Below the pieces are notes generated by a model. That model saw only the letters and a list, made by a program, of their open reading frames with translations. It was not told where the DNA came from and searched no databases. A stretch of DNA of 64,000 bases from a virus, in the IMG/VR virus record IMGVR_UViG_3300027969_000073, positions 1 to 64,000 of that record; one strand, 5' to 3'. The first letter of the stretch is position 1. Each line of letters begins with the position of its first letter. The translations under genes and the position numbers were made by a program. This document shows positions 1 through 64,000 of this stretch, piece by piece.

Positions 1-342
1 AACAATATGCTTACAACACAGAGGACTTCTCATCCTTAAGACACATAAACTTCAGTTCCCGCACAGCAGTGAGATGGGCTAAGTTATATACAATTTCTCG
101 GAGCTGGAAGTAGAAAGCTGAAGAGTGTGTCTTTTATAGTCAGGTGGTGAAAATATAAGAAACACAAGGACAGCGTAATAGCTTATAAAAAGGTTTCCGA
201 AAAAGTTGCAGGGGTAGTTCCTGCCCTGACTACCATATTTATGTAAGCTTGGCCACAAGAATAAATATGACATAAATTCTTAAAGCAGAAAGGTAAGGCT
301 TGCCACACAGCGATGAAAGTGTGGCTCTTTAAATTCTTTAAA
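1..342. other. Gene-poor, hairpin-rich leader region; possible structured RNA
   Basis: No convincing protein gene is visible in this stretch. It is richer in G+C (about 38-45 percent in the first 120 bases) than the coding DNA around it. Bases 137-144 are exactly complementary to 225-232, enclosing about 80 bases. A 5-bp hairpin at 208-212/220-224 abuts the 3' arm of that long stem, so the two could stack. A further hairpin of 7 bp lies at 302-308/319-325, followed by a short T-rich run. I tried to fit tRNA and group I intron signatures and could not. A structured RNA or an untranslated leader of the early genes is the best guess, and it is only a guess. Confidence 0.35.
302..330 (+). terminator. 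Hairpin with short T-rich tail just before the first gene
   Basis: A perfect 7-bp stem (302-308 with 319-325, core GCCACAC/GTGTGGC) with a 10-base loop is followed by CTCTTT. It could terminate or attenuate a transcript entering from the left, or shape the 5' end of the mRNA of the gene at 343. The T-run is weak, so termination is uncertain. Confidence 0.4.
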
Positions 343-585
343 ATGAAAAAACTAGGAACATTATTTTTAAACAAAGAAGATAGTCAATGGACTGTTAAAG
401 AAAAAATAGGAGAACATGAAATGCTCCATTCACTATATTTTGAAGCTGAATCAGACACTTTTTTATCCTTACTTAAAGATAATTCTAAAGTAATTTTTGT
501 TTTAGTCGATGAATTTTCTAATCCTGAACTATTTAAAAATATTCCCTTTATGGAAGGGAATTACAAAGCTAAATTAATTTTTTAA
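343..585 (+). CDS. Small hypothetical early protein (80 aa)
   Basis: I do not recognise this protein. The reading frame is open from 313, but an ATG at 313 would lie inside the loop of the hairpin at 302-325. The ATG at 343, in an A/T-rich context and followed by Lys-Lys-Leu-Gly, is the more likely start. The product is a mixed alpha/beta, fairly acidic small protein without membrane segments or cysteine motifs. It is the first gene of the plus-strand accessory cluster. Function unknown. Confidence 0.55.
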   Translation: MKKLGTLFLNKEDSQWTVKEKIGEHEMLHSLYFEAESDTFLSLLKDNSKVIFVLVDEFSNPELFKNIPFMEGNYKAKLIF

Positions 586-602
586 CCTTAAAAATTTACT
601 GT

Positions 603-821
603 ATGAAAGTAGAGATTATTATGAATGGAACTATTAAAATGGTTCACATTCCTGAAAATGAAATGGAAGAAATGGCACTATCAATGATGGCTAAAAACGA
701 AGTAGAAGTTACTTACGTAGATCGTGTTACTCAAATTCTTGATAAACAAGTAGAGAAACATTTAGTTCTTAAACCAAAAACAAGAATGACTGATGAAAAG
801 TATGAAAAGAAAATTAATTAG
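603..821 (+). CDS. Small hypothetical protein (72 aa)
   Basis: Unrecognised. The start codon at 603 lies 18 bases after the previous stop. The protein has a methionine-rich segment around residues 24-30 and a charged C-terminus. It ends in TAG; if TAG were read through, only about ten residues would be added before TAA. A second short frame starting at 793 overlaps its 3' end. Confidence 0.5.
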   Translation: MKVEIIMNGTIKMVHIPENEMEEMALSMMAKNEVEVTYVDRVTQILDKQVEKHLVLKPKTRMTDEKYEKKIN

Positions 822-954
822 TCATATTGGACATTGCCAATAGGGAATTAAAAATATTCTTCAACATAATCAAAAGTTTTACTACAAAAGAAAAACTTAT
901 TATTTCCGTAAACAGATTGAAATAGCTAACAGATTATTAAAAAAATTAAAATAG
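793..954 (+). CDS. Short basic ORF interrupted by one in-frame TAG (candidate readthrough gene)
   Basis: An ATG at 793 (or 802) opens a frame of 16 codons that meets TAG at 841-843. The same frame then continues for 36 sense codons to a TAG at 952-954, two bases before the next ATG at 956. The second half has no ATG of its own and encodes a lysine/tyrosine-rich helix-like peptide ending in LLKKLK. Read with TAG as glutamine, the 53-residue basic protein looks coherent and fits the tight gene packing. The alternatives are a broken gene, an ATT start at 847, or chance. TAG recoding to Gln is known in some crAss-like phages, but many early genes here end in TAG. Confidence 0.35.
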
Positions 955-955
955 T

Positions 956-1126
956 ATGACACCAAAAGAAAAAGCAAAAGAGCTTGTGTTTAAGAAATTT
1001 GGATGCTCTAAAAGGTATGCATTACTAGCAGTTCATGAGATAATAGATAATTATGAAGAAAGATATAAATATTGTAATAGTAAAATTTATTGGCAAGAAG
1101 TTAAACAAGAAATAGAAAAATTATGA
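956..1126 (+). CDS. Small hypothetical protein (56 aa)
   Basis: An unrecognised 56-codon frame from ATG at 956 to TGA at 1124-1126. It fills the gap between neighbours exactly, and its stop overlaps the ATG of the next gene (1123) in an ATGA arrangement, which supports translation. The product is helical and charged with two cysteines (residues 17 and 40). Confidence 0.55.
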   Translation: MTPKEKAKELVFKKFGCSKRYALLAVHEIIDNYEERYKYCNSKIYWQEVKQEIEKL

Positions 1127-1596
1127 AAGCAAAACTGATTAAGAAAGGAAATGAATACATTCTCAATCCGTCAATAGTTGGTCATAAACTATCCAAACAA
1201 AACTGTGATGAGATATTCGGAGTATTTGATGTTGAGAAGTTGGCTGAGGAATATTGTATTCATGAACCTAAAAATGTAATAGAATTAAGAGATGTTAATC
1301 TTATTAAGCTAGGTTTTAGAGATGGCTTCAACAAAGCAATGGAGTTGAATAAAGACAAGGTGTTTACTTTGGAGGATATGAGAAAGGCTTATTTTCAAGG
1401 AGATTATGATGCTTTTTTAGAGGGGGGTTATACTAAAAAGGAAAATGATTTTATCCAATCCCTCCAACAACCAACAGAAATTGAAGTTAAGATTGAGATG
1501 GAAGAAGTACAAGAAATATACAGAGATGGAACAGTTAAATGGGAGAGATGCCCAAAACTTGACTCATCAGGGTGTTTAATACTTAAAAAGATTTGA
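1123..1596 (+). CDS. Hypothetical accessory phage protein (157 aa)
   Basis: I do not recognise a named domain. The N-terminal part (residues 1-60) looks like a beta-rich start followed by helices; residues 60-100 contain an amphipathic helix that reads like the IKLGFRDGF segment common in small accessory proteins of Bacteroidota phages. The start overlaps the upstream stop by four bases, and the next gene begins one base after its TGA. Cytosolic; function unknown. Confidence 0.55.
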   Translation: MKAKLIKKGNEYILNPSIVGHKLSKQNCDEIFGVFDVEKLAEEYCIHEPKNVIELRDVNLIKLGFRDGFNKAMELNKDKVFTLEDMRKAYFQGDYDAFLEGGYTKKENDFIQSLQQPTEIEVKIEMEEVQEIYRDGTVKWERCPKLDSSGCLILKKI

Positions 1597-1597
1597 T

Positions 1598-2371
1598 ATG
1601 AAAAACATACATTTAATACCAACAGAGAAAGCAAGTAGGTTAGGGTATCTAACTAAAAAAGGAAAAGAAGTCTTTAAAGATTTAAGGTTATTTGACAGAT
1701 TTATGCCTAATATATTGGATAGTGAAAATCAAAACATCTACATCACTTCTGATGAAGAAATTAAAGTGGGAGATTGGTATTATTTACCAAGAACAAATTC
1801 AGTTCATGAATGTGTTGAAGACCCAACAGAATTAAATTTAGAAAGAAGATTGGGTATTGCTAAAATTGTTCTAACAACAGACCAAGACTTAATAAAAGAT
1901 GGTGTACAAGCTATTGATGATGAGTTTTTAACATGGTTTGTTAAGAATAGTGAGTGTGAAGAAGTTGAAACATATTCTTTAGGTATTCAAAATGTTGAAA
2001 CAGGAGAAAGTGGTCATTATAAATATGAAATCATCATTCCACAAGAAGAACCTAAACAAGAAACACTTGAAGAAGCAGCTGAAAATAATTATCCATTAGA
2101 AATTTGGTCAGAAGAGCAATCTTTAATAAGAAAGTTAGCTTTTATAAAAGGTGCTAAATGGATGCAGGAACAAATGTATAGTGAGGAAGAGCCTGATTAT
2201 GAAAAAATTAAACAAGCCTTGATTGAATTTAAAAAAACGCCAATGACATTTGTTCCTGATGAAAGAATGTATAGTGAGGAAGAAGTTTGGAATATGTGTA
2301 ATGAATTAGCATCTTATTTTATTGATGGAGATACTTTTGATTTACAAGAATGGTTTAACCAATTTAAATAA
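1598..2371 (+). CDS. Hypothetical accessory phage protein with acidic repeats (257 aa)
   Basis: Unrecognised by name, but the layout is familiar from accessory genes of Bacteroidota phages: a folded N-terminal half (about 1-145), then an acidic linker, then two copies of an RMYSEEE/QMYSEEE-type motif near residues 195 and 230, then a C-terminal segment with the sequence YFIDGDTFDLQEWFNQ. No catalytic motif, signal peptide or membrane segment is visible. The ATG at 1598 directly follows the preceding stop. Confidence 0.55.
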   Translation: MKNIHLIPTEKASRLGYLTKKGKEVFKDLRLFDRFMPNILDSENQNIYITSDEEIKVGDWYYLPRTNSVHECVEDPTELNLERRLGIAKIVLTTDQDLIKDGVQAIDDEFLTWFVKNSECEEVETYSLGIQNVETGESGHYKYEIIIPQEEPKQETLEEAAENNYPLEIWSEEQSLIRKLAFIKGAKWMQEQMYSEEEPDYEKIKQALIEFKKTPMTFVPDERMYSEEEVWNMCNELASYFIDGDTFDLQEWFNQFK

Positions 2372-2378
2372 GAATAAT

Positions 2379-2591
2379 ATGAAAACAGCAGTAGAATGGT
2401 TAGAAAATGAGTTGTCAAGAATTGGTTTAACTCATTCGGTAATTGGTGATAAAATAAGCCAAGCCAAAGAAATGGAGAAGCAACAAATGAATTGTACATG
2501 GGATGATAGTAGAATCAATAAATGGGGTGATGATGATTTAGGTAAAAAAACATCATTCAATGATTACTACAACGAAACCTTTAAATCATAA
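2379..2591 (+). CDS. Small accessory protein, paralogue of the gene at 2804 (70 aa)
   Basis: The frame is open from 2322, but the ATG at 2379 is preceded by AATAAT, the same context used by its neighbours, so it is chosen. The protein begins with a helix containing AVEWLENELS, has an AKEMEKQQ helix, and ends with YYNETFKS. The gene at 2804 shares the central AKEMEK and the C-terminal YYNETFKS, so the two are probably duplicates. Function unknown. Confidence 0.6.
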   Translation: MKTAVEWLENELSRIGLTHSVIGDKISQAKEMEKQQMNCTWDDSRINKWGDDDLGKKTSFNDYYNETFKS

Positions 2592-2595
2592 TAAT

Positions 2596-2778
2596 ATGAG
2601 CAAAATATTAGAATTATCAACACCAAAAGGTAGATTAAAAGAAGGTCAATTTGTCACTTACAAAGGTGATGAAAATGTAAATGTTTATACTATTGTAGAT
2701 ACTGAAACAATACAAGCATTTTACCCTTCTGAAGATGGGAGTCTAATTGAAATTAAGATTGAAGACTTATCTTATTAA
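2596..2778 (+). CDS. Small hypothetical beta-rich protein (60 aa)
   Basis: The ATG at 2596 in an AATAAT context is chosen over the in-frame ATG at 2560, which lies inside the upstream gene. The product looks like a small beta-barrel (SH3-like) protein: short alternating hydrophobic strands with a GQFVTYKGDE turn. It sits between the two paralogous genes at 2379 and 2804. Function unknown. Confidence 0.5.
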   Translation: MSKILELSTPKGRLKEGQFVTYKGDENVNVYTIVDTETIQAFYPSEDGSLIEIKIEDLSY

Positions 2779-2803
2779 TAATTAAAATTTAAAATAGAAT
2801 AAT

Positions 2804-3055
2804 ATGAAAAAACAAACACCTGTAGAGTTTTTAATAAAAGAATTTAGTGATCTTCTTGGCCCATTAGACACTAAACCAATGCAAGATTTATTAATGATGG
2901 ATTCAATAAAAAGAGCCAAAGAAATGGAGAAAATACAGATAATTGATGCTTATAATGAAGGTGATAATAATGGAGCTGATAGAATTTATTATCATAGTAA
3001 TAGAGATGATAAATCAGCAGAACAATACTACAACGAAACATTTAAATCAGAATAA
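2804..3055 (+). CDS. Small accessory protein, paralogue of the gene at 2379 (83 aa)
   Basis: It shares with the gene at 2379 an N-terminal helix (VEFLIKEFS against VEWLENELS), a central AKEMEK helix and the terminal YYNETFKS. The C-terminal segment IIDAYNEGD is typical of small accessory proteins of Bacteroidota phages. The start is an ATG preceded by GAATAAT. Likely a product of tandem duplication; function unknown. Confidence 0.6.
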   Translation: MKKQTPVEFLIKEFSDLLGPLDTKPMQDLLMMDSIKRAKEMEKIQIIDAYNEGDNNGADRIYYHSNRDDKSAEQYYNETFKSE

Positions 3056-3056
3056 T

Positions 3057-3159
3057 ATGAAAGAATACAGAAAAAATGTATAAAATAATATGCAAAAGCA
3101 TATAAAACAGCCAAAAAGTACAATATAATATGCAAAAACGTATAATATGGGAAAGATAA
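3057..3159 (+). repeat. Three mini-ORFs and a 40-base-period repeat before the gene at 3147
   Basis: Two copies of a 21-base unit (3085-3105 and 3125-3145, two mismatches) lie 40 bases apart. Each contains an ATG preceded by ATAAT. Together with the ATG at 3057 they open mini-ORFs of 8, 12 and 9 codons (3057-3083, 3090-3128, 3130-3159), the last overlapping the start of the gene at 3147. They may be remnants of duplicated gene starts or a run of upstream ORFs. Confidence 0.4.
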
Positions 3160-3368
3160 TATTAGAGTTTGACTCTGTAGAAGAAGCAGATGAAGCTAAA
3201 ACAGCAGTACAAGCTGGAGATTGGAAACAAGCTATGTGGACTCTTGATCAAAAACTTAGAAGCATAGTAAAATATGGTGGATACAGTGATGAAGAAAGAG
3301 AATTTGCTGAAAAGTTAAGAGAAGAAATAAGAGAAATATTGAATGATGATGGTTTAAAACTAGATTAA
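3147..3368 (+). CDS. Small hypothetical helical protein (73 aa)
   Basis: The protein begins with a short strand (KIILEFDS) and then a long charged helical region. The motif EEADEAKTAVQAGDW and the following YGG turn are typical of small phage proteins that I know only as conserved hypotheticals. It ends two bases before the next ATG, implying one transcript. Confidence 0.6.
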   Translation: MGKIILEFDSVEEADEAKTAVQAGDWKQAMWTLDQKLRSIVKYGGYSDEEREFAEKLREEIREILNDDGLKLD

Positions 3369-3369
3369 T

Positions 3370-3573
3370 ATGGCAGAAAAGAAAAAGAATTATCCAAAAT
3401 TTAAGATTGTAGAAGATATAATGACAGGTTTTCATGTGATGAAGAAAACATCATGGTGGACACGTTGGAAATACGTTAGACGTAAGACTGCGCCTTTTTT
3501 AATTTGGAGATGGGATACTCGTAAAGGAGCTCAAGCTTACATTAATTTAAAAGGTCATGGCAAAAATAAATAA
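3370..3573 (+). CDS. Small basic hypothetical protein (67 aa)
   Basis: Lysine-, arginine- and tryptophan-rich (TSWWTRWKYVRRKT near residues 27-40), which suggests nucleic-acid contact, but no named domain is recognised. It starts one base after the upstream TAA and overlaps the next small gene (3557) by 17 bases. Confidence 0.5.
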   Translation: MAEKKKNYPKFKIVEDIMTGFHVMKKTSWWTRWKYVRRKTAPFLIWRWDTRKGAQAYINLKGHGKNK

Positions 3574-3721
3574 ATTATCTGAAAAGCTTGAAAAGCGTGG
3601 AAGAAAAGAAATAATCTACATGAAAAATATGTGGAAAATAATGACTAGCAGCAGAATAATTCCTCGATATGTAGGAAAAAGAGTTAATAACGAATTTTTA
3701 GAAGATAAATGGGATCAATAA
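3557..3721 (+). CDS. Small basic hypothetical protein (54 aa)
   Basis: A 54-codon frame from ATG at 3557 to TAA at 3719-3721 that fills the gap between the genes at 3370 and 3709, overlapping both slightly. The product is strongly basic, with a charged N-terminal helix and the segment SSRIIPRYVGKRV. The fit with neighbours supports a real gene; function unknown. Confidence 0.5.
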   Translation: MAKINKLSEKLEKRGRKEIIYMKNMWKIMTSSRIIPRYVGKRVNNEFLEDKWDQ

Positions 3722-4266
3722 ATTTTATAAAAGATGGCCGTGGATGGTCAATGAGAGAAGTTTTTAAAGACTTACAAGAAGAAGCTAGAATAGAATATGG
3801 AGATGATTCTTATAATGGCAAAATTAATAATTGCCCAGGAGTTCATGATTGTACTAGAGAGTTTTTAGAATCTAAGTTAGACCTTGATGAATTTATAGAA
3901 AAGAAACTGGAAAATATGACCAAGTTTGAACCAGGTTTAAGCGTATGTGTTAGAAAGCCTGTACTAAATTCTAATAAAGTAAAGTCAAAGGTTGACCATA
4001 TTGTAACTCCTGGCACTAAGAAATGGATTCTTAAGTATCAAGTAGAGTCTCTTTCAAGTGATGATTATAGAACTCCTAGTTTTTTAACAAAAGGAGAAGC
4101 TGTTAATTATGCTAGAGAAATGTCCGAATTACATCGAGCTACTTACAAAGTTTCTATGATAAAAGAACTTGAAAAAGGAGTCAATAAGGTAGCAGAAATA
4201 TCGTATAAACCGTCTAAAACCGAAAAAGAGGGCCAATTTGTTTTCTTTGGAGTTGTTCCTGATTAA
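3709..4266 (+). CDS. Hypothetical protein next to DNA polymerase (185 aa)
   Basis: I do not recognise a fold. The N-terminal half has a run of helices and a pair of cysteines (about residues 42 and 48). The C-terminal half (about 88-185) looks like an alpha/beta domain ending in a FVFFGVVPD strand. It starts inside the previous small gene and ends two bases before the polymerase start, so it is probably co-translated with the polymerase and may serve replication; that link is inferred from position only. Confidence 0.55.
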   Translation: MGSINFIKDGRGWSMREVFKDLQEEARIEYGDDSYNGKINNCPGVHDCTREFLESKLDLDEFIEKKLENMTKFEPGLSVCVRKPVLNSNKVKSKVDHIVTPGTKKWILKYQVESLSSDDYRTPSFLTKGEAVNYAREMSELHRATYKVSMIKELEKGVNKVAEISYKPSKTEKEGQFVFFGVVPD

Positions 4267-4268
4267 TT

Positions 4269-6278
4269 ATGATTTATTTGGTAACTAACCAACAGGAAAT
4301 GTTTACTCCTGTTGGTTATTCTATGGCAACTGTAGAAGATTCTATTAATTATCTAAAAAATTTAGATGTTTTAGGCTTTGATACAGAAACTATGGGATTC
4401 GACCCTTATACTAAACAATTGTTGTCTATGCAGATAGGTGATGCTGAGCGTCAATATGTAATTGATTGTATAACTGTAGACCCAAAACGTTATAAAAAGC
4501 TGTTAGAGAAGAAAGAATTGATAATGCATAATGCAAAGTTCGATTTAAGATTTCTCTATTATCAAGGAATTGTTCCTACTAAAGTCTTTGATACTTTCCT
4601 TGCAGAAAGAATCTTAACTACAGGTATTGATACAGCTAGAAGAAGTTTGGATGCAGTAGTATATAAATATTGCAAAATTGAGCTAGATAAAACTGTTCGT
4701 GGAAGTATTCATAGAGAAGGCCTAAGCACTAGAGTAATTAAATATGCTGCGGATGATGTAAGATATTTACATCAAGTAAAACGTAAACAAGAAGTTGCTC
4801 TAGAAGAAAAGCAATTGCAAAGAACTATGTCTTTGGATAATAAGTTTGTGCGTGTATTGGCTTATATCGAGCATTGTGGTATGTATATGAATCCTACAGA
4901 TTGGAGAAATAAATGCAATGATGATTTATTAAATCTAAATGCTGTTACAGAGAAACTTGATGAATTTATTCTTGATAACAGTGATGTGTATTCTAAGTAT
5001 ATTGATAATCAATTATCTCTGTTTTCTGAAGGAATCAAATGTAAACTTAATTGGGCTTCTTCTAAGCAAGTTATTCCTTTTATGCAATCTTTAGGAGTAG
5101 ATACTTTAGTGAAAGACAAAGAAACTGGCTTAATGAAACATTCTGTTGATAAGAAAGTTTTGGGACCACAAAAGAAAAAGCATCCTATTATTAGCACTTA
5201 CATTGAGTATACTGAATGTCAAAAAGTTGTGAGTACTTATGGTGAAAATTGGTTTGATTATATTAATTCTGCAACAGGAAGAATACATACCAATTACACT
5301 CAAATTATGAACACTGGTAGATTATCTAGTGGCCAAAAAGGTAGACCTAAACAAGGAATAGCTCAATTGCCTAATATGCAAAATGTTCCGTCTGATTCTA
5401 CAACTCGTTCTTGTTTTCAAGCTGAAAAAGGTAATATGCTAATTGTTAGTGATTACAGTGGTCAAGAGCAAATTGTCTTAGCCAATAAATCTTTAGATTC
5501 TGACCTATTGGAATTCTATTCTAAAGGGTTGGGAGATATGCACTCATTTATTGCATCTAAGATATTTCCTGATTTAAGCAATCTTTCATTAGATGAAATT
5601 AAAGATAATCATAAAGGAAAAAGACAGATTGCAAAAAGTGCTGGTTTTGCCATAAATTATGGCGGTACAGGCATTACTATTGCTCAAAACCTATCTATCT
5701 CTATTGAAGAGGGCGATGAAGTCTACAAGGCTTATTTTAAGGCATTTCCTGGATTAGCTAATTACTTTAAACAAGAAAAAGCCCGCGCATTAAAGTTGGG
5801 GTATATTCAGTTTAATAATGTAAGTGGTAGAAAATGCTTTATTCCATTCTTTGAAGATTATGAAAATTTGCATAAAGAAATTTACGAAACTGAAGGATTT
5901 TGGGATGAATATAAGTTGGAAAAGTCAGAAAATTCTCCTACTTTTATAAGCTATTACAAGCCCAAAGTTCGTGAGTATTTTATGAAGCGTGGAGATATTG
6001 AAAGAATGTCTTTGAACTATCCTATTCAGGGCACTAGTGCTGACATTACTAAATTAGCAGGTGTTTATTTCTTTGAATATTTAGAGCAAAATGATTTAAT
6101 TTTTAAAATCTTAATGCCTAATGTAGTTCATGATGAGTGGTTAGTAGAAGCACCTGAAGATATGGCTTCAGATATTAGTAAAATCTTGCAAGACTGTATG
6201 GAGAAAGCAGGTTTAGTATTTTGTAAAACTGTTAAATTAAAAGCAGAACCTCTTATCACTCGTATTTGGACACATTGA
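4269..6278 (+). CDS. Family A DNA polymerase with 3'-5' exonuclease
   Basis: This is the replicative polymerase. The exonuclease domain (about 30-190) shows Exo I with D38 and E40 (GFDTET), Exo II with N88 and D92 (HNAKFD), and Exo III with Y159 and D163. The polymerase domain shows motif A at D395 (SDYSGQE), motif B with R452, K456, Y464 and G465, and motif C H621-D622-E623. At 669 residues it lacks a 5'-3' exonuclease domain, as usual for phage family A enzymes. All catalytic acids are present, so it should be active. It follows a small unknown gene at two bases' distance and is followed by a hairpin and an inserted HNH endonuclease gene. Confidence 0.97.
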   Translation: MIYLVTNQQEMFTPVGYSMATVEDSINYLKNLDVLGFDTETMGFDPYTKQLLSMQIGDAERQYVIDCITVDPKRYKKLLEKKELIMHNAKFDLRFLYYQGIVPTKVFDTFLAERILTTGIDTARRSLDAVVYKYCKIELDKTVRGSIHREGLSTRVIKYAADDVRYLHQVKRKQEVALEEKQLQRTMSLDNKFVRVLAYIEHCGMYMNPTDWRNKCNDDLLNLNAVTEKLDEFILDNSDVYSKYIDNQLSLFSEGIKCKLNWASSKQVIPFMQSLGVDTLVKDKETGLMKHSVDKKVLGPQKKKHPIISTYIEYTECQKVVSTYGENWFDYINSATGRIHTNYTQIMNTGRLSSGQKGRPKQGIAQLPNMQNVPSDSTTRSCFQAEKGNMLIVSDYSGQEQIVLANKSLDSDLLEFYSKGLGDMHSFIASKIFPDLSNLSLDEIKDNHKGKRQIAKSAGFAINYGGTGITIAQNLSISIEEGDEVYKAYFKAFPGLANYFKQEKARALKLGYIQFNNVSGRKCFIPFFEDYENLHKEIYETEGFWDEYKLEKSENSPTFISYYKPKVREYFMKRGDIERMSLNYPIQGTSADITKLAGVYFFEYLEQNDLIFKILMPNVVHDEWLVEAPEDMASDISKILQDCMEKAGLVFCKTVKLKAEPLITRIWTH

Positions 6279-6303
6279 GGACAGTATATTTTAATACTGT
6301 CCT
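6278..6303 (+). terminator. Strong hairpin overlapping the polymerase stop
   Basis: A perfect 10-bp stem (6278-6287 with 6294-6303, AGGACAGTAT/ATACTGTCCT) with a 6-base loop starts at the last base of the polymerase stop codon. The bases after it are only moderately T-rich, so it may be a terminator, an attenuator or an mRNA-stabilising 3' end. It separates the polymerase from the inserted HNH endonuclease gene, a place where such genes often isolate themselves. Confidence 0.6.
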
Positions 6304-6343
6304 TATTAATTTTATTTATACATTTACAAGAAAATATGAAAAA

Positions 6344-6874
6344 ATGAATAATAAAATTTGTAGTCAATGTAAAAAAGAAAAATCTTTAGAGGAATTTCAT
6401 TCTGGTACAGGTAAAATGAGAAAACGTTCTCAATGTAAAACTTGTTGTAAGCTTTTATATGATACTCCAGAAAGATTAGAAAAAAATACTAAAAAACGAG
6501 CTGAAAAAAGAAAAAATGACCCTACTTATAGAAAAAGAGAACAAGAATTAATGAAAATTAATAATAGAAAAAATCCACTAAAATATTTAATTAAAATTGC
6601 TAAAATTAGAGCAAGAAATAAAAATTTAGAATTTTCTATTACAGAAGAAGACTTAATACTTCCCACAATATGTCCTTTACTAAAAATACCTTTACAGATA
6701 AATGAAGGTAAAAAAGAATATAATTCTTTTTCTATAGATAGAATTAATAACAATAAAGGATACATTCGAGGAAATGTTTGGATTATTTCTGTTAGAGCTA
6801 ATTGGCTTAAAAATAATGCCAGCATAGAAGAATTAGAATTACTAGTAAACAACTTAAAAAAATGGCAGCATTAG
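6344..6874 (+). CDS. HNH-type homing endonuclease
   Basis: The N-terminus has two zinc-knuckle pairs (CSQC near residue 9 and CKTC near 34), then a lysine-rich linker. The C-terminal part carries the phage HNH-family pattern CPLL...SIDRINNNKGYIRGN V...RANWLK (about 125-160). Such proteins cut DNA at intronless target sites and spread the gene. The frame is open from 6266, but that start lies inside the polymerase gene and hairpin; the ATG at 6344 immediately precedes the zinc knuckle. The gene sits between polymerase and the DnaA-like gene and is very A-rich, suggesting insertion. Some canonical HNH residues are replaced, which is common in this subfamily. Confidence 0.8.
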   Translation: MNNKICSQCKKEKSLEEFHSGTGKMRKRSQCKTCCKLLYDTPERLEKNTKKRAEKRKNDPTYRKREQELMKINNRKNPLKYLIKIAKIRARNKNLEFSITEEDLILPTICPLLKIPLQINEGKKEYNSFSIDRINNNKGYIRGNVWIISVRANWLKNNASIEELELLVNNLKKWQH

Positions 6875-7320
6875 AAAAAAAAGAAAGACGTAGAAAAGTA
6901 ATTGGAGCTAAATATTTAAGCCTAGAATTTGATGCTAGAATACAAGAGCTTAAAGATGAAATTGAGCTTTTAGAATCAGTTCGTCCTTTATATGAATACT
7001 TTTTAGCAATTAGAAGACAGCAAAATAGTTACATAGTTCAAATGAGAAAAATAGTTGCAAAGCAATTAATTAGTGAAGGATTTTCTAATTCTGAAGTATC
7101 TAGAATTGTTTGTCGAGATCATGCAACGGTAATTCATTTAAGACGAAAGCAAAAAAGTGCTGACCTTGTTGTAGAAGAAGTAGCTAATAATTACAAAAAT
7201 TGGATAGAAAACAGAGAATATCCTGTAACTTATACAAAAGTTGTTCCAAATTATTTAGCATCTACTGGATTTACTACAGTAACTAAGTATAAACTAAAAA
7301 AAATTGAGGAATGTCCTTAG
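6862..7320 (+). CDS. DnaA domain IV-like DNA-binding protein
   Basis: The first 60 residues are helical and charged. Residues about 65-100 match the C-terminal DNA-binding domain of DnaA: an IVAKQLI helix, a helix-turn-helix, and the signature CRDHATVIHLRRKQK, corresponding to GRDHTTVLHA in DnaA. There is no AAA+ domain, so this is not an initiator ATPase; it may bind origin-like boxes on the phage or host chromosome and recruit the nearby helicases. The start overlaps the HNH gene by 13 bases and the end overlaps the SF2 helicase by 10. The domain call is firm; the role is inferred. Confidence 0.75.
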   Translation: MAALEKKERRRKVIGAKYLSLEFDARIQELKDEIELLESVRPLYEYFLAIRRQQNSYIVQMRKIVAKQLISEGFSNSEVSRIVCRDHATVIHLRRKQKSADLVVEEVANNYKNWIENREYPVTYTKVVPNYLASTGFTTVTKYKLKKIEECP

Positions 7321-8390
7321 AGAAAAGAATAAGTATTCAAACAGAAGCTACTCAAAAGATTATTGAAAATAAGTTTAAAGGTATTGTAGACGTATCATTT
7401 CGTGTTGGTAAAACCAAACTAACTATTGATGCATTAAATACCGTTACTAAGGATATAAATGTGTTGATATTAGCTCCAGGAATACCTATCCTTTCTTCTT
7501 GGAAAGAGGAGATTATAAAGTGGAAGCTTAATGCAAATGTTAATGTAACTTATCTTTGGAGTAATAGCATTAAAAAAGACAACAATCTGTATCATTTAAT
7601 TATTGCTGACGAATGTCATGCATATAATAAAATGGTATTACTGCACTTAAGAAAACATCAATTAAGAGGTACTAGAATTTTAGGATTAACTGGTACTTTA
7701 GACCAAGCAGCTGAGTTTAATTTGCATAACATTTTATCTATTAAACCAATTTATCAATATACTTTTGAAGAAGCAGTTGAAGATAAAATTATTGCTGATT
7801 ATTCAGTTACTTGTATTGGTGTAGACTTAGATGATGAATTAGAAGTTCATGTAATTGACTCTACAAGACCTGCTGTAAGCGAGAAAAAAGCCTATGAACA
7901 TTGGGATAGACTTTACAATGATGCTGTAAAGAAAGGAAAATATAAAAACCTTCGTTTCTATATGTCTAAACGTAAAGACATTATCTATACTTCACAGACT
8001 AAACTCTTGACTACTTTAGATGTTGTAGATAAGCATAATAGATGCTTGATTTTTTCAGCAAGACAAGAAATTGCAGACAAAATAGGAGATGGACAATTCC
8101 ATAGTAAATCCAAAAAAACGCTAGAGAAATTTACGAAAGAAAAGTTAAATAAACTTTCCGTAATTAGTATGATTTCTATGGGAATTACTCTACCTAAATT
8201 AAAAGTAGCAATTTTTAATCAAATGAAAAGTGTGGAAGCTCTAGCTCTTCAACAAGCTGCTCGTATTCTAAATTTAGAGGATGGAACAAATGCACAAATC
8301 TTTATAGTGTATTTGAAAAATACTCAGGACGAAGTGTGGATGAGAGATGCTATTAAAGGCTTTCAAAAAACTAAAATTAATTGGGTATGA
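7311..8390 (+). CDS. Superfamily 2 DNA helicase
   Basis: Motif I is RVGKT (G33-K34-T35), a short variant of the Walker A loop. Motif II is DECH (D100-H103) in LIIADECHAY, and motif III is LTGT (about 126-129). A second RecA-like domain contains a motif IV-like CLIFSAR and a motif VI-like QQAARIL near residue 320, where the usual second arginine is not evident. ATP-driven translocation on DNA is expected, probably in replication fork or D-loop processing. It lies between the DnaA-like gene and a small unknown gene, with overlapping starts and stops on both sides. Confidence 0.88.
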   Translation: MSLEKRISIQTEATQKIIENKFKGIVDVSFRVGKTKLTIDALNTVTKDINVLILAPGIPILSSWKEEIIKWKLNANVNVTYLWSNSIKKDNNLYHLIIADECHAYNKMVLLHLRKHQLRGTRILGLTGTLDQAAEFNLHNILSIKPIYQYTFEEAVEDKIIADYSVTCIGVDLDDELEVHVIDSTRPAVSEKKAYEHWDRLYNDAVKKGKYKNLRFYMSKRKDIIYTSQTKLLTTLDVVDKHNRCLIFSARQEIADKIGDGQFHSKSKKTLEKFTKEKLNKLSVISMISMGITLPKLKVAIFNQMKSVEALALQQAARILNLEDGTNAQIFIVYLKNTQDEVWMRDAIKGFQKTKINWV

Positions 8391-8950
8391 AACTAAATGT
8401 CACAGTAGATGAAATGGTAAAACATAAGCTTTTACCTAATCAAGTAATGCTACTATTATTTCTTTATCATAAAGATTTTGTTTCTTGTAAAGATTTATTT
8501 AGTAAAGAACTTTCTCTAGAACTACGCAATAGTCTAGTAAATACAGATTTTTTACTATCAGATGAAAGTACTTTATTTAAAGATACTATCATTAGTAAAA
8601 AGCATGTAGAAAAACTATTAGGCATTCGTGGAGACCAAGTTAATTTTTGGGAATTTTATAATTGTTATCCTGTTAAAGTAGGAGCAAGAGTCCTTCGTGC
8701 TGCTGGTCCTGATACTCAGATTGCTCAAAAGCATGAGAAAAAGTATTTAGCTCGTGTTAAAACTTTTGCTGCTCATGAACAAGCTATAAAGGCTATTACA
8801 ATTTTTGTAGCTAAGCAAAAACAAGCAGGAAAGCTATCTTTTTTACCTAATATGGAAACAGTAATGAATAATTCTATGTGGGAACAATGGGATGCTTTAG
8901 TCGAAGATGTAGGCACAGAAAGTAGTAATTGGACAGAAGATTTTATTTAA
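8387..8950 (+). CDS. Hypothetical protein between two helicases (187 aa)
   Basis: Unrecognised. The ATG at 8387 overlaps the helicase stop in an ATGA arrangement and is preferred over an in-frame TTG at 8381. The first 90 residues are leucine-rich and could be a winged-helix-like fold; the middle contains KVGARVLRAAG and a helix AIKAITIFVAKQKQ. Position between an SF2 and a DnaB-type helicase suggests a helicase loader or replication accessory protein, but no sequence motif proves it. Confidence 0.55.
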   Translation: MKLNVTVDEMVKHKLLPNQVMLLLFLYHKDFVSCKDLFSKELSLELRNSLVNTDFLLSDESTLFKDTIISKKHVEKLLGIRGDQVNFWEFYNCYPVKVGARVLRAAGPDTQIAQKHEKKYLARVKTFAAHEQAIKAITIFVAKQKQAGKLSFLPNMETVMNNSMWEQWDALVEDVGTESSNWTEDFI

Positions 8951-8951
8951 T

Positions 8952-9140
8952 ATGGAAGAAGTACAAAAATTAGCATGGTCTGTAATTTGGTTATTAGGTT
9001 TATCATTAATATTAGCAGGATTTGCAGGAATTTATAAATATCAAGTTTTTAAAGTAGATATTTTAATAGAATCTATTAGCTCTCTTATTATAGGAATTGT
9101 AGCTTTTATATTAGGAGCTTGTTTACATGATAAAGATTAG
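8952..9140 (+). CDS. Small membrane protein with two transmembrane helices (62 aa)
   Basis: Two hydrophobic segments (about residues 8-27 and 36-56) separated by a short charged loop predict a hairpin inner-membrane protein. It starts one base after the upstream TAA. Its TAG stop is followed by one TAT codon and then the ATG of the DnaB-type helicase in the same frame, so readthrough would fuse the membrane hairpin to the helicase. It may tether replication to the membrane or simply be a small accessory protein; no family was recognised. Confidence 0.6.
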   Translation: MEEVQKLAWSVIWLLGLSLILAGFAGIYKYQVFKVDILIESISSLIIGIVAFILGACLHDKD

Positions 9141-9143
9141 TAT

Positions 9144-10223
9144 ATGACTAAAATTAATTACTGGGAAAAGCTTAAAGAACAAATTGAAAGAGGTAAAAAA
9201 GGTTTAAATACAGGAATTCCTTTTCAAAATTTTGATACTTTAAGTGACCAAATTGACAACATTCAGCAACGTCGTTATGATACAATTTTTGCTGGCACAG
9301 GTGTAGGTAAATCAGGTTTTCTTGATTCAACTTATGTTTATGGAGGTATTGATTTTCTTGAGAATAATCCTGGTTATGTACACTCTTTGAAGATTATTTA
9401 TTATTCTTTAGAAATTCCACCTGAAGACCAAATGGCTAAGTATATTGCTACGCTTATTTGGAAAGAACATGGAATATTAACTTCTACAAAAGAAATTAAA
9501 TCTCGTGGGAATAGTAATTTAAGACCTGAAGTAGCCAAATTAATTGACTCTTACGATGAACGTTGTGGAGAAATTCAAAACAAGTACATTAAGTATCGAA
9601 GCAGTTTGAATCCTGATTTCTTGTATAAGGATGTTATGACTTATGCAGAAAAACATGGTACTATTATTCGAAATCCTGATGGTATTATTATGAATTATAT
9701 ACCCAACGACCCTGGACTCATAACTTTGATTGTTGTTGACCATATTGGTCTTATCGACGAGGGAAAGTATGAAAGTAAAAAAGCTGCTATTGACCAAGCT
9801 TCTAAATATCTTGTATTTTTTAGAAATATGTTCAATTTTAGCCCTGTAGTAGTGACTCAGATTAATCGTAGTTCTGAACAAATGGACAGAAGAGAAAACG
9901 AGAATTGGATGCCAATGCTAAGTGATATCAAGAATACTGGTAATATCTCTGAAGATTCAAATACTGTAATTGGTCTAGCAAGTCCTTTTAATTACAGTAT
10001 AGATAATTTCCGTGGATATGATATTACTAAGTACAAAGATAGATTTAGAATTGCTAAAATTTGTAAAAATCGTGACGGTGCAACAGGCTTAGTAGCATCA
10101 TTTTTATTTATTGGAGAATATGGTGGCTATTATCAGTTACCATCTCAGAATCCTTATGGAACTGAGCAACCTCCTGAATTAAAGAAAATCAATAAATATT
10201 ATGCCAATAGTAAAACAAGTTAA
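9144..10223 (+). CDS. DnaB-type replicative helicase (SF4)
   Basis: The RecA-like core has a Walker A loop GTGVGKS (51-57) and a Walker B strand LITLIVVDHIG (about 192-202). Further on is a DnaB-like segment VVVTQINRSSEQ, in which QINR corresponds to the QLNR motif, followed by LSDIKNTGNISEDSNTVIGL. At 359 residues it lacks the usual N-terminal primase-interaction domain of bacterial DnaB, and it has a large insert between the Walker motifs. It should unwind DNA ahead of the phage polymerase together with the Toprim primase at 13066. The macro domain gene begins inside its 3' end. Confidence 0.9.
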   Translation: MTKINYWEKLKEQIERGKKGLNTGIPFQNFDTLSDQIDNIQQRRYDTIFAGTGVGKSGFLDSTYVYGGIDFLENNPGYVHSLKIIYYSLEIPPEDQMAKYIATLIWKEHGILTSTKEIKSRGNSNLRPEVAKLIDSYDERCGEIQNKYIKYRSSLNPDFLYKDVMTYAEKHGTIIRNPDGIIMNYIPNDPGLITLIVVDHIGLIDEGKYESKKAAIDQASKYLVFFRNMFNFSPVVVTQINRSSEQMDRRENENWMPMLSDIKNTGNISEDSNTVIGLASPFNYSIDNFRGYDITKYKDRFRIAKICKNRDGATGLVASFLFIGEYGGYYQLPSQNPYGTEQPPELKKINKYYANSKTS

Positions 10224-10701
10224 AGGAGACCTTTTAGCCTTATTTAAACAAGGTCATTTCCCTACAATTGCTCATGGATGTAATTGTGTACAAGTAATGG
10301 GAGCAGGTATTGCTAAACAAGTTGCTGAACAGTTTCCTGAAGCATTTGAAGCAGATAAAGAGTTTACATTGCCTGCTTTATACAGACTAGGAGAATATTC
10401 AGTAGTTCCTACTCAATACGGAGTTATTTTAAACTTTTATACTCAATTACAGCCAGGTGCTAATTTTGAGTATTGTGCTCTAAAAAATTGTTTAAAAAGA
10501 CTTTCTATGGAAGCTATTAAACAAGGTACTTACCTAGAATTGGCTGTTCCTTTTATTGGAGCAGGAATTGGAGGAGGAGATTGGAATACTATTAAAAAGA
10601 TTTTAAATTCTCAAGAGTATTTATTAATTACTGTCGTAGAATATGATCAAGGAACGTTACTTGTGGGTGAAGAAAAAGCTAACGAATCATCCGAATCTTA
10701 G
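10201..10701 (+). CDS. Macro domain protein (ADP-ribose binding or hydrolase)
   Basis: The whole protein is one macro domain. The first strand and loop VKGDLL (about 7-12), the ligand-binding HGCNC...GAGIAKQ segment (about 25-40) and the second loop VPFIGAGIGGGDW (about 116-128) are all present. Such domains bind or remove ADP-ribose; phage members have been linked to undoing ADP-ribosylation or depleting ADP-ribose-derived signals made by host defences. Cytosolic. Its start overlaps the helicase gene by 23 bases. Which substrate it acts on cannot be told from the sequence. Confidence 0.9.
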   Translation: MPIVKQVKGDLLALFKQGHFPTIAHGCNCVQVMGAGIAKQVAEQFPEAFEADKEFTLPALYRLGEYSVVPTQYGVILNFYTQLQPGANFEYCALKNCLKRLSMEAIKQGTYLELAVPFIGAGIGGGDWNTIKKILNSQEYLLITVVEYDQGTLLVGEEKANESSES

Positions 10702-10939
10702 AGATTCTAATGAACAGTTGTATTTTGTATATCTTACTGAAATAGGTTACGATTGTGATAAACCTATTAAAGAATTTCTAAAAGATATGAGCAATAGAAC
10801 AATTCCTTACATTGATGTATTTGGTAGAGCTTCTAGAAAAGTGCAAGAAGAACATCCTCATCTAAGAGGTAAAACTTGGCAGAAAAGAAAAAATAAAAAA
10901 GAGCCAGAAATACGTCAAGAAATTAGGGATTTATCCTAA
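10643..10939 (+). CDS. Conserved small phage protein (98 aa)
   Basis: The pattern HPNLRDSNEQL (about 16-26) followed by RASRKVQEEHPHLRGKTW (about 62-79) recurs in small proteins of many phages with no known role to me. The C-terminus is strongly basic and charged, consistent with nucleic-acid binding. The ATG at 10643 overlaps the macro domain gene by 59 bases; GTG at 10661 is an alternative start. It ends the upstream run before a non-coding spacer. Confidence 0.65.
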   Translation: MIKERYLWVKKKLTNHPNLRDSNEQLYFVYLTEIGYDCDKPIKEFLKDMSNRTIPYIDVFGRASRKVQEEHPHLRGKTWQKRKNKKEPEIRQEIRDLS

Positions 10940-10959
10940 GATTTTGTATCTTTATTATC

Positions 10960-10983
10960 TAGTAAACAATTTAAAAATCAATA
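10960..10983 (+). promoter_or_regulatory. 24-base leader element, copy 1, before the Sak4-like gene
   Basis: TAGTAAACAATTTAA-A-AATCAATA lies five bases before the ATG at 10988. A copy with one mismatch sits 700 bases downstream before the next gene (11660-11683). No stem is evident, so a translation enhancer, operator or promoter element is possible. Upstream at 10948-10955, TATCTTTA resembles the Bacteroidota -7 box TAnnTTTG but with one mismatch and no convincing -33 box. Confidence 0.35.
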
Positions 10984-10987
10984 CTTT

Positions 10988-11662
10988 ATGGGACAATTAG
11001 TGTTCGTGGTTGGAAAATCAGGTATGGGGAAATCTACCTCTCTGAGAAATCTAAATCCAGATGAAACTGTTATTATTAATACGGATCAAAAAGCGCTTCC
11101 GTTTAAGCAGTTTAATCAAAAATACAGTGAAGAAAAACGCAATTACAAAAAGACTTCTGATGTAAATGCAGTTATTACTACACTGAAAAAAGTAAATGCG
11201 TTGGAGAACGTAAAAACAATTATTGTTGATACATGGTCTCGTATTATGACTGATGCTATCATGAATCCTAATTTTAGAGCAGAAAAAGGCTTTGACAAAT
11301 GGACAAAAATGGCATCTGCTCAGTATGACCTAATTAACTTCATTAATGATGGAATGAGAGACGATATCATCGTATATCTATTTGCTCATCCAGAAACTCA
11401 TTATGATGAATCAGGATTCCCTTCTGAGCGTATCGGTGTTCAAGGTAAAATGTTGGAGCGTTTTGTTCCTGAGTCATTTAGTACTATTGTACTTTATGCA
11501 GAAATCATTAAGACTCCTGGACAACCTAACAAACATGTATTCAGAACTATATCATCAGGCTCTGATACTTGTAAAACTCCTTTAGAAATGTTTGAAGAGA
11601 ACACTATCAACAATGATTTGATAGAAGTAAATCAAGCAATTCGTGAGTATTACTCAATTTAG
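10988..11662 (+). CDS. RecA-like P-loop ATPase, Sak4-like recombination protein
   Basis: The protein opens with a P-loop strand and Walker A loop GKSGMGKST (9-17) and has a Walker B strand KTIIVDTWSR with D81. Length (224 aa) and architecture match the short Sak4 / AAA_24 type of single-domain RecA-like ATPases that phages use for single-strand annealing and recombination. It is followed by two acidic-tailed proteins that look like single-strand DNA-binding partners, which fits this role. TAG-TAA double stop at the end. Confidence 0.82.
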   Translation: MGQLVFVVGKSGMGKSTSLRNLNPDETVIINTDQKALPFKQFNQKYSEEKRNYKKTSDVNAVITTLKKVNALENVKTIIVDTWSRIMTDAIMNPNFRAEKGFDKWTKMASAQYDLINFINDGMRDDIIVYLFAHPETHYDESGFPSERIGVQGKMLERFVPESFSTIVLYAEIIKTPGQPNKHVFRTISSGSDTCKTPLEMFEENTINNDLIEVNQAIREYYSI

Positions 11663-11683
11663 TAAACAATTTAATAATCAATA
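11660..11683 (+). promoter_or_regulatory. 24-base leader element, copy 2, before the acidic-tailed protein gene
   Basis: This copy differs from 10960-10983 at one base and begins within the TAG stop of the ATPase gene, 12 bases before the ATG at 11696. Conservation outside coding sequence, twice before a start codon, suggests a regulatory or translational role. Confidence 0.35.
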
Positions 11684-11695
11684 AAGACAGCAAAA

Positions 11696-12334
11696 ATGCA
11701 AGATTTAAACTGGGGAGAACTCCCTACACAAAGAAAAAGAAAAGAGGAAAAGTATTCATTTCCTGTAGTTACAATGTCAGCAATTGAAAAAGTTGGTGCT
11801 GGTAGAAAATTTAGTTTTAACAAAGCTGCTCAAGAGGCTTTAGGCATCAAAGGTGGAGACAAAATTGCTTTTGCTTTTCCTGCAAATGGTATCTTTGTTC
11901 GTAAGTTTGAGAGTGATCGTTCACTTACTTTGACTCAAACTTGTAGCATTAGTGATAAAAAAACTTACGAGTTTATCGCTAAACAGCTTAATCTTAACAT
12001 TGAAAAAGAAAACGAATTGTTGTTGACTTCTTCAACTATGGGAGAAGGAATTTTCGAATTGACAGTTTTGCTTCAGCCAATGACATTTACTACAACAGAT
12101 TTAGGAGAAATTTCTGATGAAGCAGATTTAAGTGCTGATTTATCTTCTATTCCTGCAACTCCTGAAGGAGGAACTTTGTATGAAATGGTAGACGAATCTA
12201 CAGAGCCTTCTGATGAAATGGTTACAGAAGTTATTGGAGAAGAAGTAGCAGAAATGCCTGAGCCTGAAGATGCAGTAATGGGAGAACCTACAAAAGAAGA
12301 ATCTGACGAAGACGACGAAGAAGAAGAGTGGTAA
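11696..12334 (+). CDS. Acidic-tailed protein, possible DNA-binding partner of recombination (212 aa)
   Basis: The N-terminal 130 residues form a compact domain with a GRKFSFNKAAQEALGIKGGDKIAF segment reminiscent of swapped-hairpin (AbrB-like) DNA-binding folds. The C-terminal 80 residues are almost purely acidic and end in DDEEEEW. An acidic tail ending in an aromatic residue is the hallmark of single-strand DNA-binding proteins that recruit partners. The next gene also ends in DDEEW. Role in replication/recombination is inferred from the tail and from the Sak4-like and SSB-like neighbours. Confidence 0.6.
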   Translation: MQDLNWGELPTQRKRKEEKYSFPVVTMSAIEKVGAGRKFSFNKAAQEALGIKGGDKIAFAFPANGIFVRKFESDRSLTLTQTCSISDKKTYEFIAKQLNLNIEKENELLLTSSTMGEGIFELTVLLQPMTFTTTDLGEISDEADLSADLSSIPATPEGGTLYEMVDESTEPSDEMVTEVIGEEVAEMPEPEDAVMGEPTKEESDEDDEEEEW

Positions 12335-12356
12335 TCAATTCTTAATTAAATACAAG

Positions 12357-12387
12357 TGCGAGATTCTCTAAGTTTCTCGCATTTTTT
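12357..12387 (+). terminator. Rho-independent terminator
   Basis: A perfect 7-bp stem TGCGAGA/TCTCGCA (12357-12363 with 12375-12381), an 11-base loop, and six T's directly after it. It lies in the 82-base gap after the acidic-tailed protein gene and probably reduces transcription into the next gene. Confidence 0.8.
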
Positions 12388-12416
12388 ATCAATAATTTTA
12401 ATCAAATACAAATCAA

Positions 12417-13013
12417 ATGATCAATTTAAATGACGCATCTTATGATGCAAAAGAAGGAGCAGTAATTTTCAACGGAGGAGTTGCTGGAGTAGTAGAAAAC
12501 TTAGTAGCGTCTGTTACTAAAAAGACTAAAGAGGATAAAGAAAATTCTCCTGAGTACAAATTGAATTTCACAGATGAAAATGGTGGAGTTTGTAGTACTT
12601 CTTTTTGGTATGTTACAGAAGCTACTGCTTACAATACTGTTGACGAGCAGATTCAAAAACAAGGTAAAGTGTTGAAACATATTCTTCACGCTATCTATGG
12701 AGCTACTTTTGAAATTCCATCTTTTCAAACTGCTCAAGCAATGCTAGACGGTTGTATGAAATTAATCCGTGAAGGTCTTGCTTCAGGAATTAAATTTCGT
12801 ATTTTTGCTAACTACGGAACTAAAGATTCTCGTAAAAAATACATCCAACCTCGTTCTTGGGTTCCTTTCGTAGAAGCTATGTCTGTAGATATTGCTGCTA
12901 CAAGATTAAGAGCAGGAGACTTAGACGGAATGACACGCTTGTCTGAAGATTCTCTTGTTCAACCTACTGGTCCTGCTAATGCAGACTCTTTGGTTGATGA
13001 CGAAGAGTGGTAA
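12417..13013 (+). CDS. Probable single-stranded DNA-binding protein
   Basis: The protein has a beta-rich N-terminal domain (about 1-130) whose strands could form an OB fold, including a YKLNFTDENGG hairpin, followed by a helical part and a C-terminal tail ending in DDEEW. Acidic-aromatic tails are typical of SSBs from T7 gp2.5 to bacterial SSB. Its position between terminators and directly before the primase gene, and its flanking hairpins giving it a short transcript of its own, fit an abundant SSB. The OB fold itself is inferred, not proved. Confidence 0.6.
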   Translation: MINLNDASYDAKEGAVIFNGGVAGVVENLVASVTKKTKEDKENSPEYKLNFTDENGGVCSTSFWYVTEATAYNTVDEQIQKQGKVLKHILHAIYGATFEIPSFQTAQAMLDGCMKLIREGLASGIKFRIFANYGTKDSRKKYIQPRSWVPFVEAMSVDIAATRLRAGDLDGMTRLSEDSLVQPTGPANADSLVDDEEW

Positions 13014-13024
13014 TTAAAATAACC

Positions 13025-13060
13025 TCGAGAAGTAGTCTAAGTTAGGCTACTTCTATTTTT
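13025..13060 (+). terminator. Rho-independent terminator
   Basis: An 11-bp stem with one T-G pair (13028-13038 with 13044-13054) and a 5-base loop, followed by ATTTTTT. It directly follows the SSB-like gene and ends six bases before the primase ATG, so the primase is either read through or has its own start. Confidence 0.8.
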
Positions 13061-13065
13061 TACTT

Positions 13066-14082
13066 ATGGAAGGAGAAATTAACCTAAATTCGATAGTTTA
13101 TAATAGAATTATAACTAAAGAAGACATTCTAAAACATGTTACTCAAGAGGAAATCTATTCTCTTTATTTAGGAGAAGATATTTCTCAGTTAGGTGTATAT
13201 CATAGTCCATTAAGAGATGATAATATTCCTTCTTTTGGTCTTTATTTCCACAAAGTTGAGAGAAACACTCTAATGTTTTATGATTTTGCAACCAGAGATT
13301 CTGGTGATTTCGTGGTTTTGGTTTGTAAATTGTTTAATTTACCTTATGTAGAAGCCCTAAAGAAAATAGCATTTGATTTAGGGCTTTCACATTTATCTGT
13401 GGAAGCAAATAAACAAAACATCCAATACACTAGAATCCTACAAAAAGAACAAGTAAAATTAGGGGTTAAATTAAGAAATTGGTCTGTCCAAGATAAAGCT
13501 TTTTGGTCTTCTTTTGGCATCAAAAAAGCAACATTAATTAAGTTTAATGTGTTTCCTATTAGTCACGTTTTTTATAATGATACAGGCGTTAAAACAAGCA
13601 GTTTAGCCTATGTATATGCAGAATTTAAAGATGGTATTACTTCTTACAAGATTTACCAACCTTTTGAGACTAAAATTAAAAAATGGATTAATAATGCTAA
13701 CTATAGTGTTCATCAAGGCTATAAACAATTACCTAATAAAGGTAAAATTCTTATAGTTACAAAGTCATTGAAAGATGTAATGAGTATTCACGACTGTCTA
13801 AATATTCCTGCAATTGGTTTGCAATCAGAATCCGTAATGATGAAGGATTCAGTAATGGATGAATATAAAAATCGTTTTGAACACGTAATATGTCTATTTG
13901 ACAATGATGAAGCAGGTAAAAAGTTGACTGCAATGTTTTCTGAGGCATTTCAAATTCCTTTCTTTTTTGTACCCGAATTGCCTAAAGTTACTGACTTTTC
14001 TGATTTAGTAAAATCTGTAGGAGTAACTGAAGCTACTTCTATCACAAAAAAATTAATCAAGAATGAAATTAGAAACCGATAA
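13066..14082 (+). CDS. DnaG-type DNA primase with Toprim domain
   Basis: The N-terminal region (about 40-110) resembles the primase CHC2 zinc-binding fold: SPLRDDNIPSFGLY followed by MFYDFATRDSGDFVVLV. The zinc-ligand cysteines are missing, as in several phage and mitochondrial relatives. A Toprim domain follows with KILIVTKSLKDVMS (about 226-240) and CLFDNDEAGKK (about 275-286), giving the D-x-D-like metal site. It should lay primers for the family A polymerase together with the DnaB-type helicase. Its 3' end overlaps the rIIA-like gene by 20 bases. Confidence 0.85.
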   Translation: MEGEINLNSIVYNRIITKEDILKHVTQEEIYSLYLGEDISQLGVYHSPLRDDNIPSFGLYFHKVERNTLMFYDFATRDSGDFVVLVCKLFNLPYVEALKKIAFDLGLSHLSVEANKQNIQYTRILQKEQVKLGVKLRNWSVQDKAFWSSFGIKKATLIKFNVFPISHVFYNDTGVKTSSLAYVYAEFKDGITSYKIYQPFETKIKKWINNANYSVHQGYKQLPNKGKILIVTKSLKDVMSIHDCLNIPAIGLQSESVMMKDSVMDEYKNRFEHVICLFDNDEAGKKLTAMFSEAFQIPFFFVPELPKVTDFSDLVKSVGVTEATSITKKLIKNEIRNR

Positions 14083-16501
14083 GAAAATTGGTTTTGATAG
14101 TAATATGGGTTTTGATGGAGTAGATGCTTCTATCAGTGCAGATGATATGCACAAATTGTGGGATATCTTACAAGACCCTTATAAGAATTCTATTGGAGCC
14201 GTAGTGCGAGAGTATGTTAGTAATAGTTTTGACTCACATGCTGAGGCAAACTTTATTAAACATAACGATTTAACTGCAATTCGTAATGAATATTCTGTGT
14301 ACAATACTGTACCAGATGAAGAAATTATTGAATTGAAAAAACATTTGCAAGTATTTAATGATGATGCCGTTGCAGTGTCTATTAATACTGATACTTCAGG
14401 AGTTTATTGGACAACTGAAGACTTTGGAGTAGGACTTTCTCCAAGTCGTGTAGTAAATGTTTTTGCAAACTATTTAAAGTCTACTAAAGAAAATTCTAAT
14501 AATGTAATCGGCGCCTTCGGAATTGGTTCTAAATCAGGTTTGTCTTATACAGACATTGTTTTCATACGAACTAGATATAATGGTAAAGAGTATGAGTATT
14601 GGCTTCGTAAAGGAGAAAAAGGTCCAAGATTAGAATTTGTATCTGAAATTCCTACTACGGAAAGAAATGGTACTCAGATTAAGATTTACATTAAGATTGT
14701 ATCAGGTCCGTATTCTTGGAGTAATCCTATGCCTGAAACACTTAGATTTGAGGAAGAATGTAAGAAACAGTTAGCTTATTTTGACAATGTGTATTTTAGT
14801 GGAATTTCTATTCAAAATGATTACAAGTTATTTGAAGGTACTCATTGGGTAAAAAATAGTAGTATTGCTCCTTTTTCTGGTCTCCATTTATGTTTAGGTA
14901 AGGTTGCTTACCCAATTGACTTTGGAGTTCTAGGAATTGATGCTATTACGTTTCCTGTAGCTTTAAAATTTGATATTGGAGAATTAGATGTTATTCAAAC
15001 TCGTGAGGATGTTCGATATAATCCTAAAACAAAAGCAGCTATTCTTAATAAGATAGATTTGTTAAAGGAAGAATTTGAAACTCGCTGGAATAGTATTCAA
15101 TTAGAAACTGATGATTTACAGGTTTATCTAAAAAATAAAGATAAGATTCCTGCTATTGAATTAGATTCTCAAAATACATTACTATTAGAACAGCTATTTC
15201 CGCCAAAGTATTTAAAAGCATGGAAATTTATACCATTTGACAAAATTAATTTTAAGTGTCCAATTCTAGAAAATCTATTCTTTGAGTATAATGTATCTTA
15301 TAGAATGACTTCTCAAAGACTAGTTCCTAATAGTTTTGGAATGGGCTTTGGTAAATTTCTATTTGAAGGTACTTATACTTTTTATCGTATAAAAGAAAAT
15401 ACTACTCCACTAGTAACTAAGTATATTGTTCAAGAACTAGAAGGAAGTAGAGACTGTTATTTAATTAGAAAAACTAAGCACATTTCTTTGTATGCGTACA
15501 AAAAGTTTTTAAAACTAGATGACTATCCTAAATCTGAATGGAGAACTATTATTACCACTTATCAAAAGGAAATTCAAAGACTTTTGATTAAAGTTAGTAA
15601 GTCTTATGATAAAGTCGTGGTTCCAAAAGAGTGGGGTGCAAAAGATAAAAATAGAGTAGCTATAGATAGAACGCTGTACAATGTAAATGTTCAACAATTA
15701 CATCATGGTTATAATCTTTATTATACTCAATTGTCTTACAAATGGAATAAAGCTACAGTTTTACATAGTAAAAAACAATATTTAATAGATTCCGTTACAA
15801 ATAAAGAATCTTTAAATGATGTGACTACTTTGTATTATGCTGCTTTACAATACCGTTTTAAATTAGGAAAACTTCAAAGAAATCCTATTGAACGTGGCGG
15901 TCAAATTATGGCTGCTACAGTTGCACCAACTAACTTAAAGCATTTTGAAAATATGAAAAATGTAACTACGGTAGAATCTTTCTTGAATAAGAAAAATCTA
16001 ATTTTTAGACAAACAATGACTGCTATTAGATTATCTAAAAATGCTAAATTAATGCAACTTCTTAGAACTTCTCGTGACTTGTCTAATATTTGGGAAAATG
16101 TTTATTCACCTATAGCAAAAGAATTAATATTCTTGACTAAATATGTAGGAATGGCCTCAGATATTAATAAGAATAGCAAATTTGTAGAATCTTGTTATAG
16201 TATAGCAGAAGAGCATAATTCGTGGGAATTTGATGTACTAAATAGAGCTGAAAATCTTCTTAAGTATTTTGAAGGATTAGATTTAATATTGTATTTAAAT
16301 AATTTAAGTGTTACTCCTGTGGAGCATATTGTACACTATATTCGAAATTACAATAAGTCTAATCGTGTTTCTTTGAGAAAGAAGTTAAATCCTAACTATT
16401 ATGTAAACTTTAATGCTCTGGAAGTAGAAGCTTTAGCTTCTTTTAAAGATGGTTCAATGGAAAAAATTACTAGTAATTATGTTAAATTATTGTCTAACTA
16501 A
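14063..16501 (+). CDS. rIIA: rIIA-like GHKL ATPase
   Basis: The N-terminal half is a GHKL (Hsp90-type) ATPase: N box REYVSNSFDS with E50, N54 and D57; the DFGVG motif at 120-124; and the lid motif GAFGIGSKS at 150-158. The rest (about 300-812) is a long domain without named motifs. T4 rIIA has the same arrangement and lies next to rIIB, as here. rII proteins influence exclusion by resident prophages and lysis timing, probably at the membrane. The gene overlaps the primase gene and is 12 bases from the rIIB-like gene. Confidence 0.85.
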   Translation: MKLETDKKIGFDSNMGFDGVDASISADDMHKLWDILQDPYKNSIGAVVREYVSNSFDSHAEANFIKHNDLTAIRNEYSVYNTVPDEEIIELKKHLQVFNDDAVAVSINTDTSGVYWTTEDFGVGLSPSRVVNVFANYLKSTKENSNNVIGAFGIGSKSGLSYTDIVFIRTRYNGKEYEYWLRKGEKGPRLEFVSEIPTTERNGTQIKIYIKIVSGPYSWSNPMPETLRFEEECKKQLAYFDNVYFSGISIQNDYKLFEGTHWVKNSSIAPFSGLHLCLGKVAYPIDFGVLGIDAITFPVALKFDIGELDVIQTREDVRYNPKTKAAILNKIDLLKEEFETRWNSIQLETDDLQVYLKNKDKIPAIELDSQNTLLLEQLFPPKYLKAWKFIPFDKINFKCPILENLFFEYNVSYRMTSQRLVPNSFGMGFGKFLFEGTYTFYRIKENTTPLVTKYIVQELEGSRDCYLIRKTKHISLYAYKKFLKLDDYPKSEWRTIITTYQKEIQRLLIKVSKSYDKVVVPKEWGAKDKNRVAIDRTLYNVNVQQLHHGYNLYYTQLSYKWNKATVLHSKKQYLIDSVTNKESLNDVTTLYYAALQYRFKLGKLQRNPIERGGQIMAATVAPTNLKHFENMKNVTTVESFLNKKNLIFRQTMTAIRLSKNAKLMQLLRTSRDLSNIWENVYSPIAKELIFLTKYVGMASDINKNSKFVESCYSIAEEHNSWEFDVLNRAENLLKYFEGLDLILYLNNLSVTPVEHIVHYIRNYNKSNRVSLRKKLNPNYYVNFNALEVEALASFKDGSMEKITSNYVKLLSN

Positions 16502-16513
16502 AAAAATTAAATT

Positions 16514-17860
16514 ATGATAAAAGCAATGCGTGTAGATAAAACAGTTATCTGTTTTATTGGCTCAAAAATGTATCGAAAAGAATGTAGTTCTGATGAAGAA
16601 TTATTATTAGTTTTCGAGACTATTTCTAATACTAATGAAAACGATGCTGATGAAGTAAAAGCTCTATTGGAGTTGATGGCGGATACAGCAGTTTTACGCC
16701 AACAAGAAAAGCAACAGGAAGAAATTGCTAAAGTTGAATTAGAAATAGCAGAACAACAATCTTTATTAGATTGGATGGAATCTATTAAAACTTTGGGAGA
16801 CGATCACTTCGAGGTAGTGGGAATTCGCCTTTACATGAAGAATATCAACATTACTATTCCTGAATTTTTGGCAAGAGAATTTGCACTTCGTAGAGAAAAC
16901 AAAGAAGATTTATCAGCAATGATGAATTTTTGGAGACTATGTGCACTAAACTCTGATCCAAGATGTCGTGAGGATTTGTATAAATTCTTAATTAATAACA
17001 AATTGAGTTTAACTCCTTCTGGTTATTTTGTTGCTTACAGAAATGTAAATATAAAAAATGAAGGAAATAGAGTAGTAAATGAGTTTGTTTCTGCGCAATG
17101 GTCTAAAGTCAAAGCTCAAAAGAAATCTCCTAAAAACTATATTGTAGCTAAAGATTTTGAAATAGACGGATTTGTTTGTATTACTGCAGATAAATGGGAA
17201 ACTGTTGAAGACACTATTTATGAAGTAGAACATGGAGAAGTAGACGATGATGATGATTATCAAGAGGCTTATATAGAAGAATATACTAAATATTCTTATG
17301 TAGGTAATCTTCAAGAATTGTATCAAGAGTTGACTAAAGATAACGAAGAAACTCAAACTGTTTATACTGATGGGTATACAGGTAGAATGCGTATTGTTAT
17401 TGGAGAACCTGTAAGTATTCCAAGAAGCCAATGTAATGCTAATCCTGATGAAACTTGTTCAAGAGGTTTGCATGCTGCTAATAGTAGTTGGTTAACTAGC
17501 GGATATTTTGGCTCTGTAGGTTTAGCTGTTTTGGTAAATCCAATGAATGTTGTAGCAGTTCCTTATACGGATGGAGGTAAACTTCGTTGTTGTGAGTATC
17601 TTCCAATTTGTACTATTGAGTATGATGAAAATGGAAAAGTAATTCCTATTGACACTGCTACATTTGAACATGATTATGCTGAGTATACTCAAGCAGAATT
17701 AGAAAAAATGCTTTCTACAGTAGAATTGGAAGAACTAAAAGCTCACGATATTATTCCAAAAGAAATCAGTTTAACAGCTTTAAAAGGAATTATCACAGGC
17801 CTGGGAGATACTTTATCAGAAATGACTGAAGTTATTAAAAATCGTAAAGTAACCGTGTAA
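16514..17860 (+). CDS. rIIB: rIIB-like protein
   Basis: The pattern RCREDLYKFLINN..LTPSGYFVAYRNV (about 155-180) and the C-terminal SQCNANPDETCSRGLHAANSSWL (about 305-327) match the rIIB family. An N-terminal coiled coil (about 55-90) and an acidic stretch DDDDD near residue 243 lie on either side of the first conserved block. Together with the preceding rIIA-like gene it forms the pair known from T4-like and crAss-like phages; the two act together. No enzymatic motif is seen. Confidence 0.85.
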   Translation: MIKAMRVDKTVICFIGSKMYRKECSSDEELLLVFETISNTNENDADEVKALLELMADTAVLRQQEKQQEEIAKVELEIAEQQSLLDWMESIKTLGDDHFEVVGIRLYMKNINITIPEFLAREFALRRENKEDLSAMMNFWRLCALNSDPRCREDLYKFLINNKLSLTPSGYFVAYRNVNIKNEGNRVVNEFVSAQWSKVKAQKKSPKNYIVAKDFEIDGFVCITADKWETVEDTIYEVEHGEVDDDDDYQEAYIEEYTKYSYVGNLQELYQELTKDNEETQTVYTDGYTGRMRIVIGEPVSIPRSQCNANPDETCSRGLHAANSSWLTSGYFGSVGLAVLVNPMNVVAVPYTDGGKLRCCEYLPICTIEYDENGKVIPIDTATFEHDYAEYTQAELEKMLSTVELEELKAHDIIPKEISLTALKGIITGLGDTLSEMTEVIKNRKVTV

Positions 17861-17862
17861 AT

Positions 17863-18375
17863 ATGGCAAATACAGAGCTTAAATTAGAGTTTCCTGAATT
17901 TATTACCCATATTCCTAAAAACAAAAAAGAGTGGATAAAAATTGGTTACAATAAAATTCATGCATCTGTGCACTATACTACTAGAGCTGCTTTAGTAGCA
18001 GCTATGCATGGGTATATTGAAAAACATATTCCTGAAAATTTAACTATAGAGGGACCTGTTGAAACCAAGTTAACCGTATTTGCTCCTATAAATTTTGGAA
18101 TAATGAAAATGGTAGTAGACAAAAAAACAGGAAAAAGAAAGGTGAGCTGGAATCTAGCGCCCCCTAATTACAAACCTAACTGGGATATTGGTAATCTAGC
18201 TTTAATTTGGCTTAAGTGTTTAGACGATGTACTAATTAAGAAAGGTATTTTACCTGACGATACTGTAGAGCATCTTCAAAGAACTACTTATGAGTTTATT
18301 CCTATTACAAATTTTAAAGATAGAAAATTGGTTTACAGTTTAAAAACAATTAAAAGAAGAAGAAATGGATTATAA
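17863..18375 (+). CDS. RusA-like Holliday junction resolvase
   Basis: The C-terminal half shows the RusA arrangement of acidic residues: WDIGNL with D108, a helix ending in KCLDDVL (D121, D122), and LPDDTV (D132, D133), matching the D..N..K..D-L....DD layout of RusA. RusA enzymes cut four-way DNA junctions as dimers. Length (170 aa) is a little above the E. coli enzyme. The gene starts two bases after rIIB and overlaps the nuclease gene by 11 bases. The overall sequence is divergent, so I hold this moderately. Confidence 0.6.
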   Translation: MANTELKLEFPEFITHIPKNKKEWIKIGYNKIHASVHYTTRAALVAAMHGYIEKHIPENLTIEGPVETKLTVFAPINFGIMKMVVDKKTGKRKVSWNLAPPNYKPNWDIGNLALIWLKCLDDVLIKKGILPDDTVEHLQRTTYEFIPITNFKDRKLVYSLKTIKRRRNGL

Positions 18376-19387
18376 ATCATTACCTGGTACTAATCAAAGT
18401 ATCCTAAAAAAGATTTTAGATCATCCTAAGGATTATCTAAAAGCAAAAGCACGTCAAGAAAGTCCAGAAGAATCTACAGAAGAACATTTTGTATTTGGCA
18501 GTATGGTAGATATGATGTTGCTATCTTCTAGAGTTGAATTTGATACTAAATTTGAAAGAATTCCTGATGATGTAAAATGTAGTGATACTATAAAAGCAAT
18601 TGTTAATGGTATTTATAGTGAATTATCAGACAGTAATGTACCAGTAACAGATGCTGGTTTACGACCTATTATACTAAAGTATTGTAACGAGTTTGGTTAT
18701 CAAGGTAATTGGAAAGACGATACTAGAGTTGATAAAATTATCAAAGATGGTAGTGAATATTATGATATTCTAGTTCGTGGAGTAAATAAAACCTTAGTTA
18801 CAGAAACTGAATATGCTAACGCAGTAAATTGTCTTATGGCCTTAAAATTTGATGCATTTACAAGACAGTATGTAGATAAGAAGTTTGAAAAGAACAATGT
18901 CGAATTCTTAGATAGATTTATTATTCAATTTGTTCATAATGGCAGAACTATAAAAGGCGAGTTAGATAGAGTTGTTATTAATCACACTAAAAAAACTATT
19001 ACACCTGTAGATTTTAAAACTACAGGGAAAACTGTTAAAGGATTCAAGTATGATTTCTGGAAATATCGTTATGATTTTCAAGCTGCTGTATATAAGTTAG
19101 GCTTGTTAGCTCATCCTGATATTATTGAACTATTGAATAAGGAATATTCTTTGGAAAACTTTGTTTATTGTGTAGTAGAAAAGAATTTGGTTTATAATCC
19201 TATGAATTTTGTGGTTCCTTCTGCTGTTGATAACATCGGTTTACATGGTGGATTTCTAAGCAATGGCCAAGAAGTAGAAGGTTTCTTTGCTGCATGTGCT
19301 AGATTAGACTTTGCTGAGAATAATGATGCTTGGGAATATCCAATGGAGTATTATCAACTAGAGGGCGCAACTTATTTAGAAGTTTAA
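18365..19387 (+). CDS. PD-(D/E)XK nuclease (RecE/RecB-like exonuclease)
   Basis: The catalytic core is visible: IKGELDRV (E199, D201), then PVDFKTTG with D216 and K218, then a helix YRYDFQAAVYKLG. The N-terminal pattern LPGTNQSILKKILDHPKDY and FGSMVDMMLL is typical of RecE-type (exonuclease VIII-like) phage nucleases. It probably resects double-strand ends to feed the Sak4-like protein and SSB during recombination. All core residues are present, so it should be active. Confidence 0.85.
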   Translation: MDYKSLPGTNQSILKKILDHPKDYLKAKARQESPEESTEEHFVFGSMVDMMLLSSRVEFDTKFERIPDDVKCSDTIKAIVNGIYSELSDSNVPVTDAGLRPIILKYCNEFGYQGNWKDDTRVDKIIKDGSEYYDILVRGVNKTLVTETEYANAVNCLMALKFDAFTRQYVDKKFEKNNVEFLDRFIIQFVHNGRTIKGELDRVVINHTKKTITPVDFKTTGKTVKGFKYDFWKYRYDFQAAVYKLGLLAHPDIIELLNKEYSLENFVYCVVEKNLVYNPMNFVVPSAVDNIGLHGGFLSNGQEVEGFFAACARLDFAENNDAWEYPMEYYQLEGATYLEV

Positions 19388-19389
19388 TT

Positions 19390-19998
19390 ATGGTAAAATA
19401 CAACAAAACTGCTACATTTTTATTTCCTTTATTGGAAATACCTAAAAAGTTATTTACTTGTGATGTAAGATTTCCTTGGGGTAGATTAAGATTTGACCAA
19501 AGATTTCTTAATGCATTTATGACTGATGCAGGTATTTCTAAATATAAAGAAAATCACATTTTTGTGGTTTGTAGAAATTTTAGAGATGTACATTTTGATG
19601 GATTTTACAACACTTTGCAAAGTTTCCCTAATTATGTAGATGATTATGAAAAAAATGGTCTATTAATATTAGTCTATACTATTCCTGAACACAATATGGA
19701 GGATTATTTATTATTAGTAAATGGTAAATACTCTGAAATAACAGAAATTTCTAAACAACTTATTTTAGCTAATAATTTCTTTAGTGGTGCTCCTCACACA
19801 ATACCTTTGATTCTATATAAAACTGAGATGCTTAAAAAGCATTGGGAAGATGTTTTAAGTAGTGAAGGTTCTGAGGTAGATTTAGGAAATCAAGAAGTAT
19901 GGCCTATTATAGACCAATCTTGTCAAGTGTTGACTGATGAAATCACATGCAGTCTAACAGGAGAACAAAAATTAATGCCTACGGGGGAGTTTGATTAA
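19390..19998 (+). CDS. Hypothetical protein (202 aa)
   Basis: I do not recognise it. The ATG at 19390, two bases after the nuclease stop, is chosen over an in-frame ATG at 19330 inside that gene. The protein is alpha/beta without membrane segments; segments FLFPLLEIP, HIFVVCRNF and GLLILVYTIPEHN look like buried strands. It sits in the recombination block. A hairpin overlaps its stop codon. Confidence 0.6.
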   Translation: MVKYNKTATFLFPLLEIPKKLFTCDVRFPWGRLRFDQRFLNAFMTDAGISKYKENHIFVVCRNFRDVHFDGFYNTLQSFPNYVDDYEKNGLLILVYTIPEHNMEDYLLLVNGKYSEITEISKQLILANNFFSGAPHTIPLILYKTEMLKKHWEDVLSSEGSEVDLGNQEVWPIIDQSCQVLTDEITCSLTGEQKLMPTGEFD

Positions 19999-20004
19999 CT
20001 CCCC
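19984..20004 (+). terminator. GC-rich hairpin over the stop codon
   Basis: A perfect 8-bp stem GGGGAGTT/AACTCCCC (19984-19991 with 19997-20004) has the stop codon in its loop and 3' arm. No T-run follows, so it is more likely an mRNA processing, stability or attenuation element than a classical terminator. It is one of the most G+C-rich spots in the window. Confidence 0.45.
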
Positions 20005-20025
20005 TTATGGGTTAAACTACAAATT

Positions 20026-20445
20026 ATGGAAAAGACAATTAATCCCTTTACATGTAGGGAAGACCAAATTATCAAACAATGTTTAGATACTAACATTGGA
20101 AGACCGTTTGATGCAATTAAAAAAGCTTCTACTCTTTTGGGTAGAAGCTATAATTCTGTTTATTCTCGTTATTATGCAAAGAATAAATTTAAACCAGAAA
20201 TCAAAGTAATTATGAGCCCTATACAAGAAATCTTTTTTAAAAGAGATATGTTATCAAAAAGAAAATTTGATGTGTGGATGGAGCTAAATCGTGAACGTTT
20301 ATTAAAAGAAGAAGATGAGAGGGAAAGACTATTGGACAGCAGAAATGGGACAAGGATGGGCCCTAACATTGAAGGAAACATTAAAAAGTCCTTACATGGA
20401 AAAATTGATGACATTCCTCAGCCTGCAATACGCAATGGGCAATAA
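20026..20445 (+). CDS. Probable Myb/SANT-like DNA-binding protein (139 aa)
   Basis: The N-terminal 55 residues show a tri-helical pattern: an acidic first helix (REDQIIKQCL), then AIKKASTLLGRSYNSVYSRYYAKNKFK, which fits a Myb/SANT or sigma-like helix-turn-helix. The rest is a charged helix and a Gly/Asn-rich tail whose DNA also encodes the start of the glycosylase in another frame (131-base overlap). It may regulate phage or host transcription; this is inferred. Confidence 0.55.
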   Translation: MEKTINPFTCREDQIIKQCLDTNIGRPFDAIKKASTLLGRSYNSVYSRYYAKNKFKPEIKVIMSPIQEIFFKRDMLSKRKFDVWMELNRERLLKEEDERERLLDSRNGTRMGPNIEGNIKKSLHGKIDDIPQPAIRNGQ

Positions 20446-21001
20446 TCATCCTCAAAATAAATCAGACATTTTTAAATGCTATCGTTTGACGCCATGGGAA
20501 AATTTAAGAGTAGTAATTATAGGTGATGAGCCTCATTTTTCTTCAGGTTATCATGCATTAGCTTATTCTGATGAATATGTGCATGCTTACCACAATGGAT
20601 CTATTACTTCTATTGCAAATTGCATAGAAAGAGATTATTATGAAGGTCTTAATTTAGACTTTGATTATTCTCTAGAATCCTGGGCAAAACAAGGAGTACT
20701 AATGCTAAACAGAAGTATTACTGTGAAAGCTAATGCAATCCATTCTCATAGAAAACCGTGGAGTAAATTCTTCTTGGCTACTATTCAAGCAATAGTAGAT
20801 TACAAACCAGGGACGATTTTTATGCTATGGGGAGAAGGTTATGATGATATAATTCCTATGTTGAACAATCAGCATATCTTTACTTGGGAACATCCTCATA
20901 AAGCTCTTTTAGAATATCGAGAATGGAATTGTCCTAATTTTAAACAAGTAGACACACTTTTAGAATATTTAAATGGAAGAGACAATATCATTAAGTGGTA
21001 A
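20315..21001 (+). CDS. Uracil-DNA glycosylase family protein with altered active-site loop
   Basis: The fold of family 1 UDG is clear along the whole length: RLTPWENLRVVIIG (57-70), SLESWAKQGVLMLNRSITV (119-137) with the uracil-reading N132, GTIFMLWG (166-173), and WEHPHKAL (191-198) with H193. The water-activating loop, normally GQDPYH, is G70-D71-E72-P73-H74-F75: the catalytic Asp is Glu and the thymine-excluding Tyr is His. The protein may be slow, act on another base, or only bind DNA. The start at 20315 is inside the previous gene; the family N-terminus aligns from there. Confidence 0.85.
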   Translation: MRGKDYWTAEMGQGWALTLKETLKSPYMEKLMTFLSLQYAMGNNHPQNKSDIFKCYRLTPWENLRVVIIGDEPHFSSGYHALAYSDEYVHAYHNGSITSIANCIERDYYEGLNLDFDYSLESWAKQGVLMLNRSITVKANAIHSHRKPWSKFFLATIQAIVDYKPGTIFMLWGEGYDDIIPMLNNQHIFTWEHPHKALLEYREWNCPNFKQVDTLLEYLNGRDNIIKW

Positions 21002-21446
21002 TTTTAAAACCAAAAAAAATTTTACTAAAACAGAGCTGTTAAGTATTCGTAATGATGTTATCTTAGGCAATCCTAAATTATGGATATGTCATAAACACGG
21101 AATTACTGAAAATGTTTTTGATAAAATGTACGGAGAATTTTCAGAACTAATGGCTACTGTAACTGCAAAATACCCTAAATGTATTTTAGGAAGTAAACAA
21201 GAAGCTTATTGTTCAGAAGAAGAAATGCTTAAAGGTTTTCCTCAATATAAATGGAAAGATTTAAGTAGATTAGAAAAACAATTTTATTTTAATTATGGAA
21301 AAAAATTTAACAAAGTCCGTGCAGGAATTAGTAGAAGACTGGAGCCGCACCTTCGGACTGCCTATGAAAGAGGAGAAAGGATTTCCCTCGATGGAGAGAA
21401 TCCAACTATCCCTAAAATTGATAGACGAAGAGTTAGAAGAAACTAA
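20973..21446 (+). CDS. Hypothetical protein (157 aa)
   Basis: Unrecognised. It begins 29 bases inside the glycosylase gene and ends 152 bases inside the pyrophosphohydrolase gene. The first 60 residues have a basic helix pair (KNFTKTELLSIRNDVILGNPKLWICHKHG) that might be a helix-turn-helix. The C-terminal tail is very basic (RRRVRR). DNA binding is plausible but unproved. Confidence 0.5.
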   Translation: MEETISLSGNFKTKKNFTKTELLSIRNDVILGNPKLWICHKHGITENVFDKMYGEFSELMATVTAKYPKCILGSKQEAYCSEEEMLKGFPQYKWKDLSRLEKQFYFNYGKKFNKVRAGISRRLEPHLRTAYERGERISLDGENPTIPKIDRRRVRRN

Positions 21447-21747
21447 ACAAGCTATCTTGTCCAGAGATTTTCAAGAAACTGAAGATGGATTAGGAGATCT
21501 TCTATGGGTTACTATTCGAGCAATGTTCGAAATGGGTATTAATCCACAAAAAACTATCGAGGCAATCTACGAAAGTAATATGTCAAAAGCAGATAATACT
21601 TTAGACGATGCTATATTAACATACAAGCATTACATGGAGCAAGGTATTAATACCTATTCCAAAGAAGTGCGAGGTAAGTTTATAACTTACCGTTTTTCTG
21701 ACAATAAAGTATTAAAGTCTAGAAATTGGAAACCTCCTGTATTGTAA
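21295..21747 (+). CDS. MazG-like NTP pyrophosphohydrolase
   Basis: The all-alpha pyrophosphohydrolase signature is visible: IDEELEET with E45, E46 and E49 (EExxE), then EDGLGDLLW with D64 and D68, then a NMSKAD segment. Enzymes of this type hydrolyse nucleoside triphosphates; in phages they adjust nucleotide pools or lower alarmone levels. It clusters with a dNMP kinase and a glycosylase-family protein, consistent with nucleotide handling. The start overlaps the upstream gene by 152 bases, which is long but leaves the family N-terminus complete. Confidence 0.8.
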   Translation: MEKNLTKSVQELVEDWSRTFGLPMKEEKGFPSMERIQLSLKLIDEELEETKQAILSRDFQETEDGLGDLLWVTIRAMFEMGINPQKTIEAIYESNMSKADNTLDDAILTYKHYMEQGINTYSKEVRGKFITYRFSDNKVLKSRNWKPPVL

Positions 21748-21785
21748 ATATTTAAAACTTTATTATCTTTATAAAAAAATAAATA

Positions 21786-22586
21786 ATGCAAAATTTAATA
21801 CAAGATTATTTAAAGGGAGAAATGCTATCAGATCTTTCAAAAAAATATAATATCAATTATTCTACAGCCAAGCGAATATTAGTAAAACAAAAAATTAAAT
21901 TAAGAACTAGAGCAGAAAGTTTAACTCTTCAAAGAAATTGTTCTTGTTTTAAATCTATAGATTCTGAAGAAAAAGCTTATTGGTTAGGATTTATTGCAGC
22001 AGATGGTTCTATTGATTTAAATAAAAATAAACTACAGATTACTTTAAAATCTGATGATTTAGAACATTTAATAAAATTTCAAAAATTTGTTAATACTAAA
22101 ATTTCTCCTAAAATCTATTCTATAAAACATAATAATATTTCTTATAATATATGCAGTATTCACGTTATATCTAAAGAATTAGTACAAGATTTAACTTTAC
22201 ATAATATAGTGCCTAATAAGTCTTTAATTTATTCTCCTAATTTAAATTTAATTCCCAAGGAGTTGGAAAAACATTTTTGGCGAGGATATATAGATGGAGA
22301 TGGTTATATTGGAGTTATTCATGAAAATAGACCTAGTTTTTCTATTGTAGGTACGCAAGAAACTTTAACTCAGTTTCTAGAATTTACAGGATTGAATAAA
22401 AAATTGTATCAAAGAAATACTACTACTAATACTTTTCAAGTAAATTTTGTTTATAGAAAAGCTTTATTTATTTTGGAGTTGCTGTATAAAACTTCTTCTG
22501 TTTATTTAGATAGAAAATATTATAAAGCTAAAAAACTTTCTATAGAGTATAGAAAAATTATTAACATTAAAACTAATTTAAAATGA
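21786..22586 (+). CDS. LAGLIDADG homing endonuclease
   Basis: Two LAGLIDADG motifs are present: WLGFIAADGS with D73, and WRGYIDGDGY with D172. Spaced about 100 residues apart, they form one two-domain enzyme that makes a long-recognition double-strand cut. The N-terminus (about 1-45) is a helix-turn-helix (LSDLSKKYNINYSTAKRIL). The gene lies free-standing between the MazG-like and dNMP kinase genes, overlaps the latter by an ATGA, and is more A/T-rich than they are, consistent with insertion by homing. Confidence 0.9.
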   Translation: MQNLIQDYLKGEMLSDLSKKYNINYSTAKRILVKQKIKLRTRAESLTLQRNCSCFKSIDSEEKAYWLGFIAADGSIDLNKNKLQITLKSDDLEHLIKFQKFVNTKISPKIYSIKHNNISYNICSIHVISKELVQDLTLHNIVPNKSLIYSPNLNLIPKELEKHFWRGYIDGDGYIGVIHENRPSFSIVGTQETLTQFLEFTGLNKKLYQRNTTTNTFQVNFVYRKALFILELLYKTSSVYLDRKYYKAKKLSIEYRKIINIKTNLK

Positions 22587-23281
22587 TTATCTCAATATCA
22601 GGTCGTATGGGATCTGGAAAAGACACTGTAGGAAGTATTATTCAGTATTTAACAATGATGTCAATTAACAAAGAATGTAAAATTGATTATACAGAATGGT
22701 GTACACCAAGAGGAAAAGCTACTGAATTTTTAGGAAAAGATTATTGGCAAATCAAAAAATTTGCAGAAAAGTTAAAATCTATTGCATCACTACTTACAGG
22801 TATTCCTATAGAGATGTTTGAAGATCAAGAGTTTAAGAAAACTTTTTTACCTCTTGAATGGGGCTATTTAAAAGATTCTACTACGTATCAATTAATGACT
22901 GTGAGAGAGCTTCTTCAAAAATTAGGAACTGAAGCTATGAGAAACGGTTTGCATGAAAACGTATGGGTTAATTCTCTTATGGCCGACTATAAGCCTGATA
23001 CGTATACAAGAGTAAATGTTACTTATATTGCATCTAACCTACCTAACTGGATTATAACTGATACTAGATTTCCTAATGAGTTAGATGCTGTTAAAGGTAA
23101 AGAAGGTGTTACTATTAAAGTAAAAAGAAATTGGGGTAGTACAGAAAATCTATTTAGTACTCATCCTAGTGAAACAGCTCTTGATGATGCAACATTTGAT
23201 TATGAAATTGTTAATGATGGAACTATCGAAGAATTGATAGAGAAAGTAAGAGCAATTTTAATTGAATTAAGTATTATCTAA
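22583..23281 (+). CDS. Deoxynucleoside monophosphate kinase
   Basis: The P-loop GRMGSGKDT (7-15) and the conserved RELLQKLGTEAMR..LHENVWVN (about 109-133) mark the phage dNMP kinase family (T4 gp1-like). A IITDTRFPNELDAV segment (about 153-166) and a HPSE motif further on complete the pattern. It phosphorylates dNMPs for replication. The start overlaps the homing endonuclease stop by four bases. The gene appears intact. Confidence 0.88.
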   Translation: MIISISGRMGSGKDTVGSIIQYLTMMSINKECKIDYTEWCTPRGKATEFLGKDYWQIKKFAEKLKSIASLLTGIPIEMFEDQEFKKTFLPLEWGYLKDSTTYQLMTVRELLQKLGTEAMRNGLHENVWVNSLMADYKPDTYTRVNVTYIASNLPNWIITDTRFPNELDAVKGKEGVTIKVKRNWGSTENLFSTHPSETALDDATFDYEIVNDGTIEELIEKVRAILIELSII

Positions 23282-23520
23282 TGAGTAATGAGGAAATATT
23301 ACAAGCAGTTGATGATGTTTCTCATAATTTACATTGGAGAGATATAGAACGTTTATGTAGGTTTTACAATTGGAAAGTAGTAAATACTAGAAGAGGATAT
23401 AAAGTCTACATAAACAGTTCTGTATGGTGTTTGCATTTAGAACATCGTACATCTAATCAACTTAAACATGGTATAATAAGGAATTTCAGGAAAGTTTTAA
23501 AAAAAGAAAACATATTATGA
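23281..23520 (+). CDS. HicA-like small protein lacking the catalytic histidine (79 aa)
   Basis: The order of elements is that of HicA, an RNase-toxin fold related to dsRNA-binding domains: a helix (IERLCRFYNW), a strand pair KVVNTRRGYKVYI, a third strand CLHLEHRT, then a helix KHGIIRNFRKVLKKENI. HicA toxins normally have GSH in the second hairpin; here it is GYK, so toxicity is doubtful. It may bind RNA. No HicB-like antitoxin gene is adjacent. Overlaps both neighbours by 1-4 bases. Confidence 0.5.
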   Translation: MSNEEILQAVDDVSHNLHWRDIERLCRFYNWKVVNTRRGYKVYINSSVWCLHLEHRTSNQLKHGIIRNFRKVLKKENIL

Positions 23521-23864
23521 GAATTGGTCAAAAAATTGTTTGTATAGATGATTCTATTAAACCTGGTAAAGAAGCTTTTGTAAGGAATGTTTATAAGCAA
23601 TGGATTAAAGAAAGAGAAATTTATACTATAAGGGATATTATCGACAATGATAATATAGTAACAGGAATTCTTTTAAAAGAAGTAGTCAATATGCCTATCT
23701 ATATTCATCTTATAGATGATATTCAAGAACCTGCTTTTAGAATGGAAAGGTTTAAAGAATTAGATGAGTTTGAAGAAGAGGAAGAAGAACAAGAATTAGA
23801 ATCAGTAAAAATTATTTTAGTAGATTATGGAACAGAAGAGAATGCCCAGCCAAGATACAATTAG
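23517..23864 (+). CDS. Conserved small phage protein, SH3-like N-terminus (115 aa)
   Basis: The arrangement IGQKIVCIDDS...EREIYTIRDI...GILLKEVVN...PAFRMERFKEL (residues 3-83) is a recurrent small phage family that I recognise only as conserved and unassigned. Residues 1-70 look like a small beta-barrel. A highly acidic segment (about 80-95) follows. It overlaps its upstream neighbour by four bases. Function unknown. Confidence 0.65.
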   Translation: MRIGQKIVCIDDSIKPGKEAFVRNVYKQWIKEREIYTIRDIIDNDNIVTGILLKEVVNMPIYIHLIDDIQEPAFRMERFKELDEFEEEEEEQELESVKIILVDYGTEENAQPRYN

Positions 23865-24210
23865 TTACATCACATTACTTTCTGCTCTACAAGTAGTTCA
23901 GAATTGTCAATTAGATTTAAAAGGTACTAACAAGTATAGAGCTCGAGAGGCAGAGGCTGTTCGTAAAGCAGTAGCTGTATTAAAATCTACAATGGCTCAA
24001 GATAAGAAAAACATTTGGACCGTAGATGAGATGACTTCTGCAAATTTGATGATTACTATTGAAAAAGTTGCAGAGTTAATTGCTAAGAATGACGGGGTGG
24101 GTCTCCACACTATTATCTATTTATTGGATAGTGGGGTAGATTTAAATCGTTGTGTTGTTCAAGAACTTTCTGATGAAGAAATAGAAGAATTTAAAAAAGA
24201 CCAGCCTTAA
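23842..24210 (+). CDS. Hypothetical protein, last gene of the plus-strand block (122 aa)
   Basis: Mostly helical, unrecognised. An in-frame ATG at 23827 is possible, but the ATG at 23842 has a purine-rich stretch (AGAAGAGA) before it. The stop codon lies in the loop of the hairpin at 24197-24222 that ends the opposing late operon, so the two convergent transcripts overlap here. Confidence 0.55.
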   Translation: MPSQDTISYITLLSALQVVQNCQLDLKGTNKYRAREAEAVRKAVAVLKSTMAQDKKNIWTVDEMTSANLMITIEKVAELIAKNDGVGLHTIIYLLDSGVDLNRCVVQELSDEEIEEFKKDQP

Positions 24211-24222
24211 CAAGCTGGTCTT
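24193..24222 (-). terminator. Terminator of the late minus-strand operon
   Basis: A perfect 9-bp stem (24197-24205 with 24214-24222, AAGACCAGC/GCTGGTCTT) with an 8-base loop. Read on the minus strand it is followed by further T's (complement of 24193-24196), a classical rho-independent signal. On the plus strand the following bases are A-rich, so it works mainly for the late block. It lies inside the 3' end of the last early gene. Confidence 0.8.
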
Positions 24223-24242
24223 AAAAAAATTTGGCGTCTGCC

Positions 24243-27200
24243 TTAATTAAAGCCGTTATCTGTCTCTTCGTCTTGAGATAATTCATCTACTGCTGCAGGA
24301 ATTGGGTCATAACCATCAGATGATAATCCATGGGGAATTGCCCAATTTTTAAGTGTTCCTAAAAGTCCTACATTAGCTTTTTGTCTTGGAGACATAAGTT
24401 CATAGACTTTTGAATCTACCATTTCCTTGATGAATTTATTTTTCATTTCAGGATACTGCATTTCGTATAAGTTACGAATAGGTAATTTTTTAAACCACCA
24501 TTTTGCAGCATGTGAATCTCCTTCATACATACCACCTTCGTATACTTCTGTAACATTAAAGGCTTCTCCCATATCAAGTAAATCCTTAATCATTCTAGCT
24601 CCTACAACAGGCTCATCAATCATTTGTACAAGTTCTGCAGGAGACCAGGCAGCACCTTGTTCTAATAGTAATCTATTTAATTGATAAGCAGTGTATTGCA
24701 TAGTCCAATCTTCATCATCTGAGCCGTCTGCTGCAATGTTGGCCATAGCTGCTAATACTGATACAATGTTCAAATAAAGTAAGTCTAAAGCTGTTTTTTG
24801 AACTCCTCTTTTTCGTGCAGGACTTAAATTTTTCCAACTAGCCATTGCTCCTTGAAGACCTGTTTTATCTACTAAAAGAGCTCCTGCTACATCATTCCAC
24901 AAGAAACTTCCAGTAGCACGGTATGTACCAATTTCTTCTTCTTCAGTGATTCTATTTATCTTTTCTCTAGTAAAACGAGTATCTATCATTCCAATAAACC
25001 ATCCTCTATGCATTAATAAGTAATCTCCAAAAATTGTTCTTGATAGAGCTCCTTTATCTGTAGCAGAAAGAGTACCGTCGATTAAGTGTGTCAAATGGTC
25101 AACTTTACCATTTACAGAATTTAATACTCCATCAGTAACATATTGCTCAAATTCAGGTTTAATTTGAAGTTTACCATTAACCACTTCGTAAGCATTATAA
25201 AGGCTGTCTTTTCTCATACCTTTCCATTGCTCTTTTACTGATTTCTGATGTTTTGAATCATTAGCAACATTACCTTCTTTTGCTGTGATTTCATAGAATT
25301 TAGCACGAGTGATAAATTTGCCTTTGTACAATCTATGATTATCATACATTGCCAAAGTGGTTCTTCCTTTTAAACCATAATCTCCAGTTGCATAAGTAGA
25401 ATACAAGATATCTTTATTTAGCAACATTCTACTTGCTCTATTTGAAGTAGTATTATAAAGCATTTTTTCTAAAGATGCAATTTGATTTTCTTGAAAAATC
25501 AAGTGCATTTTATTAGTTTGTCTTGCTCTACCTGCTTCTGAAACTACTTGAGGAATATTAGACATAAATTCCATACGTGCCCAGTTTTTACTATCATGAG
25601 TAGTATATAAACCTACGTGGTCGTCAATGATAGCATCTCCTGAACCTTTTAAGAAACCTGAGATAGCAGTAGTGATTCCAAAAGCTAAGTTATTGTCTTT
25701 GATAAAGTTGCTGAATAGTTTAGATGCTTTTGCCCAAGAAAATTGTTTACCTGCTATACCTGTAGCTTTTGTCCATTTATTTTCTGGAATTGGTTTAGTA
25801 GCTAATGCAGATTTACTTTGAATACCAAATACATGTGTATCCATTAAAGTTTCTAAAGCTTTATACTCATTAGCCCCTTCACTACCTTTTTTACGTACAT
25901 TACCTTTAATATAATTTTTCTGAGCCATAGCAATATTAATGACTCCTAAATCACCTGAGATTTTATTCATCTCTTGGTAATTTTCTGCCATTTCCGAGAA
26001 TAGAGTAAATGTTCTAGCTAAATCATAAGATAAATCCTTACTACTTTTTAATGGCTTAATAAAGAATATTGGAACCATTTTATTATTTAAAACACTTACT
26101 TGTCCAAATTGTGTATCATCTGGGTCTAAGAACATAGAATCTCTAACTAGATTTCCAATTTTAGACATAAATCCTTCTTGCTTGCTACTTAAACGGTCTA
26201 CTGTAGATTTTAAAATAGATGGGAGCATGTAAACAGTGCTTTCTTTTCTATAATGAATAGGAAGTTTTTTTACAGCCTCTGTTTTTTTAGCTACTAATAA
26301 ATCGTAGTAAGCTTTTGTGGCAGGGTTACTAGTAATTTTTTTAAAATCAGTGTTTTTGTAGCTTTCATTAGGAACTTTGATTTTAAACGATGATACTTTA
26401 CCTGAAGCGTCTTCCTCTGTAACAGTTTTTTCTACACTATTATCCTTAAAAAAAGAGCTCCACATTTCACTATAAATTTTTCTATCTTCTTTGCTTAAAT
26501 AAGCAGAATTAATATCCGCGTAGTTATCAAATTGTAATTTCTCTGCAATTTCTTTTTTAGTTTCTGCCAGCTTTTGATAATATCTATTCCAATAGTATTC
26601 TCTAGCTAAATAATTTGTAGGCTTATCGTCTGCATCGTACTCTATTAAATCTTCAATCTTACCTCCTGCTTTTAGCATAGCTTCTTGAGCTGCTAATAAA
26701 TCATTGGCAGTGCCTACAGTAAAGCGTTTTACTCTAGCAATACTATCAAAAATAATACGAGTAGCGGACTGAATTAATTTAGAATCTGAATACTTAAAAT
26801 TACCTACTTGAAGACGATACGCACTCATATCTTCTTTAGTATCATCAAATGCTTTTTCTTCATCAAAATTTGGGTCTATTTTGTTCCCAAATTGGTCAGT
26901 ATTAGCTTCTACTAATACTCTAACTCCTTCAATTTTTGCTAGTGCATTAACTTTTGGAAGAATTAAAGGAATTAAATTTGTAGCATTATGAATAGCAGAT
27001 ATTAATTCATTTCTTTCTTCTCTAGGAATTCCCCATTCATGGATGTTTACTAAAAAAGTACGAAATAAATTAGAGTACATATCTACAAAATTTTGAGACA
27101 TACTTACTACTCCTGTATTAGCTTTTTGATTCTTTACTGCCTTATCTAAAATATTATAAATAGAAGCTAATTCTTCTTGAGCAAGTTTAACAAAACTATT

Positions 27201-30095
27201 AATAGCTATATCATACTCTCCCATAGTAATTTTAGCGTCTAGTAATTTAATTTCATATTCAATTTTAGATATAGTATCTTGGCTTTTAGCTCCTTTTTTG
27301 AGCATAGCCATACGTTCAATCAATTGATCACGGGCTTCTTTTAAAAAGGTTTCTTTTTGAGTAAGTAATTTATTCTTTTTTGCTTCATCAATTTCTTCTA
27401 TTTCTTCCTCTGGTTCTGCTTGTTCTGCTTCTTCACTCAGCTGATATAAAATTTCTGCTTCTTGTTTTTGCTGCGCAATTCTTGCGTTAGTCTTTTCTAT
27501 TCTTTCATTGTTCAGAATAGAAGTAGCAATTGGATTAATAGTATTCTGTAAGTCAATTCTAGCTTTAGCGTTTTTGCTAAAAATACCTTTTACCCAATTA
27601 ATGAATTTAGTTTTGATAGCATTTACATAAGCAGCAATTCCTTTACTAGCATTATTGGCAGTTTCACTATTTTGGAATTGATTAACAATTTCTTTAGCTA
27701 AAACTTTACCTAATGCTTCTTCACGAAATTCTTCATCTGTAGTATAGACATCTTTGTATTCTTCTAGAACTTCTCCATACTCGCTTGTCAAATGAATATT
27801 TTGTATAGCTCGAAGTACAGAAATATCTCCTCTATCTTTTAAAATTCTAATAGCAAAGTGAGCTACCTCTTCAGGTAAAGTGTCGATATTTCTACCGTCA
27901 GCTAAACCTATAAGTTGATTCATGAAATCTACTACTCCTAAAATGTTATTTTCGTAGCGTCCTTCAAAGCGCACCATCAAATCTTCAACAGCTTCAATAG
28001 CAATATCATTATTTTTTGCCCAAACTCTAAGTTTGTCTTCTAGTTCTTTAACAGGAGCTTTAGTCTCTTGTGTAGTATTTTGCTGAGCTAAACTAGTTCC
28101 TGCTGGTACAATGTAATAACTTCCATTGGCAGCTTTTTTAAAACTTAAAGTCCCTGCACCGTTTACTTTATTGAAATCTCCTACTAATTGTAAAGCTTCT
28201 CCATATTTCATTGGATTAATGAAGCCTTCTTTATTAGCATTTACTTTTTTAAGAATTCTTGCTTTAGCTTGAATTGCAGTTTCTTTTTGGTATAAAATAG
28301 TAGCTCGATCTCTTAGAGGAATAATTTCTACTTCATTCCAAGTATTACCATTTTCGTCTGTAACTTGTTTTACACTGTTTTTACCAAATTGTTTATTAAG
28401 AACATTAGTTACTACATTTTCGTAAAAGTTGTAAATAGGTTTAAGAGCACCAAATCCTTCTGGTCCTTCAACTCTTTCAAGTTCTTGTTTAAGTTGGTTT
28501 ATTTCATTATTATTTTTTTCTTTTTGTTCAGATAAATGTCTGTTATATGCATCAAGCAATACATTAGTAGCAGTAACAGGCTTAGTTTCATTTGTATCTA
28601 AATATGTAGCAATAAAATTATAATTACCATTTTCATTTTTTAAATAATCAACTTGGACTTTTCTATTTCTTTGAGATGTGAATTTAAAACTTATTCTAGG
28701 AACTTGATTAGCATCTGTTACTGGCTTATTAAAATGATTATTTTCTTCTAATTCTTTAATTCTATCTTCTTTCTCTTTTTTAAATTCTTCTAAAGTAGTA
28801 TGTCCTTCAACTTTACTAGCTGTATTACCACTAGGGAATAACACTTTCTCATAGCCTTTTTTAGCAGAGTCTTGAATAATTGATTTAACAAAGAATGTTA
28901 CCCAGTTAGAATCTTTATTTAGAAGTTGTAAAAAATCATTTTTTGATACTGGGTTTTTACCTATTTTATTTTTATAAGCAGTTATGAAAGTATCTCTATC
29001 TAAATATTGAGAAGTTCCAATAGTTAGATTTTTTATATTTATTGTTTGAGATCCTTCTAATATATCAGTTACTTCAATTAAGCCTTTATCTGTTTCAAAA
29101 GTATCTCCTACTTTTAAATCATAAGATGTTAAATCAAAACGTTTTCTACCTTTTTGAAACAAATCAGATTGCATCTCTAGTATTCTACGAGTAGTAGGAT
29201 TTTTAACAAAATCATAATTTTGACTACCGTAATTATACATCTCTAAAATTTCATTTTCATCGGTTTCAATTTCATCAGCTTGATCAGGATTTTCAATTAA
29301 CCATCCATTATCTTGTTTTGAAATAGTGTAGTTATTAACACCAACAAAAAAATTTGGAACCTCAGAAATATTTTTAGCAGGAGTTCTTAATGTTTTTGAT
29401 TGGTCATCTGAACGAAACCATCCAATACCTTTATCTGTAGCAAACTGAGCATGTCCTTTAATAGAAGGTGTAATAGCTGGTGTAGCTATTTCATTCTCTG
29501 TATAATTAGTTCCTCCTGGAACTGTTAGGTTAGAGTAATATTGAGTATTTGGATTTGTAAAAGCATCATTTTTAGCTGTTTCATACTCAATAAAATCAAT
29601 AAATTCATCATCTTTTAAATACTCATTATCTTTATACTCATAAATAGAACCCGCAAAAGTAAATTCTTCGTTATTTCCTTCTTGTATTACTTGTTTTTCT
29701 TCGTTAGTTTTAGCAGTATTAATCTCAACAGTATAACTATAATTAGCAGCAATAGCCGTAGCTATTTCGTCCTTAGTCATTCCTTCTTTAGCTTCTTGTC
29801 TAAATAACTCAAGTTGTTGGCTAGAAATTCCTTGTTTTTGAAGGTCATTTATCCATCCTTGAAGTTTGTCTTTAGTAAAAACGTTTCGTTGAATTTTAGG
29901 AAGAGCTGTAACAACTCTTAAAGTTTGATTAATTTGTGAAGGGTCAATATTCAATTCCCCTAATGTAGGAAATCTGTCAACATTATTTTCCTCCATCCAA
30001 GTACTAATTTTAGCTTTTAGTACAGAAGGATCTAATTCAGTACTTGCTAGTAAATCTAAGTACTCAGGATGAGAAGTGTTTATACAGAATGCCAT
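24243..30095 (-). CDS. Giant virion protein of the RNA polymerase module (1950 aa)
   Basis: Last gene of the late block, four bases after the RNA polymerase gene. The N-terminus (MAFCINTSHPEYLDLL) and a polyprotein-like build resemble the companion proteins of crAss-like virion RNA polymerases. Residues 739-749 read TLPEEVAHFAI: this is like a zincin helix in which the first His of HExxH is Glu (E742-E743-V-A-H746), so an inactive or altered protease-like domain is possible. Long helical and coiled stretches fill 850-1300. I see no DxDxD loop here, so catalysis rests with the upstream protein. Probably packaged and ejected; inferred from family context. Confidence 0.7.
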   Translation of the reverse strand: MAFCINTSHPEYLDLLASTELDPSVLKAKISTWMEENNVDRFPTLGELNIDPSQINQTLRVVTALPKIQRNVFTKDKLQGWINDLQKQGISSQQLELFRQEAKEGMTKDEIATAIAANYSYTVEINTAKTNEEKQVIQEGNNEEFTFAGSIYEYKDNEYLKDDEFIDFIEYETAKNDAFTNPNTQYYSNLTVPGGTNYTENEIATPAITPSIKGHAQFATDKGIGWFRSDDQSKTLRTPAKNISEVPNFFVGVNNYTISKQDNGWLIENPDQADEIETDENEILEMYNYGSQNYDFVKNPTTRRILEMQSDLFQKGRKRFDLTSYDLKVGDTFETDKGLIEVTDILEGSQTINIKNLTIGTSQYLDRDTFITAYKNKIGKNPVSKNDFLQLLNKDSNWVTFFVKSIIQDSAKKGYEKVLFPSGNTASKVEGHTTLEEFKKEKEDRIKELEENNHFNKPVTDANQVPRISFKFTSQRNRKVQVDYLKNENGNYNFIATYLDTNETKPVTATNVLLDAYNRHLSEQKEKNNNEINQLKQELERVEGPEGFGALKPIYNFYENVVTNVLNKQFGKNSVKQVTDENGNTWNEVEIIPLRDRATILYQKETAIQAKARILKKVNANKEGFINPMKYGEALQLVGDFNKVNGAGTLSFKKAANGSYYIVPAGTSLAQQNTTQETKAPVKELEDKLRVWAKNNDIAIEAVEDLMVRFEGRYENNILGVVDFMNQLIGLADGRNIDTLPEEVAHFAIRILKDRGDISVLRAIQNIHLTSEYGEVLEEYKDVYTTDEEFREEALGKVLAKEIVNQFQNSETANNASKGIAAYVNAIKTKFINWVKGIFSKNAKARIDLQNTINPIATSILNNERIEKTNARIAQQKQEAEILYQLSEEAEQAEPEEEIEEIDEAKKNKLLTQKETFLKEARDQLIERMAMLKKGAKSQDTISKIEYEIKLLDAKITMGEYDIAINSFVKLAQEELASIYNILDKAVKNQKANTGVVSMSQNFVDMYSNLFRTFLVNIHEWGIPREERNELISAIHNATNLIPLILPKVNALAKIEGVRVLVEANTDQFGNKIDPNFDEEKAFDDTKEDMSAYRLQVGNFKYSDSKLIQSATRIIFDSIARVKRFTVGTANDLLAAQEAMLKAGGKIEDLIEYDADDKPTNYLAREYYWNRYYQKLAETKKEIAEKLQFDNYADINSAYLSKEDRKIYSEMWSSFFKDNSVEKTVTEEDASGKVSSFKIKVPNESYKNTDFKKITSNPATKAYYDLLVAKKTEAVKKLPIHYRKESTVYMLPSILKSTVDRLSSKQEGFMSKIGNLVRDSMFLDPDDTQFGQVSVLNNKMVPIFFIKPLKSSKDLSYDLARTFTLFSEMAENYQEMNKISGDLGVINIAMAQKNYIKGNVRKKGSEGANEYKALETLMDTHVFGIQSKSALATKPIPENKWTKATGIAGKQFSWAKASKLFSNFIKDNNLAFGITTAISGFLKGSGDAIIDDHVGLYTTHDSKNWARMEFMSNIPQVVSEAGRARQTNKMHLIFQENQIASLEKMLYNTTSNRASRMLLNKDILYSTYATGDYGLKGRTTLAMYDNHRLYKGKFITRAKFYEITAKEGNVANDSKHQKSVKEQWKGMRKDSLYNAYEVVNGKLQIKPEFEQYVTDGVLNSVNGKVDHLTHLIDGTLSATDKGALSRTIFGDYLLMHRGWFIGMIDTRFTREKINRITEEEEIGTYRATGSFLWNDVAGALLVDKTGLQGAMASWKNLSPARKRGVQKTALDLLYLNIVSVLAAMANIAADGSDDEDWTMQYTAYQLNRLLLEQGAAWSPAELVQMIDEPVVGARMIKDLLDMGEAFNVTEVYEGGMYEGDSHAAKWWFKKLPIRNLYEMQYPEMKNKFIKEMVDSKVYELMSPRQKANVGLLGTLKNWAIPHGLSSDGYDPIPAAVDELSQDEETDNGFN

Positions 30096-30098
30096 AAT

Positions 30099-33000
30099 TT
30101 ATTCTTTACAATTTTTAGCTTGCCAAATAGCAGTTTGCTGTTCATTTGGTGATAAAGATAAGAAATTTTCTTTATTCATCTTTCCTCCAGCTGCTGTGTA
30201 TTCATCGTAATCTTTATTTCCAATTGTTTCAAATATTCCTAGTCTTTGAGATAAAGAAGTATCTACCATACTTGATAAAGCATTTGGTTTATTAACAACT
30301 GATTTAGTATTTAAATTTTCTTCAGCTAATTTATTTAAACCAATCATAAACTTAATATCATATCCTGCATCTTTGATTGATAATTCTGCAATTTTTTGTG
30401 GTATTTTATTGTATGAAACTGATCCATCTTTACTAATTGAAATACTGAAATCAGAATATTTAAAATCAATAGAATTAGCATTATAAGATATATTTGGTAT
30501 ACCTAATTTATCTAAAACATATTGTTTGTATTCTTCTCTTTTTTGTTCAGATACATTTGACGGATTATAATTATAATCAGCATTTACTTTTCCTGTACTA
30601 GTAACTCCTTTAATATCTGCTAAATTTTGAGTAACAGGTGCTACAGTAGTAGGAATTGTCTTAGTTTCATCAGGTTCTAATGCAGCTGCTGTTATTTGGT
30701 CCATGAAAGAATCTTGCATACTTTGAATAGGAGATTTAGGAGTTTCTGTTTTGTTTTCTTTTAAACTAGAAACATTAAGGTCTCTATTGTAGTCAAACTC
30801 AATTGCAAAATTACTCTCTCCTAAACTTGTTAATGGTACATAAGTAGCAGTAGTTAAATTAGTTCTTCCATCAAAATCAGCAAAATCATTTTTAACATCG
30901 AAGTCTGTTTTTACTAATTGGTAAATAGTAAATTGCTTACCTTTTTTAGCTACTTTAATAAATTCTACTGGTTGAGAGTTATTAGTTGTTGGAGTAAGTT
31001 GACGATTTTTAGACAAATTAACAATTAAGTTTCCTTTTGCAGTTTTAACTATTCCATTTTTAGATTCTTTAGCAGCTAAAGTTAAAACAGAATTTTCTTG
31101 TTCAGGAGTTAAGCCTTTCTCTAAAGGATTTGTTGTTACATCTACTTTTACAGTATGAGTGAAAGTTTCTTTTCCACCATGATTCTGCATAAATTGTCTC
31201 TTAAATCTTTTCTTTATTTCCTCGTTTTTATTAATACCTGCAGCTAACGCAGTTTCTAAGAATTTATTAAAGGTTCTTCCATTAACATCAACAATGTTAT
31301 TAGCTTCTTGATAAGCATCTGACCAGAATAAAACTGGTACAAGATTAGAAAAAGTAAAAGGCCCAAAGCCGTAACCAGCTGAGAAGTAAGTGTACTTAAC
31401 TAATTTAAGTGCCATTTCTCTTACTTTAGGGTCAGAATCTTGTAACATGCGTTCCCAAGATTGTCTAGCATATTGACGGTCTAGTGTATCTTTTCCTGTT
31501 GCGTAGTATTGAATTCTTTTAATAGGAGAATAATCATTACTATCTACTACATATAAAGAATCAAGTAACTTTCTATAAGGAGAGTTAATAGGAGTTTCTT
31601 TTTGCCATTTAACTAATTCATCAGGAAGTTTAGTCAAAATCTCATTACTTTGAGAATGCTTAAAGAATGGGAAAGCAGAAGCTAAGAAATTGATGTAGTT
31701 GATATCAATTAAACTTGCTTCTTTTTCTGTCAAAGAATACATTTCTCCTTTTTGGTCAGAGAATTCATTCTTTAATTCTCCTAAAGCAGAATATTTTATA
31801 CGACCTGTAGTACTGTCTACTTTTCCAATTGCAGAATAGATTTTATCGAAAATGTTAATAGGTTCAATAAGACCGTATTTAGTAAATGCAGGCATCATTA
31901 TTTGTTCAGAAAAAGGACTTTCTATAAATGCTTCTTCTAATCCTTGAATACTATTAGTATCTTTCTCTATCTTACGAAGTAAACGATCTTGTTTATTAAT
32001 AGTAGTATAGTTATTTGCACTTGCAGGTCCTACTCCTTTAGTATCACTTTTAGAAGCTTGAATACCCATAGCTAACTCTGAAGCAATGCTGTGGTATGTT
32101 TCAAATGCTTGTAGAACATTAAGTTGATTTTGATAATATTCTAATGTACCTGAAGGTAATAAATCTCTTTCTAAAATTTCATTACTAAAATCTGTACTTG
32201 TGTCTGCTTCTACTTCAACTCCTGCTTCTTTAATTTTATTTGCTAACAAAGTTTTCCATCTACTCATAGTAGTTCTAAAGTTTTTGTCATCTGACAAAGA
32301 ACCTTTATCGTTAAAGTAGTTTCGAGTTAACTCTAAAATTACAGGCTGATTTAAGAATGCAAATACAGTTCTTTCTTCTACTCCTAAACGTTGTAACATA
32401 CTTTGCACATTGGCAGTATATGTATTCATGTTTAAGAATGATGCTACTGGGTCATTGGCATTATCCACAGCTGCTGCTACGTTACTTGCTAAAGCTTTTG
32501 AAATACGAGTTCCCGTAGGACTTTTAATTTGATTTAACTCTGTGTAAGGAATTCCATTAAAATAAATAGGAACTTTTAGCTTCATATTAGTATACTGAGC
32601 TTTAGCATGGTGTACGTTATGATTAGCATAAATACCAATTAACTCTTTACCCGTCATACCTCTACGGAATAACTCTGATTGTGTAGAAGGATAGTTGATA
32701 TTAAAGTTATCTCCTTCATCTAAAACACTTGCAGCATCTAATAGTTCACTACCTGTTAAAGTAGCTTCTTTCTTTTTACCTGCTTGAATCAAACGAATTC
32801 TTGCAGCATTTTCTTTTAGAACATCAAAGTTTCCTGGATTTAAAATAGCACTAGCTGTATTTTTGTTTGCCAAAATTCCTTGAATAATTTCAATTTTCTT
32901 ATTGTCTCTTGCAGCAGTACTATTATATTGAACAGCATTGAACTTTTCTGACATTAATTTTTTAGCAATAACGTCTATAACATCTTGGTGTTTTTTCTGA

Positions 33001-36000
33001 ATCTCTTGAGAAGTCTCATTGAATGGTAAGTCATTAGAAATTGCTTTATACAAAGTATCAATTTCATCTTGAATAGTTTGTACAAAAGCACTATCTGGGC
33101 CATACATTAATATAGCTTGCTTCTTACTATCTTTTAATATTTTAACATCATCAAATAATTCTGATTTTTCTTCTTTAGTAAGTTTTTCAGGCAGACTGTC
33201 CATTAGTTCTCTACGAACATTCAGCATTTTTTCAAGGTTATTTCCTTCAAAATTAGTTTTTACAAATCGAGAAAAATCTCCAAAGTTTTGGAAGATGCTT
33301 TTTGCTAATTCCTTAGCTTCTGACTCACTATCTAAAGTGCTTTGGAACTTAGTATACTTTGGCTTTCCTTTAGTATCTACAGTGAAAGAACGCGTCATCA
33401 GATACGTTTTATCAATATCGAAATCGAGACCTGCAAGAGTAGTAATTTCTCTAGGTAAGATTAGCATACCTCCCATTTCAGGGGGAGTAAACCCTACAAT
33501 TTTAATATTAAAAGTAGAATACTTATCCTCATTAGGAATACGTAAACCAATTATTTCTAATAGCTCAGGAGCTGTTTCTCTAATAGTGTCAATATCTACT
33601 TCTCCATCAGCATTTAATGGGAAATATTTTCTTGAAGTCCAAGGCATCATTGCTTCAAAAGTAATGGTCCCTGTTTTTTCATCTACAATAAAATCTAAAT
33701 TATCTGCTATTCCATAAGAACTGGCATTGACTACTGCTCCACCAGATATTTTCTGTTTAGTAACTCTGTTTTTAAAGAAAGAGTTCATCACTGCTTCCAT
33801 TTTATAGGAAATTAATGGATGATAAAGAGGTAAAGTAGTACGATAATCTTTGTCTCCATTCTTTAAGGTAACTTCAATTGGAGCTAAAGCATCTAAATAC
33901 TCTTGGCCCATATTTCTAGAAATCACTTCTTTTCTAAGTTCTTTAGCTAATTTCTGATAATCAATATTACCATCTGGCTTTAAGAACATTTCTTTAACAT
34001 CCTCAAAAGAAGTACGTAAATCTTCCACAACTAGTTCTTGATATAGTCTTACTACATCTTTACCTTTCATAGTTTGATTATTGATAGTATAATCTCCTTC
34101 AAGATCCATATCAGCAATAATCAAGTTACGTAATTGAGTACTAAAGTTTCCTTCTGAATCTATAAAGTGCTCAGGGGTTTCTTGTTGTAGTCGATAATCT
34201 GCTGCATTTAATACTACAATTTCAGGATTTGAACTTAATTTATAAGAACCATCTTTTTGTTTTGTATAAGTAGCATAGTCTTCGTTACCGTTTATAAACG
34301 ACTTACTACCACCTACTTTAATTGCTGATTCAAAAATAGCACTGTCAACAGTTGTTGTTGTACCATCTTCATTTTTAATACCATTCATTAAAGTATCGTA
34401 TACAGCTTCTAGTTTTGCAAATTTAGCAGCTAATGCTCTTGTAAGTACTACTTCAGAGTTTTTAATTTGCGCAGGTACTACTGTACCATTAGAAATTCTA
34501 TGGGCAAAATAGTAAGGTTTTTCAGGTCTAAATAAATCAAACTCAGTGATATCTAAAGGAATACCTTTTAATTCTTTATTATAAGCAATTTGATGTGCAT
34601 CTGTCCAACGATTTAATCCTTCAAGCTGTGCTTTTCTACGATGAATACTAATCATAGTAGCACCGTCAGTAGTATTGTTTCCTTTATATTCACTACTCTT
34701 AACATCAGTTAATCCTGCTGTCCAAAGAGTAATTAATTTTTTCTTTTCTTCTGCAGTTAAATCTGAACTTTTAATAATTTCTACAATAGCTTTGCTAGTA
34801 GCAGCTTTTGTAGGAAGTATTTCATCTTTTAAAATGATACTATTAAATGTATCAGGAATTCCTTCAGTGTTAGTAAACATACCAGGACTCATTACTTGCT
34901 TGTAACGTTTCTGGAAGTTGTCTGTATTTTTATAGAATGCTAAATCACCTGCAAAAACTGTAGTTAATTGCGTGTTCATGTAGTAAGCATTGTATAAATA
35001 GTCTGTAAAAAATGCAGCTTGGTCTTTTATCTTGTTGCTGAGTAATTTATCTGCAAAAGTAATAGCGCCTGTAACAGGGTTAATTGATTTAATTACACCT
35101 GTTTTAAGATAAGATTGGTATTGCAACTGCAAGTAATCTTTCTCCATAAATTCTTTGATAGCTTCTTTAACTTTTTTCTCATCAAATCCTTTTTTGAAAT
35201 CTAATTTATTTAAAAAAGACATTGATTGAAACTTAACTCCTCTTTTTACATAATTAGGAACTAATCTTAAAGGACTATTTGCAGGCAAGTTCTTTACCTT
35301 TACTATTCGAGAATATTCTGCTTTAGCATTTTGTAATAATCTATTTACAATTTCTTCTTTATCAAATCTTCTTGCAGTGATAAAAGGAATTGTAGGGGAA
35401 TCTGCAGGAATAGGGAGTTTGAAACGACTGATTCCTCTAGCACTTTTTCCTGAATTATAGAACATACCTAACTCAGTAACCATTAACTCGATATCAGACA
35501 TTTCAGTATAGTTTACTGAACGATTCTTTCCTTTTCGTACTAGACCATCTAAGACTACTGCTTCTAAAAGACTTCCTAAATCTTCTTCAGGATTTGCTAA
35601 GTCTTTCAAGAAAGGAAGATTTTTCATATACTCATCTCCCTTAATTTCCTCCATGTATTGAGCAAACTTTTTAGGGTCCTTGAATTTATTTAACTGCTTA
35701 TTTAAGAAGTTAGATAAAATTAAGTTATAAGTAGTTTTACCTTTAATACTACGGAAAACTGCTACTACTTCTTGCTCTAAAGCAGGTTGTAGAATAGTAG
35801 CTAATCTTTCGATATTGTTTTTATTTTTCTTAACTTTTGGATCTACTACTAATTGTTCAGGTCTTGCATACAAAAATGGATTATTTCCTAATTCTAATTC
35901 ATGTGCAATGTCTGAAACTACATTGATTAAGTTGATAATATTTCCCCAAGAAGCTTTTCTAGTTTTACCTTTAGTAGGTTTCCAAACGTTAACCAAATCT

Positions 36001-39000
36001 TCTGGTGTCAAGTTGATATAAAGTTCTGCAAAATCTTTTGACATCATTTGAAATAGAAGGTCTACAGCTTTTTCAAATGTTTCATTTTCAACACGATTAT
36101 TAACATCAGCAGCTTTTTCTTTTAAACTTTGTATTTTATCAAAAATTGCTCCTGCTTTTTCTGTATTTACATTTTCAAAATTTCTAGCACCATTTTTATC
36201 TTTGCCAAATAATGCATTTTCTTGTACTAAAAAATTAGCAACAATAGTATCTTTAATAATTGCATCGTATGTTTGACGGTTAGAATTTACTACACTATAG
36301 TCTCCGTCTTTTTCATAAACAAAAGAAAATGTAGCAAAATTCTTTTGACCAATTGCTAACCATAAATCTGTTTTTAATCCAGGGTCTAAAGCAATTTGGT
36401 CTGCAATATGAGGCATAAATGTTTTATCATTTATGATTCCATCAATTTTAGCCATCATATCTGCAACAGAATAGCTGTCTGAGATACGAGATAATAAGTA
36501 TCCAAAAATATAACTAGGGCTTTCTTTCTCTTGAACGTTAAACTCATTCAATAAAGGTTTCCCATTTGCATTATATTTAGGGATTGTAGCAAAGAAACTT
36601 TTTAGTTTTTGACTCATAGAAATTTTAGGGTCCATTTCTATGTAACCTTTCATCCATGAATTCTCTACAGTGTTTTCTTCTTGAGCATCCATGAAATCTT
36701 CTTCATCAGGTTTAAAGTCTACTGCACTTTCTTCTACTGTGTTAAGAGACATTGTAATTCCTCGAAGAGTCAAAGACTGATTAAATCTTTCTAATAAATC
36801 TGTAGGACGTTTGAATTGTAAGAATTTACTTCCTTGAATATCTACTTCTTCAACGTCTTTTAAGTTATTGGTTAAAACCCCAACAAGTTTTTTCAAAGGC
36901 AAAGCAGCACTTGTGTTTGCTGCAATGTTAGCTTTAGTATCTGCGTAAATCTGAGAAACTAACATAGTGTAGAATTTATCTACTCCTAAGTCTTTAATAA
37001 TTTGTACATCACCTTTGAATTGATTTTCTTCTTTGCTACGAATAACATTGAAGAGTTCATCCATTACTGTTTGCATGTATACAAAAGCTTGACGTTCTTC
37101 TTCTGCAGAATTATATTTTTTATCAGTATTAACGTCCTTAGACATCATTCGAGCACTAGTAGGAAGTACTGTATTTCTAAATTGAATAGAATTTTTATAT
37201 GCTCCTAAATCAATGTTTTCAAAAATTTGTTCAATATCAAATTGACGATTACGACTAAAGAAGATTTGAATCATTCTATTCATCCCTTTAAAAGTTTTGA
37301 AAATCTCTTTAGCTTTTGATTTTTCAGCTGGGTCTACTTGCTCTTTAGCTTGCATGTATTCCATAAACTTATCTGCAAGTACTTCTTCTATTTCAATATA
37401 AGTTGGATATTCATAAGTGGTATTGCCCTCAGAGTCTACAATCTTTTTCAATGGTAACTCATCAGGATATTTTTCCATTGCTTCGTTAAGAATACGAATT
37501 CTTGAACGTAATGGCAATGCTAAATTAAATACAATGTGAAAAGCTTCGTGAAATTCTACACCAGCATCTGCATTCTTACTTAAAAATAAAGCAGCTTGAG
37601 TAAATAGACCGTGAAGTTCTTTTCCATTTTTACGTGCTTCTAAAAGCATTTCATAGGTTTCTTTAGGCAAATAGTTTTCTAATGCTTCTAAAGAATGGAA
37701 AATGCGTACTGTGCCCTTACGGCCACTTCCTCTTTTGTATGCTTTTCCTAAAGTTCTTTTTAACCATTCTAAAGCTTCTTGTTGATTCCATTTTGTACCA
37801 TCAACTTTAGGCTTTAACATAGTACGTACCTTGTCTGATTCAGGGCCGTTTTGTCTTTCTGTGCCTGTAGAATCAATATCAAAACCTAAATCAAAATCAT
37901 CAAAATTATCTACAGAAGTAGGCTCTTCTGGAGCAATTTCTGTACTGCTTGCAATAATACTATCTAAACTTTGTTGCTCTGCCACAGGAGGAGCATCAGG
38001 TCTATTAGCTGCACTTTCTGAAGCTGCTACATCTACAGCACTTTTTAAGAAATTACTTGTAGCAGTTTTGATAATTGACTTTTTCTCTTCTGTTGGAGCT
38101 TCTGTAGGAGTTTCTTCTTTTTTTACAGACTGAGGAGTTTGTAATTTTTTTATATCTTCTCTAGCAAAGAAAGCTTTAGTAGCTTCTTGTGATTCTTTAT
38201 TGTTTATAGAAAGTACCTGAACAGTTGGGTTTCCTCCTTTTCTAGGAGTTATAGCTAGTTTTTGAATAGACTTAATCGTTACTACTCCATTTTCTACAGA
38301 TGCAATTACTCTTGCAACTAAATTAGAATTTGGAATATTAATATCTCGAACTACTTCTTTATTAGCTATATCAACAGCTGCTGTAACATCATTGATTGGC
38401 GCACTAAAGATAGGGCTCTCATTTTTCTTATCTTTTGTGTTATTAACAGGCATTGTTCTAGACAATGCAAGATTAGAAAATTCGACAGAAGCTTTAGAAG
38501 TAGGCATTTTTGCCTCCATAATTAGCTCTACATTAGCTCTGTCTTCAGGGGACATTTGGTATGCCTCAATTACAAAAGAGCTTGAGCTAAAAAAGTTTCC
38601 ATCTTCTGAATATAAATCTGTAGTAACAGCTCCAATTTGTGCTAAAGTTTGATTATAAGTTCCACTGTTAATCTTATCCCAATCACAACGATATAGTAAT
38701 TCTCCAATATAGTTTTGTGCCTCTTCAGCAGTATCAAATAATTGACTTACTACTTTACCTAAATTATTATCTTGTTTACTTACTAAGATTTTATTTGTAG
38801 TAGTTCTTTCTACAGTAGTGTGGTAAAGCATTTTTTCAATTTTTCTACGTGCATTAAGAATGTCTTGGCTTTCTACAGCTTTTAACAAATTGGCTAAAGC
38901 TAATTTAACATCATTAAATTCTGTAGTTTCTTTAACTTTACTAGAACGTATTCGCATAGGATATAAACCATATGCAGAAGGAACCATCATGTATGGAATA

Positions 39001-39458
39001 CCTTCTTCTAAATTTTCTTTAATGTTTGCAAAAATTTCAGATTTCTCTAAAGCTTTTAATAACGCTTTGTTCTCTACATTTTCTTTTCCTATTTTGATTA
39101 CCCCATTTACTTTGATAATCATTTTAAAAGCAATGTCTTGAGACTTAGAATCTCTATTTTTTCTTTCTTTATTGGCTTTGTCTAGTACTTCAATAGGATT
39201 ATTATTGACATAATTTAAATCTCCAGGAGTACGCTCGTTATTAATTACACGTTGAATCTTTCTAAGGATTCGTAATTTAATTGGCTGTTTTTTAATTTGT
39301 TCTTTTGCAAATTCTTTAGCTTTTCTACTGTCAACTTCTAATTCAGGAATAGTCACTTTGCCTTCCTGAATTAAAGAATCTAATAGTCCATTATTAAGAA
39401 TTTGTTTAAATTCTTCTTCTGAACGCCATTTGTTATCGTACCAATACTGACAAGCCAT
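30099..39458 (-). CDS. Giant virion RNA polymerase with internal zincin domain (3119 aa)
   Basis: The catalytic RNA polymerase loop is D2012-F-D-I-D2016 in LAGLDFDIDKTYLM, identical to the DFDID loop of crAss-like virion RNA polymerases such as phi14:2 gp66, which are related to two-barrel RNA polymerases. Upstream, GVEFHEAFHIVF gives an HExxH site (H637, E638, H641) with EEVLAD (E691/E692) as a likely third ligand, a zinc peptidase domain known to be fused to these proteins. Residues 450-560 are a low-complexity Thr/Pro/Glu linker. The enzyme is expected to be injected and to transcribe early genes. The neighbours are the 1950-residue companion and the ferritin-like gene. Confidence 0.92.
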   Translation of the reverse strand: MACQYWYDNKWRSEEEFKQILNNGLLDSLIQEGKVTIPELEVDSRKAKEFAKEQIKKQPIKLRILRKIQRVINNERTPGDLNYVNNNPIEVLDKANKERKNRDSKSQDIAFKMIIKVNGVIKIGKENVENKALLKALEKSEIFANIKENLEEGIPYMMVPSAYGLYPMRIRSSKVKETTEFNDVKLALANLLKAVESQDILNARRKIEKMLYHTTVERTTTNKILVSKQDNNLGKVVSQLFDTAEEAQNYIGELLYRCDWDKINSGTYNQTLAQIGAVTTDLYSEDGNFFSSSSFVIEAYQMSPEDRANVELIMEAKMPTSKASVEFSNLALSRTMPVNNTKDKKNESPIFSAPINDVTAAVDIANKEVVRDINIPNSNLVARVIASVENGVVTIKSIQKLAITPRKGGNPTVQVLSINNKESQEATKAFFAREDIKKLQTPQSVKKEETPTEAPTEEKKSIIKTATSNFLKSAVDVAASESAANRPDAPPVAEQQSLDSIIASSTEIAPEEPTSVDNFDDFDLGFDIDSTGTERQNGPESDKVRTMLKPKVDGTKWNQQEALEWLKRTLGKAYKRGSGRKGTVRIFHSLEALENYLPKETYEMLLEARKNGKELHGLFTQAALFLSKNADAGVEFHEAFHIVFNLALPLRSRIRILNEAMEKYPDELPLKKIVDSEGNTTYEYPTYIEIEEVLADKFMEYMQAKEQVDPAEKSKAKEIFKTFKGMNRMIQIFFSRNRQFDIEQIFENIDLGAYKNSIQFRNTVLPTSARMMSKDVNTDKKYNSAEEERQAFVYMQTVMDELFNVIRSKEENQFKGDVQIIKDLGVDKFYTMLVSQIYADTKANIAANTSAALPLKKLVGVLTNNLKDVEEVDIQGSKFLQFKRPTDLLERFNQSLTLRGITMSLNTVEESAVDFKPDEEDFMDAQEENTVENSWMKGYIEMDPKISMSQKLKSFFATIPKYNANGKPLLNEFNVQEKESPSYIFGYLLSRISDSYSVADMMAKIDGIINDKTFMPHIADQIALDPGLKTDLWLAIGQKNFATFSFVYEKDGDYSVVNSNRQTYDAIIKDTIVANFLVQENALFGKDKNGARNFENVNTEKAGAIFDKIQSLKEKAADVNNRVENETFEKAVDLLFQMMSKDFAELYINLTPEDLVNVWKPTKGKTRKASWGNIINLINVVSDIAHELELGNNPFLYARPEQLVVDPKVKKNKNNIERLATILQPALEQEVVAVFRSIKGKTTYNLILSNFLNKQLNKFKDPKKFAQYMEEIKGDEYMKNLPFLKDLANPEEDLGSLLEAVVLDGLVRKGKNRSVNYTEMSDIELMVTELGMFYNSGKSARGISRFKLPIPADSPTIPFITARRFDKEEIVNRLLQNAKAEYSRIVKVKNLPANSPLRLVPNYVKRGVKFQSMSFLNKLDFKKGFDEKKVKEAIKEFMEKDYLQLQYQSYLKTGVIKSINPVTGAITFADKLLSNKIKDQAAFFTDYLYNAYYMNTQLTTVFAGDLAFYKNTDNFQKRYKQVMSPGMFTNTEGIPDTFNSIILKDEILPTKAATSKAIVEIIKSSDLTAEEKKKLITLWTAGLTDVKSSEYKGNNTTDGATMISIHRRKAQLEGLNRWTDAHQIAYNKELKGIPLDITEFDLFRPEKPYYFAHRISNGTVVPAQIKNSEVVLTRALAAKFAKLEAVYDTLMNGIKNEDGTTTTVDSAIFESAIKVGGSKSFINGNEDYATYTKQKDGSYKLSSNPEIVVLNAADYRLQQETPEHFIDSEGNFSTQLRNLIIADMDLEGDYTINNQTMKGKDVVRLYQELVVEDLRTSFEDVKEMFLKPDGNIDYQKLAKELRKEVISRNMGQEYLDALAPIEVTLKNGDKDYRTTLPLYHPLISYKMEAVMNSFFKNRVTKQKISGGAVVNASSYGIADNLDFIVDEKTGTITFEAMMPWTSRKYFPLNADGEVDIDTIRETAPELLEIIGLRIPNEDKYSTFNIKIVGFTPPEMGGMLILPREITTLAGLDFDIDKTYLMTRSFTVDTKGKPKYTKFQSTLDSESEAKELAKSIFQNFGDFSRFVKTNFEGNNLEKMLNVRRELMDSLPEKLTKEEKSELFDDVKILKDSKKQAILMYGPDSAFVQTIQDEIDTLYKAISNDLPFNETSQEIQKKHQDVIDVIAKKLMSEKFNAVQYNSTAARDNKKIEIIQGILANKNTASAILNPGNFDVLKENAARIRLIQAGKKKEATLTGSELLDAASVLDEGDNFNINYPSTQSELFRRGMTGKELIGIYANHNVHHAKAQYTNMKLKVPIYFNGIPYTELNQIKSPTGTRISKALASNVAAAVDNANDPVASFLNMNTYTANVQSMLQRLGVEERTVFAFLNQPVILELTRNYFNDKGSLSDDKNFRTTMSRWKTLLANKIKEAGVEVEADTSTDFSNEILERDLLPSGTLEYYQNQLNVLQAFETYHSIASELAMGIQASKSDTKGVGPASANNYTTINKQDRLLRKIEKDTNSIQGLEEAFIESPFSEQIMMPAFTKYGLIEPINIFDKIYSAIGKVDSTTGRIKYSALGELKNEFSDQKGEMYSLTEKEASLIDINYINFLASAFPFFKHSQSNEILTKLPDELVKWQKETPINSPYRKLLDSLYVVDSNDYSPIKRIQYYATGKDTLDRQYARQSWERMLQDSDPKVREMALKLVKYTYFSAGYGFGPFTFSNLVPVLFWSDAYQEANNIVDVNGRTFNKFLETALAAGINKNEEIKKRFKRQFMQNHGGKETFTHTVKVDVTTNPLEKGLTPEQENSVLTLAAKESKNGIVKTAKGNLIVNLSKNRQLTPTTNNSQPVEFIKVAKKGKQFTIYQLVKTDFDVKNDFADFDGRTNLTTATYVPLTSLGESNFAIEFDYNRDLNVSSLKENKTETPKSPIQSMQDSFMDQITAAALEPDETKTIPTTVAPVTQNLADIKGVTSTGKVNADYNYNPSNVSEQKREEYKQYVLDKLGIPNISYNANSIDFKYSDFSISISKDGSVSYNKIPQKIAELSIKDAGYDIKFMIGLNKLAEENLNTKSVVNKPNALSSMVDTSLSQRLGIFETIGNKDYDEYTAAGGKMNKENFLSLSPNEQQTAIWQAKNCKE

Positions 39459-39469
39459 ATTTTTTATTT

Positions 39470-39952
39470 TTACCCTTCACTTCTTTCTAACATGTCTGCA
39501 TCAAATAGCAACATGTTATCTGTAAGTTTAAGACGGTTAATTAAATCACCATATTCCCCTACTGCTGATACTTGTATCATAATAAAGTCCTGTAGCAAAA
39601 TTAACACTTTTCTTGATATATTCATACTAGCAGTCTTCTCATATTCTGCTAACAAGTCTGCTTCCATTTGGTAAGCCAATTCTAAAGCGTCTCCAATAGA
39701 AGCTACACTAGTTGTTACTGGATCTAAAGACTCTGTAGAAAGCTCGCAATTCATGTCATTCATAAACTGTTCTAACTTATTATAATGAGTACGCTCGTCC
39801 AAAGATTCTGACAAAAAGAATTTCTCTGCACCAAAGTATCCTAATGACTTCATGCGATTAGTAAGATGTTGGTAAACATGAGAAGCTGTTAATTCTAATT
39901 TACCAAACTTATTCAATTCTTTTTCTTCTATTTCTGTAAGTAATTTTTCCAT
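39470..39952 (-). CDS. Ferritin-like diiron protein (160 aa)
   Basis: The four-helix ferritin layout is clear: KLELTASHVYQHLTNRM with E20; GAEKFFLSESLDERTHYNKLEQF with E53 and H56; a long loop; ALELAYQMEADLLAEY with E97; and LLQDFIMIQVSAVGEYGDL with Q127 and E133. Spacings E20-E53 (33), E53-H56 (3) and E53-E97 (44) equal those of bacterial ferritin FtnA, so a ferroxidase centre is likely. Ferritins oxidise and store iron, and Dps relatives protect DNA. The gene lies between a cargo protein gene and the RNA polymerase gene, 10-11 bases from each, so it is expressed late and might enter the virion. No signal peptide. Confidence 0.85.
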   Translation of the reverse strand: MEKLLTEIEEKELNKFGKLELTASHVYQHLTNRMKSLGYFGAEKFFLSESLDERTHYNKLEQFMNDMNCELSTESLDPVTTSVASIGDALELAYQMEADLLAEYEKTASMNISRKVLILLQDFIMIQVSAVGEYGDLINRLKLTDNMLLFDADMLERSEG

Positions 39953-39963
39953 TGTGATTTATT

Positions 39964-42900
39964 TTATTTACAACCTTGTGTACTAATTTCTGCTTGTGCA
40001 GCAATATCTTTGAGGTACTTTTCTATTAATTCTTTTCTCTTACTTTGAGTATCTACTATTTCAAAAGTGTTTTTGATATCTTCTAATTTAGATTCTATAT
40101 CAGCTCTTAAAGTGTCACTGATATCTGCTTCTAAGTCAAACATATAATTACCTACTACTGTATTGTATTCTTCTATAGTAGGATTAGGATTATTTAATAA
40201 TTTTTGAGCTTCTAAATCAAAATCAGTAATACGATTTTTAAGTTCTATTCGTTTTTTAATAATAGTTTTTTCTACTTTCTGATTTGCAGTAGCTTGAGCA
40301 GCAAGTGTTATTTTTCTATTATACTCTTCATAAATAGGTTTATAGATAGCATATAAATTATCAGGCATGTTACCTTGCTTTTCTCCGTATGTATCTGGAT
40401 AATCTTTTATGTTAGGAATAGCTTTAGCTAATTCTACTTGTTCTTGCGCTCTTAATGTTTCTATTGTCTGATTAGTATTAGTACCTTTAGAAATTGTTTT
40501 TTCTTTAACAGTAGTACCAGTTTGCTGTGCCACAATGGCTTTTCTAAGTGCTAAAAAATTTGACGGCATACTTTCTTTGAAAGCTGGCAATCTTCCTAAA
40601 AATACTCCATCATTGTAAACTTCTATAATAACATTTTTATCAGATATTTCTACTAGTTCTCCTGTTTCTTTATCTCTGTAAGGTTGAGTTTCTTTTACTA
40701 CAAAAGTAGCCTCAATGTTATTTTTTTCTAGTTTTTCGTTAGATAAAAAGTCAGCATCATTAATTAAAGCAGTATTAACCTTTTGGTCAGTTTGCATTTT
40801 TTTGTACTTACCTTTTTCTTTATTATAAATAGGTTTATAATTTTCGTCTAATTCTACATCGTTAAGTATTGGTATAATTCTAGCGCTTGAAACAGGACTT
40901 CCTTTTACAAATTCTGAAGTTCCAGGACCCATAAGGCTAGCAAACTGCTCTTCTAATGATAATTCTTTAGGGTTTGCTTGTGCAATATCATTAGGGTCTG
41001 CAAAGTTTAGATGAGGGTCTTTATTACTCTTTTCAACTTTTGCTTCTTGATGTAGTTGTTCAAGTGCTCCTAATACTTGTGGTATTAAAGATGGGTTCTC
41101 ACCAACTAGTTCTTCAAATGCTTCAAAACTATTTCCAATATAAATATCTTGTTCATTTAAGATATTTTTAATCTTAAGAAATACTGCAGGCTTATGACGT
41201 AATGCTTCTAAAGAAGTAGTGTCAGAAATATGTCCTGTTAAAGTACTTAAGTCTTGTACAGGTACTCCATTTTGTATAGCTTCTTGAGTATGTCTATCTA
41301 AAATGTCTTCAATTTCTTGTAATTCATTTTTAGCTTTTTTGTCTAAAATAACATTTTCACCTGTTAATGATTTCTCATCAGCAGCTCCTTTATCAGCTCT
41401 AGAACCAGTTTTACTTTTTTCAATAGTTTCTTTAACTTTTTCTAAAGCTAATTTGGTCATATTTTCTATGTATTGTTCCTCTAATTTTTCATAGACGTCC
41501 ATATACTTTTCTGCTCCTTTTGTAGTAAATAACATGCTGTACATGCTAGCTACTTCTGCTTCTCTAGACTTAATTGAAATTAAATCTTTGATAAGAGGAA
41601 TTACCTGTTTGCTTGTAGTTTTATAACCAATAGGGTCTTCAGCTTTCCATTCATTAACTATTTGCTTAAATCTATCTTTAGCATTAGTAATAATCTCAGC
41701 TTTGCCATCAGAAGTTGCATCTACAATTGTAGCTAATATTTTATCAGCTGTAGTAGGGTCAACTTTGTTATTAGTTATTTTACGAATATCATCTTCTAGA
41801 ACAGCTTTTCTTTCATTCAAATTTTTGTTTACTGAACGTAAGTAAGTCATTTGATCTTTTAGTCCTTCAACAGCTGCTTCATTTTTTAAGAATGGAGAGA
41901 ATTTTCTATTAAAGATTTTATCCACAAAATATTTATCAGCATTAAATACTGCTTCTACTTCTTTAGTAGATTCAAGAATATCTTTAACTCTTTTTCTAGT
42001 TTTGCCTAAAGATTCTTTTCTACTTTCTTCTGTAAACTCTTGAACTCCTTCAACAGCAAACTGCTCGTTGAATTTTTTCAAAGGAATTTTTTCAAAAGAA
42101 TCTAAATCTTGTAGGATAGTATCAGCTACTCCTAACTTATCACGAGTAGTAACAAAGGAATGAAGTAAGTCGTGTTCTTTATTTTTGTAATTATATATAT
42201 CTCCTCTAGCTTCATAATCATCTAACTCACTTTGAATAGTAAGACTAGTGGCCATGTTTTTAAAGTTGGTTGCTAAGACTTCATTAGTAGAAACCCCATC
42301 ATTTATTTTTTGAGCTACTGCACGAGATTCTTCAATGTCTCTTCTCATGCCTTTAATCTCTTCTCTTATACCTCCAAATTTTTTGATTCCTTCGTACTTA
42401 ATACCTTCTGCTTTTCCTGTCTGAGCATTATATCTAACTCCTATAGTAGGCATACGCATTCCTAGTAATCCCATAAGAGCTCCAATACTCATAGAATCTT
42501 GTCCTTCTGTACTACCTGCATAATTACGAGCAGCTTTAGACATGGCATCTATAAAACTCATAGAAGTTTCCATAGAGCCTTTAGTGTGTTTAGCTGTGTA
42601 GTAATCACTTAAACCTTCTTGAAGTACTCCTTGTGAATACTCTTCAAATCCTTCAACAACTCCTGATTTTAATCCTCCTCCATAAATAATAGCTTCACGA
42701 GACCATTTATTCATTTTGTCAGCATTAGCAATTGCTTTTCCCTCAACTAAACTTACTCCTTTTAATGGATTAAGTCTGCTTAATGCTTGATTAATTTTAT
42801 AGCCTCCTGTAAAAGCTTTAGAGAATTGAATCATGTTAGAGAATCCTACTAAAGGCACATTAGTAAACCAGGCTGTTTCTGAAGCTTCCTCTGCTTTACT

Positions 42901-44058
42901 TTTATATAAAGCTGTTTCCGCTTCTGAAGGAGCTTTACCATTTATCTTAGTATGATTGTCTATTAAACTTTGTAAAGTTTGGTCATAAGTATCACGAGCA
43001 ATTAAAGAAGATTCATATGCACCTGAACGTACCATTGAGGTAGCTGTACCTATTCCTTTTCTCCATTTCTCTGTATAAGCTTCTAGTTTAGCAGCTTTGC
43101 CTAAATCGTCTAGTTTATCTATACCTCTAAGCAATCGCATACTTTTTCCAAAGGTAATAAAGTTAGTTCCTTTGGCTGCTAAATTTACTCCCTGTACTCC
43201 AAGTCTAGTTGCTTGAGCTCCTAATCTTGCAGTGTTAGCTGCAACTGAAGCACCTCCTGTAAAAGGAGCAGCTGCTGTTGCTAGTAACTCTGTAGCAATT
43301 GCTCCTGCTACAAAAGATATTGCAGGTGCTATATCTTCATTAATAGATTTTAATGGATGTGTCCATATACGAGAAAAGAAATTTCTATTGGTTCCATTTT
43401 CATCTTGATAATATTTGGAACCACCATAAACAAATGTACCTTCGTCAATACCACGGTCCATTGATTCCCATGCATCAAATGCTCCATTATTAAATAGCTT
43501 AGCGCTATCCCAATTAAATAGTGCAGAACCCATACCATATACTGTAGGAATAACTCCTCCAATTGCTGTTAAAGTTCTACCTAATAATTTACCAACAGTT
43601 TTAGTGGCAGCTTCCAAGACTCCCTGATTTTCATCTAAGTCGTCTAGGTATTGGTTAACTCTTTTATTGTAAGCCTTTTCGTGGTAACGAGCAAAATCTT
43701 TTATCTCGTCGTTAAAACGAATTCCGTATTTATCTTTGTCAAGTAGTTGAACCATTTTAGGCCCATAATCATCTAAAGCTGCTGCTCTTTCTATAGGATT
43801 AGGAATAGCTTTAACTAAGTCAACTGGTGTATATAATAAAGCTGCTTTAGGGTCAATAATGAAATTAGTCTTTTGAGTAAACCCTCTTGTAGGAGCAATA
43901 CTTCCAATAGAACCTAAGTTCTTTAGAAACTCTTCTTGAGGAGTATTAACAGGTCTATAATCAGAATAGGGGTCATACTTGGAAGGACGATAATCAGAAA
44001 TATCACCTTTGCTAGTGTCTATACCTTTTACCTTAACTGGTTTTTCTTCTTCTTCCAT
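39964..44058 (-). CDS. Large virion cargo protein with membrane-like segments (1364 aa)
   Basis: No enzyme motif is recognised. The N-terminal part is Pro/Tyr-rich. Residues about 155-185 (VGKLLGRTLTAIGGVIPTVYGMG) and 245-290 (ISFVAGAIATELLATAAAPFTGGASVAA) are long Gly/Ala-rich hydrophobic stretches that could insert into membranes. The rest is mostly helical, with coiled coils around 560-900 and a charged C-terminus. Position between other cargo proteins and the RNA polymerase suggests an ejected core protein comparable in role to P22 or T7 ejection proteins; this is by analogy. Confidence 0.65.
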   Translation of the reverse strand: MEEEEKPVKVKGIDTSKGDISDYRPSKYDPYSDYRPVNTPQEEFLKNLGSIGSIAPTRGFTQKTNFIIDPKAALLYTPVDLVKAIPNPIERAAALDDYGPKMVQLLDKDKYGIRFNDEIKDFARYHEKAYNKRVNQYLDDLDENQGVLEAATKTVGKLLGRTLTAIGGVIPTVYGMGSALFNWDSAKLFNNGAFDAWESMDRGIDEGTFVYGGSKYYQDENGTNRNFFSRIWTHPLKSINEDIAPAISFVAGAIATELLATAAAPFTGGASVAANTARLGAQATRLGVQGVNLAAKGTNFITFGKSMRLLRGIDKLDDLGKAAKLEAYTEKWRKGIGTATSMVRSGAYESSLIARDTYDQTLQSLIDNHTKINGKAPSEAETALYKSKAEEASETAWFTNVPLVGFSNMIQFSKAFTGGYKINQALSRLNPLKGVSLVEGKAIANADKMNKWSREAIIYGGGLKSGVVEGFEEYSQGVLQEGLSDYYTAKHTKGSMETSMSFIDAMSKAARNYAGSTEGQDSMSIGALMGLLGMRMPTIGVRYNAQTGKAEGIKYEGIKKFGGIREEIKGMRRDIEESRAVAQKINDGVSTNEVLATNFKNMATSLTIQSELDDYEARGDIYNYKNKEHDLLHSFVTTRDKLGVADTILQDLDSFEKIPLKKFNEQFAVEGVQEFTEESRKESLGKTRKRVKDILESTKEVEAVFNADKYFVDKIFNRKFSPFLKNEAAVEGLKDQMTYLRSVNKNLNERKAVLEDDIRKITNNKVDPTTADKILATIVDATSDGKAEIITNAKDRFKQIVNEWKAEDPIGYKTTSKQVIPLIKDLISIKSREAEVASMYSMLFTTKGAEKYMDVYEKLEEQYIENMTKLALEKVKETIEKSKTGSRADKGAADEKSLTGENVILDKKAKNELQEIEDILDRHTQEAIQNGVPVQDLSTLTGHISDTTSLEALRHKPAVFLKIKNILNEQDIYIGNSFEAFEELVGENPSLIPQVLGALEQLHQEAKVEKSNKDPHLNFADPNDIAQANPKELSLEEQFASLMGPGTSEFVKGSPVSSARIIPILNDVELDENYKPIYNKEKGKYKKMQTDQKVNTALINDADFLSNEKLEKNNIEATFVVKETQPYRDKETGELVEISDKNVIIEVYNDGVFLGRLPAFKESMPSNFLALRKAIVAQQTGTTVKEKTISKGTNTNQTIETLRAQEQVELAKAIPNIKDYPDTYGEKQGNMPDNLYAIYKPIYEEYNRKITLAAQATANQKVEKTIIKKRIELKNRITDFDLEAQKLLNNPNPTIEEYNTVVGNYMFDLEADISDTLRADIESKLEDIKNTFEIVDTQSKRKELIEKYLKDIAAQAEISTQGCK

Positions 44059-44074
44059 AACGTATTTTATTATT

Positions 44075-44082
44075 CAAAGATA
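44075..44082 (-). promoter_or_regulatory. Possible Bacteroidota -7 box before the 1364-residue gene
   Basis: TATCTTTG on the minus strand matches TAnnTTTG exactly, 16 bases before the ATG at 44058, within a 30-base gap. No TTTG-like -33 box is seen at the right distance, so this may be chance in AT-rich DNA. Confidence 0.2.
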
Positions 44083-44088
44083 GTTAAA

Positions 44089-46965
44089 TTATTGGCCCAT
44101 TACACTTTCTAGACTAAACTGAGCAGGTACAAAGTATTGTTCAGAACCTAAACCTGACTGATAAACTACTGCATCCATTTCATCTCCTGTGCCAAATATT
44201 AAATTGTTTTTCATTATTTGTACTGGCAAACTTCCTGACATATCTAATGGTTTAGAAACAACTGGTTGTCTTACATATTGACCATTAGCATCTACAATTA
44301 TTTTATCTACTGTCATCAATACTTCTCCTTTACTTACTTTGTAATTAATAGTAAATCCTGATTGAGTTCCATCTGCATTTTGTTGCCATACTGCAGGTGG
44401 CTCAGTAATTTCTGTAGCTAAATGATTATTTTCAATAGCATCATTTAATCGAGCTCCCATTTCTAAATAACGTTCTCTACGTTCAGGATTAGAAATAAGG
44501 GCAATGTTGGCGTAAGATTCTAAGTTTTTATTAAATGTTACTCCTGCTTCTGGGTCACTTGCTTGTGCTTCTAAAGCAGCTTTACCAAATTTAATGTAAT
44601 TATCTTTAGCTCTTTCTGCTGGGTTAATTGTAGTACCTTCTACTACTGTATATAGGTTTACAGGGTTAGCATCGTACCAAGCTTTTTTCTCAGCAGCACT
44701 AGCACTAATTTCAGTATCAGTTAAATCTTCTGCTTTTTTACCTAGTCTATGAGCACTAATCATTTTAGCAGCATAAGCATCAGCACTTTGAGAACCTGGT
44801 TGGAATTCTTTTTTAATATTGTATCTCAGAATAGGATTACCATTTTGATCATTTCCTGCATAATGAGGAGTTTCTTCGTAAGCATTTAAATCAAATGTTT
44901 CTCTTAAATTAGGATTAGTAATTACACTAGTTTTACCTGTTCTATCATCAAAGTTTACTCGTTCAATTGAAGAGCCTCCTGTAGTATTACTCTTAGCATA
45001 GTTGATGATATCTGTAACTGCATTGCCTGTATATTTATCAAAACGTGTGTCCATATATATTTCAGGAGAAGCTACTGCAAATTGTGTTCTAAGGTTAACT
45101 AAATAATTATCCATTACAGATTGCCCAAATTTAGCTATTGCATCAGGCTGAACATTTTCTAATTTTTTCCAATCAAGACCTGTACCTGCAACATTTAATC
45201 CTTTATTTACAATATCTGTAGTTAAGAAATCTTTATTATGCTCTTGAATAATTTGAATCATTTTTAATGGATCTTTTTGAGCTTTTTTTTCCCAAACTTC
45301 TTTCATAGTTTGGTCTGCAGTTAATTCAATAATATTTTCAAAAGTTTTAATATCAGAGCTTTTAGCAACACTAAGTTCGAATTTATCTCCTAACATTGTT
45401 TGTAACTCGTCTATAGCAGCTTCTTTTTCTGCTCCTGAAGCACTTGCTACTTTTTTCTTTTGCAATGCTATTTTAGAATCATAGTCAGCAAGTTTTTGGT
45501 CAAACGCTGAAATTCTAAGGTCAAGAATTTTATATTGAGAAAAAGTTTTTTCTGTCTCGTTAATTCTTTCTACAATTGGCTGGCCTATAGATAAAGTTGT
45601 ATTTAAATCTTCTACTAACCAAGCTCCTTGACGAGCTCTTGCCATATCTGTTAACTCATCTAAAAACTCTGCTTCCATTCCCGTAGATTTTACACCATGT
45701 AAACGTGAATACAAATCTTGACTTACTCCAGCTTCTTTAATAGCTGCTCTGTTACCTGTAGCATCTGAAGAACTTGTAATTCCTTTAGTAGAAGATTTAA
45801 CTATATCTGAGTTAATTCCCCCAATAGCATTAAACTCTTCTAAAGTTTTATTGTTCTTTTCTCTTCTTGCAGTTGCTGCTGGGTCAGTTAAATTATCTGT
45901 ACTGTATTTAATATTACGATAGTCTACAATATCTGCTGCAGCATCGCCAATAACATCAAATTTATTTTGACCAAAGTCTACATACAATTTTTCTGAAAAA
46001 TCATCTAAACGTCCTTGTGCAGCATACTCTTGGTATCCTTCAAGAATATTTGCTTGTAAAGATTTAGCTTCTTTTAATTTTGCTTCTAAAATTTCTCTTT
46101 CACTTTTATCTAAAGTAGGAATTTTTAATTTTTCATTTATTTGAGCAATTTGGTCATCTACTTGACCAAATGCTCCTCTAATAACATTTTCTTTAAATTG
46201 TTCGCCTGTTGCTGCATTAGAGTTAGCATTATAGTACCATTCTCTACGATCATAATCCTCTTGCCAATTTTTGTATTTATCAGAAGTTTTTAAAAAATTT
46301 GTTATTTCTGTAGCAATTTGCTCTCGATTTTTTTCAGTAACTTCAACATTTAATCTTTGTAATGTATCAGCATTAAGTTGACCATATTGACCTAAACTAT
46401 TAATACGTTGTTCAGGAGTCATTCCTGCTAATTGTAAAGATTCTTTTCGAATGTTTTCTTCTTCATTAGCTAAAGGAGGCTGAACATTAATTTGATTATA
46501 AGCCTCTTCTTTAGGGTCATAGTTAGTACCTTTAAATTGGTGATTAGTCTTAAATAACCAAGTGTCATAATCTCTTTGAGTAATTCCATTCGGTTTACCA
46601 ATTTTTTCTTTCATCTCTTTTTTAGCTTCTTGTAAAGCTGTATAATTTCCTTGAATAGAAACTAATTCAGGGTCTTTTGTATACAGTTTTTGAAGCCCTG
46701 CTAATTGCTTAGCAGCTTGAGTATAATTTTTAGAGGTTGCTAAGTTTTGAGCAATCTCGTCTCTTTTTTCTTTAAGAGTTTGCATTAACTCTTTACTTCT
46801 AGGATCGTCTTGATTTAATTTAGAAATTTCAAAGTCAGCTGCATCTAGAGCTGCTTTGGTAGTTTCTAATTTTTCATACATCTGAGATAAAGGTTCTGCA
46901 AACGCTTCGTATCCTAAAGGTTTGTACTCAGTTTTTACTGGAGTAGAAAATGGTGTAATTGCCAT
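44089..46965 (-). CDS. Coiled-coil virion structural/cargo protein (958 aa)
   Basis: The N-terminus (PFSTPVKTEYKPLGYEAF) is followed by an extended heptad-rich region (about 30-120) and further helices throughout; there is no membrane segment or enzyme motif. Such helical proteins line the core or portal region of podoviruses. It lies between the 1550-residue peptidoglycan-hydrolase protein and the 1364-residue hydrophobic protein, suggesting that the three form one ejected assembly. Inferred from position and composition. Confidence 0.6.
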   Translation of the reverse strand: MAITPFSTPVKTEYKPLGYEAFAEPLSQMYEKLETTKAALDAADFEISKLNQDDPRSKELMQTLKEKRDEIAQNLATSKNYTQAAKQLAGLQKLYTKDPELVSIQGNYTALQEAKKEMKEKIGKPNGITQRDYDTWLFKTNHQFKGTNYDPKEEAYNQINVQPPLANEEENIRKESLQLAGMTPEQRINSLGQYGQLNADTLQRLNVEVTEKNREQIATEITNFLKTSDKYKNWQEDYDRREWYYNANSNAATGEQFKENVIRGAFGQVDDQIAQINEKLKIPTLDKSEREILEAKLKEAKSLQANILEGYQEYAAQGRLDDFSEKLYVDFGQNKFDVIGDAAADIVDYRNIKYSTDNLTDPAATARREKNNKTLEEFNAIGGINSDIVKSSTKGITSSSDATGNRAAIKEAGVSQDLYSRLHGVKSTGMEAEFLDELTDMARARQGAWLVEDLNTTLSIGQPIVERINETEKTFSQYKILDLRISAFDQKLADYDSKIALQKKKVASASGAEKEAAIDELQTMLGDKFELSVAKSSDIKTFENIIELTADQTMKEVWEKKAQKDPLKMIQIIQEHNKDFLTTDIVNKGLNVAGTGLDWKKLENVQPDAIAKFGQSVMDNYLVNLRTQFAVASPEIYMDTRFDKYTGNAVTDIINYAKSNTTGGSSIERVNFDDRTGKTSVITNPNLRETFDLNAYEETPHYAGNDQNGNPILRYNIKKEFQPGSQSADAYAAKMISAHRLGKKAEDLTDTEISASAAEKKAWYDANPVNLYTVVEGTTINPAERAKDNYIKFGKAALEAQASDPEAGVTFNKNLESYANIALISNPERRERYLEMGARLNDAIENNHLATEITEPPAVWQQNADGTQSGFTINYKVSKGEVLMTVDKIIVDANGQYVRQPVVSKPLDMSGSLPVQIMKNNLIFGTGDEMDAVVYQSGLGSEQYFVPAQFSLESVMGQ

Positions 46966-46985
46966 AATATTTTATATTATTTTCC

Positions 46986-49900
46986 TTAAGCTTTTTTAGC
47001 TGCTCTTCTTTTTTGGTATTCCATTGCTATCTGCTGTAAATATGGATTAGCTTCTACTCCATACTCTCCTCCTCCATGCATGTTAGCATAAGCTAAAGCA
47101 GCTAAATTAGCTTTGTCAGCATTAGTTTTTTGTCCAATACCTTCTAGTCCTGCTTGCAAGTAATTTTGTTTAGCAGCATCAATAGCAGATTTTAATTCAA
47201 ATGCTTTTAAATTAGCTTGAGATTTGTTTTGACTATTAAACATGTCTGTTTGCATTTTACTTGTGCCATAAGCATTTTCAGCTTGAGTTCGAATACCTGC
47301 TTTAGTATCAGCTTCATTTTTAGCCAACATAGCTCTGTTAGTTAAATAAGCTCCTGCTCCTGGTGCAGCATTCATCATTCCTCTTGCTGCTCCTGCATAA
47401 GCCTCTTCAGCTGCTCTTAGTTGAGGATTAATATTCATTCTGTATGGGTCTACAGGTGTAAATAAATTTTTAGCATTAGGTACTTTAGATTTTTTACCAA
47501 AAATTCCTTGGTATAAATTATATCCAGCTCCTAAATTACTTCCTACAAATTGCCCTAAAGTTTCATTCATAGAAAACTTATCTTTCATTGCATCTTGTTC
47601 AGTCTTGTAATCAGAGAATTGATTTTTCTTTTTTTCTTCTTCTTCTTTTTCAATCTCTTTTTCTTCTTTTTTTGTAAGATAGTTTGGCATTACTGGCATA
47701 TTTCCTGTATTCCAGTCGTAGGCATTTCCTGTACCTGTTAGCAATGTACCATCATTATTTAAAACTACTCCTTTATTATTTTCTCCTAAAATTTCAGGAG
47801 CTTGATAGTTTCCAAAATCATTAGGAAGAGCATCCATATCTTCACTATAATTAAAAGAAGTAGGTAAAGTATTTTCTTGTGCAGAATAATAAGGATTGTT
47901 TAGATTAGGATTAAATTGTCCGTAATCAATGTTACTAGGACGTAATAATCCGCCTTTTGGATAAAGATTAGTTAATGGCTGCCCCATAGGACCTGCATTA
48001 TGCATATATCCCCCTGCTCTAAATCCTTGATAAGAAGTATCTTGCATACCTGAAATAGGATTAGTTTCTTGCATTTTTGTAAAAGCTCCTAGAGCATCTG
48101 TTCCACCTTGTACAGCAGCTTGTCCTAATACTCCTAATGTATTATTAGAAGCTTCTTGTGGAATTTGTGTTTGTACTCCAGTTAATCTTTCTTGATTAGC
48201 AGCATCCATTATAGCTTGTTGTTCTGCTCTATCTTGTCTATTTCCTTCAATGCCTCCTTTAATACCTCCAGCAAATAGTCCAACACCAGCACCTATTGCG
48301 CCCCCAATAGCAGTTCCAATTCCAGGAACTATACTACCAATAGTAGCTCCCATAGAAGCTCCCTTACCAGCTGCTTTTAAAGCACCTGCGCCTGCTTGAG
48401 TAAAGGCATCGTTGTTTTCTTGCATAAATCCGCCAAAGTCGTACATGTTACCTCCTTTTTTAAATTTTTCTTGGTAATTTACATTTTTTTGTATATAATC
48501 TTCTCTTTCTTGCGTGAATTTATCTAAATTAGAATTTGTAGGAGTAAGAACTTCAACCCACTTTCCCGTTTTTGAATTATATTGTTTTCCTATTGTCATA
48601 GAATTATTAGAAGGTTCTCGTACTAATTCATTAGATAAAGAATCAATTGCTCTTACAGGTAATGTAGGTAACGTAGAAAAAGTTTTAGGCATTCCTTGAT
48701 ATGTGCCATCTGGTAATAAAAATACATCAAAATATTTTAAAGGCATTCCATGCTTCATTGCAATATTATTGTCTTTTACAGGAATAGCTTTAGGAGGTAT
48801 AGTTTTAGGTTTTTTCTCATCTTCTGGGTCTCCCATTAATCCTCCACCGTATTCATACATAGTGCCTCCACATTTATAAGACATAGGGCCTCCATATCTC
48901 ATCATACCTTGTTGCGCTTGCATTTGCTCCATCATAGCAGGATCCATTTGTTGTCCTTGCATTGAAGGGTCCATTTGACCTTGTTGTTGCATCATAGCCA
49001 TTTCTTCTGGAGAAGGCTGTTCCATTGGAGGTTGAGCTTGCTGTTCTTGAGCTTGCATCATTTGAGCCATAAACTCAGGATGTTTTTCAGCCATTTTAGC
49101 AATGTCTTTTTGTAACTCTTCTTCTTTTTGAGTCTCTTGAGCTTGTGCTAACTTGTCTAAATCTCTAGCAATAGCATTTTGCTCAATCGTATCAGTTTCT
49201 CTTCTAGAATCTGTTCTATTGGCTTTCTTAGATGCATCTGCATAAGTCTTTCCTACAAAACGAGAGTTTATATTAAACTGTTTTGCAATACCTTTTGAAA
49301 TAGTAATGTCGTCAGAATAAATAAATTCTTGGGCATTGTTTTTAGTTTCACCTTCTTGTACAAGGTTCATCCCTCCATTTGGATTCATACCTTGTGGTAT
49401 TCCTCCTAAAGGATTTTCTTCATGAGAACCTCCTTCATTAAATTCTGTTAATTGATTCATAAGGCCTCCTTGTGCAAATTTCTTTTCTTTGTTTCCTCCA
49501 AAAATAGTATTACCTCCTCCAAACCATCCTTTAGGAATTGAAGGCGCTTTTCCACTTAAATCAGGCATTTGATTTGTAGGACTAGCAGTAGTTGTGTACG
49601 GTACTATTTCTGGAGTAGTTTGCATATTCATTGGAATGTCTATAGGTCTTAAAGGCCTAATGCCTAAATTATTTATAGGTTGCATTCCTTGTTGTATTTC
49701 TTCTTGTGGGATTATAGGAGTTTCTGTAGTAGTTGCTGCAGGGATTGCAAATTTAGTCATGTCAACTTTTGCAAGTCTTTTAGGAATAGAATTTACCATG
49801 CCCATGCCAGCGCTAACATAATTTTTTGCTTCTGCATAACCTGCTCTTTGAACTGCTTCAAAATGTTCTTTAGGAGTTTTTGCATCAAATACACCGTTTT

Positions 49901-51638
49901 TTCTATAACGAGGATTGTTGATGTAAAAATCTATTTGAGCTTTTAATCCTTCTTCTGGGGTATTGTATAAACGGTATTGCCCTGTTTTAGGACCTGTCCA
50001 ATTATCATCAGCTTTAATACCTCCAAAATTATTAGCACGTTTTACTAATGAAGAAGTACCATTTCCTGTTTCTAAAAGGATTTGTGCAACTACTCCATCA
50101 ATACTTAAATTATCATTAGGACCTAATCGTCCCTCTGCTTTAGCTTGGTTTACATACTGAGTAACAGTTTGATAAATCAATGCTGTTTTTTCTGCAACAC
50201 TCATATTAGCCATAGAAGCTAAAGTAGGAGTATCTAATTCTCCTCCTCCTTCAAAAATATTAACATAAGGGTTTCCTAAAAAACCTCCCATTTCATGTTG
50301 TACTTTATGAGGGTGTCCTTGAACACTTACTGCTTGATTTCCTGGAGTTTTTTCAAAAGCTCCTGATGCATGTCCGTATCCTAGCCATGCTTTGTATGCT
50401 GCGTTTGACTTAAAGTTCATATGTCCTCCTTTTGCGTAAACTGCTGGGTATTGTTCTAAAGAAGAAGAATAGATACTATCATGTAATCCATTACCACCTT
50501 TTTTAAAACTGTCTTCAGGTAAATTAAATTTTCTATTAAATTGTCCACCGTTTTTAAATTCTCTTGAATCATCAGGCATTATAATATTTCCAAATAAAGA
50601 ATGAGTACCATTGTCTCCTTTATATATAGTAGGATATTCTTCTCCTATTCCAAAAGAAACGGGTTTTATATTAAATTCATTAGGACGACCATCTTCTTTA
50701 ATAGGTAAAGAAAATTTTCTTAATCTATCAGTATCTATATCAGAAAAATTATTGTCTTTTGGAGCAATATCATTCTTTTTAACTCTTTCTAAATTTTGTT
50801 GAATTTTATTAATTCCATAATTAATAGGGTATTTAGCGTATACCTCAGCATTAATTACAGGAGTCATTTCTACTCTTCCTGATTCTGATTGGTCTGCATA
50901 ACGATAATTATTTTTACCTTGAGTCATGTCTGCCATAACACTTCCTCTTGCTCCTAATGTTAAGTTACTATGGGGTTTAGTATAATTTATATCACCTTTT
51001 AACCCATACCCCCAAGTAGCTTTATTTTGTCCTACATTTCCTGCAATATGACCTGCTTGACCAGGAATTACTCTATCTTGTAAAGTTCCGTAAAGGTCTT
51101 TATTTTGTAATATAGCTTTTAAAAAAGCTCCTGATGAACCTCCTAAGCCATTTCTTGTTTCAAACTTATAACCCCCTCCTGCTTCTACATTTCCGTATCC
51201 TTGACGCAATTTACTATAACCTGCTCCTAAATCAAATCTACCATATGGTCCTGACCAATCAGGATCAGGATTCATGTTAGTAGCACCTGCTTTAAATTCT
51301 AAGCCCATGTCTGCTTCACGAGGTCCTCTAGTGTAATCTGTGTATGTAGTAGGTTGCCCAAATTGTATATTAGAAACTACCTCTTGAGGATTTTCAAATT
51401 TACTTGGGTCAGCATTATATGCTCTAGAGTTATCAGCATAACTTTGAGTAAAATCCAAACTCATTGGATAATATAATCCACCTGGACTAGGTTTATGAAG
51501 AAAATTTCCTGTAGATATTCCTGCTCTATATCCTAATGAATTTAAATAATTATCATAGTTATATACCAGAGGAGAAGTATCAAATCTCCAAGCATCTGCT
51601 TTAGGTTTTCGAATGAATTTCTTTTTATCGTCTGGCAT
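46986..51638 (-). CDS. Multi-domain virion protein with glucosaminidase domain (1550 aa)
   Basis: Domains in order: a beta-rich, glycine/tyrosine-rich segment (about 105-275) resembling an outer-membrane barrel; a region of x-x-G-G motifs (about 360-460); a GH73-like glucosaminidase domain (about 480-640) with catalytic E523 in QILLETGNGTSSL and NNFGGIKADDNW; a VQEGETKNN..FIYSDDI...GKTYADASKK segment (about 760-810) common in Bacteroidota phages; a Met/Gln-rich stretch (about 880-930); a glycine zipper (about 1083-1128); and a helical C-terminus. It probably opens the cell envelope during DNA entry. The glucosaminidase call is firm, the rest inferred. Confidence 0.82.
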   Translation of the reverse strand: MPDDKKKFIRKPKADAWRFDTSPLVYNYDNYLNSLGYRAGISTGNFLHKPSPGGLYYPMSLDFTQSYADNSRAYNADPSKFENPQEVVSNIQFGQPTTYTDYTRGPREADMGLEFKAGATNMNPDPDWSGPYGRFDLGAGYSKLRQGYGNVEAGGGYKFETRNGLGGSSGAFLKAILQNKDLYGTLQDRVIPGQAGHIAGNVGQNKATWGYGLKGDINYTKPHSNLTLGARGSVMADMTQGKNNYRYADQSESGRVEMTPVINAEVYAKYPINYGINKIQQNLERVKKNDIAPKDNNFSDIDTDRLRKFSLPIKEDGRPNEFNIKPVSFGIGEEYPTIYKGDNGTHSLFGNIIMPDDSREFKNGGQFNRKFNLPEDSFKKGGNGLHDSIYSSSLEQYPAVYAKGGHMNFKSNAAYKAWLGYGHASGAFEKTPGNQAVSVQGHPHKVQHEMGGFLGNPYVNIFEGGGELDTPTLASMANMSVAEKTALIYQTVTQYVNQAKAEGRLGPNDNLSIDGVVAQILLETGNGTSSLVKRANNFGGIKADDNWTGPKTGQYRLYNTPEEGLKAQIDFYINNPRYRKNGVFDAKTPKEHFEAVQRAGYAEAKNYVSAGMGMVNSIPKRLAKVDMTKFAIPAATTTETPIIPQEEIQQGMQPINNLGIRPLRPIDIPMNMQTTPEIVPYTTTASPTNQMPDLSGKAPSIPKGWFGGGNTIFGGNKEKKFAQGGLMNQLTEFNEGGSHEENPLGGIPQGMNPNGGMNLVQEGETKNNAQEFIYSDDITISKGIAKQFNINSRFVGKTYADASKKANRTDSRRETDTIEQNAIARDLDKLAQAQETQKEEELQKDIAKMAEKHPEFMAQMMQAQEQQAQPPMEQPSPEEMAMMQQQGQMDPSMQGQQMDPAMMEQMQAQQGMMRYGGPMSYKCGGTMYEYGGGLMGDPEDEKKPKTIPPKAIPVKDNNIAMKHGMPLKYFDVFLLPDGTYQGMPKTFSTLPTLPVRAIDSLSNELVREPSNNSMTIGKQYNSKTGKWVEVLTPTNSNLDKFTQEREDYIQKNVNYQEKFKKGGNMYDFGGFMQENNDAFTQAGAGALKAAGKGASMGATIGSIVPGIGTAIGGAIGAGVGLFAGGIKGGIEGNRQDRAEQQAIMDAANQERLTGVQTQIPQEASNNTLGVLGQAAVQGGTDALGAFTKMQETNPISGMQDTSYQGFRAGGYMHNAGPMGQPLTNLYPKGGLLRPSNIDYGQFNPNLNNPYYSAQENTLPTSFNYSEDMDALPNDFGNYQAPEILGENNKGVVLNNDGTLLTGTGNAYDWNTGNMPVMPNYLTKKEEKEIEKEEEEKKKNQFSDYKTEQDAMKDKFSMNETLGQFVGSNLGAGYNLYQGIFGKKSKVPNAKNLFTPVDPYRMNINPQLRAAEEAYAGAARGMMNAAPGAGAYLTNRAMLAKNEADTKAGIRTQAENAYGTSKMQTDMFNSQNKSQANLKAFELKSAIDAAKQNYLQAGLEGIGQKTNADKANLAALAYANMHGGGEYGVEANPYLQQIAMEYQKRRAAKKA

Positions 51639-51681
51639 AATACTAAATTTGAAGTAAAGTTACAACTTTTTTTCTTATTTT

Positions 51682-54123
51682 TTAATCTTGTTTTGTTTGT
51701 TGCCAAGGATTAGCTAATAAAGCTGTTCCTCCTACTGCACCTGTTATAGGAACTAGCGCAGGAAGTGTTCTTGCTTTTTCTGCAAGAAATTTAGCAGGCC
51801 ATCTTTTTAATAATTCTTGAGTATCTTCTGATGTTTTTGTTTTTCCTATTTGACTTTCTAAATTATTAATATTATTGAAATATTGATTTTTTATTTTTTC
51901 CAAATCTGCTTCAGAACCTCCTGCATTTTTTATAGCACGATATTCTGCTTTCATATTATTAAATAATAAATCACCTTCTTTTTTTAATTTAGCTGCATCT
52001 AATTGGTTAATATGTTCTTCTGTAATTGGAGTAGTAAAATAATCATTAATACCTTGAGTTTTTAAATCCTCTTTAAGTTGACGTAATCTTACTTCAAATT
52101 CTGTAGGTTTTGCATGATAATCTAATCCTGTTACATAAGGATCTAAAGTGTTTTCTTCTAGATGAGATCTAGTAAGCCAATTAGGAAGAAGTTCATCAGA
52201 ATTAGTTCTTTGATGGCTTAATTCATGCCAAGTTGCTACTGGATTACTTATTTGAGCAGTTCCATTATCTTCTTGATACATGTATTCGTTAGTATTAGCA
52301 TTTGCTACTTTTTGCTTAAATGTAGGAGTATGTCCTGGCATATAAGCAGCATTTGAACTATGCTTACTAGTGTAAACTCCTGAAGCTCCTTCAGGAACTT
52401 GACTAGGATTATATTCTAATTCATTTTTAAGATTTTCTAGTGTAACCTTTTTGTATTGTTCAATATCTACATCAGGATATTCTTCTTTCATTATTCTTTT
52501 AAACTCAGGACTATCATAATATGACTTCATATTTTCAACATACTCTTCTTGCAAAGATTTGTTAGTCTTAGTATTAAAAGGAATTATTTTTCCACTTTCA
52601 GATTCTTTATAAATAATATTTGGATTAGTCTCTAAATCATGTCCGTAAGTACCAAATACTTTTTCTTCCTGACTTATTTTTTTAAGGTCCTTAAGTTTAT
52701 CTGTTGCTTTTAATACTCCTTTTGCATCTTGTGCTAGAGATTTTACTCCTGTTTTTGTTGCACCTATTGAAGGTATAAATCTTAATCCTTCTAATCCTGC
52801 ATTCATATAATTACCTGCTTGTAAATTTCTATATACTTTATCTCCTGCATCTAGTAAATTAAGATTAGAATTTAATGCATTTCCTACAAGATTTCTTCCT
52901 TGAACTACTCCTGGATCTATGCCTGCCATACGCATTTCATTAATATTACGAGGCATGTTTTCTACTCCTCCTCCTGATACAGCATACTCAAAAGCAGTAA
53001 AAGGATTAGTAGCTATTTCCCAAGCTCTACTTGGTCTATCATCAGGGTTAAATTCTTTTATAGTTCCTTGATTAGGATTTCCATAAACAACGTTTTCCCC
53101 TAAGTATTTATATTCTTCTATTTTTTTTGGATTTAAAAGAATTTCGTTTTTTTGTTCTTTAGTAAGGGTAGCAGAATTTTTTATTGCATTAATAGTTTCT
53201 GCTCTAACAGCTTGGTTTTCTGCAGCACCTTGATTTAATTTATTTTGCATACTTTTTTGCATGCCTACATCAAAACTATTTTTAGGTACAGTACTCTCGG
53301 CTACTTGTGGCTTGTTATCTAATAACGGGGCATAAGTACGTTGGTACTTATTAGTAGTTGTTGTCATTGGAGTAGCTTGTGCATTTAATAACGCAGTACG
53401 CTTTCCTGTTGGGTCTTTTACAGGAATAAAACCTTTAGTATGTTCAGTTTGAATATACCATTGATTGTTTACTTTTTGATAAGTAGCTCCTGGTCTACCT
53501 TTGTATGTATACAATTGGCCTCCATCAGCATATTCTCTATTAATCTTTTTTTCTTGTTTTAGCATTTGCTCAGTAGGTTCTTTTCCTGAACCTGCGTTAG
53601 CTCTGATATTATCCCACAATCCTCTTGGAGAGTAGCTACCGTCTGCACGTTTTAGCATACCTCCTTGAGCATATACATTAGGATTATCAGCATGCCATTT
53701 TTTAGTTGCAGCAACTCCTTCTGCAATAGTATTAGCGTTTGCTTTATTTGTTAAATTAATAGTGTCCCATTGGCCTTTATCTTCAGCAGGATGATTAACC
53801 ATTATATTTCCGTCTGCACTTCTGTAAATTCTATGGTACTCACCATTAGCAGTTAAAAACTTTCCTCCATTTTTGTAATAGTTTCCTAATGCTGATGCAT
53901 AAATGCTGTCTCTAATTTTACCTTGACTAGTTCTATCTACTAATGGACCTCCATCTAAAAAAGGTAAACTAGTAGTGTCTCTAAAGATTTGAGTTCCTTT
54001 ATCAAAATGCATTGGCAATATTGGGGCCATGTATCCTCCGCCTTTATAGTAAGCATCTTGGGCATTCTCACTAGAGAATATGCTGTGACCATTTAATGTT
54101 TGTCTAGGTTGCGCTTTTTTCAT
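51682..54123 (-). CDS. Virion protein with HExxH metalloprotease site (813 aa)
   Basis: The C-terminal half contains ATWHELSHQR, an HExxH zinc site (H633, E634, H637), and downstream KPTEFEVRL with E675/E677 as a possible third ligand. The N-terminal 220 residues carry repeated double-glycine motifs (YKGGGYM, LDGGPLV, YKNGGKF, YAQGGML, YADGGQL) and a DSIYASALGNYYKNGG segment (72-87) that matches one in the 1550-residue protein. A hydrophobic helix (about 783-806) ends the protein. Start and stop overlap the upstream gene in TAATG. A virion protease that processes cargo or attacks host proteins is a reasonable inference. Confidence 0.7.
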   Translation of the reverse strand: MKKAQPRQTLNGHSIFSSENAQDAYYKGGGYMAPILPMHFDKGTQIFRDTTSLPFLDGGPLVDRTSQGKIRDSIYASALGNYYKNGGKFLTANGEYHRIYRSADGNIMVNHPAEDKGQWDTINLTNKANANTIAEGVAATKKWHADNPNVYAQGGMLKRADGSYSPRGLWDNIRANAGSGKEPTEQMLKQEKKINREYADGGQLYTYKGRPGATYQKVNNQWYIQTEHTKGFIPVKDPTGKRTALLNAQATPMTTTTNKYQRTYAPLLDNKPQVAESTVPKNSFDVGMQKSMQNKLNQGAAENQAVRAETINAIKNSATLTKEQKNEILLNPKKIEEYKYLGENVVYGNPNQGTIKEFNPDDRPSRAWEIATNPFTAFEYAVSGGGVENMPRNINEMRMAGIDPGVVQGRNLVGNALNSNLNLLDAGDKVYRNLQAGNYMNAGLEGLRFIPSIGATKTGVKSLAQDAKGVLKATDKLKDLKKISQEEKVFGTYGHDLETNPNIIYKESESGKIIPFNTKTNKSLQEEYVENMKSYYDSPEFKRIMKEEYPDVDIEQYKKVTLENLKNELEYNPSQVPEGASGVYTSKHSSNAAYMPGHTPTFKQKVANANTNEYMYQEDNGTAQISNPVATWHELSHQRTNSDELLPNWLTRSHLEENTLDPYVTGLDYHAKPTEFEVRLRQLKEDLKTQGINDYFTTPITEEHINQLDAAKLKKEGDLLFNNMKAEYRAIKNAGGSEADLEKIKNQYFNNINNLESQIGKTKTSEDTQELLKRWPAKFLAEKARTLPALVPITGAVGGTALLANPWQQTKQD

Positions 54124-57100
54124 TATAGTACTTGTGGGTCGTAATACGAAATTAAACGATTCATTATAAACTCTTTATTGATATTATTATCAAAATACAA
54201 AGTTACTATAAAATGAGTACTTCTAAATCTTCCTTGTTGAGATACAGAATTTATATCTCTAGGAAGTTTAACTCTCCATTTATCAAATCTTCTTTTAATT
54301 CTCCCTGAAGAAAAAGGTATAATACCTGAATCTTGTACTTGTGTTTGGATTCTAAATCCTGTGATAGTTTTAGTTCTATCTACTTGTTTTAAATCATCAC
54401 GCACAATAGAATTAAACTCTAATGTACGTAAAATTTTATTAATATCAGCATTAGGATTAATTACTAATGTAATAGACGCTTCTTCTACATTACCATAAAA
54501 TTCTCCCCAATTACCAATATTATGAGTATATACAATGTTTCCTTTTTTAGGATTTGCTGATAAAAGTATATCACCATTTTCTATCCACATTTTAGGAGTA
54601 GCGCTATACTTTGAAGAAAATTGTTGCATTAATTCATCGTATACTATTGAAGTAGCATTTAATCTAGAAATTATATTTACTAAATCTGCATATCTATCTA
54701 ACTGTTCTTTTAAATCATCTGGAATACTAGAAGCAATAAATTCAATAGTAACTACATAATATAATCCTCCGCTTGTAATAATATCTCCTGGATAATAAGT
54801 GTCACCTCCTATTACTACTAACACTCTAGGAGTAGTAGATAAGAAAGTGAAGATTACCTCGTCATTAATTCTGTCTTTTCCAATAGTAACTCCGTAACCT
54901 TTTATTGGGTTATCTCCTTGATTTTCTTTTCTATAAAACACTCCATCAGGTAGTGCTTGTAAAAAACTGTGTATTCCTTTTAATTCAGAAAGAGGATTAT
55001 TTCCTTGTCCGTTAAATACAAAAATCTTTCTGTGAATACCATCAAATAAATATATACCAGAGTCTGTAGTTTTTATACCCCATTGGTGAATAGCTCCATG
55101 TTCTTTTGAAATATATTGATGCTTACCAAATCCTTGACCTGTACCTAATTGCGTAGGAACTCCATCATTAGTAGAAGTAATAGCTGCACGATTGATAGCA
55201 TAAGCTCCAAATCCTCTATCTTGAATAAAATAAACTGTATCTTTCCAATTGACGATTTTATTAATTGGACCATAGTCATCTATATCATAATAATTATTTA
55301 CACCAAATTTTGTCCATGCATCAATTTTATCTCCATTGATTTTTACATTTGATAAATATGCTCGGATGTCATTAGCAGCTGAGGTATTATCAAAGTTTAA
55401 TGGTTTAGTAAAAAATACTACATTACTATTTTCTTGAGAATACACTGTATTATAAGCGTACATGTACAAGTTTTCTCCGTACTGTGTATAAGTATTATTA
55501 GTTTCTTGTCTAAGTACTGTATTTTGAGTATCGTTTAAAGCTTCTGTATATTTAACTCCAGTTTTTAAAGTAGCTCCTTGTGCTAAATCAATATTTATAG
55601 AAGACTCTACTGGGAAAGCTCCTGTTGTAGAATAAGAAGTTCCAAAAGCATCAGGAGTACCTGTACCAGCATTTTTATAAAATATCGTATTTAACTCAAG
55701 AGTAGTTCCTTGAAAAGTAAACATGTTTATAAAAATGTCTCCTCCAAATACTTTAGGATTAGTTTCTGTTACAGGAATAATTGGAGAAGCAGAAATAAAA
55801 GTATTAGCCGCTAATACATCATCTGTGTAACCTCCGTAAACTTCTTCTTTAGGAAGAACAATATCTACAATAGGAGTATATAAATAATTAGCTCCTGAAT
55901 ATGGAGTTGATGTAGAGGCTGCTACATCTGGTCCAAAATTATCATAAGCTGAAGAAGCTGGAATTGGCTGTAAAGGGTCAATTGGATCAAATAATAATTT
56001 TCCTATTCTACCTATAATTCCTGTAGCTCCTTTATTAATTAAACGAGCAGGGTCAGCTGGACCAGGTCCGTTTTGTGGGTCATTTATTCCTGAGCCTCCT
56101 ACATTATAAGTTGCAGAGTAATTTCGTAGATAAGTTGCTGTACCTCCTACATCAAATGGCCCAATTATATTATCAGTGTATTCTGAAGTAGAATACATTC
56201 CTACTTTTGATTTACCATTTGCCCAGATTTTAATATTTTCAGGAGATAAACTATCAAGATTATAAGTAGTTCTCATAGTCAATCTGTAATCTTCTGCAAA
56301 TGCGCATAAATCTTCAGGACCTGATAAATCTACTGAAGGTATATAAGTTCCTCCAGGCTGATAAAATGCTCCTGTAACAAGTACACATGCATTATTAGAG
56401 GAGGTAATTAATTCAGGTATATTATCAAAATTGTAAGAAATATCTGCACTATGGTAAGCAATAAAGTCTCCTGGAATACTTCCATAAGTATCGACTGCTC
56501 CATGTAAATGCTCAAAATGAGTTCCTATTACATTTTCAGGGTAAATATGATAAATATCACTACCTCCTGATATTACTGTTCCTCCTACAGGTTGAGTTAA
56601 ATCAAAATCTAATCCACTACCAGTAGGTCCAATTTCAATGTCTGCAAAAGCTTTTATAATACCTGAAGTAATACGTCTTTTATCTACATCAGTTCTTTCT
56701 AATCTTACTATTTGATAACTTTCAACTTCTGATAAAAAGTCTGGGCAAGTAGAAAAGTCTAAAGTAAATTCTACTCCTAAAGCATACCCATAAGTAGTAG
56801 TGCCGCTAGAAGTAGTTAATGGAAAATAATTAGTACCTGAATTATTGGTTGTTCCATCTTGATCGGAAATATCTGGAAATTTAATATCACATAAGTGCTC
56901 TACAAAAGAACTTTCTCCTTTTTTATTGTAAAACACTATTCCAAAACGATAAGTTTCTCCACGTTTATATCCTCGAAGTAATCCTGATATAAAAGGTGAA
57001 GCATTATTTGGAAAAGTAATATTTTGATAAACACCTGCTCCATCATCTAAATCATGAGGAGGAGGAGTAGGACCATAGTCAGGAACATTAGCCTGGTTTA

Positions 57101-58382
57101 CAAAACCATTTGTAGGACTTCCGTCTAAAGTAAATTGTTGTAAGTGAAATTTAAAACTAATATTAGAACTTTCCCCTCCTAAAGTTACACCGTCAGATTG
57201 ATATTTAAACTGGTCATCACTAAACCATCCGTCACTCCATTGAGCATCACGATTGTAACGTTGACAAAATTTATCTCCATCTGTAATAGCTCCTGAATCG
57301 TAACGTACAATAGAAGTATCAAAAGTTTCTTCTAATTCTGCTAGTCGATCTTGAATAGAAAAATTAGAGGATTTTAAATTAGCAATTACTAGTGAGCTAT
57401 CTTTTTGAGTAATACTTTTAGCTGTTTTAAAAGCAAAAGATTTTAATATATATTCTGAATACTCTATAATATAAGCAGTCTCTTCATTTCCTGTAATTAG
57501 GAAATTTACTAGAGAACCTGTAATAGCTTTTGTTTCTATAAAACTTACTTTAGGAGTTCCTCTAAAGTCTTCATGAAAAATTAAAAATATATCTATTTCT
57601 GAAAAATCAGAATAGTTAGTTACATTTACATTAATGCTTAAAGCTTTTCCTGAATTAGTTCCTTTAGGCATTCCAATATATTGAGCAGACTGAGTCAGTA
57701 ATTCAGACTTAGAAGTAACATGTATTAAGTTACTTGGTGGAGATATTAAAGATTCTTTACCATCAGCTGTTCTTACTCTATAAGCTACTTGATATTCTCC
57801 TACTAATAAATTACCTCCATTAAGAATGTTATTTAATAAAGGCTGAACAAAAATAGTATCTGGATAAATATCAATTAATCCTGTAGGAGTTGTTAATAGT
57901 ACAGGTGAGCTAATATTTATAGAGCGTAAGTAGTTATTATAGTCTGTCCAATAAACTCTTTGAATTCCTGCTTGTTCGTATCTTCCTAATGCTTCTATTG
58001 GAAAGTTTTTGCTAAAGTTTAAATCAGCACTATAGTAAAGTAAATTAGGATAACTGGGTAATATTTCTCTAGTAGCTTCATCATATTGAACTTCATAAAT
58101 CCAACCGTTAGTATTAGAGTCATCTGCAACAAATAAAATAATTCTACTTCTAATTGTAGTGTATCCAATAATTTCTGGAATACCTACAGCAGTTCCCCAT
58201 TCTCCTGTTTTAGGAATTTCAAAAGATTCTACGTTACCTTGAATATTAGTAAATGCTCCCATAGATTCTCCTTTAGTAGTGGAGATTCTAATATCAACGG
58301 CATCTATATATAAATTAGGGGGAAGACTGTCGTAAGCAGCATCCATGTTCATTCCTCCGTATGTAGTAACGTGTGCTTCCAT
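54123..58382 (-). CDS. Tail stabilisation / muzzle-like protein (1419 aa)
   Basis: The protein is beta-rich throughout, starting with VTTYGGMNMDAAYDSLPPNLYIDAVDIRIS and followed by repeated blades (IGYTTIRSRIILFV, RVYWTDYNNYLRSINIS) that suggest a propeller-like fold as in P22 gp10-type tail proteins. Segments near 1060-1130 (FGAYAINRAAI, SKEHGAIHQWGIK, GIYLFDGIHRKIFVFNG) are typical of the family. In crAss-like genomes a very large protein at this position, after the IHF-like gene, builds the distal tail. Start adjoins the upstream stop exactly. Confidence 0.78.
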   Translation of the reverse strand: MEAHVTTYGGMNMDAAYDSLPPNLYIDAVDIRISTTKGESMGAFTNIQGNVESFEIPKTGEWGTAVGIPEIIGYTTIRSRIILFVADDSNTNGWIYEVQYDEATREILPSYPNLLYYSADLNFSKNFPIEALGRYEQAGIQRVYWTDYNNYLRSINISSPVLLTTPTGLIDIYPDTIFVQPLLNNILNGGNLLVGEYQVAYRVRTADGKESLISPPSNLIHVTSKSELLTQSAQYIGMPKGTNSGKALSINVNVTNYSDFSEIDIFLIFHEDFRGTPKVSFIETKAITGSLVNFLITGNEETAYIIEYSEYILKSFAFKTAKSITQKDSSLVIANLKSSNFSIQDRLAELEETFDTSIVRYDSGAITDGDKFCQRYNRDAQWSDGWFSDDQFKYQSDGVTLGGESSNISFKFHLQQFTLDGSPTNGFVNQANVPDYGPTPPPHDLDDGAGVYQNITFPNNASPFISGLLRGYKRGETYRFGIVFYNKKGESSFVEHLCDIKFPDISDQDGTTNNSGTNYFPLTTSSGTTTYGYALGVEFTLDFSTCPDFLSEVESYQIVRLERTDVDKRRITSGIIKAFADIEIGPTGSGLDFDLTQPVGGTVISGGSDIYHIYPENVIGTHFEHLHGAVDTYGSIPGDFIAYHSADISYNFDNIPELITSSNNACVLVTGAFYQPGGTYIPSVDLSGPEDLCAFAEDYRLTMRTTYNLDSLSPENIKIWANGKSKVGMYSTSEYTDNIIGPFDVGGTATYLRNYSATYNVGGSGINDPQNGPGPADPARLINKGATGIIGRIGKLLFDPIDPLQPIPASSAYDNFGPDVAASTSTPYSGANYLYTPIVDIVLPKEEVYGGYTDDVLAANTFISASPIIPVTETNPKVFGGDIFINMFTFQGTTLELNTIFYKNAGTGTPDAFGTSYSTTGAFPVESSINIDLAQGATLKTGVKYTEALNDTQNTVLRQETNNTYTQYGENLYMYAYNTVYSQENSNVVFFTKPLNFDNTSAANDIRAYLSNVKINGDKIDAWTKFGVNNYYDIDDYGPINKIVNWKDTVYFIQDRGFGAYAINRAAITSTNDGVPTQLGTGQGFGKHQYISKEHGAIHQWGIKTTDSGIYLFDGIHRKIFVFNGQGNNPLSELKGIHSFLQALPDGVFYRKENQGDNPIKGYGVTIGKDRINDEVIFTFLSTTPRVLVVIGGDTYYPGDIITSGGLYYVVTIEFIASSIPDDLKEQLDRYADLVNIISRLNATSIVYDELMQQFSSKYSATPKMWIENGDILLSANPKKGNIVYTHNIGNWGEFYGNVEEASITLVINPNADINKILRTLEFNSIVRDDLKQVDRTKTITGFRIQTQVQDSGIIPFSSGRIKRRFDKWRVKLPRDINSVSQQGRFRSTHFIVTLYFDNNINKEFIMNRLISYYDPQVL

Positions 58383-59207
58383 TTATGATGTTGCTGGATT
58401 GCTACCTTGCGCAGTAGCAGATAATACATTAATTGTTGATACCAAACCAATACCTGCTTTAGGTCTAAACTTACGCATTTCAGGTAATTGCATGTTAGCA
58501 AAGAAATTGCTGTGGTCTTGTAAACTTGGAATAGTACGTACCCAAGAATTTTTTACAGTTTCTGCTTCATCTACACCGTTCCATTGTTTAGAATGATTAA
58601 CTGCTTGAGCAAAATACCAATCTCTATCTCTTTCAATAATTTGATATTTGTCTCCTGTTAATTCATTACGTAGCCAAAGTTTAAATGCTACTTTATGTCC
58701 AACATAAAAAGAAGCTGCTGCTAACCATTGTTGTTCTGCAGGGATTGTAGGATAACCACACTCGTCTGTAGGAATAGCTTCATACGATATTGCTAAGAAT
58801 CCTTTATCAAATGAAGGAAAAACAAATCCTTGGCCTACTGTATAAGTTTCTCTAGATTCAGTTGTATAATCACGGTTGTCTTTGTGATATCTTGTATGGA
58901 AGTTATCTGTTGCCCAACGCATTGGATACATTCTTCCTTGACCGCATTCTGCTTCTTCTAAAGTATCAATACCTTCAAGATGAGCTGTTTGTTTGATTTT
59001 ATGCAAATCAAATGGCAAATCTCCTCTACCGTCACATACTTGTATGTAGCCAATTTTATCTTCCATAACTACACCTGAGTTAGTGTGAGCCATGAATTCT
59101 GCTAACCATTCTACTCCTTCTTCTTCATTAATTTCATAATTAAATCCGAAGTCACGAATAACTTTGTCAATGATAGCTTTATATGAAACGGTATTTCCTG
59201 AATGCAT
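58383..59207 (-). CDS. Tail connector / ring structural protein (274 aa)
   Basis: A conserved crAss-like structural protein by context and pattern: an N-terminal helix with WLAEFMAHTNSG, a DGRGDLPFDLHKI loop, then SFDKGFLAISYEAIPTDECGYPTIPAEQQWLAAASFYVGHKVAFKLW and a FFANMQLPEMRKFR segment. The YP-IPAE helix followed by a long helix is seen in neck and connector proteins of podoviruses. It overlaps the upstream gene in a TAATG. I am sure it belongs to the tail-connector cluster, less sure of its exact ring. Confidence 0.7.
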   Translation of the reverse strand: MHSGNTVSYKAIIDKVIRDFGFNYEINEEEGVEWLAEFMAHTNSGVVMEDKIGYIQVCDGRGDLPFDLHKIKQTAHLEGIDTLEEAECGQGRMYPMRWATDNFHTRYHKDNRDYTTESRETYTVGQGFVFPSFDKGFLAISYEAIPTDECGYPTIPAEQQWLAAASFYVGHKVAFKLWLRNELTGDKYQIIERDRDWYFAQAVNHSKQWNGVDEAETVKNSWVRTIPSLQDHSNFFANMQLPEMRKFRPKAGIGLVSTINVLSATAQGSNPATS

Positions 59208-59497
59208 TATCCTAAGTTTTTAAGTATTGATTCTAATCTGTTGGCGATACCTTCAGAAGAATTATCTTTCATAGGGTCTTCTGTATGAACTGATTTATCT
59301 TCATCATATTGCCAACATCCGTCTTTGTCTTTTTTACGAGTACAAATAGTTTTAATGTAGCCTCCTTCAACTTGTTCTACTTTTACTTCTTCGTAGCTTC
59401 CGTCTTCAAACTCTTTACGAGTTGAACGAACTAACGATTCTACTTCTTTTGAAGAACCTTCGTTCTCTTCTTTTCCTATACTAAACATATTATCCAT
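59207..59497 (-). CDS. Small acidic protein of the tail-connector cluster (96 aa)
   Basis: Highly charged, with a central beta hairpin (FEDGSYEEVKVEQVEGGYIKTICTRKK) and a C-terminal helix. No family recognised. It sits between the IHF-like and ring protein genes and overlaps both by a few bases, so it may be a chaperone or minor component of the connector. Confidence 0.6.
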   Translation of the reverse strand: MDNMFSIGKEENEGSSKEVESLVRSTRKEFEDGSYEEVKVEQVEGGYIKTICTRKKDKDGCWQYDEDKSVHTEDPMKDNSSEGIANRLESILKNLG

Positions 59498-60038
59498 AAT
59501 AAAATACTTTACGATTTGGATCCTTAACCACTTTGGCTAATAATCTTGAGTATTGTCTTGATGCTTTAAAATTATAGAAGACTTGGAACTTTACATTAGA
59601 CGAAGTCTTATCCCAAAAGTGTCTATAAAATTCTTGTTGCGAGTGATCATTTTCATGAAATATTAAAATCTTTTTTTCAATTGCAACTATCTCTTCATCA
59701 GATACTTTATATTTATCTCTCCAATATTTCCAAGTAGCTTCCCAATTAGGCTTTAAACTAAATGAGCGTCTACCATCTTTTCTGAAGAAATTTAATTTTG
59801 TACTTTTAATTCTAATTCTTCCTACTCTACCTAATTTTAATTCTAAACCTGTAGCTACAATCTGAGTGCTAAACTCATTTAGTAATTCTTTTAGAAAAGC
59901 GTTATATTTAGGTTGAGATATTACTTTTTCTTTGGCATTATTCTTATAGTGCAAGAAGAAATTTCTTTTCTTAACATCACCAGAAAGTTTTCCTTTCCCA
60001 CGTTTTAAATGCGCATTATTGCTGTGCTGGTCGTTCAT
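59490..60038 (-). CDS. IHF/HU-like protein of the tail cluster (182 aa)
   Basis: Residues about 35-80 match the core of the IHF/HU fold: a helix pair (YNAFLKELLNEFSTQIVATG) followed by the strand and turn LELKLGRVGRIRIKS. The rest is a basic, aromatic-rich extension instead of the usual short DNA-binding arms. IHF-like subunits encoded next to tail genes are a known oddity of crAss-like phages, where they are thought to be virion or connector components rather than chromosomal proteins. The start overlaps the upstream gene by 23 bases. Confidence 0.7.
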   Translation of the reverse strand: MNDQHSNNAHLKRGKGKLSGDVKKRNFFLHYKNNAKEKVISQPKYNAFLKELLNEFSTQIVATGLELKLGRVGRIRIKSTKLNFFRKDGRRSFSLKPNWEATWKYWRDKYKVSDEEIVAIEKKILIFHENDHSQQEFYRHFWDKTSSNVKFQVFYNFKASRQYSRLLAKVVKDPNRKVFYYG

Positions 60039-60759
60039 CTAAATTTCCTCTTGATAATCCTCTACTACCTGCCACACTATCTTGAGCATCATTTGCATCA
60101 TCATTAGAGAATGCCATTTTTTGTACAAGTTGCTGAACAATGTATGGCTTCATATATGCCCACATCCATTGATTTAGTGGATAAGGACTTGCAGGACTCC
60201 AACATGTATTACCTGTAGTACAATTAATAAAATCTCCAAGTACAGTAGGGTCTTCAAAAATACCAAGCATATTAATATATCTTAAGTTTAAGACAATTGG
60301 GTCTTTACTCATAACATACATATATCCTTGATACAAGAAAGCATAAATAGAACGTGCAGTTGTACGTCCATTTCCTACATAAGGTGCGCGTGAATAAGTG
60401 ATTATGTTAAATCGAGGCTTCATCATATCCACTGGTCCTATTGAAGTAATTCCTTTGTTAAAATTAAACTCAATAGTATTTGGGATAGGTTTTACAGTTC
60501 TAAGTATTTTACATCCTGTTGGAACAGTAATGCAGCAATTATGTGGGTCTACTAATTCTAATTCTACACAAGGTAATTCTTGGAGAATGTAAGGGTCAAT
60601 AGAACGATTTTTGTTGTATTCATTACGAATCCATAGAGATCTTTGCTCATTAATTAAATCTGTAAAGTACTCAAAAGTAAATACAGACTCAATAGAGTTG
60701 ATATTAAGAGCTTCTAAAAGCTGTGCATGTAAGTCTTCTAACTTCAACATAATAAGCAA
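60016..60759 (-). CDS. Tail tubular / connector protein, P22 gp4-like position (247 aa)
   Basis: The N-terminus is helical (LKLEDLHAQLLEALNINS...FEYFTDLINEQRSLWI), as in gp4/gp11-type head-to-tail connectors, followed by a beta-rich middle and a C-terminal helix before a polar Asn/Asp/Ser tail. In crAss-like genomes the gene before the IHF-like gene codes for such a protein. There are paired cysteines near residues 74-75. The assignment rests on order and overall pattern. Confidence 0.65.
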   Translation of the reverse strand: MLIMLKLEDLHAQLLEALNINSIESVFTFEYFTDLINEQRSLWIRNEYNKNRSIDPYILQELPCVELELVDPHNCCITVPTGCKILRTVKPIPNTIEFNFNKGITSIGPVDMMKPRFNIITYSRAPYVGNGRTTARSIYAFLYQGYMYVMSKDPIVLNLRYINMLGIFEDPTVLGDFINCTTGNTCWSPASPYPLNQWMWAYMKPYIVQQLVQKMAFSNDDANDAQDSVAGSRGLSRGNLDERPAQQ

Positions 60760-60777
60760 ATATACAATTTATTTTAA

Positions 60778-60918
60778 TTACTTACCTTGGCCACGGTAAG
60801 CTTTCTTATAATTTCTAGACTTCTTACATTTAGAAGTTTTAGTTTTAGCATGTACTCCTGGTCTAGAAACTTTTGGTGTTGCTAATTTACCAATTCCACT
60901 TTCTTTTACTTTTGCCAT
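60778..60918 (-). CDS. Small basic protein (46 aa) conserved in crAss-like phages
   Basis: An ATG at 60918 opens a 46-codon frame ending in TAA at 60778-60780. The peptide is lysine-rich, with a PGVHAKTKTSKCKKSRNYKKAYRGQGK ending (shown in pieces: PGVHAKTKTS, then SRNYKKAYRGQGK). I recall very similar short basic proteins next to tail genes in Bacteroidota phages. It fills the gap between the endolysin and connector genes. Possibly binds DNA or RNA. Confidence 0.7.
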   Translation of the reverse strand: MAKVKESGIGKLATPKVSRPGVHAKTKTSKCKKSRNYKKAYRGQGK

Positions 60919-60923
60919 AATAC

Positions 60924-61535
60924 TTAACTTAAAAGTTGATAATATTTTTTAGTTAATTCTGTTCTATGAGATAAACCATTTGTTCCTCCGTTAATTCTTT
61001 TAGTAACTGTAAGAATAGATGCATCATCCATTTTTAAACATAATGGCCAAAGTTTATTTCTTTCAAAATAAAATAAAGCTGAAGCAAATGCATAATCAGT
61101 AGCTACTACATTAGGATTAGAGATTATTTCAGGTTTATCAAGATATTTAGAAAATGCTATATAATTATCTTTTCCAGTTAATTGTAGAGCACCTCTTCCA
61201 CGATACTTATAGCCTTCTCCTGTATTCTCAGGACCGTTACCCATTCTGTTAGCATAAACTTTGTTAGCAATTTTTTCAGGCTGTCTTTGGTAAGCCATTG
61301 CTATTACTTTTGTAGGAAAATACTTTTTAAATATTTTCATTAATCCGTCTGCAGAATAGTTTAAGTTTTCTGTAAATATACTAAAGCTTCCTGTTTCATG
61401 TGCTAATTGTCCAAAGAAATGTGCCGTTTGTTCTTTGGACAATTTGTAATAAACCATTGCTTTAGTTAAAGTTTCTTTACCAAATACTCCATCAGGAGTA
61501 GCTCCTATAATTTCTTGAAATTTTGCTAAGCTCAT
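60924..61535 (-). CDS. Endolysin, glycoside hydrolase family 19-like
   Basis: The family 19 pattern is complete: HFFGQLAHETGSF with the general acid E47, a second Glu at E56 in FTENLNYS, YRGRGALQLTGKDNY (about 109-123), and RINGGTNGLSHR near the end. The first 20 residues (FQEIIGATPDGVFGKET) resemble the end of a peptidoglycan-binding repeat. No signal peptide, so release needs the holin. The start overlaps the upstream spanin-like gene in TAATG. Expected to hydrolyse peptidoglycan at the end of infection. Confidence 0.9.
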   Translation of the reverse strand: MSLAKFQEIIGATPDGVFGKETLTKAMVYYKLSKEQTAHFFGQLAHETGSFSIFTENLNYSADGLMKIFKKYFPTKVIAMAYQRQPEKIANKVYANRMGNGPENTGEGYKYRGRGALQLTGKDNYIAFSKYLDKPEIISNPNVVATDYAFASALFYFERNKLWPLCLKMDDASILTVTKRINGGTNGLSHRTELTKKYYQLLS

Positions 61536-62035
61536 TATTTAAGTATTGCGACTCCCGTCATTAATAATCCATAGATTGTAAGTCCTAATCTCTGTTTCTT
61601 TAATTTCTTGATATCAAATTTTTGAGTAGTAATAATAGTATCTTTTGAGTCAATAATGTAGCGCTGTGCGAGGATTATAGTATCTTGTCGAGCAATTACA
61701 TCATCTTTAAATTTATCACGCGCGTATAGCACATGAATCATTGTATCTTGAATTTGTATAATATTAAAAGTATCTCGACTATTTCTAACTTTTTCTAATT
61801 CTTGTTCTAGGTCTAAAAGACCTGCATTTAAAGTAGCAATGATTTTTTTATCATTGTTAACTCCTATTGTTTGTTTTTCAATAATTGTTTCTTTTCCTTG
61901 TATTCTATGTTCAATAGTTTTTTGCTTAGTTACAGGATAAACTTGTTTAGGATTTTTAAGTAAAAGCAACAAAACTCCTACTCCTAAAATTAATTGAAAA
62001 ATTAATGTAATATTGTGTTTTATTTTAATATCCAT
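61535..62035 (-). CDS. Spanin-like membrane coiled-coil protein (166 aa)
   Basis: An N-terminal transmembrane helix (about 8-27) is followed by a periplasm-sized coiled-coil/charged region (about 40-145) and a second hydrophobic segment (about 150-165). Location between holin-like and endolysin genes suggests an inner-membrane spanin or a similar protein that disrupts the outer membrane. The C-terminal hydrophobic helix would let it bridge both membranes like a unimolecular spanin. No sequence signature proves it. Confidence 0.55.
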   Translation of the reverse strand: MDIKIKHNITLIFQLILGVGVLLLLLKNPKQVYPVTKQKTIEHRIQGKETIIEKQTIGVNNDKKIIATLNAGLLDLEQELEKVRNSRDTFNIIQIQDTMIHVLYARDKFKDDVIARQDTIILAQRYIIDSKDTIITTQKFDIKKLKKQRLGLTIYGLLMTGVAILK

Positions 62036-62086
62036 ATTAGAAAGTATAATACTAAATAAGTAGTAAATAAAAGCCAGAATAATTGT

Positions 62087-62599
62087 TTAAGGTTGAAGTT
62101 CATCTTTAGTATTTTTAATAAATGAAGTAGTGTCTTTTATACCGCTACGGATTTTTTTAACCATAGCAAATACTTTACTTAGCATATTATTGCCAGTGAT
62201 GTCAATCCAATTTTCATTTATCGAAGATACTTCAATTAAACTAAAGATAATAAGTAAAAGGTTTGTAAATAAGGCAGTTGTTAAAATAGTAATCTTATAG
62301 GATGGGGCAAATAAATCAATTCCTTTTTGTAAAAATGGAGTTAAAAAGTAAAAATCTATAGGAAAAATAGCTCCTGCTAAAATAAAATAACCAGCTGCTT
62401 TATAGATATATCCAGTTCTAAGAACTCTTGAATTAAAAACATCTTTAAATTTGCGTCCTGTTTTTTTAGCAATACTTTTAATTGCAAATAATTTAACTAA
62501 AGTATCTATTCCCATTACTATCATTAGAATGATAACACATAATTCAATAGGAGCAAATACTCCAAAAATTCCGATTAACCAAATAATTGCTTTTTTCAT
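62087..62599 (-). CDS. Holin-like membrane protein (170 aa)
   Basis: Four hydrophobic segments (about 3-15, 17-40, 65-88 and 105-125) and a charged C-terminal tail are consistent with a holin of Bacteroidota phages; the segment MIVMGIDTLVKLFAIK resembles the second helix of phage holin family 4-type proteins. It is the first gene of the holin-spanin-endolysin run and would release the endolysin. No alternative start within the first helix is obvious. Confidence 0.7.
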   Translation of the reverse strand: MKKAIIWLIGIFGVFAPIELCVIILMIVMGIDTLVKLFAIKSIAKKTGRKFKDVFNSRVLRTGYIYKAAGYFILAGAIFPIDFYFLTPFLQKGIDLFAPSYKITILTTALFTNLLLIIFSLIEVSSINENWIDITGNNMLSKVFAMVKKIRSGIKDTTSFIKNTKDELQP

Positions 62600-62625
62600 G
62601 AGGATAAATTTACAAAATTAATTCT

Positions 62626-62856
62626 TTATATTTCGTATTTAGTAAGTTCTACCATTGTCCATATTTTTACTTCTTTATCATTCCAATCTGTTACATAAGT
62701 AAACCCCCCAAGAGTAACTCCAAAGTTTGCTGTTGTTGTAGAAAGTAATACATCAACACTACAAGTTTTTTGTGCAATAGTATCATGTATTGTAATTACT
62801 TCTATTGTAGGGTCAATAATTTCTACATTAAATTGAGGAAATTTATAAGTTGCCAT
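62626..62856 (-). CDS. Small tail-region protein (76 aa)
   Basis: A beta-rich small protein (FPQFNVEIIDPTIEVITIHDT; VTLGGFTYVTDWNDKEVKIWTMVELTKYEI) of a type I have seen near tail fibre genes of Bacteroidota phages, without known function. It lies between the adhesin-like and holin genes, each separated by short A/T-rich gaps. Possibly a tail fibre accessory protein. Confidence 0.6.
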   Translation of the reverse strand: MATYKFPQFNVEIIDPTIEVITIHDTIAQKTCSVDVLLSTTTANFGVTLGGFTYVTDWNDKEVKIWTMVELTKYEI

Positions 62857-62862
62857 AATATC

Positions 62863-63456
62863 TTAAGTTAGTGTTGTTCCTGTTACTGTGAATGTTCTAC
62901 ATGGTATATATCTACCACCAATATCAGCTTTTGCAGTTAAATTCATCCAACTACCTGCTAATGTATGTGCTATAATATTAACTGCTGCGTATGTTGTTGA
63001 ACACCAAAATGTAATTCCTGAGTAATTAAATGGTGCATAATTCAACAATTGAGTTAATTGATAGTTGCAAATGTTCTCAAGTTCTCTTTTGTTTGTCAAT
63101 CTACAACCGCTAAATCCTCCAAAAGTACCTTGTGCTGCATCAATAGCAGCATTCCATGTTATATTTGGTAGACCTAAAGAAGTTATGTAGTAACCTAATA
63201 CAGTTGTACCATTAGAAGTACTCCAATCAATCACCCAATTATTAGCATATGTAGTGCCACCTAAAGTATCAGTGAATCTATTTGTATTTCCAAATGGATT
63301 ATTTGAAATTAATGTAAAAAAATCTGAACCTCTACCCTTTTCTAAATCACCATCATCACCAGTTCTATAAGACGTAGTTTGTCCTGTCTTCATCAACTCA
63401 GCACTAGAATAAGTTGGCGGGCTACTACTTTGTTTTATATCTATTCTTGTTGACAT
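62863..63456 (-). CDS. DUF1566-like tail adhesin (197 aa)
   Basis: The C-terminal part has the DUF1566/Lcl-type lectin-like pattern: WNAAIDAAQ, then CRLTNKRELENICNY, then TFWCSTTYA and GGRYIPCRTFTV near the end. This module is often found at the tips of phage fibres and in diversity-generating-retroelement targets. The N-terminal 60 residues (with a GDDGDLEKGRG turn) are the attachment part. It probably binds the host surface. No variable repeat/template repeat pair is visible inside the window. Confidence 0.65.
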   Translation of the reverse strand: MSTRIDIKQSSSPPTYSSAELMKTGQTTSYRTGDDGDLEKGRGSDFFTLISNNPFGNTNRFTDTLGGTTYANNWVIDWSTSNGTTVLGYYITSLGLPNITWNAAIDAAQGTFGGFSGCRLTNKRELENICNYQLTQLLNYAPFNYSGITFWCSTTYAAVNIIAHTLAGSWMNLTAKADIGGRYIPCRTFTVTGTTLT

Positions 63457-63470
63457 TAGTAATTTTTATT

Positions 63471-63959
63471 TTAAGGTATGAAAGTTAATGTTCCTGCACC
63501 TGCATTAGGGAATGCATTTCCAACAACTATTGTCCCATCAAATGAGCAATATGTACCATTATCTACAAAGTTTGAAACAATCATTATAGAATTTGGATTT
63601 GCATTAGTTGGAATATTTATTAATAATGCTGTATTATTAAGTCTATTTGTTAGATAGCCATTTATGCCTAAACTATTAAAAGTAGTATAGTTAATTCTAA
63701 TTCCAATTACATCTCCTTCTGAAGTAGAAAAATTAGCTTGCCCACTAGTAGGTGCAGCAGAAAGATTTGTGACATTATATTGGAAAGCATTAAATGGACT
63801 TGAAGAAGCTCCTCCTGAAACTGTAACAGTAACATTATTTCCAACTGTAGTAGCTGTTACACCTGCACCAACAAAATTAATACTAGAAGCATCAGTAGTT
63901 AGACTTGAACTTTCATCTAGTATTGCGAGTCTTTTTTTTATGTTAATTCCTGTACTCAT
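63471..63959 (-). CDS. Tail fibre-like protein (162 aa)
   Basis: The segment INFVGAGVTATTVGNNVTVTVSGG (given in parts: INFVGAGVTATTV, then GNNVTVTVSGG; about 28-51) is a signature of short phage fibre shaft repeats. The remainder is beta-rich, with hydrophobic strands typical of trimeric fibre tips. It shares its first residues (MSTGINIKKR/MSTRIDIKQS) with the next gene, suggesting a common attachment site. Probably a receptor-binding or fibre accessory protein. Confidence 0.6.
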   Translation of the reverse strand: MSTGINIKKRLAILDESSSLTTDASSINFVGAGVTATTVGNNVTVTVSGGASSSPFNAFQYNVTNLSAAPTSGQANFSTSEGDVIGIRINYTTFNSLGINGYLTNRLNNTALLINIPTNANPNSIMIVSNFVDNGTYCSFDGTIVVGNAFPNAGAGTLTFIP

Positions 63960-63971
63960 TAGTATGTCTTA

Positions 63972-64000
63972 TTATGCTACATTAAATATGGTAATGTTAA
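63972..64000 (-). CDS. C-terminal end of another late gene (partial)
   Basis: The reading frame entering from the right edge ends with ITIFNVA and two TAA stops in a row (63972-63974 and 63969-63971), ten bases before the next ATG. The tiny visible part is beta-like and would fit a tail fibre protein. Only nine codons are seen, so this is tentative. Confidence 0.35.

Follow-up and report, generated by a model that had tools for sequence, protein, structure and literature searches.

A ferritin gene in the virion RNA polymerase block of a family of uncultured crAss-like phages

A 160-aa open reading frame in a 64,000-nucleotide stretch of viral DNA (positions 1 to 64,000 of IMG/VR record IMGVR_UViG_3300027969_000073; hereafter, the window) was found to encode a true Ftn-type ferritin, located among homologues of virion cargo and RNA polymerase (RNAP) genes. 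The ferritin recurs across a family of uncultured phages, rather than being an oddity of one genome, and what appears to be new is this phage ferritin clade together with its place in the virion RNAP block. The original prediction, made from the DNA letters, was confirmed in what it observed and partly supported in its interpretation. The features discussed are listed in Table 1.

Table 1. Positions in the window of the ferritin gene, its ligand codons, and neighbouring genes.
Feature	Coordinates	Strand	Basis or remark
Ferritin gene P0001, 160 aa	39470..39952	(-)	PF00210 and fold
Ligand E20 codon	39893..39895	(-)	conserved; FtnA E17
Bridging ligand E53 codon	39794..39796	(-)	conserved; FtnA E50
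Ligand H56 codon	39785..39787	(-)	conserved; FtnA H53
Ligand E97 codon	39662..39664	(-)	conserved; FtnA E94
Q127 codon	39572..39574	(-)	conserved; FtnA Q127
PhicrAss001 gp49 homologue (RNA polymerase-associated virion cargo), 1950 aa	24243..30095	(-)	blastp 2.2e-26
Virion RNA polymerase, 3119 aa, DFDID at residue 2012, PhicrAss001 gp50 homologue	30099..39458	(-)	blastp 2.4e-95
PhicrAss001 gp47 homologue (RNA polymerase-associated virion cargo), 1364 aa	39964..44058	(-)	blastp 1.3e-15
958-aa protein, function not assigned, in cargo-gene place	44089..46965	(-)	position only
Cargo protein 1 (gp45) homologue with glucosaminidase domain, 1550 aa	46986..51638	(-)	PF25725 1.7e-25, PF01832 9.4e-16, gp45 4.9e-16
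Crassvirus muzzle protein	54123..58382	(-)	PF25731 3.8e-135
Crassvirus tail ring protein 1	58383..59207	(-)	PF24228 6.4e-45

The 160-aa protein matched the Pfam ferritin family PF00210 at 44.7 bits (1.7e-11), above the curated cut-off of 24.5. A phmmer search of PDB chains returned 178 sequences at E ≤ 1, the best at 1.2e-6, and each of the best 60 of these 178 was a ferritin or a fusion containing one; a profile built from 32 phage relatives matched the PDB entry 7y74 at 1.8e-18 and the bacterial non-heme ferritin 5c6f at 4.5e-17. The AlphaFold2 model, computed from an alignment of 14 sequences, had a mean pLDDT of 89.8 and a pTM of 0.84, and it bore out the predicted 160-residue four-helix layout, with helices at residues 7-37, 42-66, 86-108, and 114-143 and, in addition, a short fifth helix of low confidence at 152-159. 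The best Foldseek matches of the model in the PDB were the V. cholerae and E. coli ferritins, and in VIA-align it superposed on a T. maritima ferritin variant with a Z of 21.9 (rmsd 1.1, 142 aligned) and on the V. cholerae ferritin with a Z of 21.5 (rmsd 1.5, 155 aligned), differences within 1 Z being read as ties. A four-helix bundle of ferritin topology, the absence of which had been named beforehand as decisive against the prediction, is thus present in the model by its confidence, by Foldseek, and by Z values of 21 to 22. Ferroxidase chemistry and a cage would be expected from family membership. The phage ferritin is under purifying selection, the dN/dS values being 0.028 to 0.330 and mostly below 0.2 (19 gene pairs compared, dS being finite in 18; the pairs are not independent).

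The iron site was evaluated in an alignment of 99 phage rows (near-copies included) with E. coli FtnA and two PDB ferritins. Tiling gave no ORF for L084, L096, and L128, the first two of which were restored by direct translation. The residues E20, E53, H56, E97, and Q127, which had been predicted to form a diiron site, were found at these positions with the predicted spacings of 33, 3, and 44 residues (E20-E53, E53-H56, and E53-E97), and they correspond to the FtnA ligands both in the alignment and, as far as the model can be trusted, in whole-chain superposition. All five are kept in every row that spans the five positions (96 of 96), which is the E, E, H, E, Q pattern of an Ftn-type two-iron site within the subunit, as judged by alignment. 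The apparently complete site of the original prediction was borne out for these five ligands but does not extend to the extra site of FtnA, the residues of which we take to be E49, E126, E129, and E130; the window ferritin has D52 where FtnA has E49, and I126, S129, and A130 at the other positions. Among the 99 phage rows, position 130 is S in 48, A in 46, E in 2, and T in 1, and E129 is retained in 11; the sea cucumber ferritin row, like the window ferritin, carries A at 130. Because FtnA E126, E129, and E130 are replaced, the site resembles a two-iron centre of the H type, as in animal ferritins, more closely than it does the full bacterial FtnA type with its extra site. At Y27 (Y24 in FtnA), 87 of the 99 rows have Y and 11 have W, and the phage family is characterized by residues E49, N65, Y104, E133, Y134, and D136 (92 to 96 of 99 rows).

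Other members of the superfamily were considered. Bacterioferritin was rejected: where this family has a heme methionine adjoining the bridging glutamate, presumably its hallmark, the window protein has R54, and most rows have L, R, or K, with M in 2 of 99. Proteins of the Dps type are 12-mers with an iron site between subunits. There was no Dps among the PDB, Foldseek, and VIA matches listed, and since these structure matches are of the Ftn type and the within-subunit Ftn ligands are present, a Dps-type protein seems less likely than an Ftn-type one.

The neighbours of the ferritin gene in the window were paired by local blastp against PhicrAss001 (MH675552). It was found that the ferritin gene lies between the gp47 homologue upstream and the gp50 homologue downstream, which is followed by the gp49 homologue, and that DFDxD motifs are present in both the window RNAP and gp50; the 958-aa protein gave no local blastp match to PhicrAss001 gp46. 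The predicted location of the gene within a virion cargo/RNA polymerase cluster was therefore verified, by homology of its neighbours to gp47, gp50, gp49, and gp45 and by the CARG1 domain, and the muzzle, ring 1, cargo 1, and virion RNAP genes place the window among Crassvirales-like phages. In PhicrAss001, gp45, gp46, gp47, gp49, and gp50 were detected in virions by mass spectrometry, according to passages of PMC10172136. A gap of 11 bp is present on each side of the ferritin gene, no terminator-like site was found in positions 38900-40500 around it, and junction RNA folds and promoters near it were not above those of shuffled sequences. From the common strand, the 11-bp gaps, and the lack of a terminator-like site, the ferritin would be expected to be expressed late, with the cargo. 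The 91-kb record has 78 internal ORFs shorter than 600 aa, and of these the ferritin alone has genes of at least 600 aa on both sides.

Several other features of the window were observed. The cargo protein 1 homologue (46986-51638) combines CARG1 with a PF01832 glucosaminidase domain, a cell-wall enzyme within a probably ejected protein. A-rich leaders lacking a clear Shine-Dalgarno sequence, as in Bacteroidota, precede the ferritin and RNAP starts (39953-39980 and 39459-39480) and give a weak hint of the host. A LAGLIDADG-like domain protein, probably a homing endonuclease, is encoded at 21786-22586, a protein of 812 aa that matches an ATPase domain of the HSP90/gyrase type (PF13589, 8.1e-6) at 14063-16501 in the replication region, and a likely lysin, with a chitinase class I (GH19) match barely above the cut-off, at 60924-61535.

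The spread of the ferritin was evaluated in IMG/VR, where the single window protein found 13 relatives, a first alignment 45 loci, and a second alignment 130 relatives, of which the best 80 were kept, so that the tallies cover the best-scoring part. A muzzle gene is present in 12 of the 13 records of the nearest relatives. Among 50,697 GenBank phage records, no match at E ≤ 0.01 was obtained with the window ferritin, nor with the ferritins of loci L041 and L186; the ferritins of L028, L188, and L083 matched only unannotated faecal scaffolds (one, four, and three records, respectively), and E. coli FtnA matched six records, namely four unannotated faecal scaffolds and two Staphylococcus phage records. 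A pattern-based scan of cellular genome contigs, which would overlook any cellular ferritin without the phage motifs, yielded a relative in 2 of 64 pattern stretches, both on contigs of metagenome-assembled genomes (MAGs; L047 and L048). These two contigs, binned with Rhodoferax and Zoogloea MAGs, carry a ferritin relative with giant neighbours of phage type, a weak hint of the host for the L100/L114 type, and the upstream gene in both was, among those compared, most like that of L100/L114-type phage contigs. Matches were found in 18 of 200 genomes from the phylum of the Rhodoferax MAG, in which the phage-like contig scored 140.9 bits and the next best 73.6; on plasmids, ferritin matches were found in two Priestia records at 27% identity.

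A tree was built from 49 phage rows, thinned from 93 at <85% identity, and 27 cellular rows, with L045 to L048 and E. coli Dps left out. The cellular rows were mostly Pseudomonadota, and Bacteroidota, the expected host phylum of Crassvirales (so also in the abstract of PMC10136315), were not among them. It was found that 46 of the phage rows form one clade, separate from the cellular ferritins sampled, with support of 98/84.

Genes of at least 600 aa on the same strand flank the ferritin on both sides in 62 of 91 loci of relatives, on one side in 18, and on neither in 9 (L021, L023, L027, L031, L078, L103, L104, L107, and L108), and 2 loci are truncated; this count includes near-copies and contigs that end nearby, and L047 and L048 were left out. 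The median gap between the ferritin and its same-strand neighbours is 1 base (177 gaps).

We also began from the RNAP, for which 536 relatives were found and the best 80 kept, relatedness being judged by search score rather than by an RNAP tree. A ferritin was detected by profile in 11 of these 80 loci, and 69 were without one, although in a number of these the DNA stops short of the region upstream of the RNAP; therefore, crAss-like phages in general do not need the ferritin. The ten best-scoring loci (L158 to L166 and L178) have a ferritin directly before the RNAP in eight cases (partial in L163), and the contigs of the other two, L159 and L164, begin inside the RNAP gene and have no upstream DNA to judge. 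Thus, the ferritin is regular in this uncultured clade, being present in 8 of the 8 best-scoring loci in which it could be seen. The original view that ferritin is not a standard crAss-like module accordingly stands for PhicrAss001, in which gp48 is instead of cold-shock type, and does not stand for the clade of the window. The next-scoring loci with upstream DNA (L167 to L171, L173, L174, and L179) have gp47- and gp50-type genes without a ferritin, with the whole gp47-gp50-gp49 block in L167, L173, and L179 and, in four loci for which it was determined (L167, L171, L174, and L179), a gap of about 30 bp between these two genes; in L173, an 84-aa RNAP-like piece lies between them.

The remaining three ferritins of the RNAP scan, in L176, L186, and L188, are divergent (Pfam 66.5 to 81.2 bits) and lie in or beside the RNAP block. 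The order in L176 is gp47-like gene, ferritin, 288-aa gene, and RNAP; in L186, it is a 1348-aa gene without a match, ferritin, and RNAP; and in L188, it is RNAP, ferritin, and gp49-like gene. The ferritin may therefore stand directly before the RNAP, two genes before it, or after it. A search for relatives of the L188 ferritin found only itself, and for that of L186 eight loci including itself: L242, which is L186's own contig, with the ferritin directly before the RNAP; L243 to L248, where the gene before the ferritin matches gp47 and the gene after it, where long enough, has no RNAP match at 1e-4; and L249, without a matching neighbour. In the tree, the L176 and L188 ferritins group together next to cellular rows and that of L186 stands apart, where long branches meet, and a topology uniting all 49 phage rows was not rejected (AU p 0.258). 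These placements suggest, but do not prove, that ferritins were acquired independently more than once into the RNAP block. The repeated occurrence of ferritins in or beside this block, in a search that began from RNAP loci and sees only ferritins near that gene, gives the strongest indication that the two are functionally linked.

Two layouts of the RNAP after the ferritin were observed, with the motif at about residue 2040 (window type) or about 270 (L002, L010, and L013), and the first 44 to 60 RNAP residues adjoining the ferritin are alike in both; segments of the polymerase have apparently been rearranged about the junction with the ferritin gene. The second layout was absent from the best 80 of the 536 RNAP loci.

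Ferritins of other phage types also have neighbours of interest. The downstream gene of the L083 type has an LPD38 domain (2.2e-23) and giant-protein PHROG matches, one of them DarB-like (5.4e-18), and the downstream gene of L041 has a DarB-like match (2.3e-18). Polyvalent proteins with such marks are argued to enter with the phage DNA in passages of PMC5512222, in the text of which the word ferritin is absent. The upstream gene of the L028 type encodes a portal protein (1.9e-64), and the L021 ferritin is flanked by genes for terminase and tail sheath. Of 23 tested records of these other ferritin types, 14 matched the crassvirus muzzle at E ≤ 0.001, with 6 above the cut-off, as did all five RNAP-scan records of the same test.

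Compared with the bacterial non-heme FtnA proteins of E. coli, V. cholerae, and T. maritima, the window ferritin has a similar fold, with the best Foldseek matches, and the five ligand positions in common, whereas the identity to FtnA structures is about 17-19%, the extra-site glutamates are replaced, and the C-terminal end is shorter. It scored 18.9 bits against the NCBIfam FtnA equivalog NF007638, below the cut-off of 178, whereas the E. coli FtnA control scored 379.1. Animal H-type ferritins (7y74, human, and mitochondrial) were the best PDB sequence matches among those listed, with A130 as in 7y74 and Z about 21; the identity is about 19-24%, and the phage protein differs in its family residues E49, N65, Y104, and Y134 and in its phage origin. 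The PhicrAss001 gp47-gp50 block has neighbours homologous to those in the window but lacks the ferritin, its gp48, between gp47 and gp49, lying on the other strand. Gut phages (Gratiaviridae and others) encode Dps and Mn-catalase, which belong to the ferritin-like superfamily and are tied to iron and oxidants, but these are different families, and passages of PMC8008677 describe no virion-cargo setting for them. Likewise, a giant-virus ferritin has been read as iron control, but it belongs to viruses of eukaryotes, and no link to virion RNAP cargo is described in passages of PMC7136201. Ferritin-named viral models in BFVD (for example, of Siphoviridae sp. ctrzs15 and an uncultured marine phage) have the ferritin fold (Foldseek 1.1e-5 and 2.0e-5) at 18-19% identity, and given these proteins and the related reports, phage ferritin as such is not new. 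Among the papers listed by searches of the open-licence PMC literature, none had a title or abstract opening that describes a ferritin in crAss-like phages. Weaker BFVD matches (A0A6J7XDU5, A0A6J7WPK9, A0A6J7WIS1, and A0A6J5N5R9; E 0.014 to 0.17) were to models named prohead protease (333-763 aa) and one 679-aa model named Ferritin/DPS, and may possibly represent ferritin-like domains fused to head-assembly proteins.

We give about an even chance to the proposal that the window protein is a working Ftn ferritin resembling the H type, which is made late with the virion cargo, is probably packed with the RNAP cargo, and reassembles in the host to lower iron and peroxide chemistry. In its iron site, E20, E53, and H56 would hold one iron and E53 and E97, with Q127 near, the other, the FtnA extra site being missing, and Fe(II) would be oxidized with O2 or peroxide and stored as Fe(III). 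An assembled ferritin cage measures about 120 Å. The constrictions of the tail barrel are less than 50 Å, and the cargo is believed to travel through it in partly unfolded form (passages of PMC10172136), so that subunits, and not a whole loaded cage, would be ejected. Chains packed with the RNAP cargo would leave through this narrow tail singly or partly unfolded and reassemble in the host cell, where, in the early stage of infection, they would reduce free iron and peroxide chemistry near the DNA and polymerase that have just entered.

Packaging of the ferritin in virions has a probability that we put at about one half, on the basis of gene order and of homology between the neighbours, rather than the ferritin itself, and known virion proteins. 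It is supported by the position of the gene among homologues of gp47, gp50, and gp49, which are virion proteins in PhicrAss001 (PMC10172136, in part), and by the flanks of the other types, with portal or with the LPD38 and DarB-like marks of proteins argued to be injected (PMC5512222, in part). A fusion of ferritin to a giant protein would have argued for packaging, and counting against it, no fusion to a giant or cargo protein was present in the 99 aligned phage rows, the longest of which is 181 aa, and 9 of 91 loci lack a neighbour of at least 600 aa. The joint claim, that subunits are packed and injected with the virion RNAP as an iron sink and also that ferritins were taken into the block more than once, falls a little short of an even chance.

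The main rival, which is quite possible although we lean against it, is that a working ferritin stays unpackaged and acts late as a sink for released or unused iron, protecting replication and assembly until lysis, and that its gene is found in the cargo block because the late operon tolerates insertions. The evidence of fold, ligands, and selection fits this explanation equally well, as does the varying place of the ferritin relative to the RNAP. Structural and cargo genes are expressed late together, as described in passages of PMC10136315, and co-expression alone could therefore explain where the ferritin lies; the authors who described Dps and Mn-catalase in gut phages, moreover, took them to help the infected host tolerate oxidants (passages of PMC8008677). 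However, late operons offer other places, such as among capsid and tail genes, yet the ferritins of the window type and of L176, L186, and L188 are all in or beside the RNAP block, as seen in a search seeded with the RNAP.

Two further explanations are both improbable. The ferritin fold might serve the particle structurally or in its assembly, as a bundle or cage aiding cargo packing, with iron chemistry minor; the fixed place among virion genes, the portal gene adjoining the ferritin in L028-type loci, and the weak BFVD matches to proteins named prohead protease are in keeping with this, but a purely structural part would not need the five iron ligands that are kept in all 96 covering rows. 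It is slightly more improbable still that the gene is a passenger from a host, kept by chance and with no role tied to the cargo: although the next-best-scoring RNAP relatives lack it, dN/dS values mostly below 0.2, a single old clade of 46 phage rows, and its presence in 8 of the 10 best-scoring RNAP loci, that is, wherever visible, speak against such an origin.

If the ferritin is virion cargo, as we propose, the phage would deliver iron control directly, and virion-borne transcription would be linked with metal or oxidant stress within minutes of the start of infection. Should it prove unpackaged, a phage ferritin clade with a regular place by the virion RNAP is still a clear, testable case of iron handling by phages, and it makes crAss-like virions worth examining for iron.
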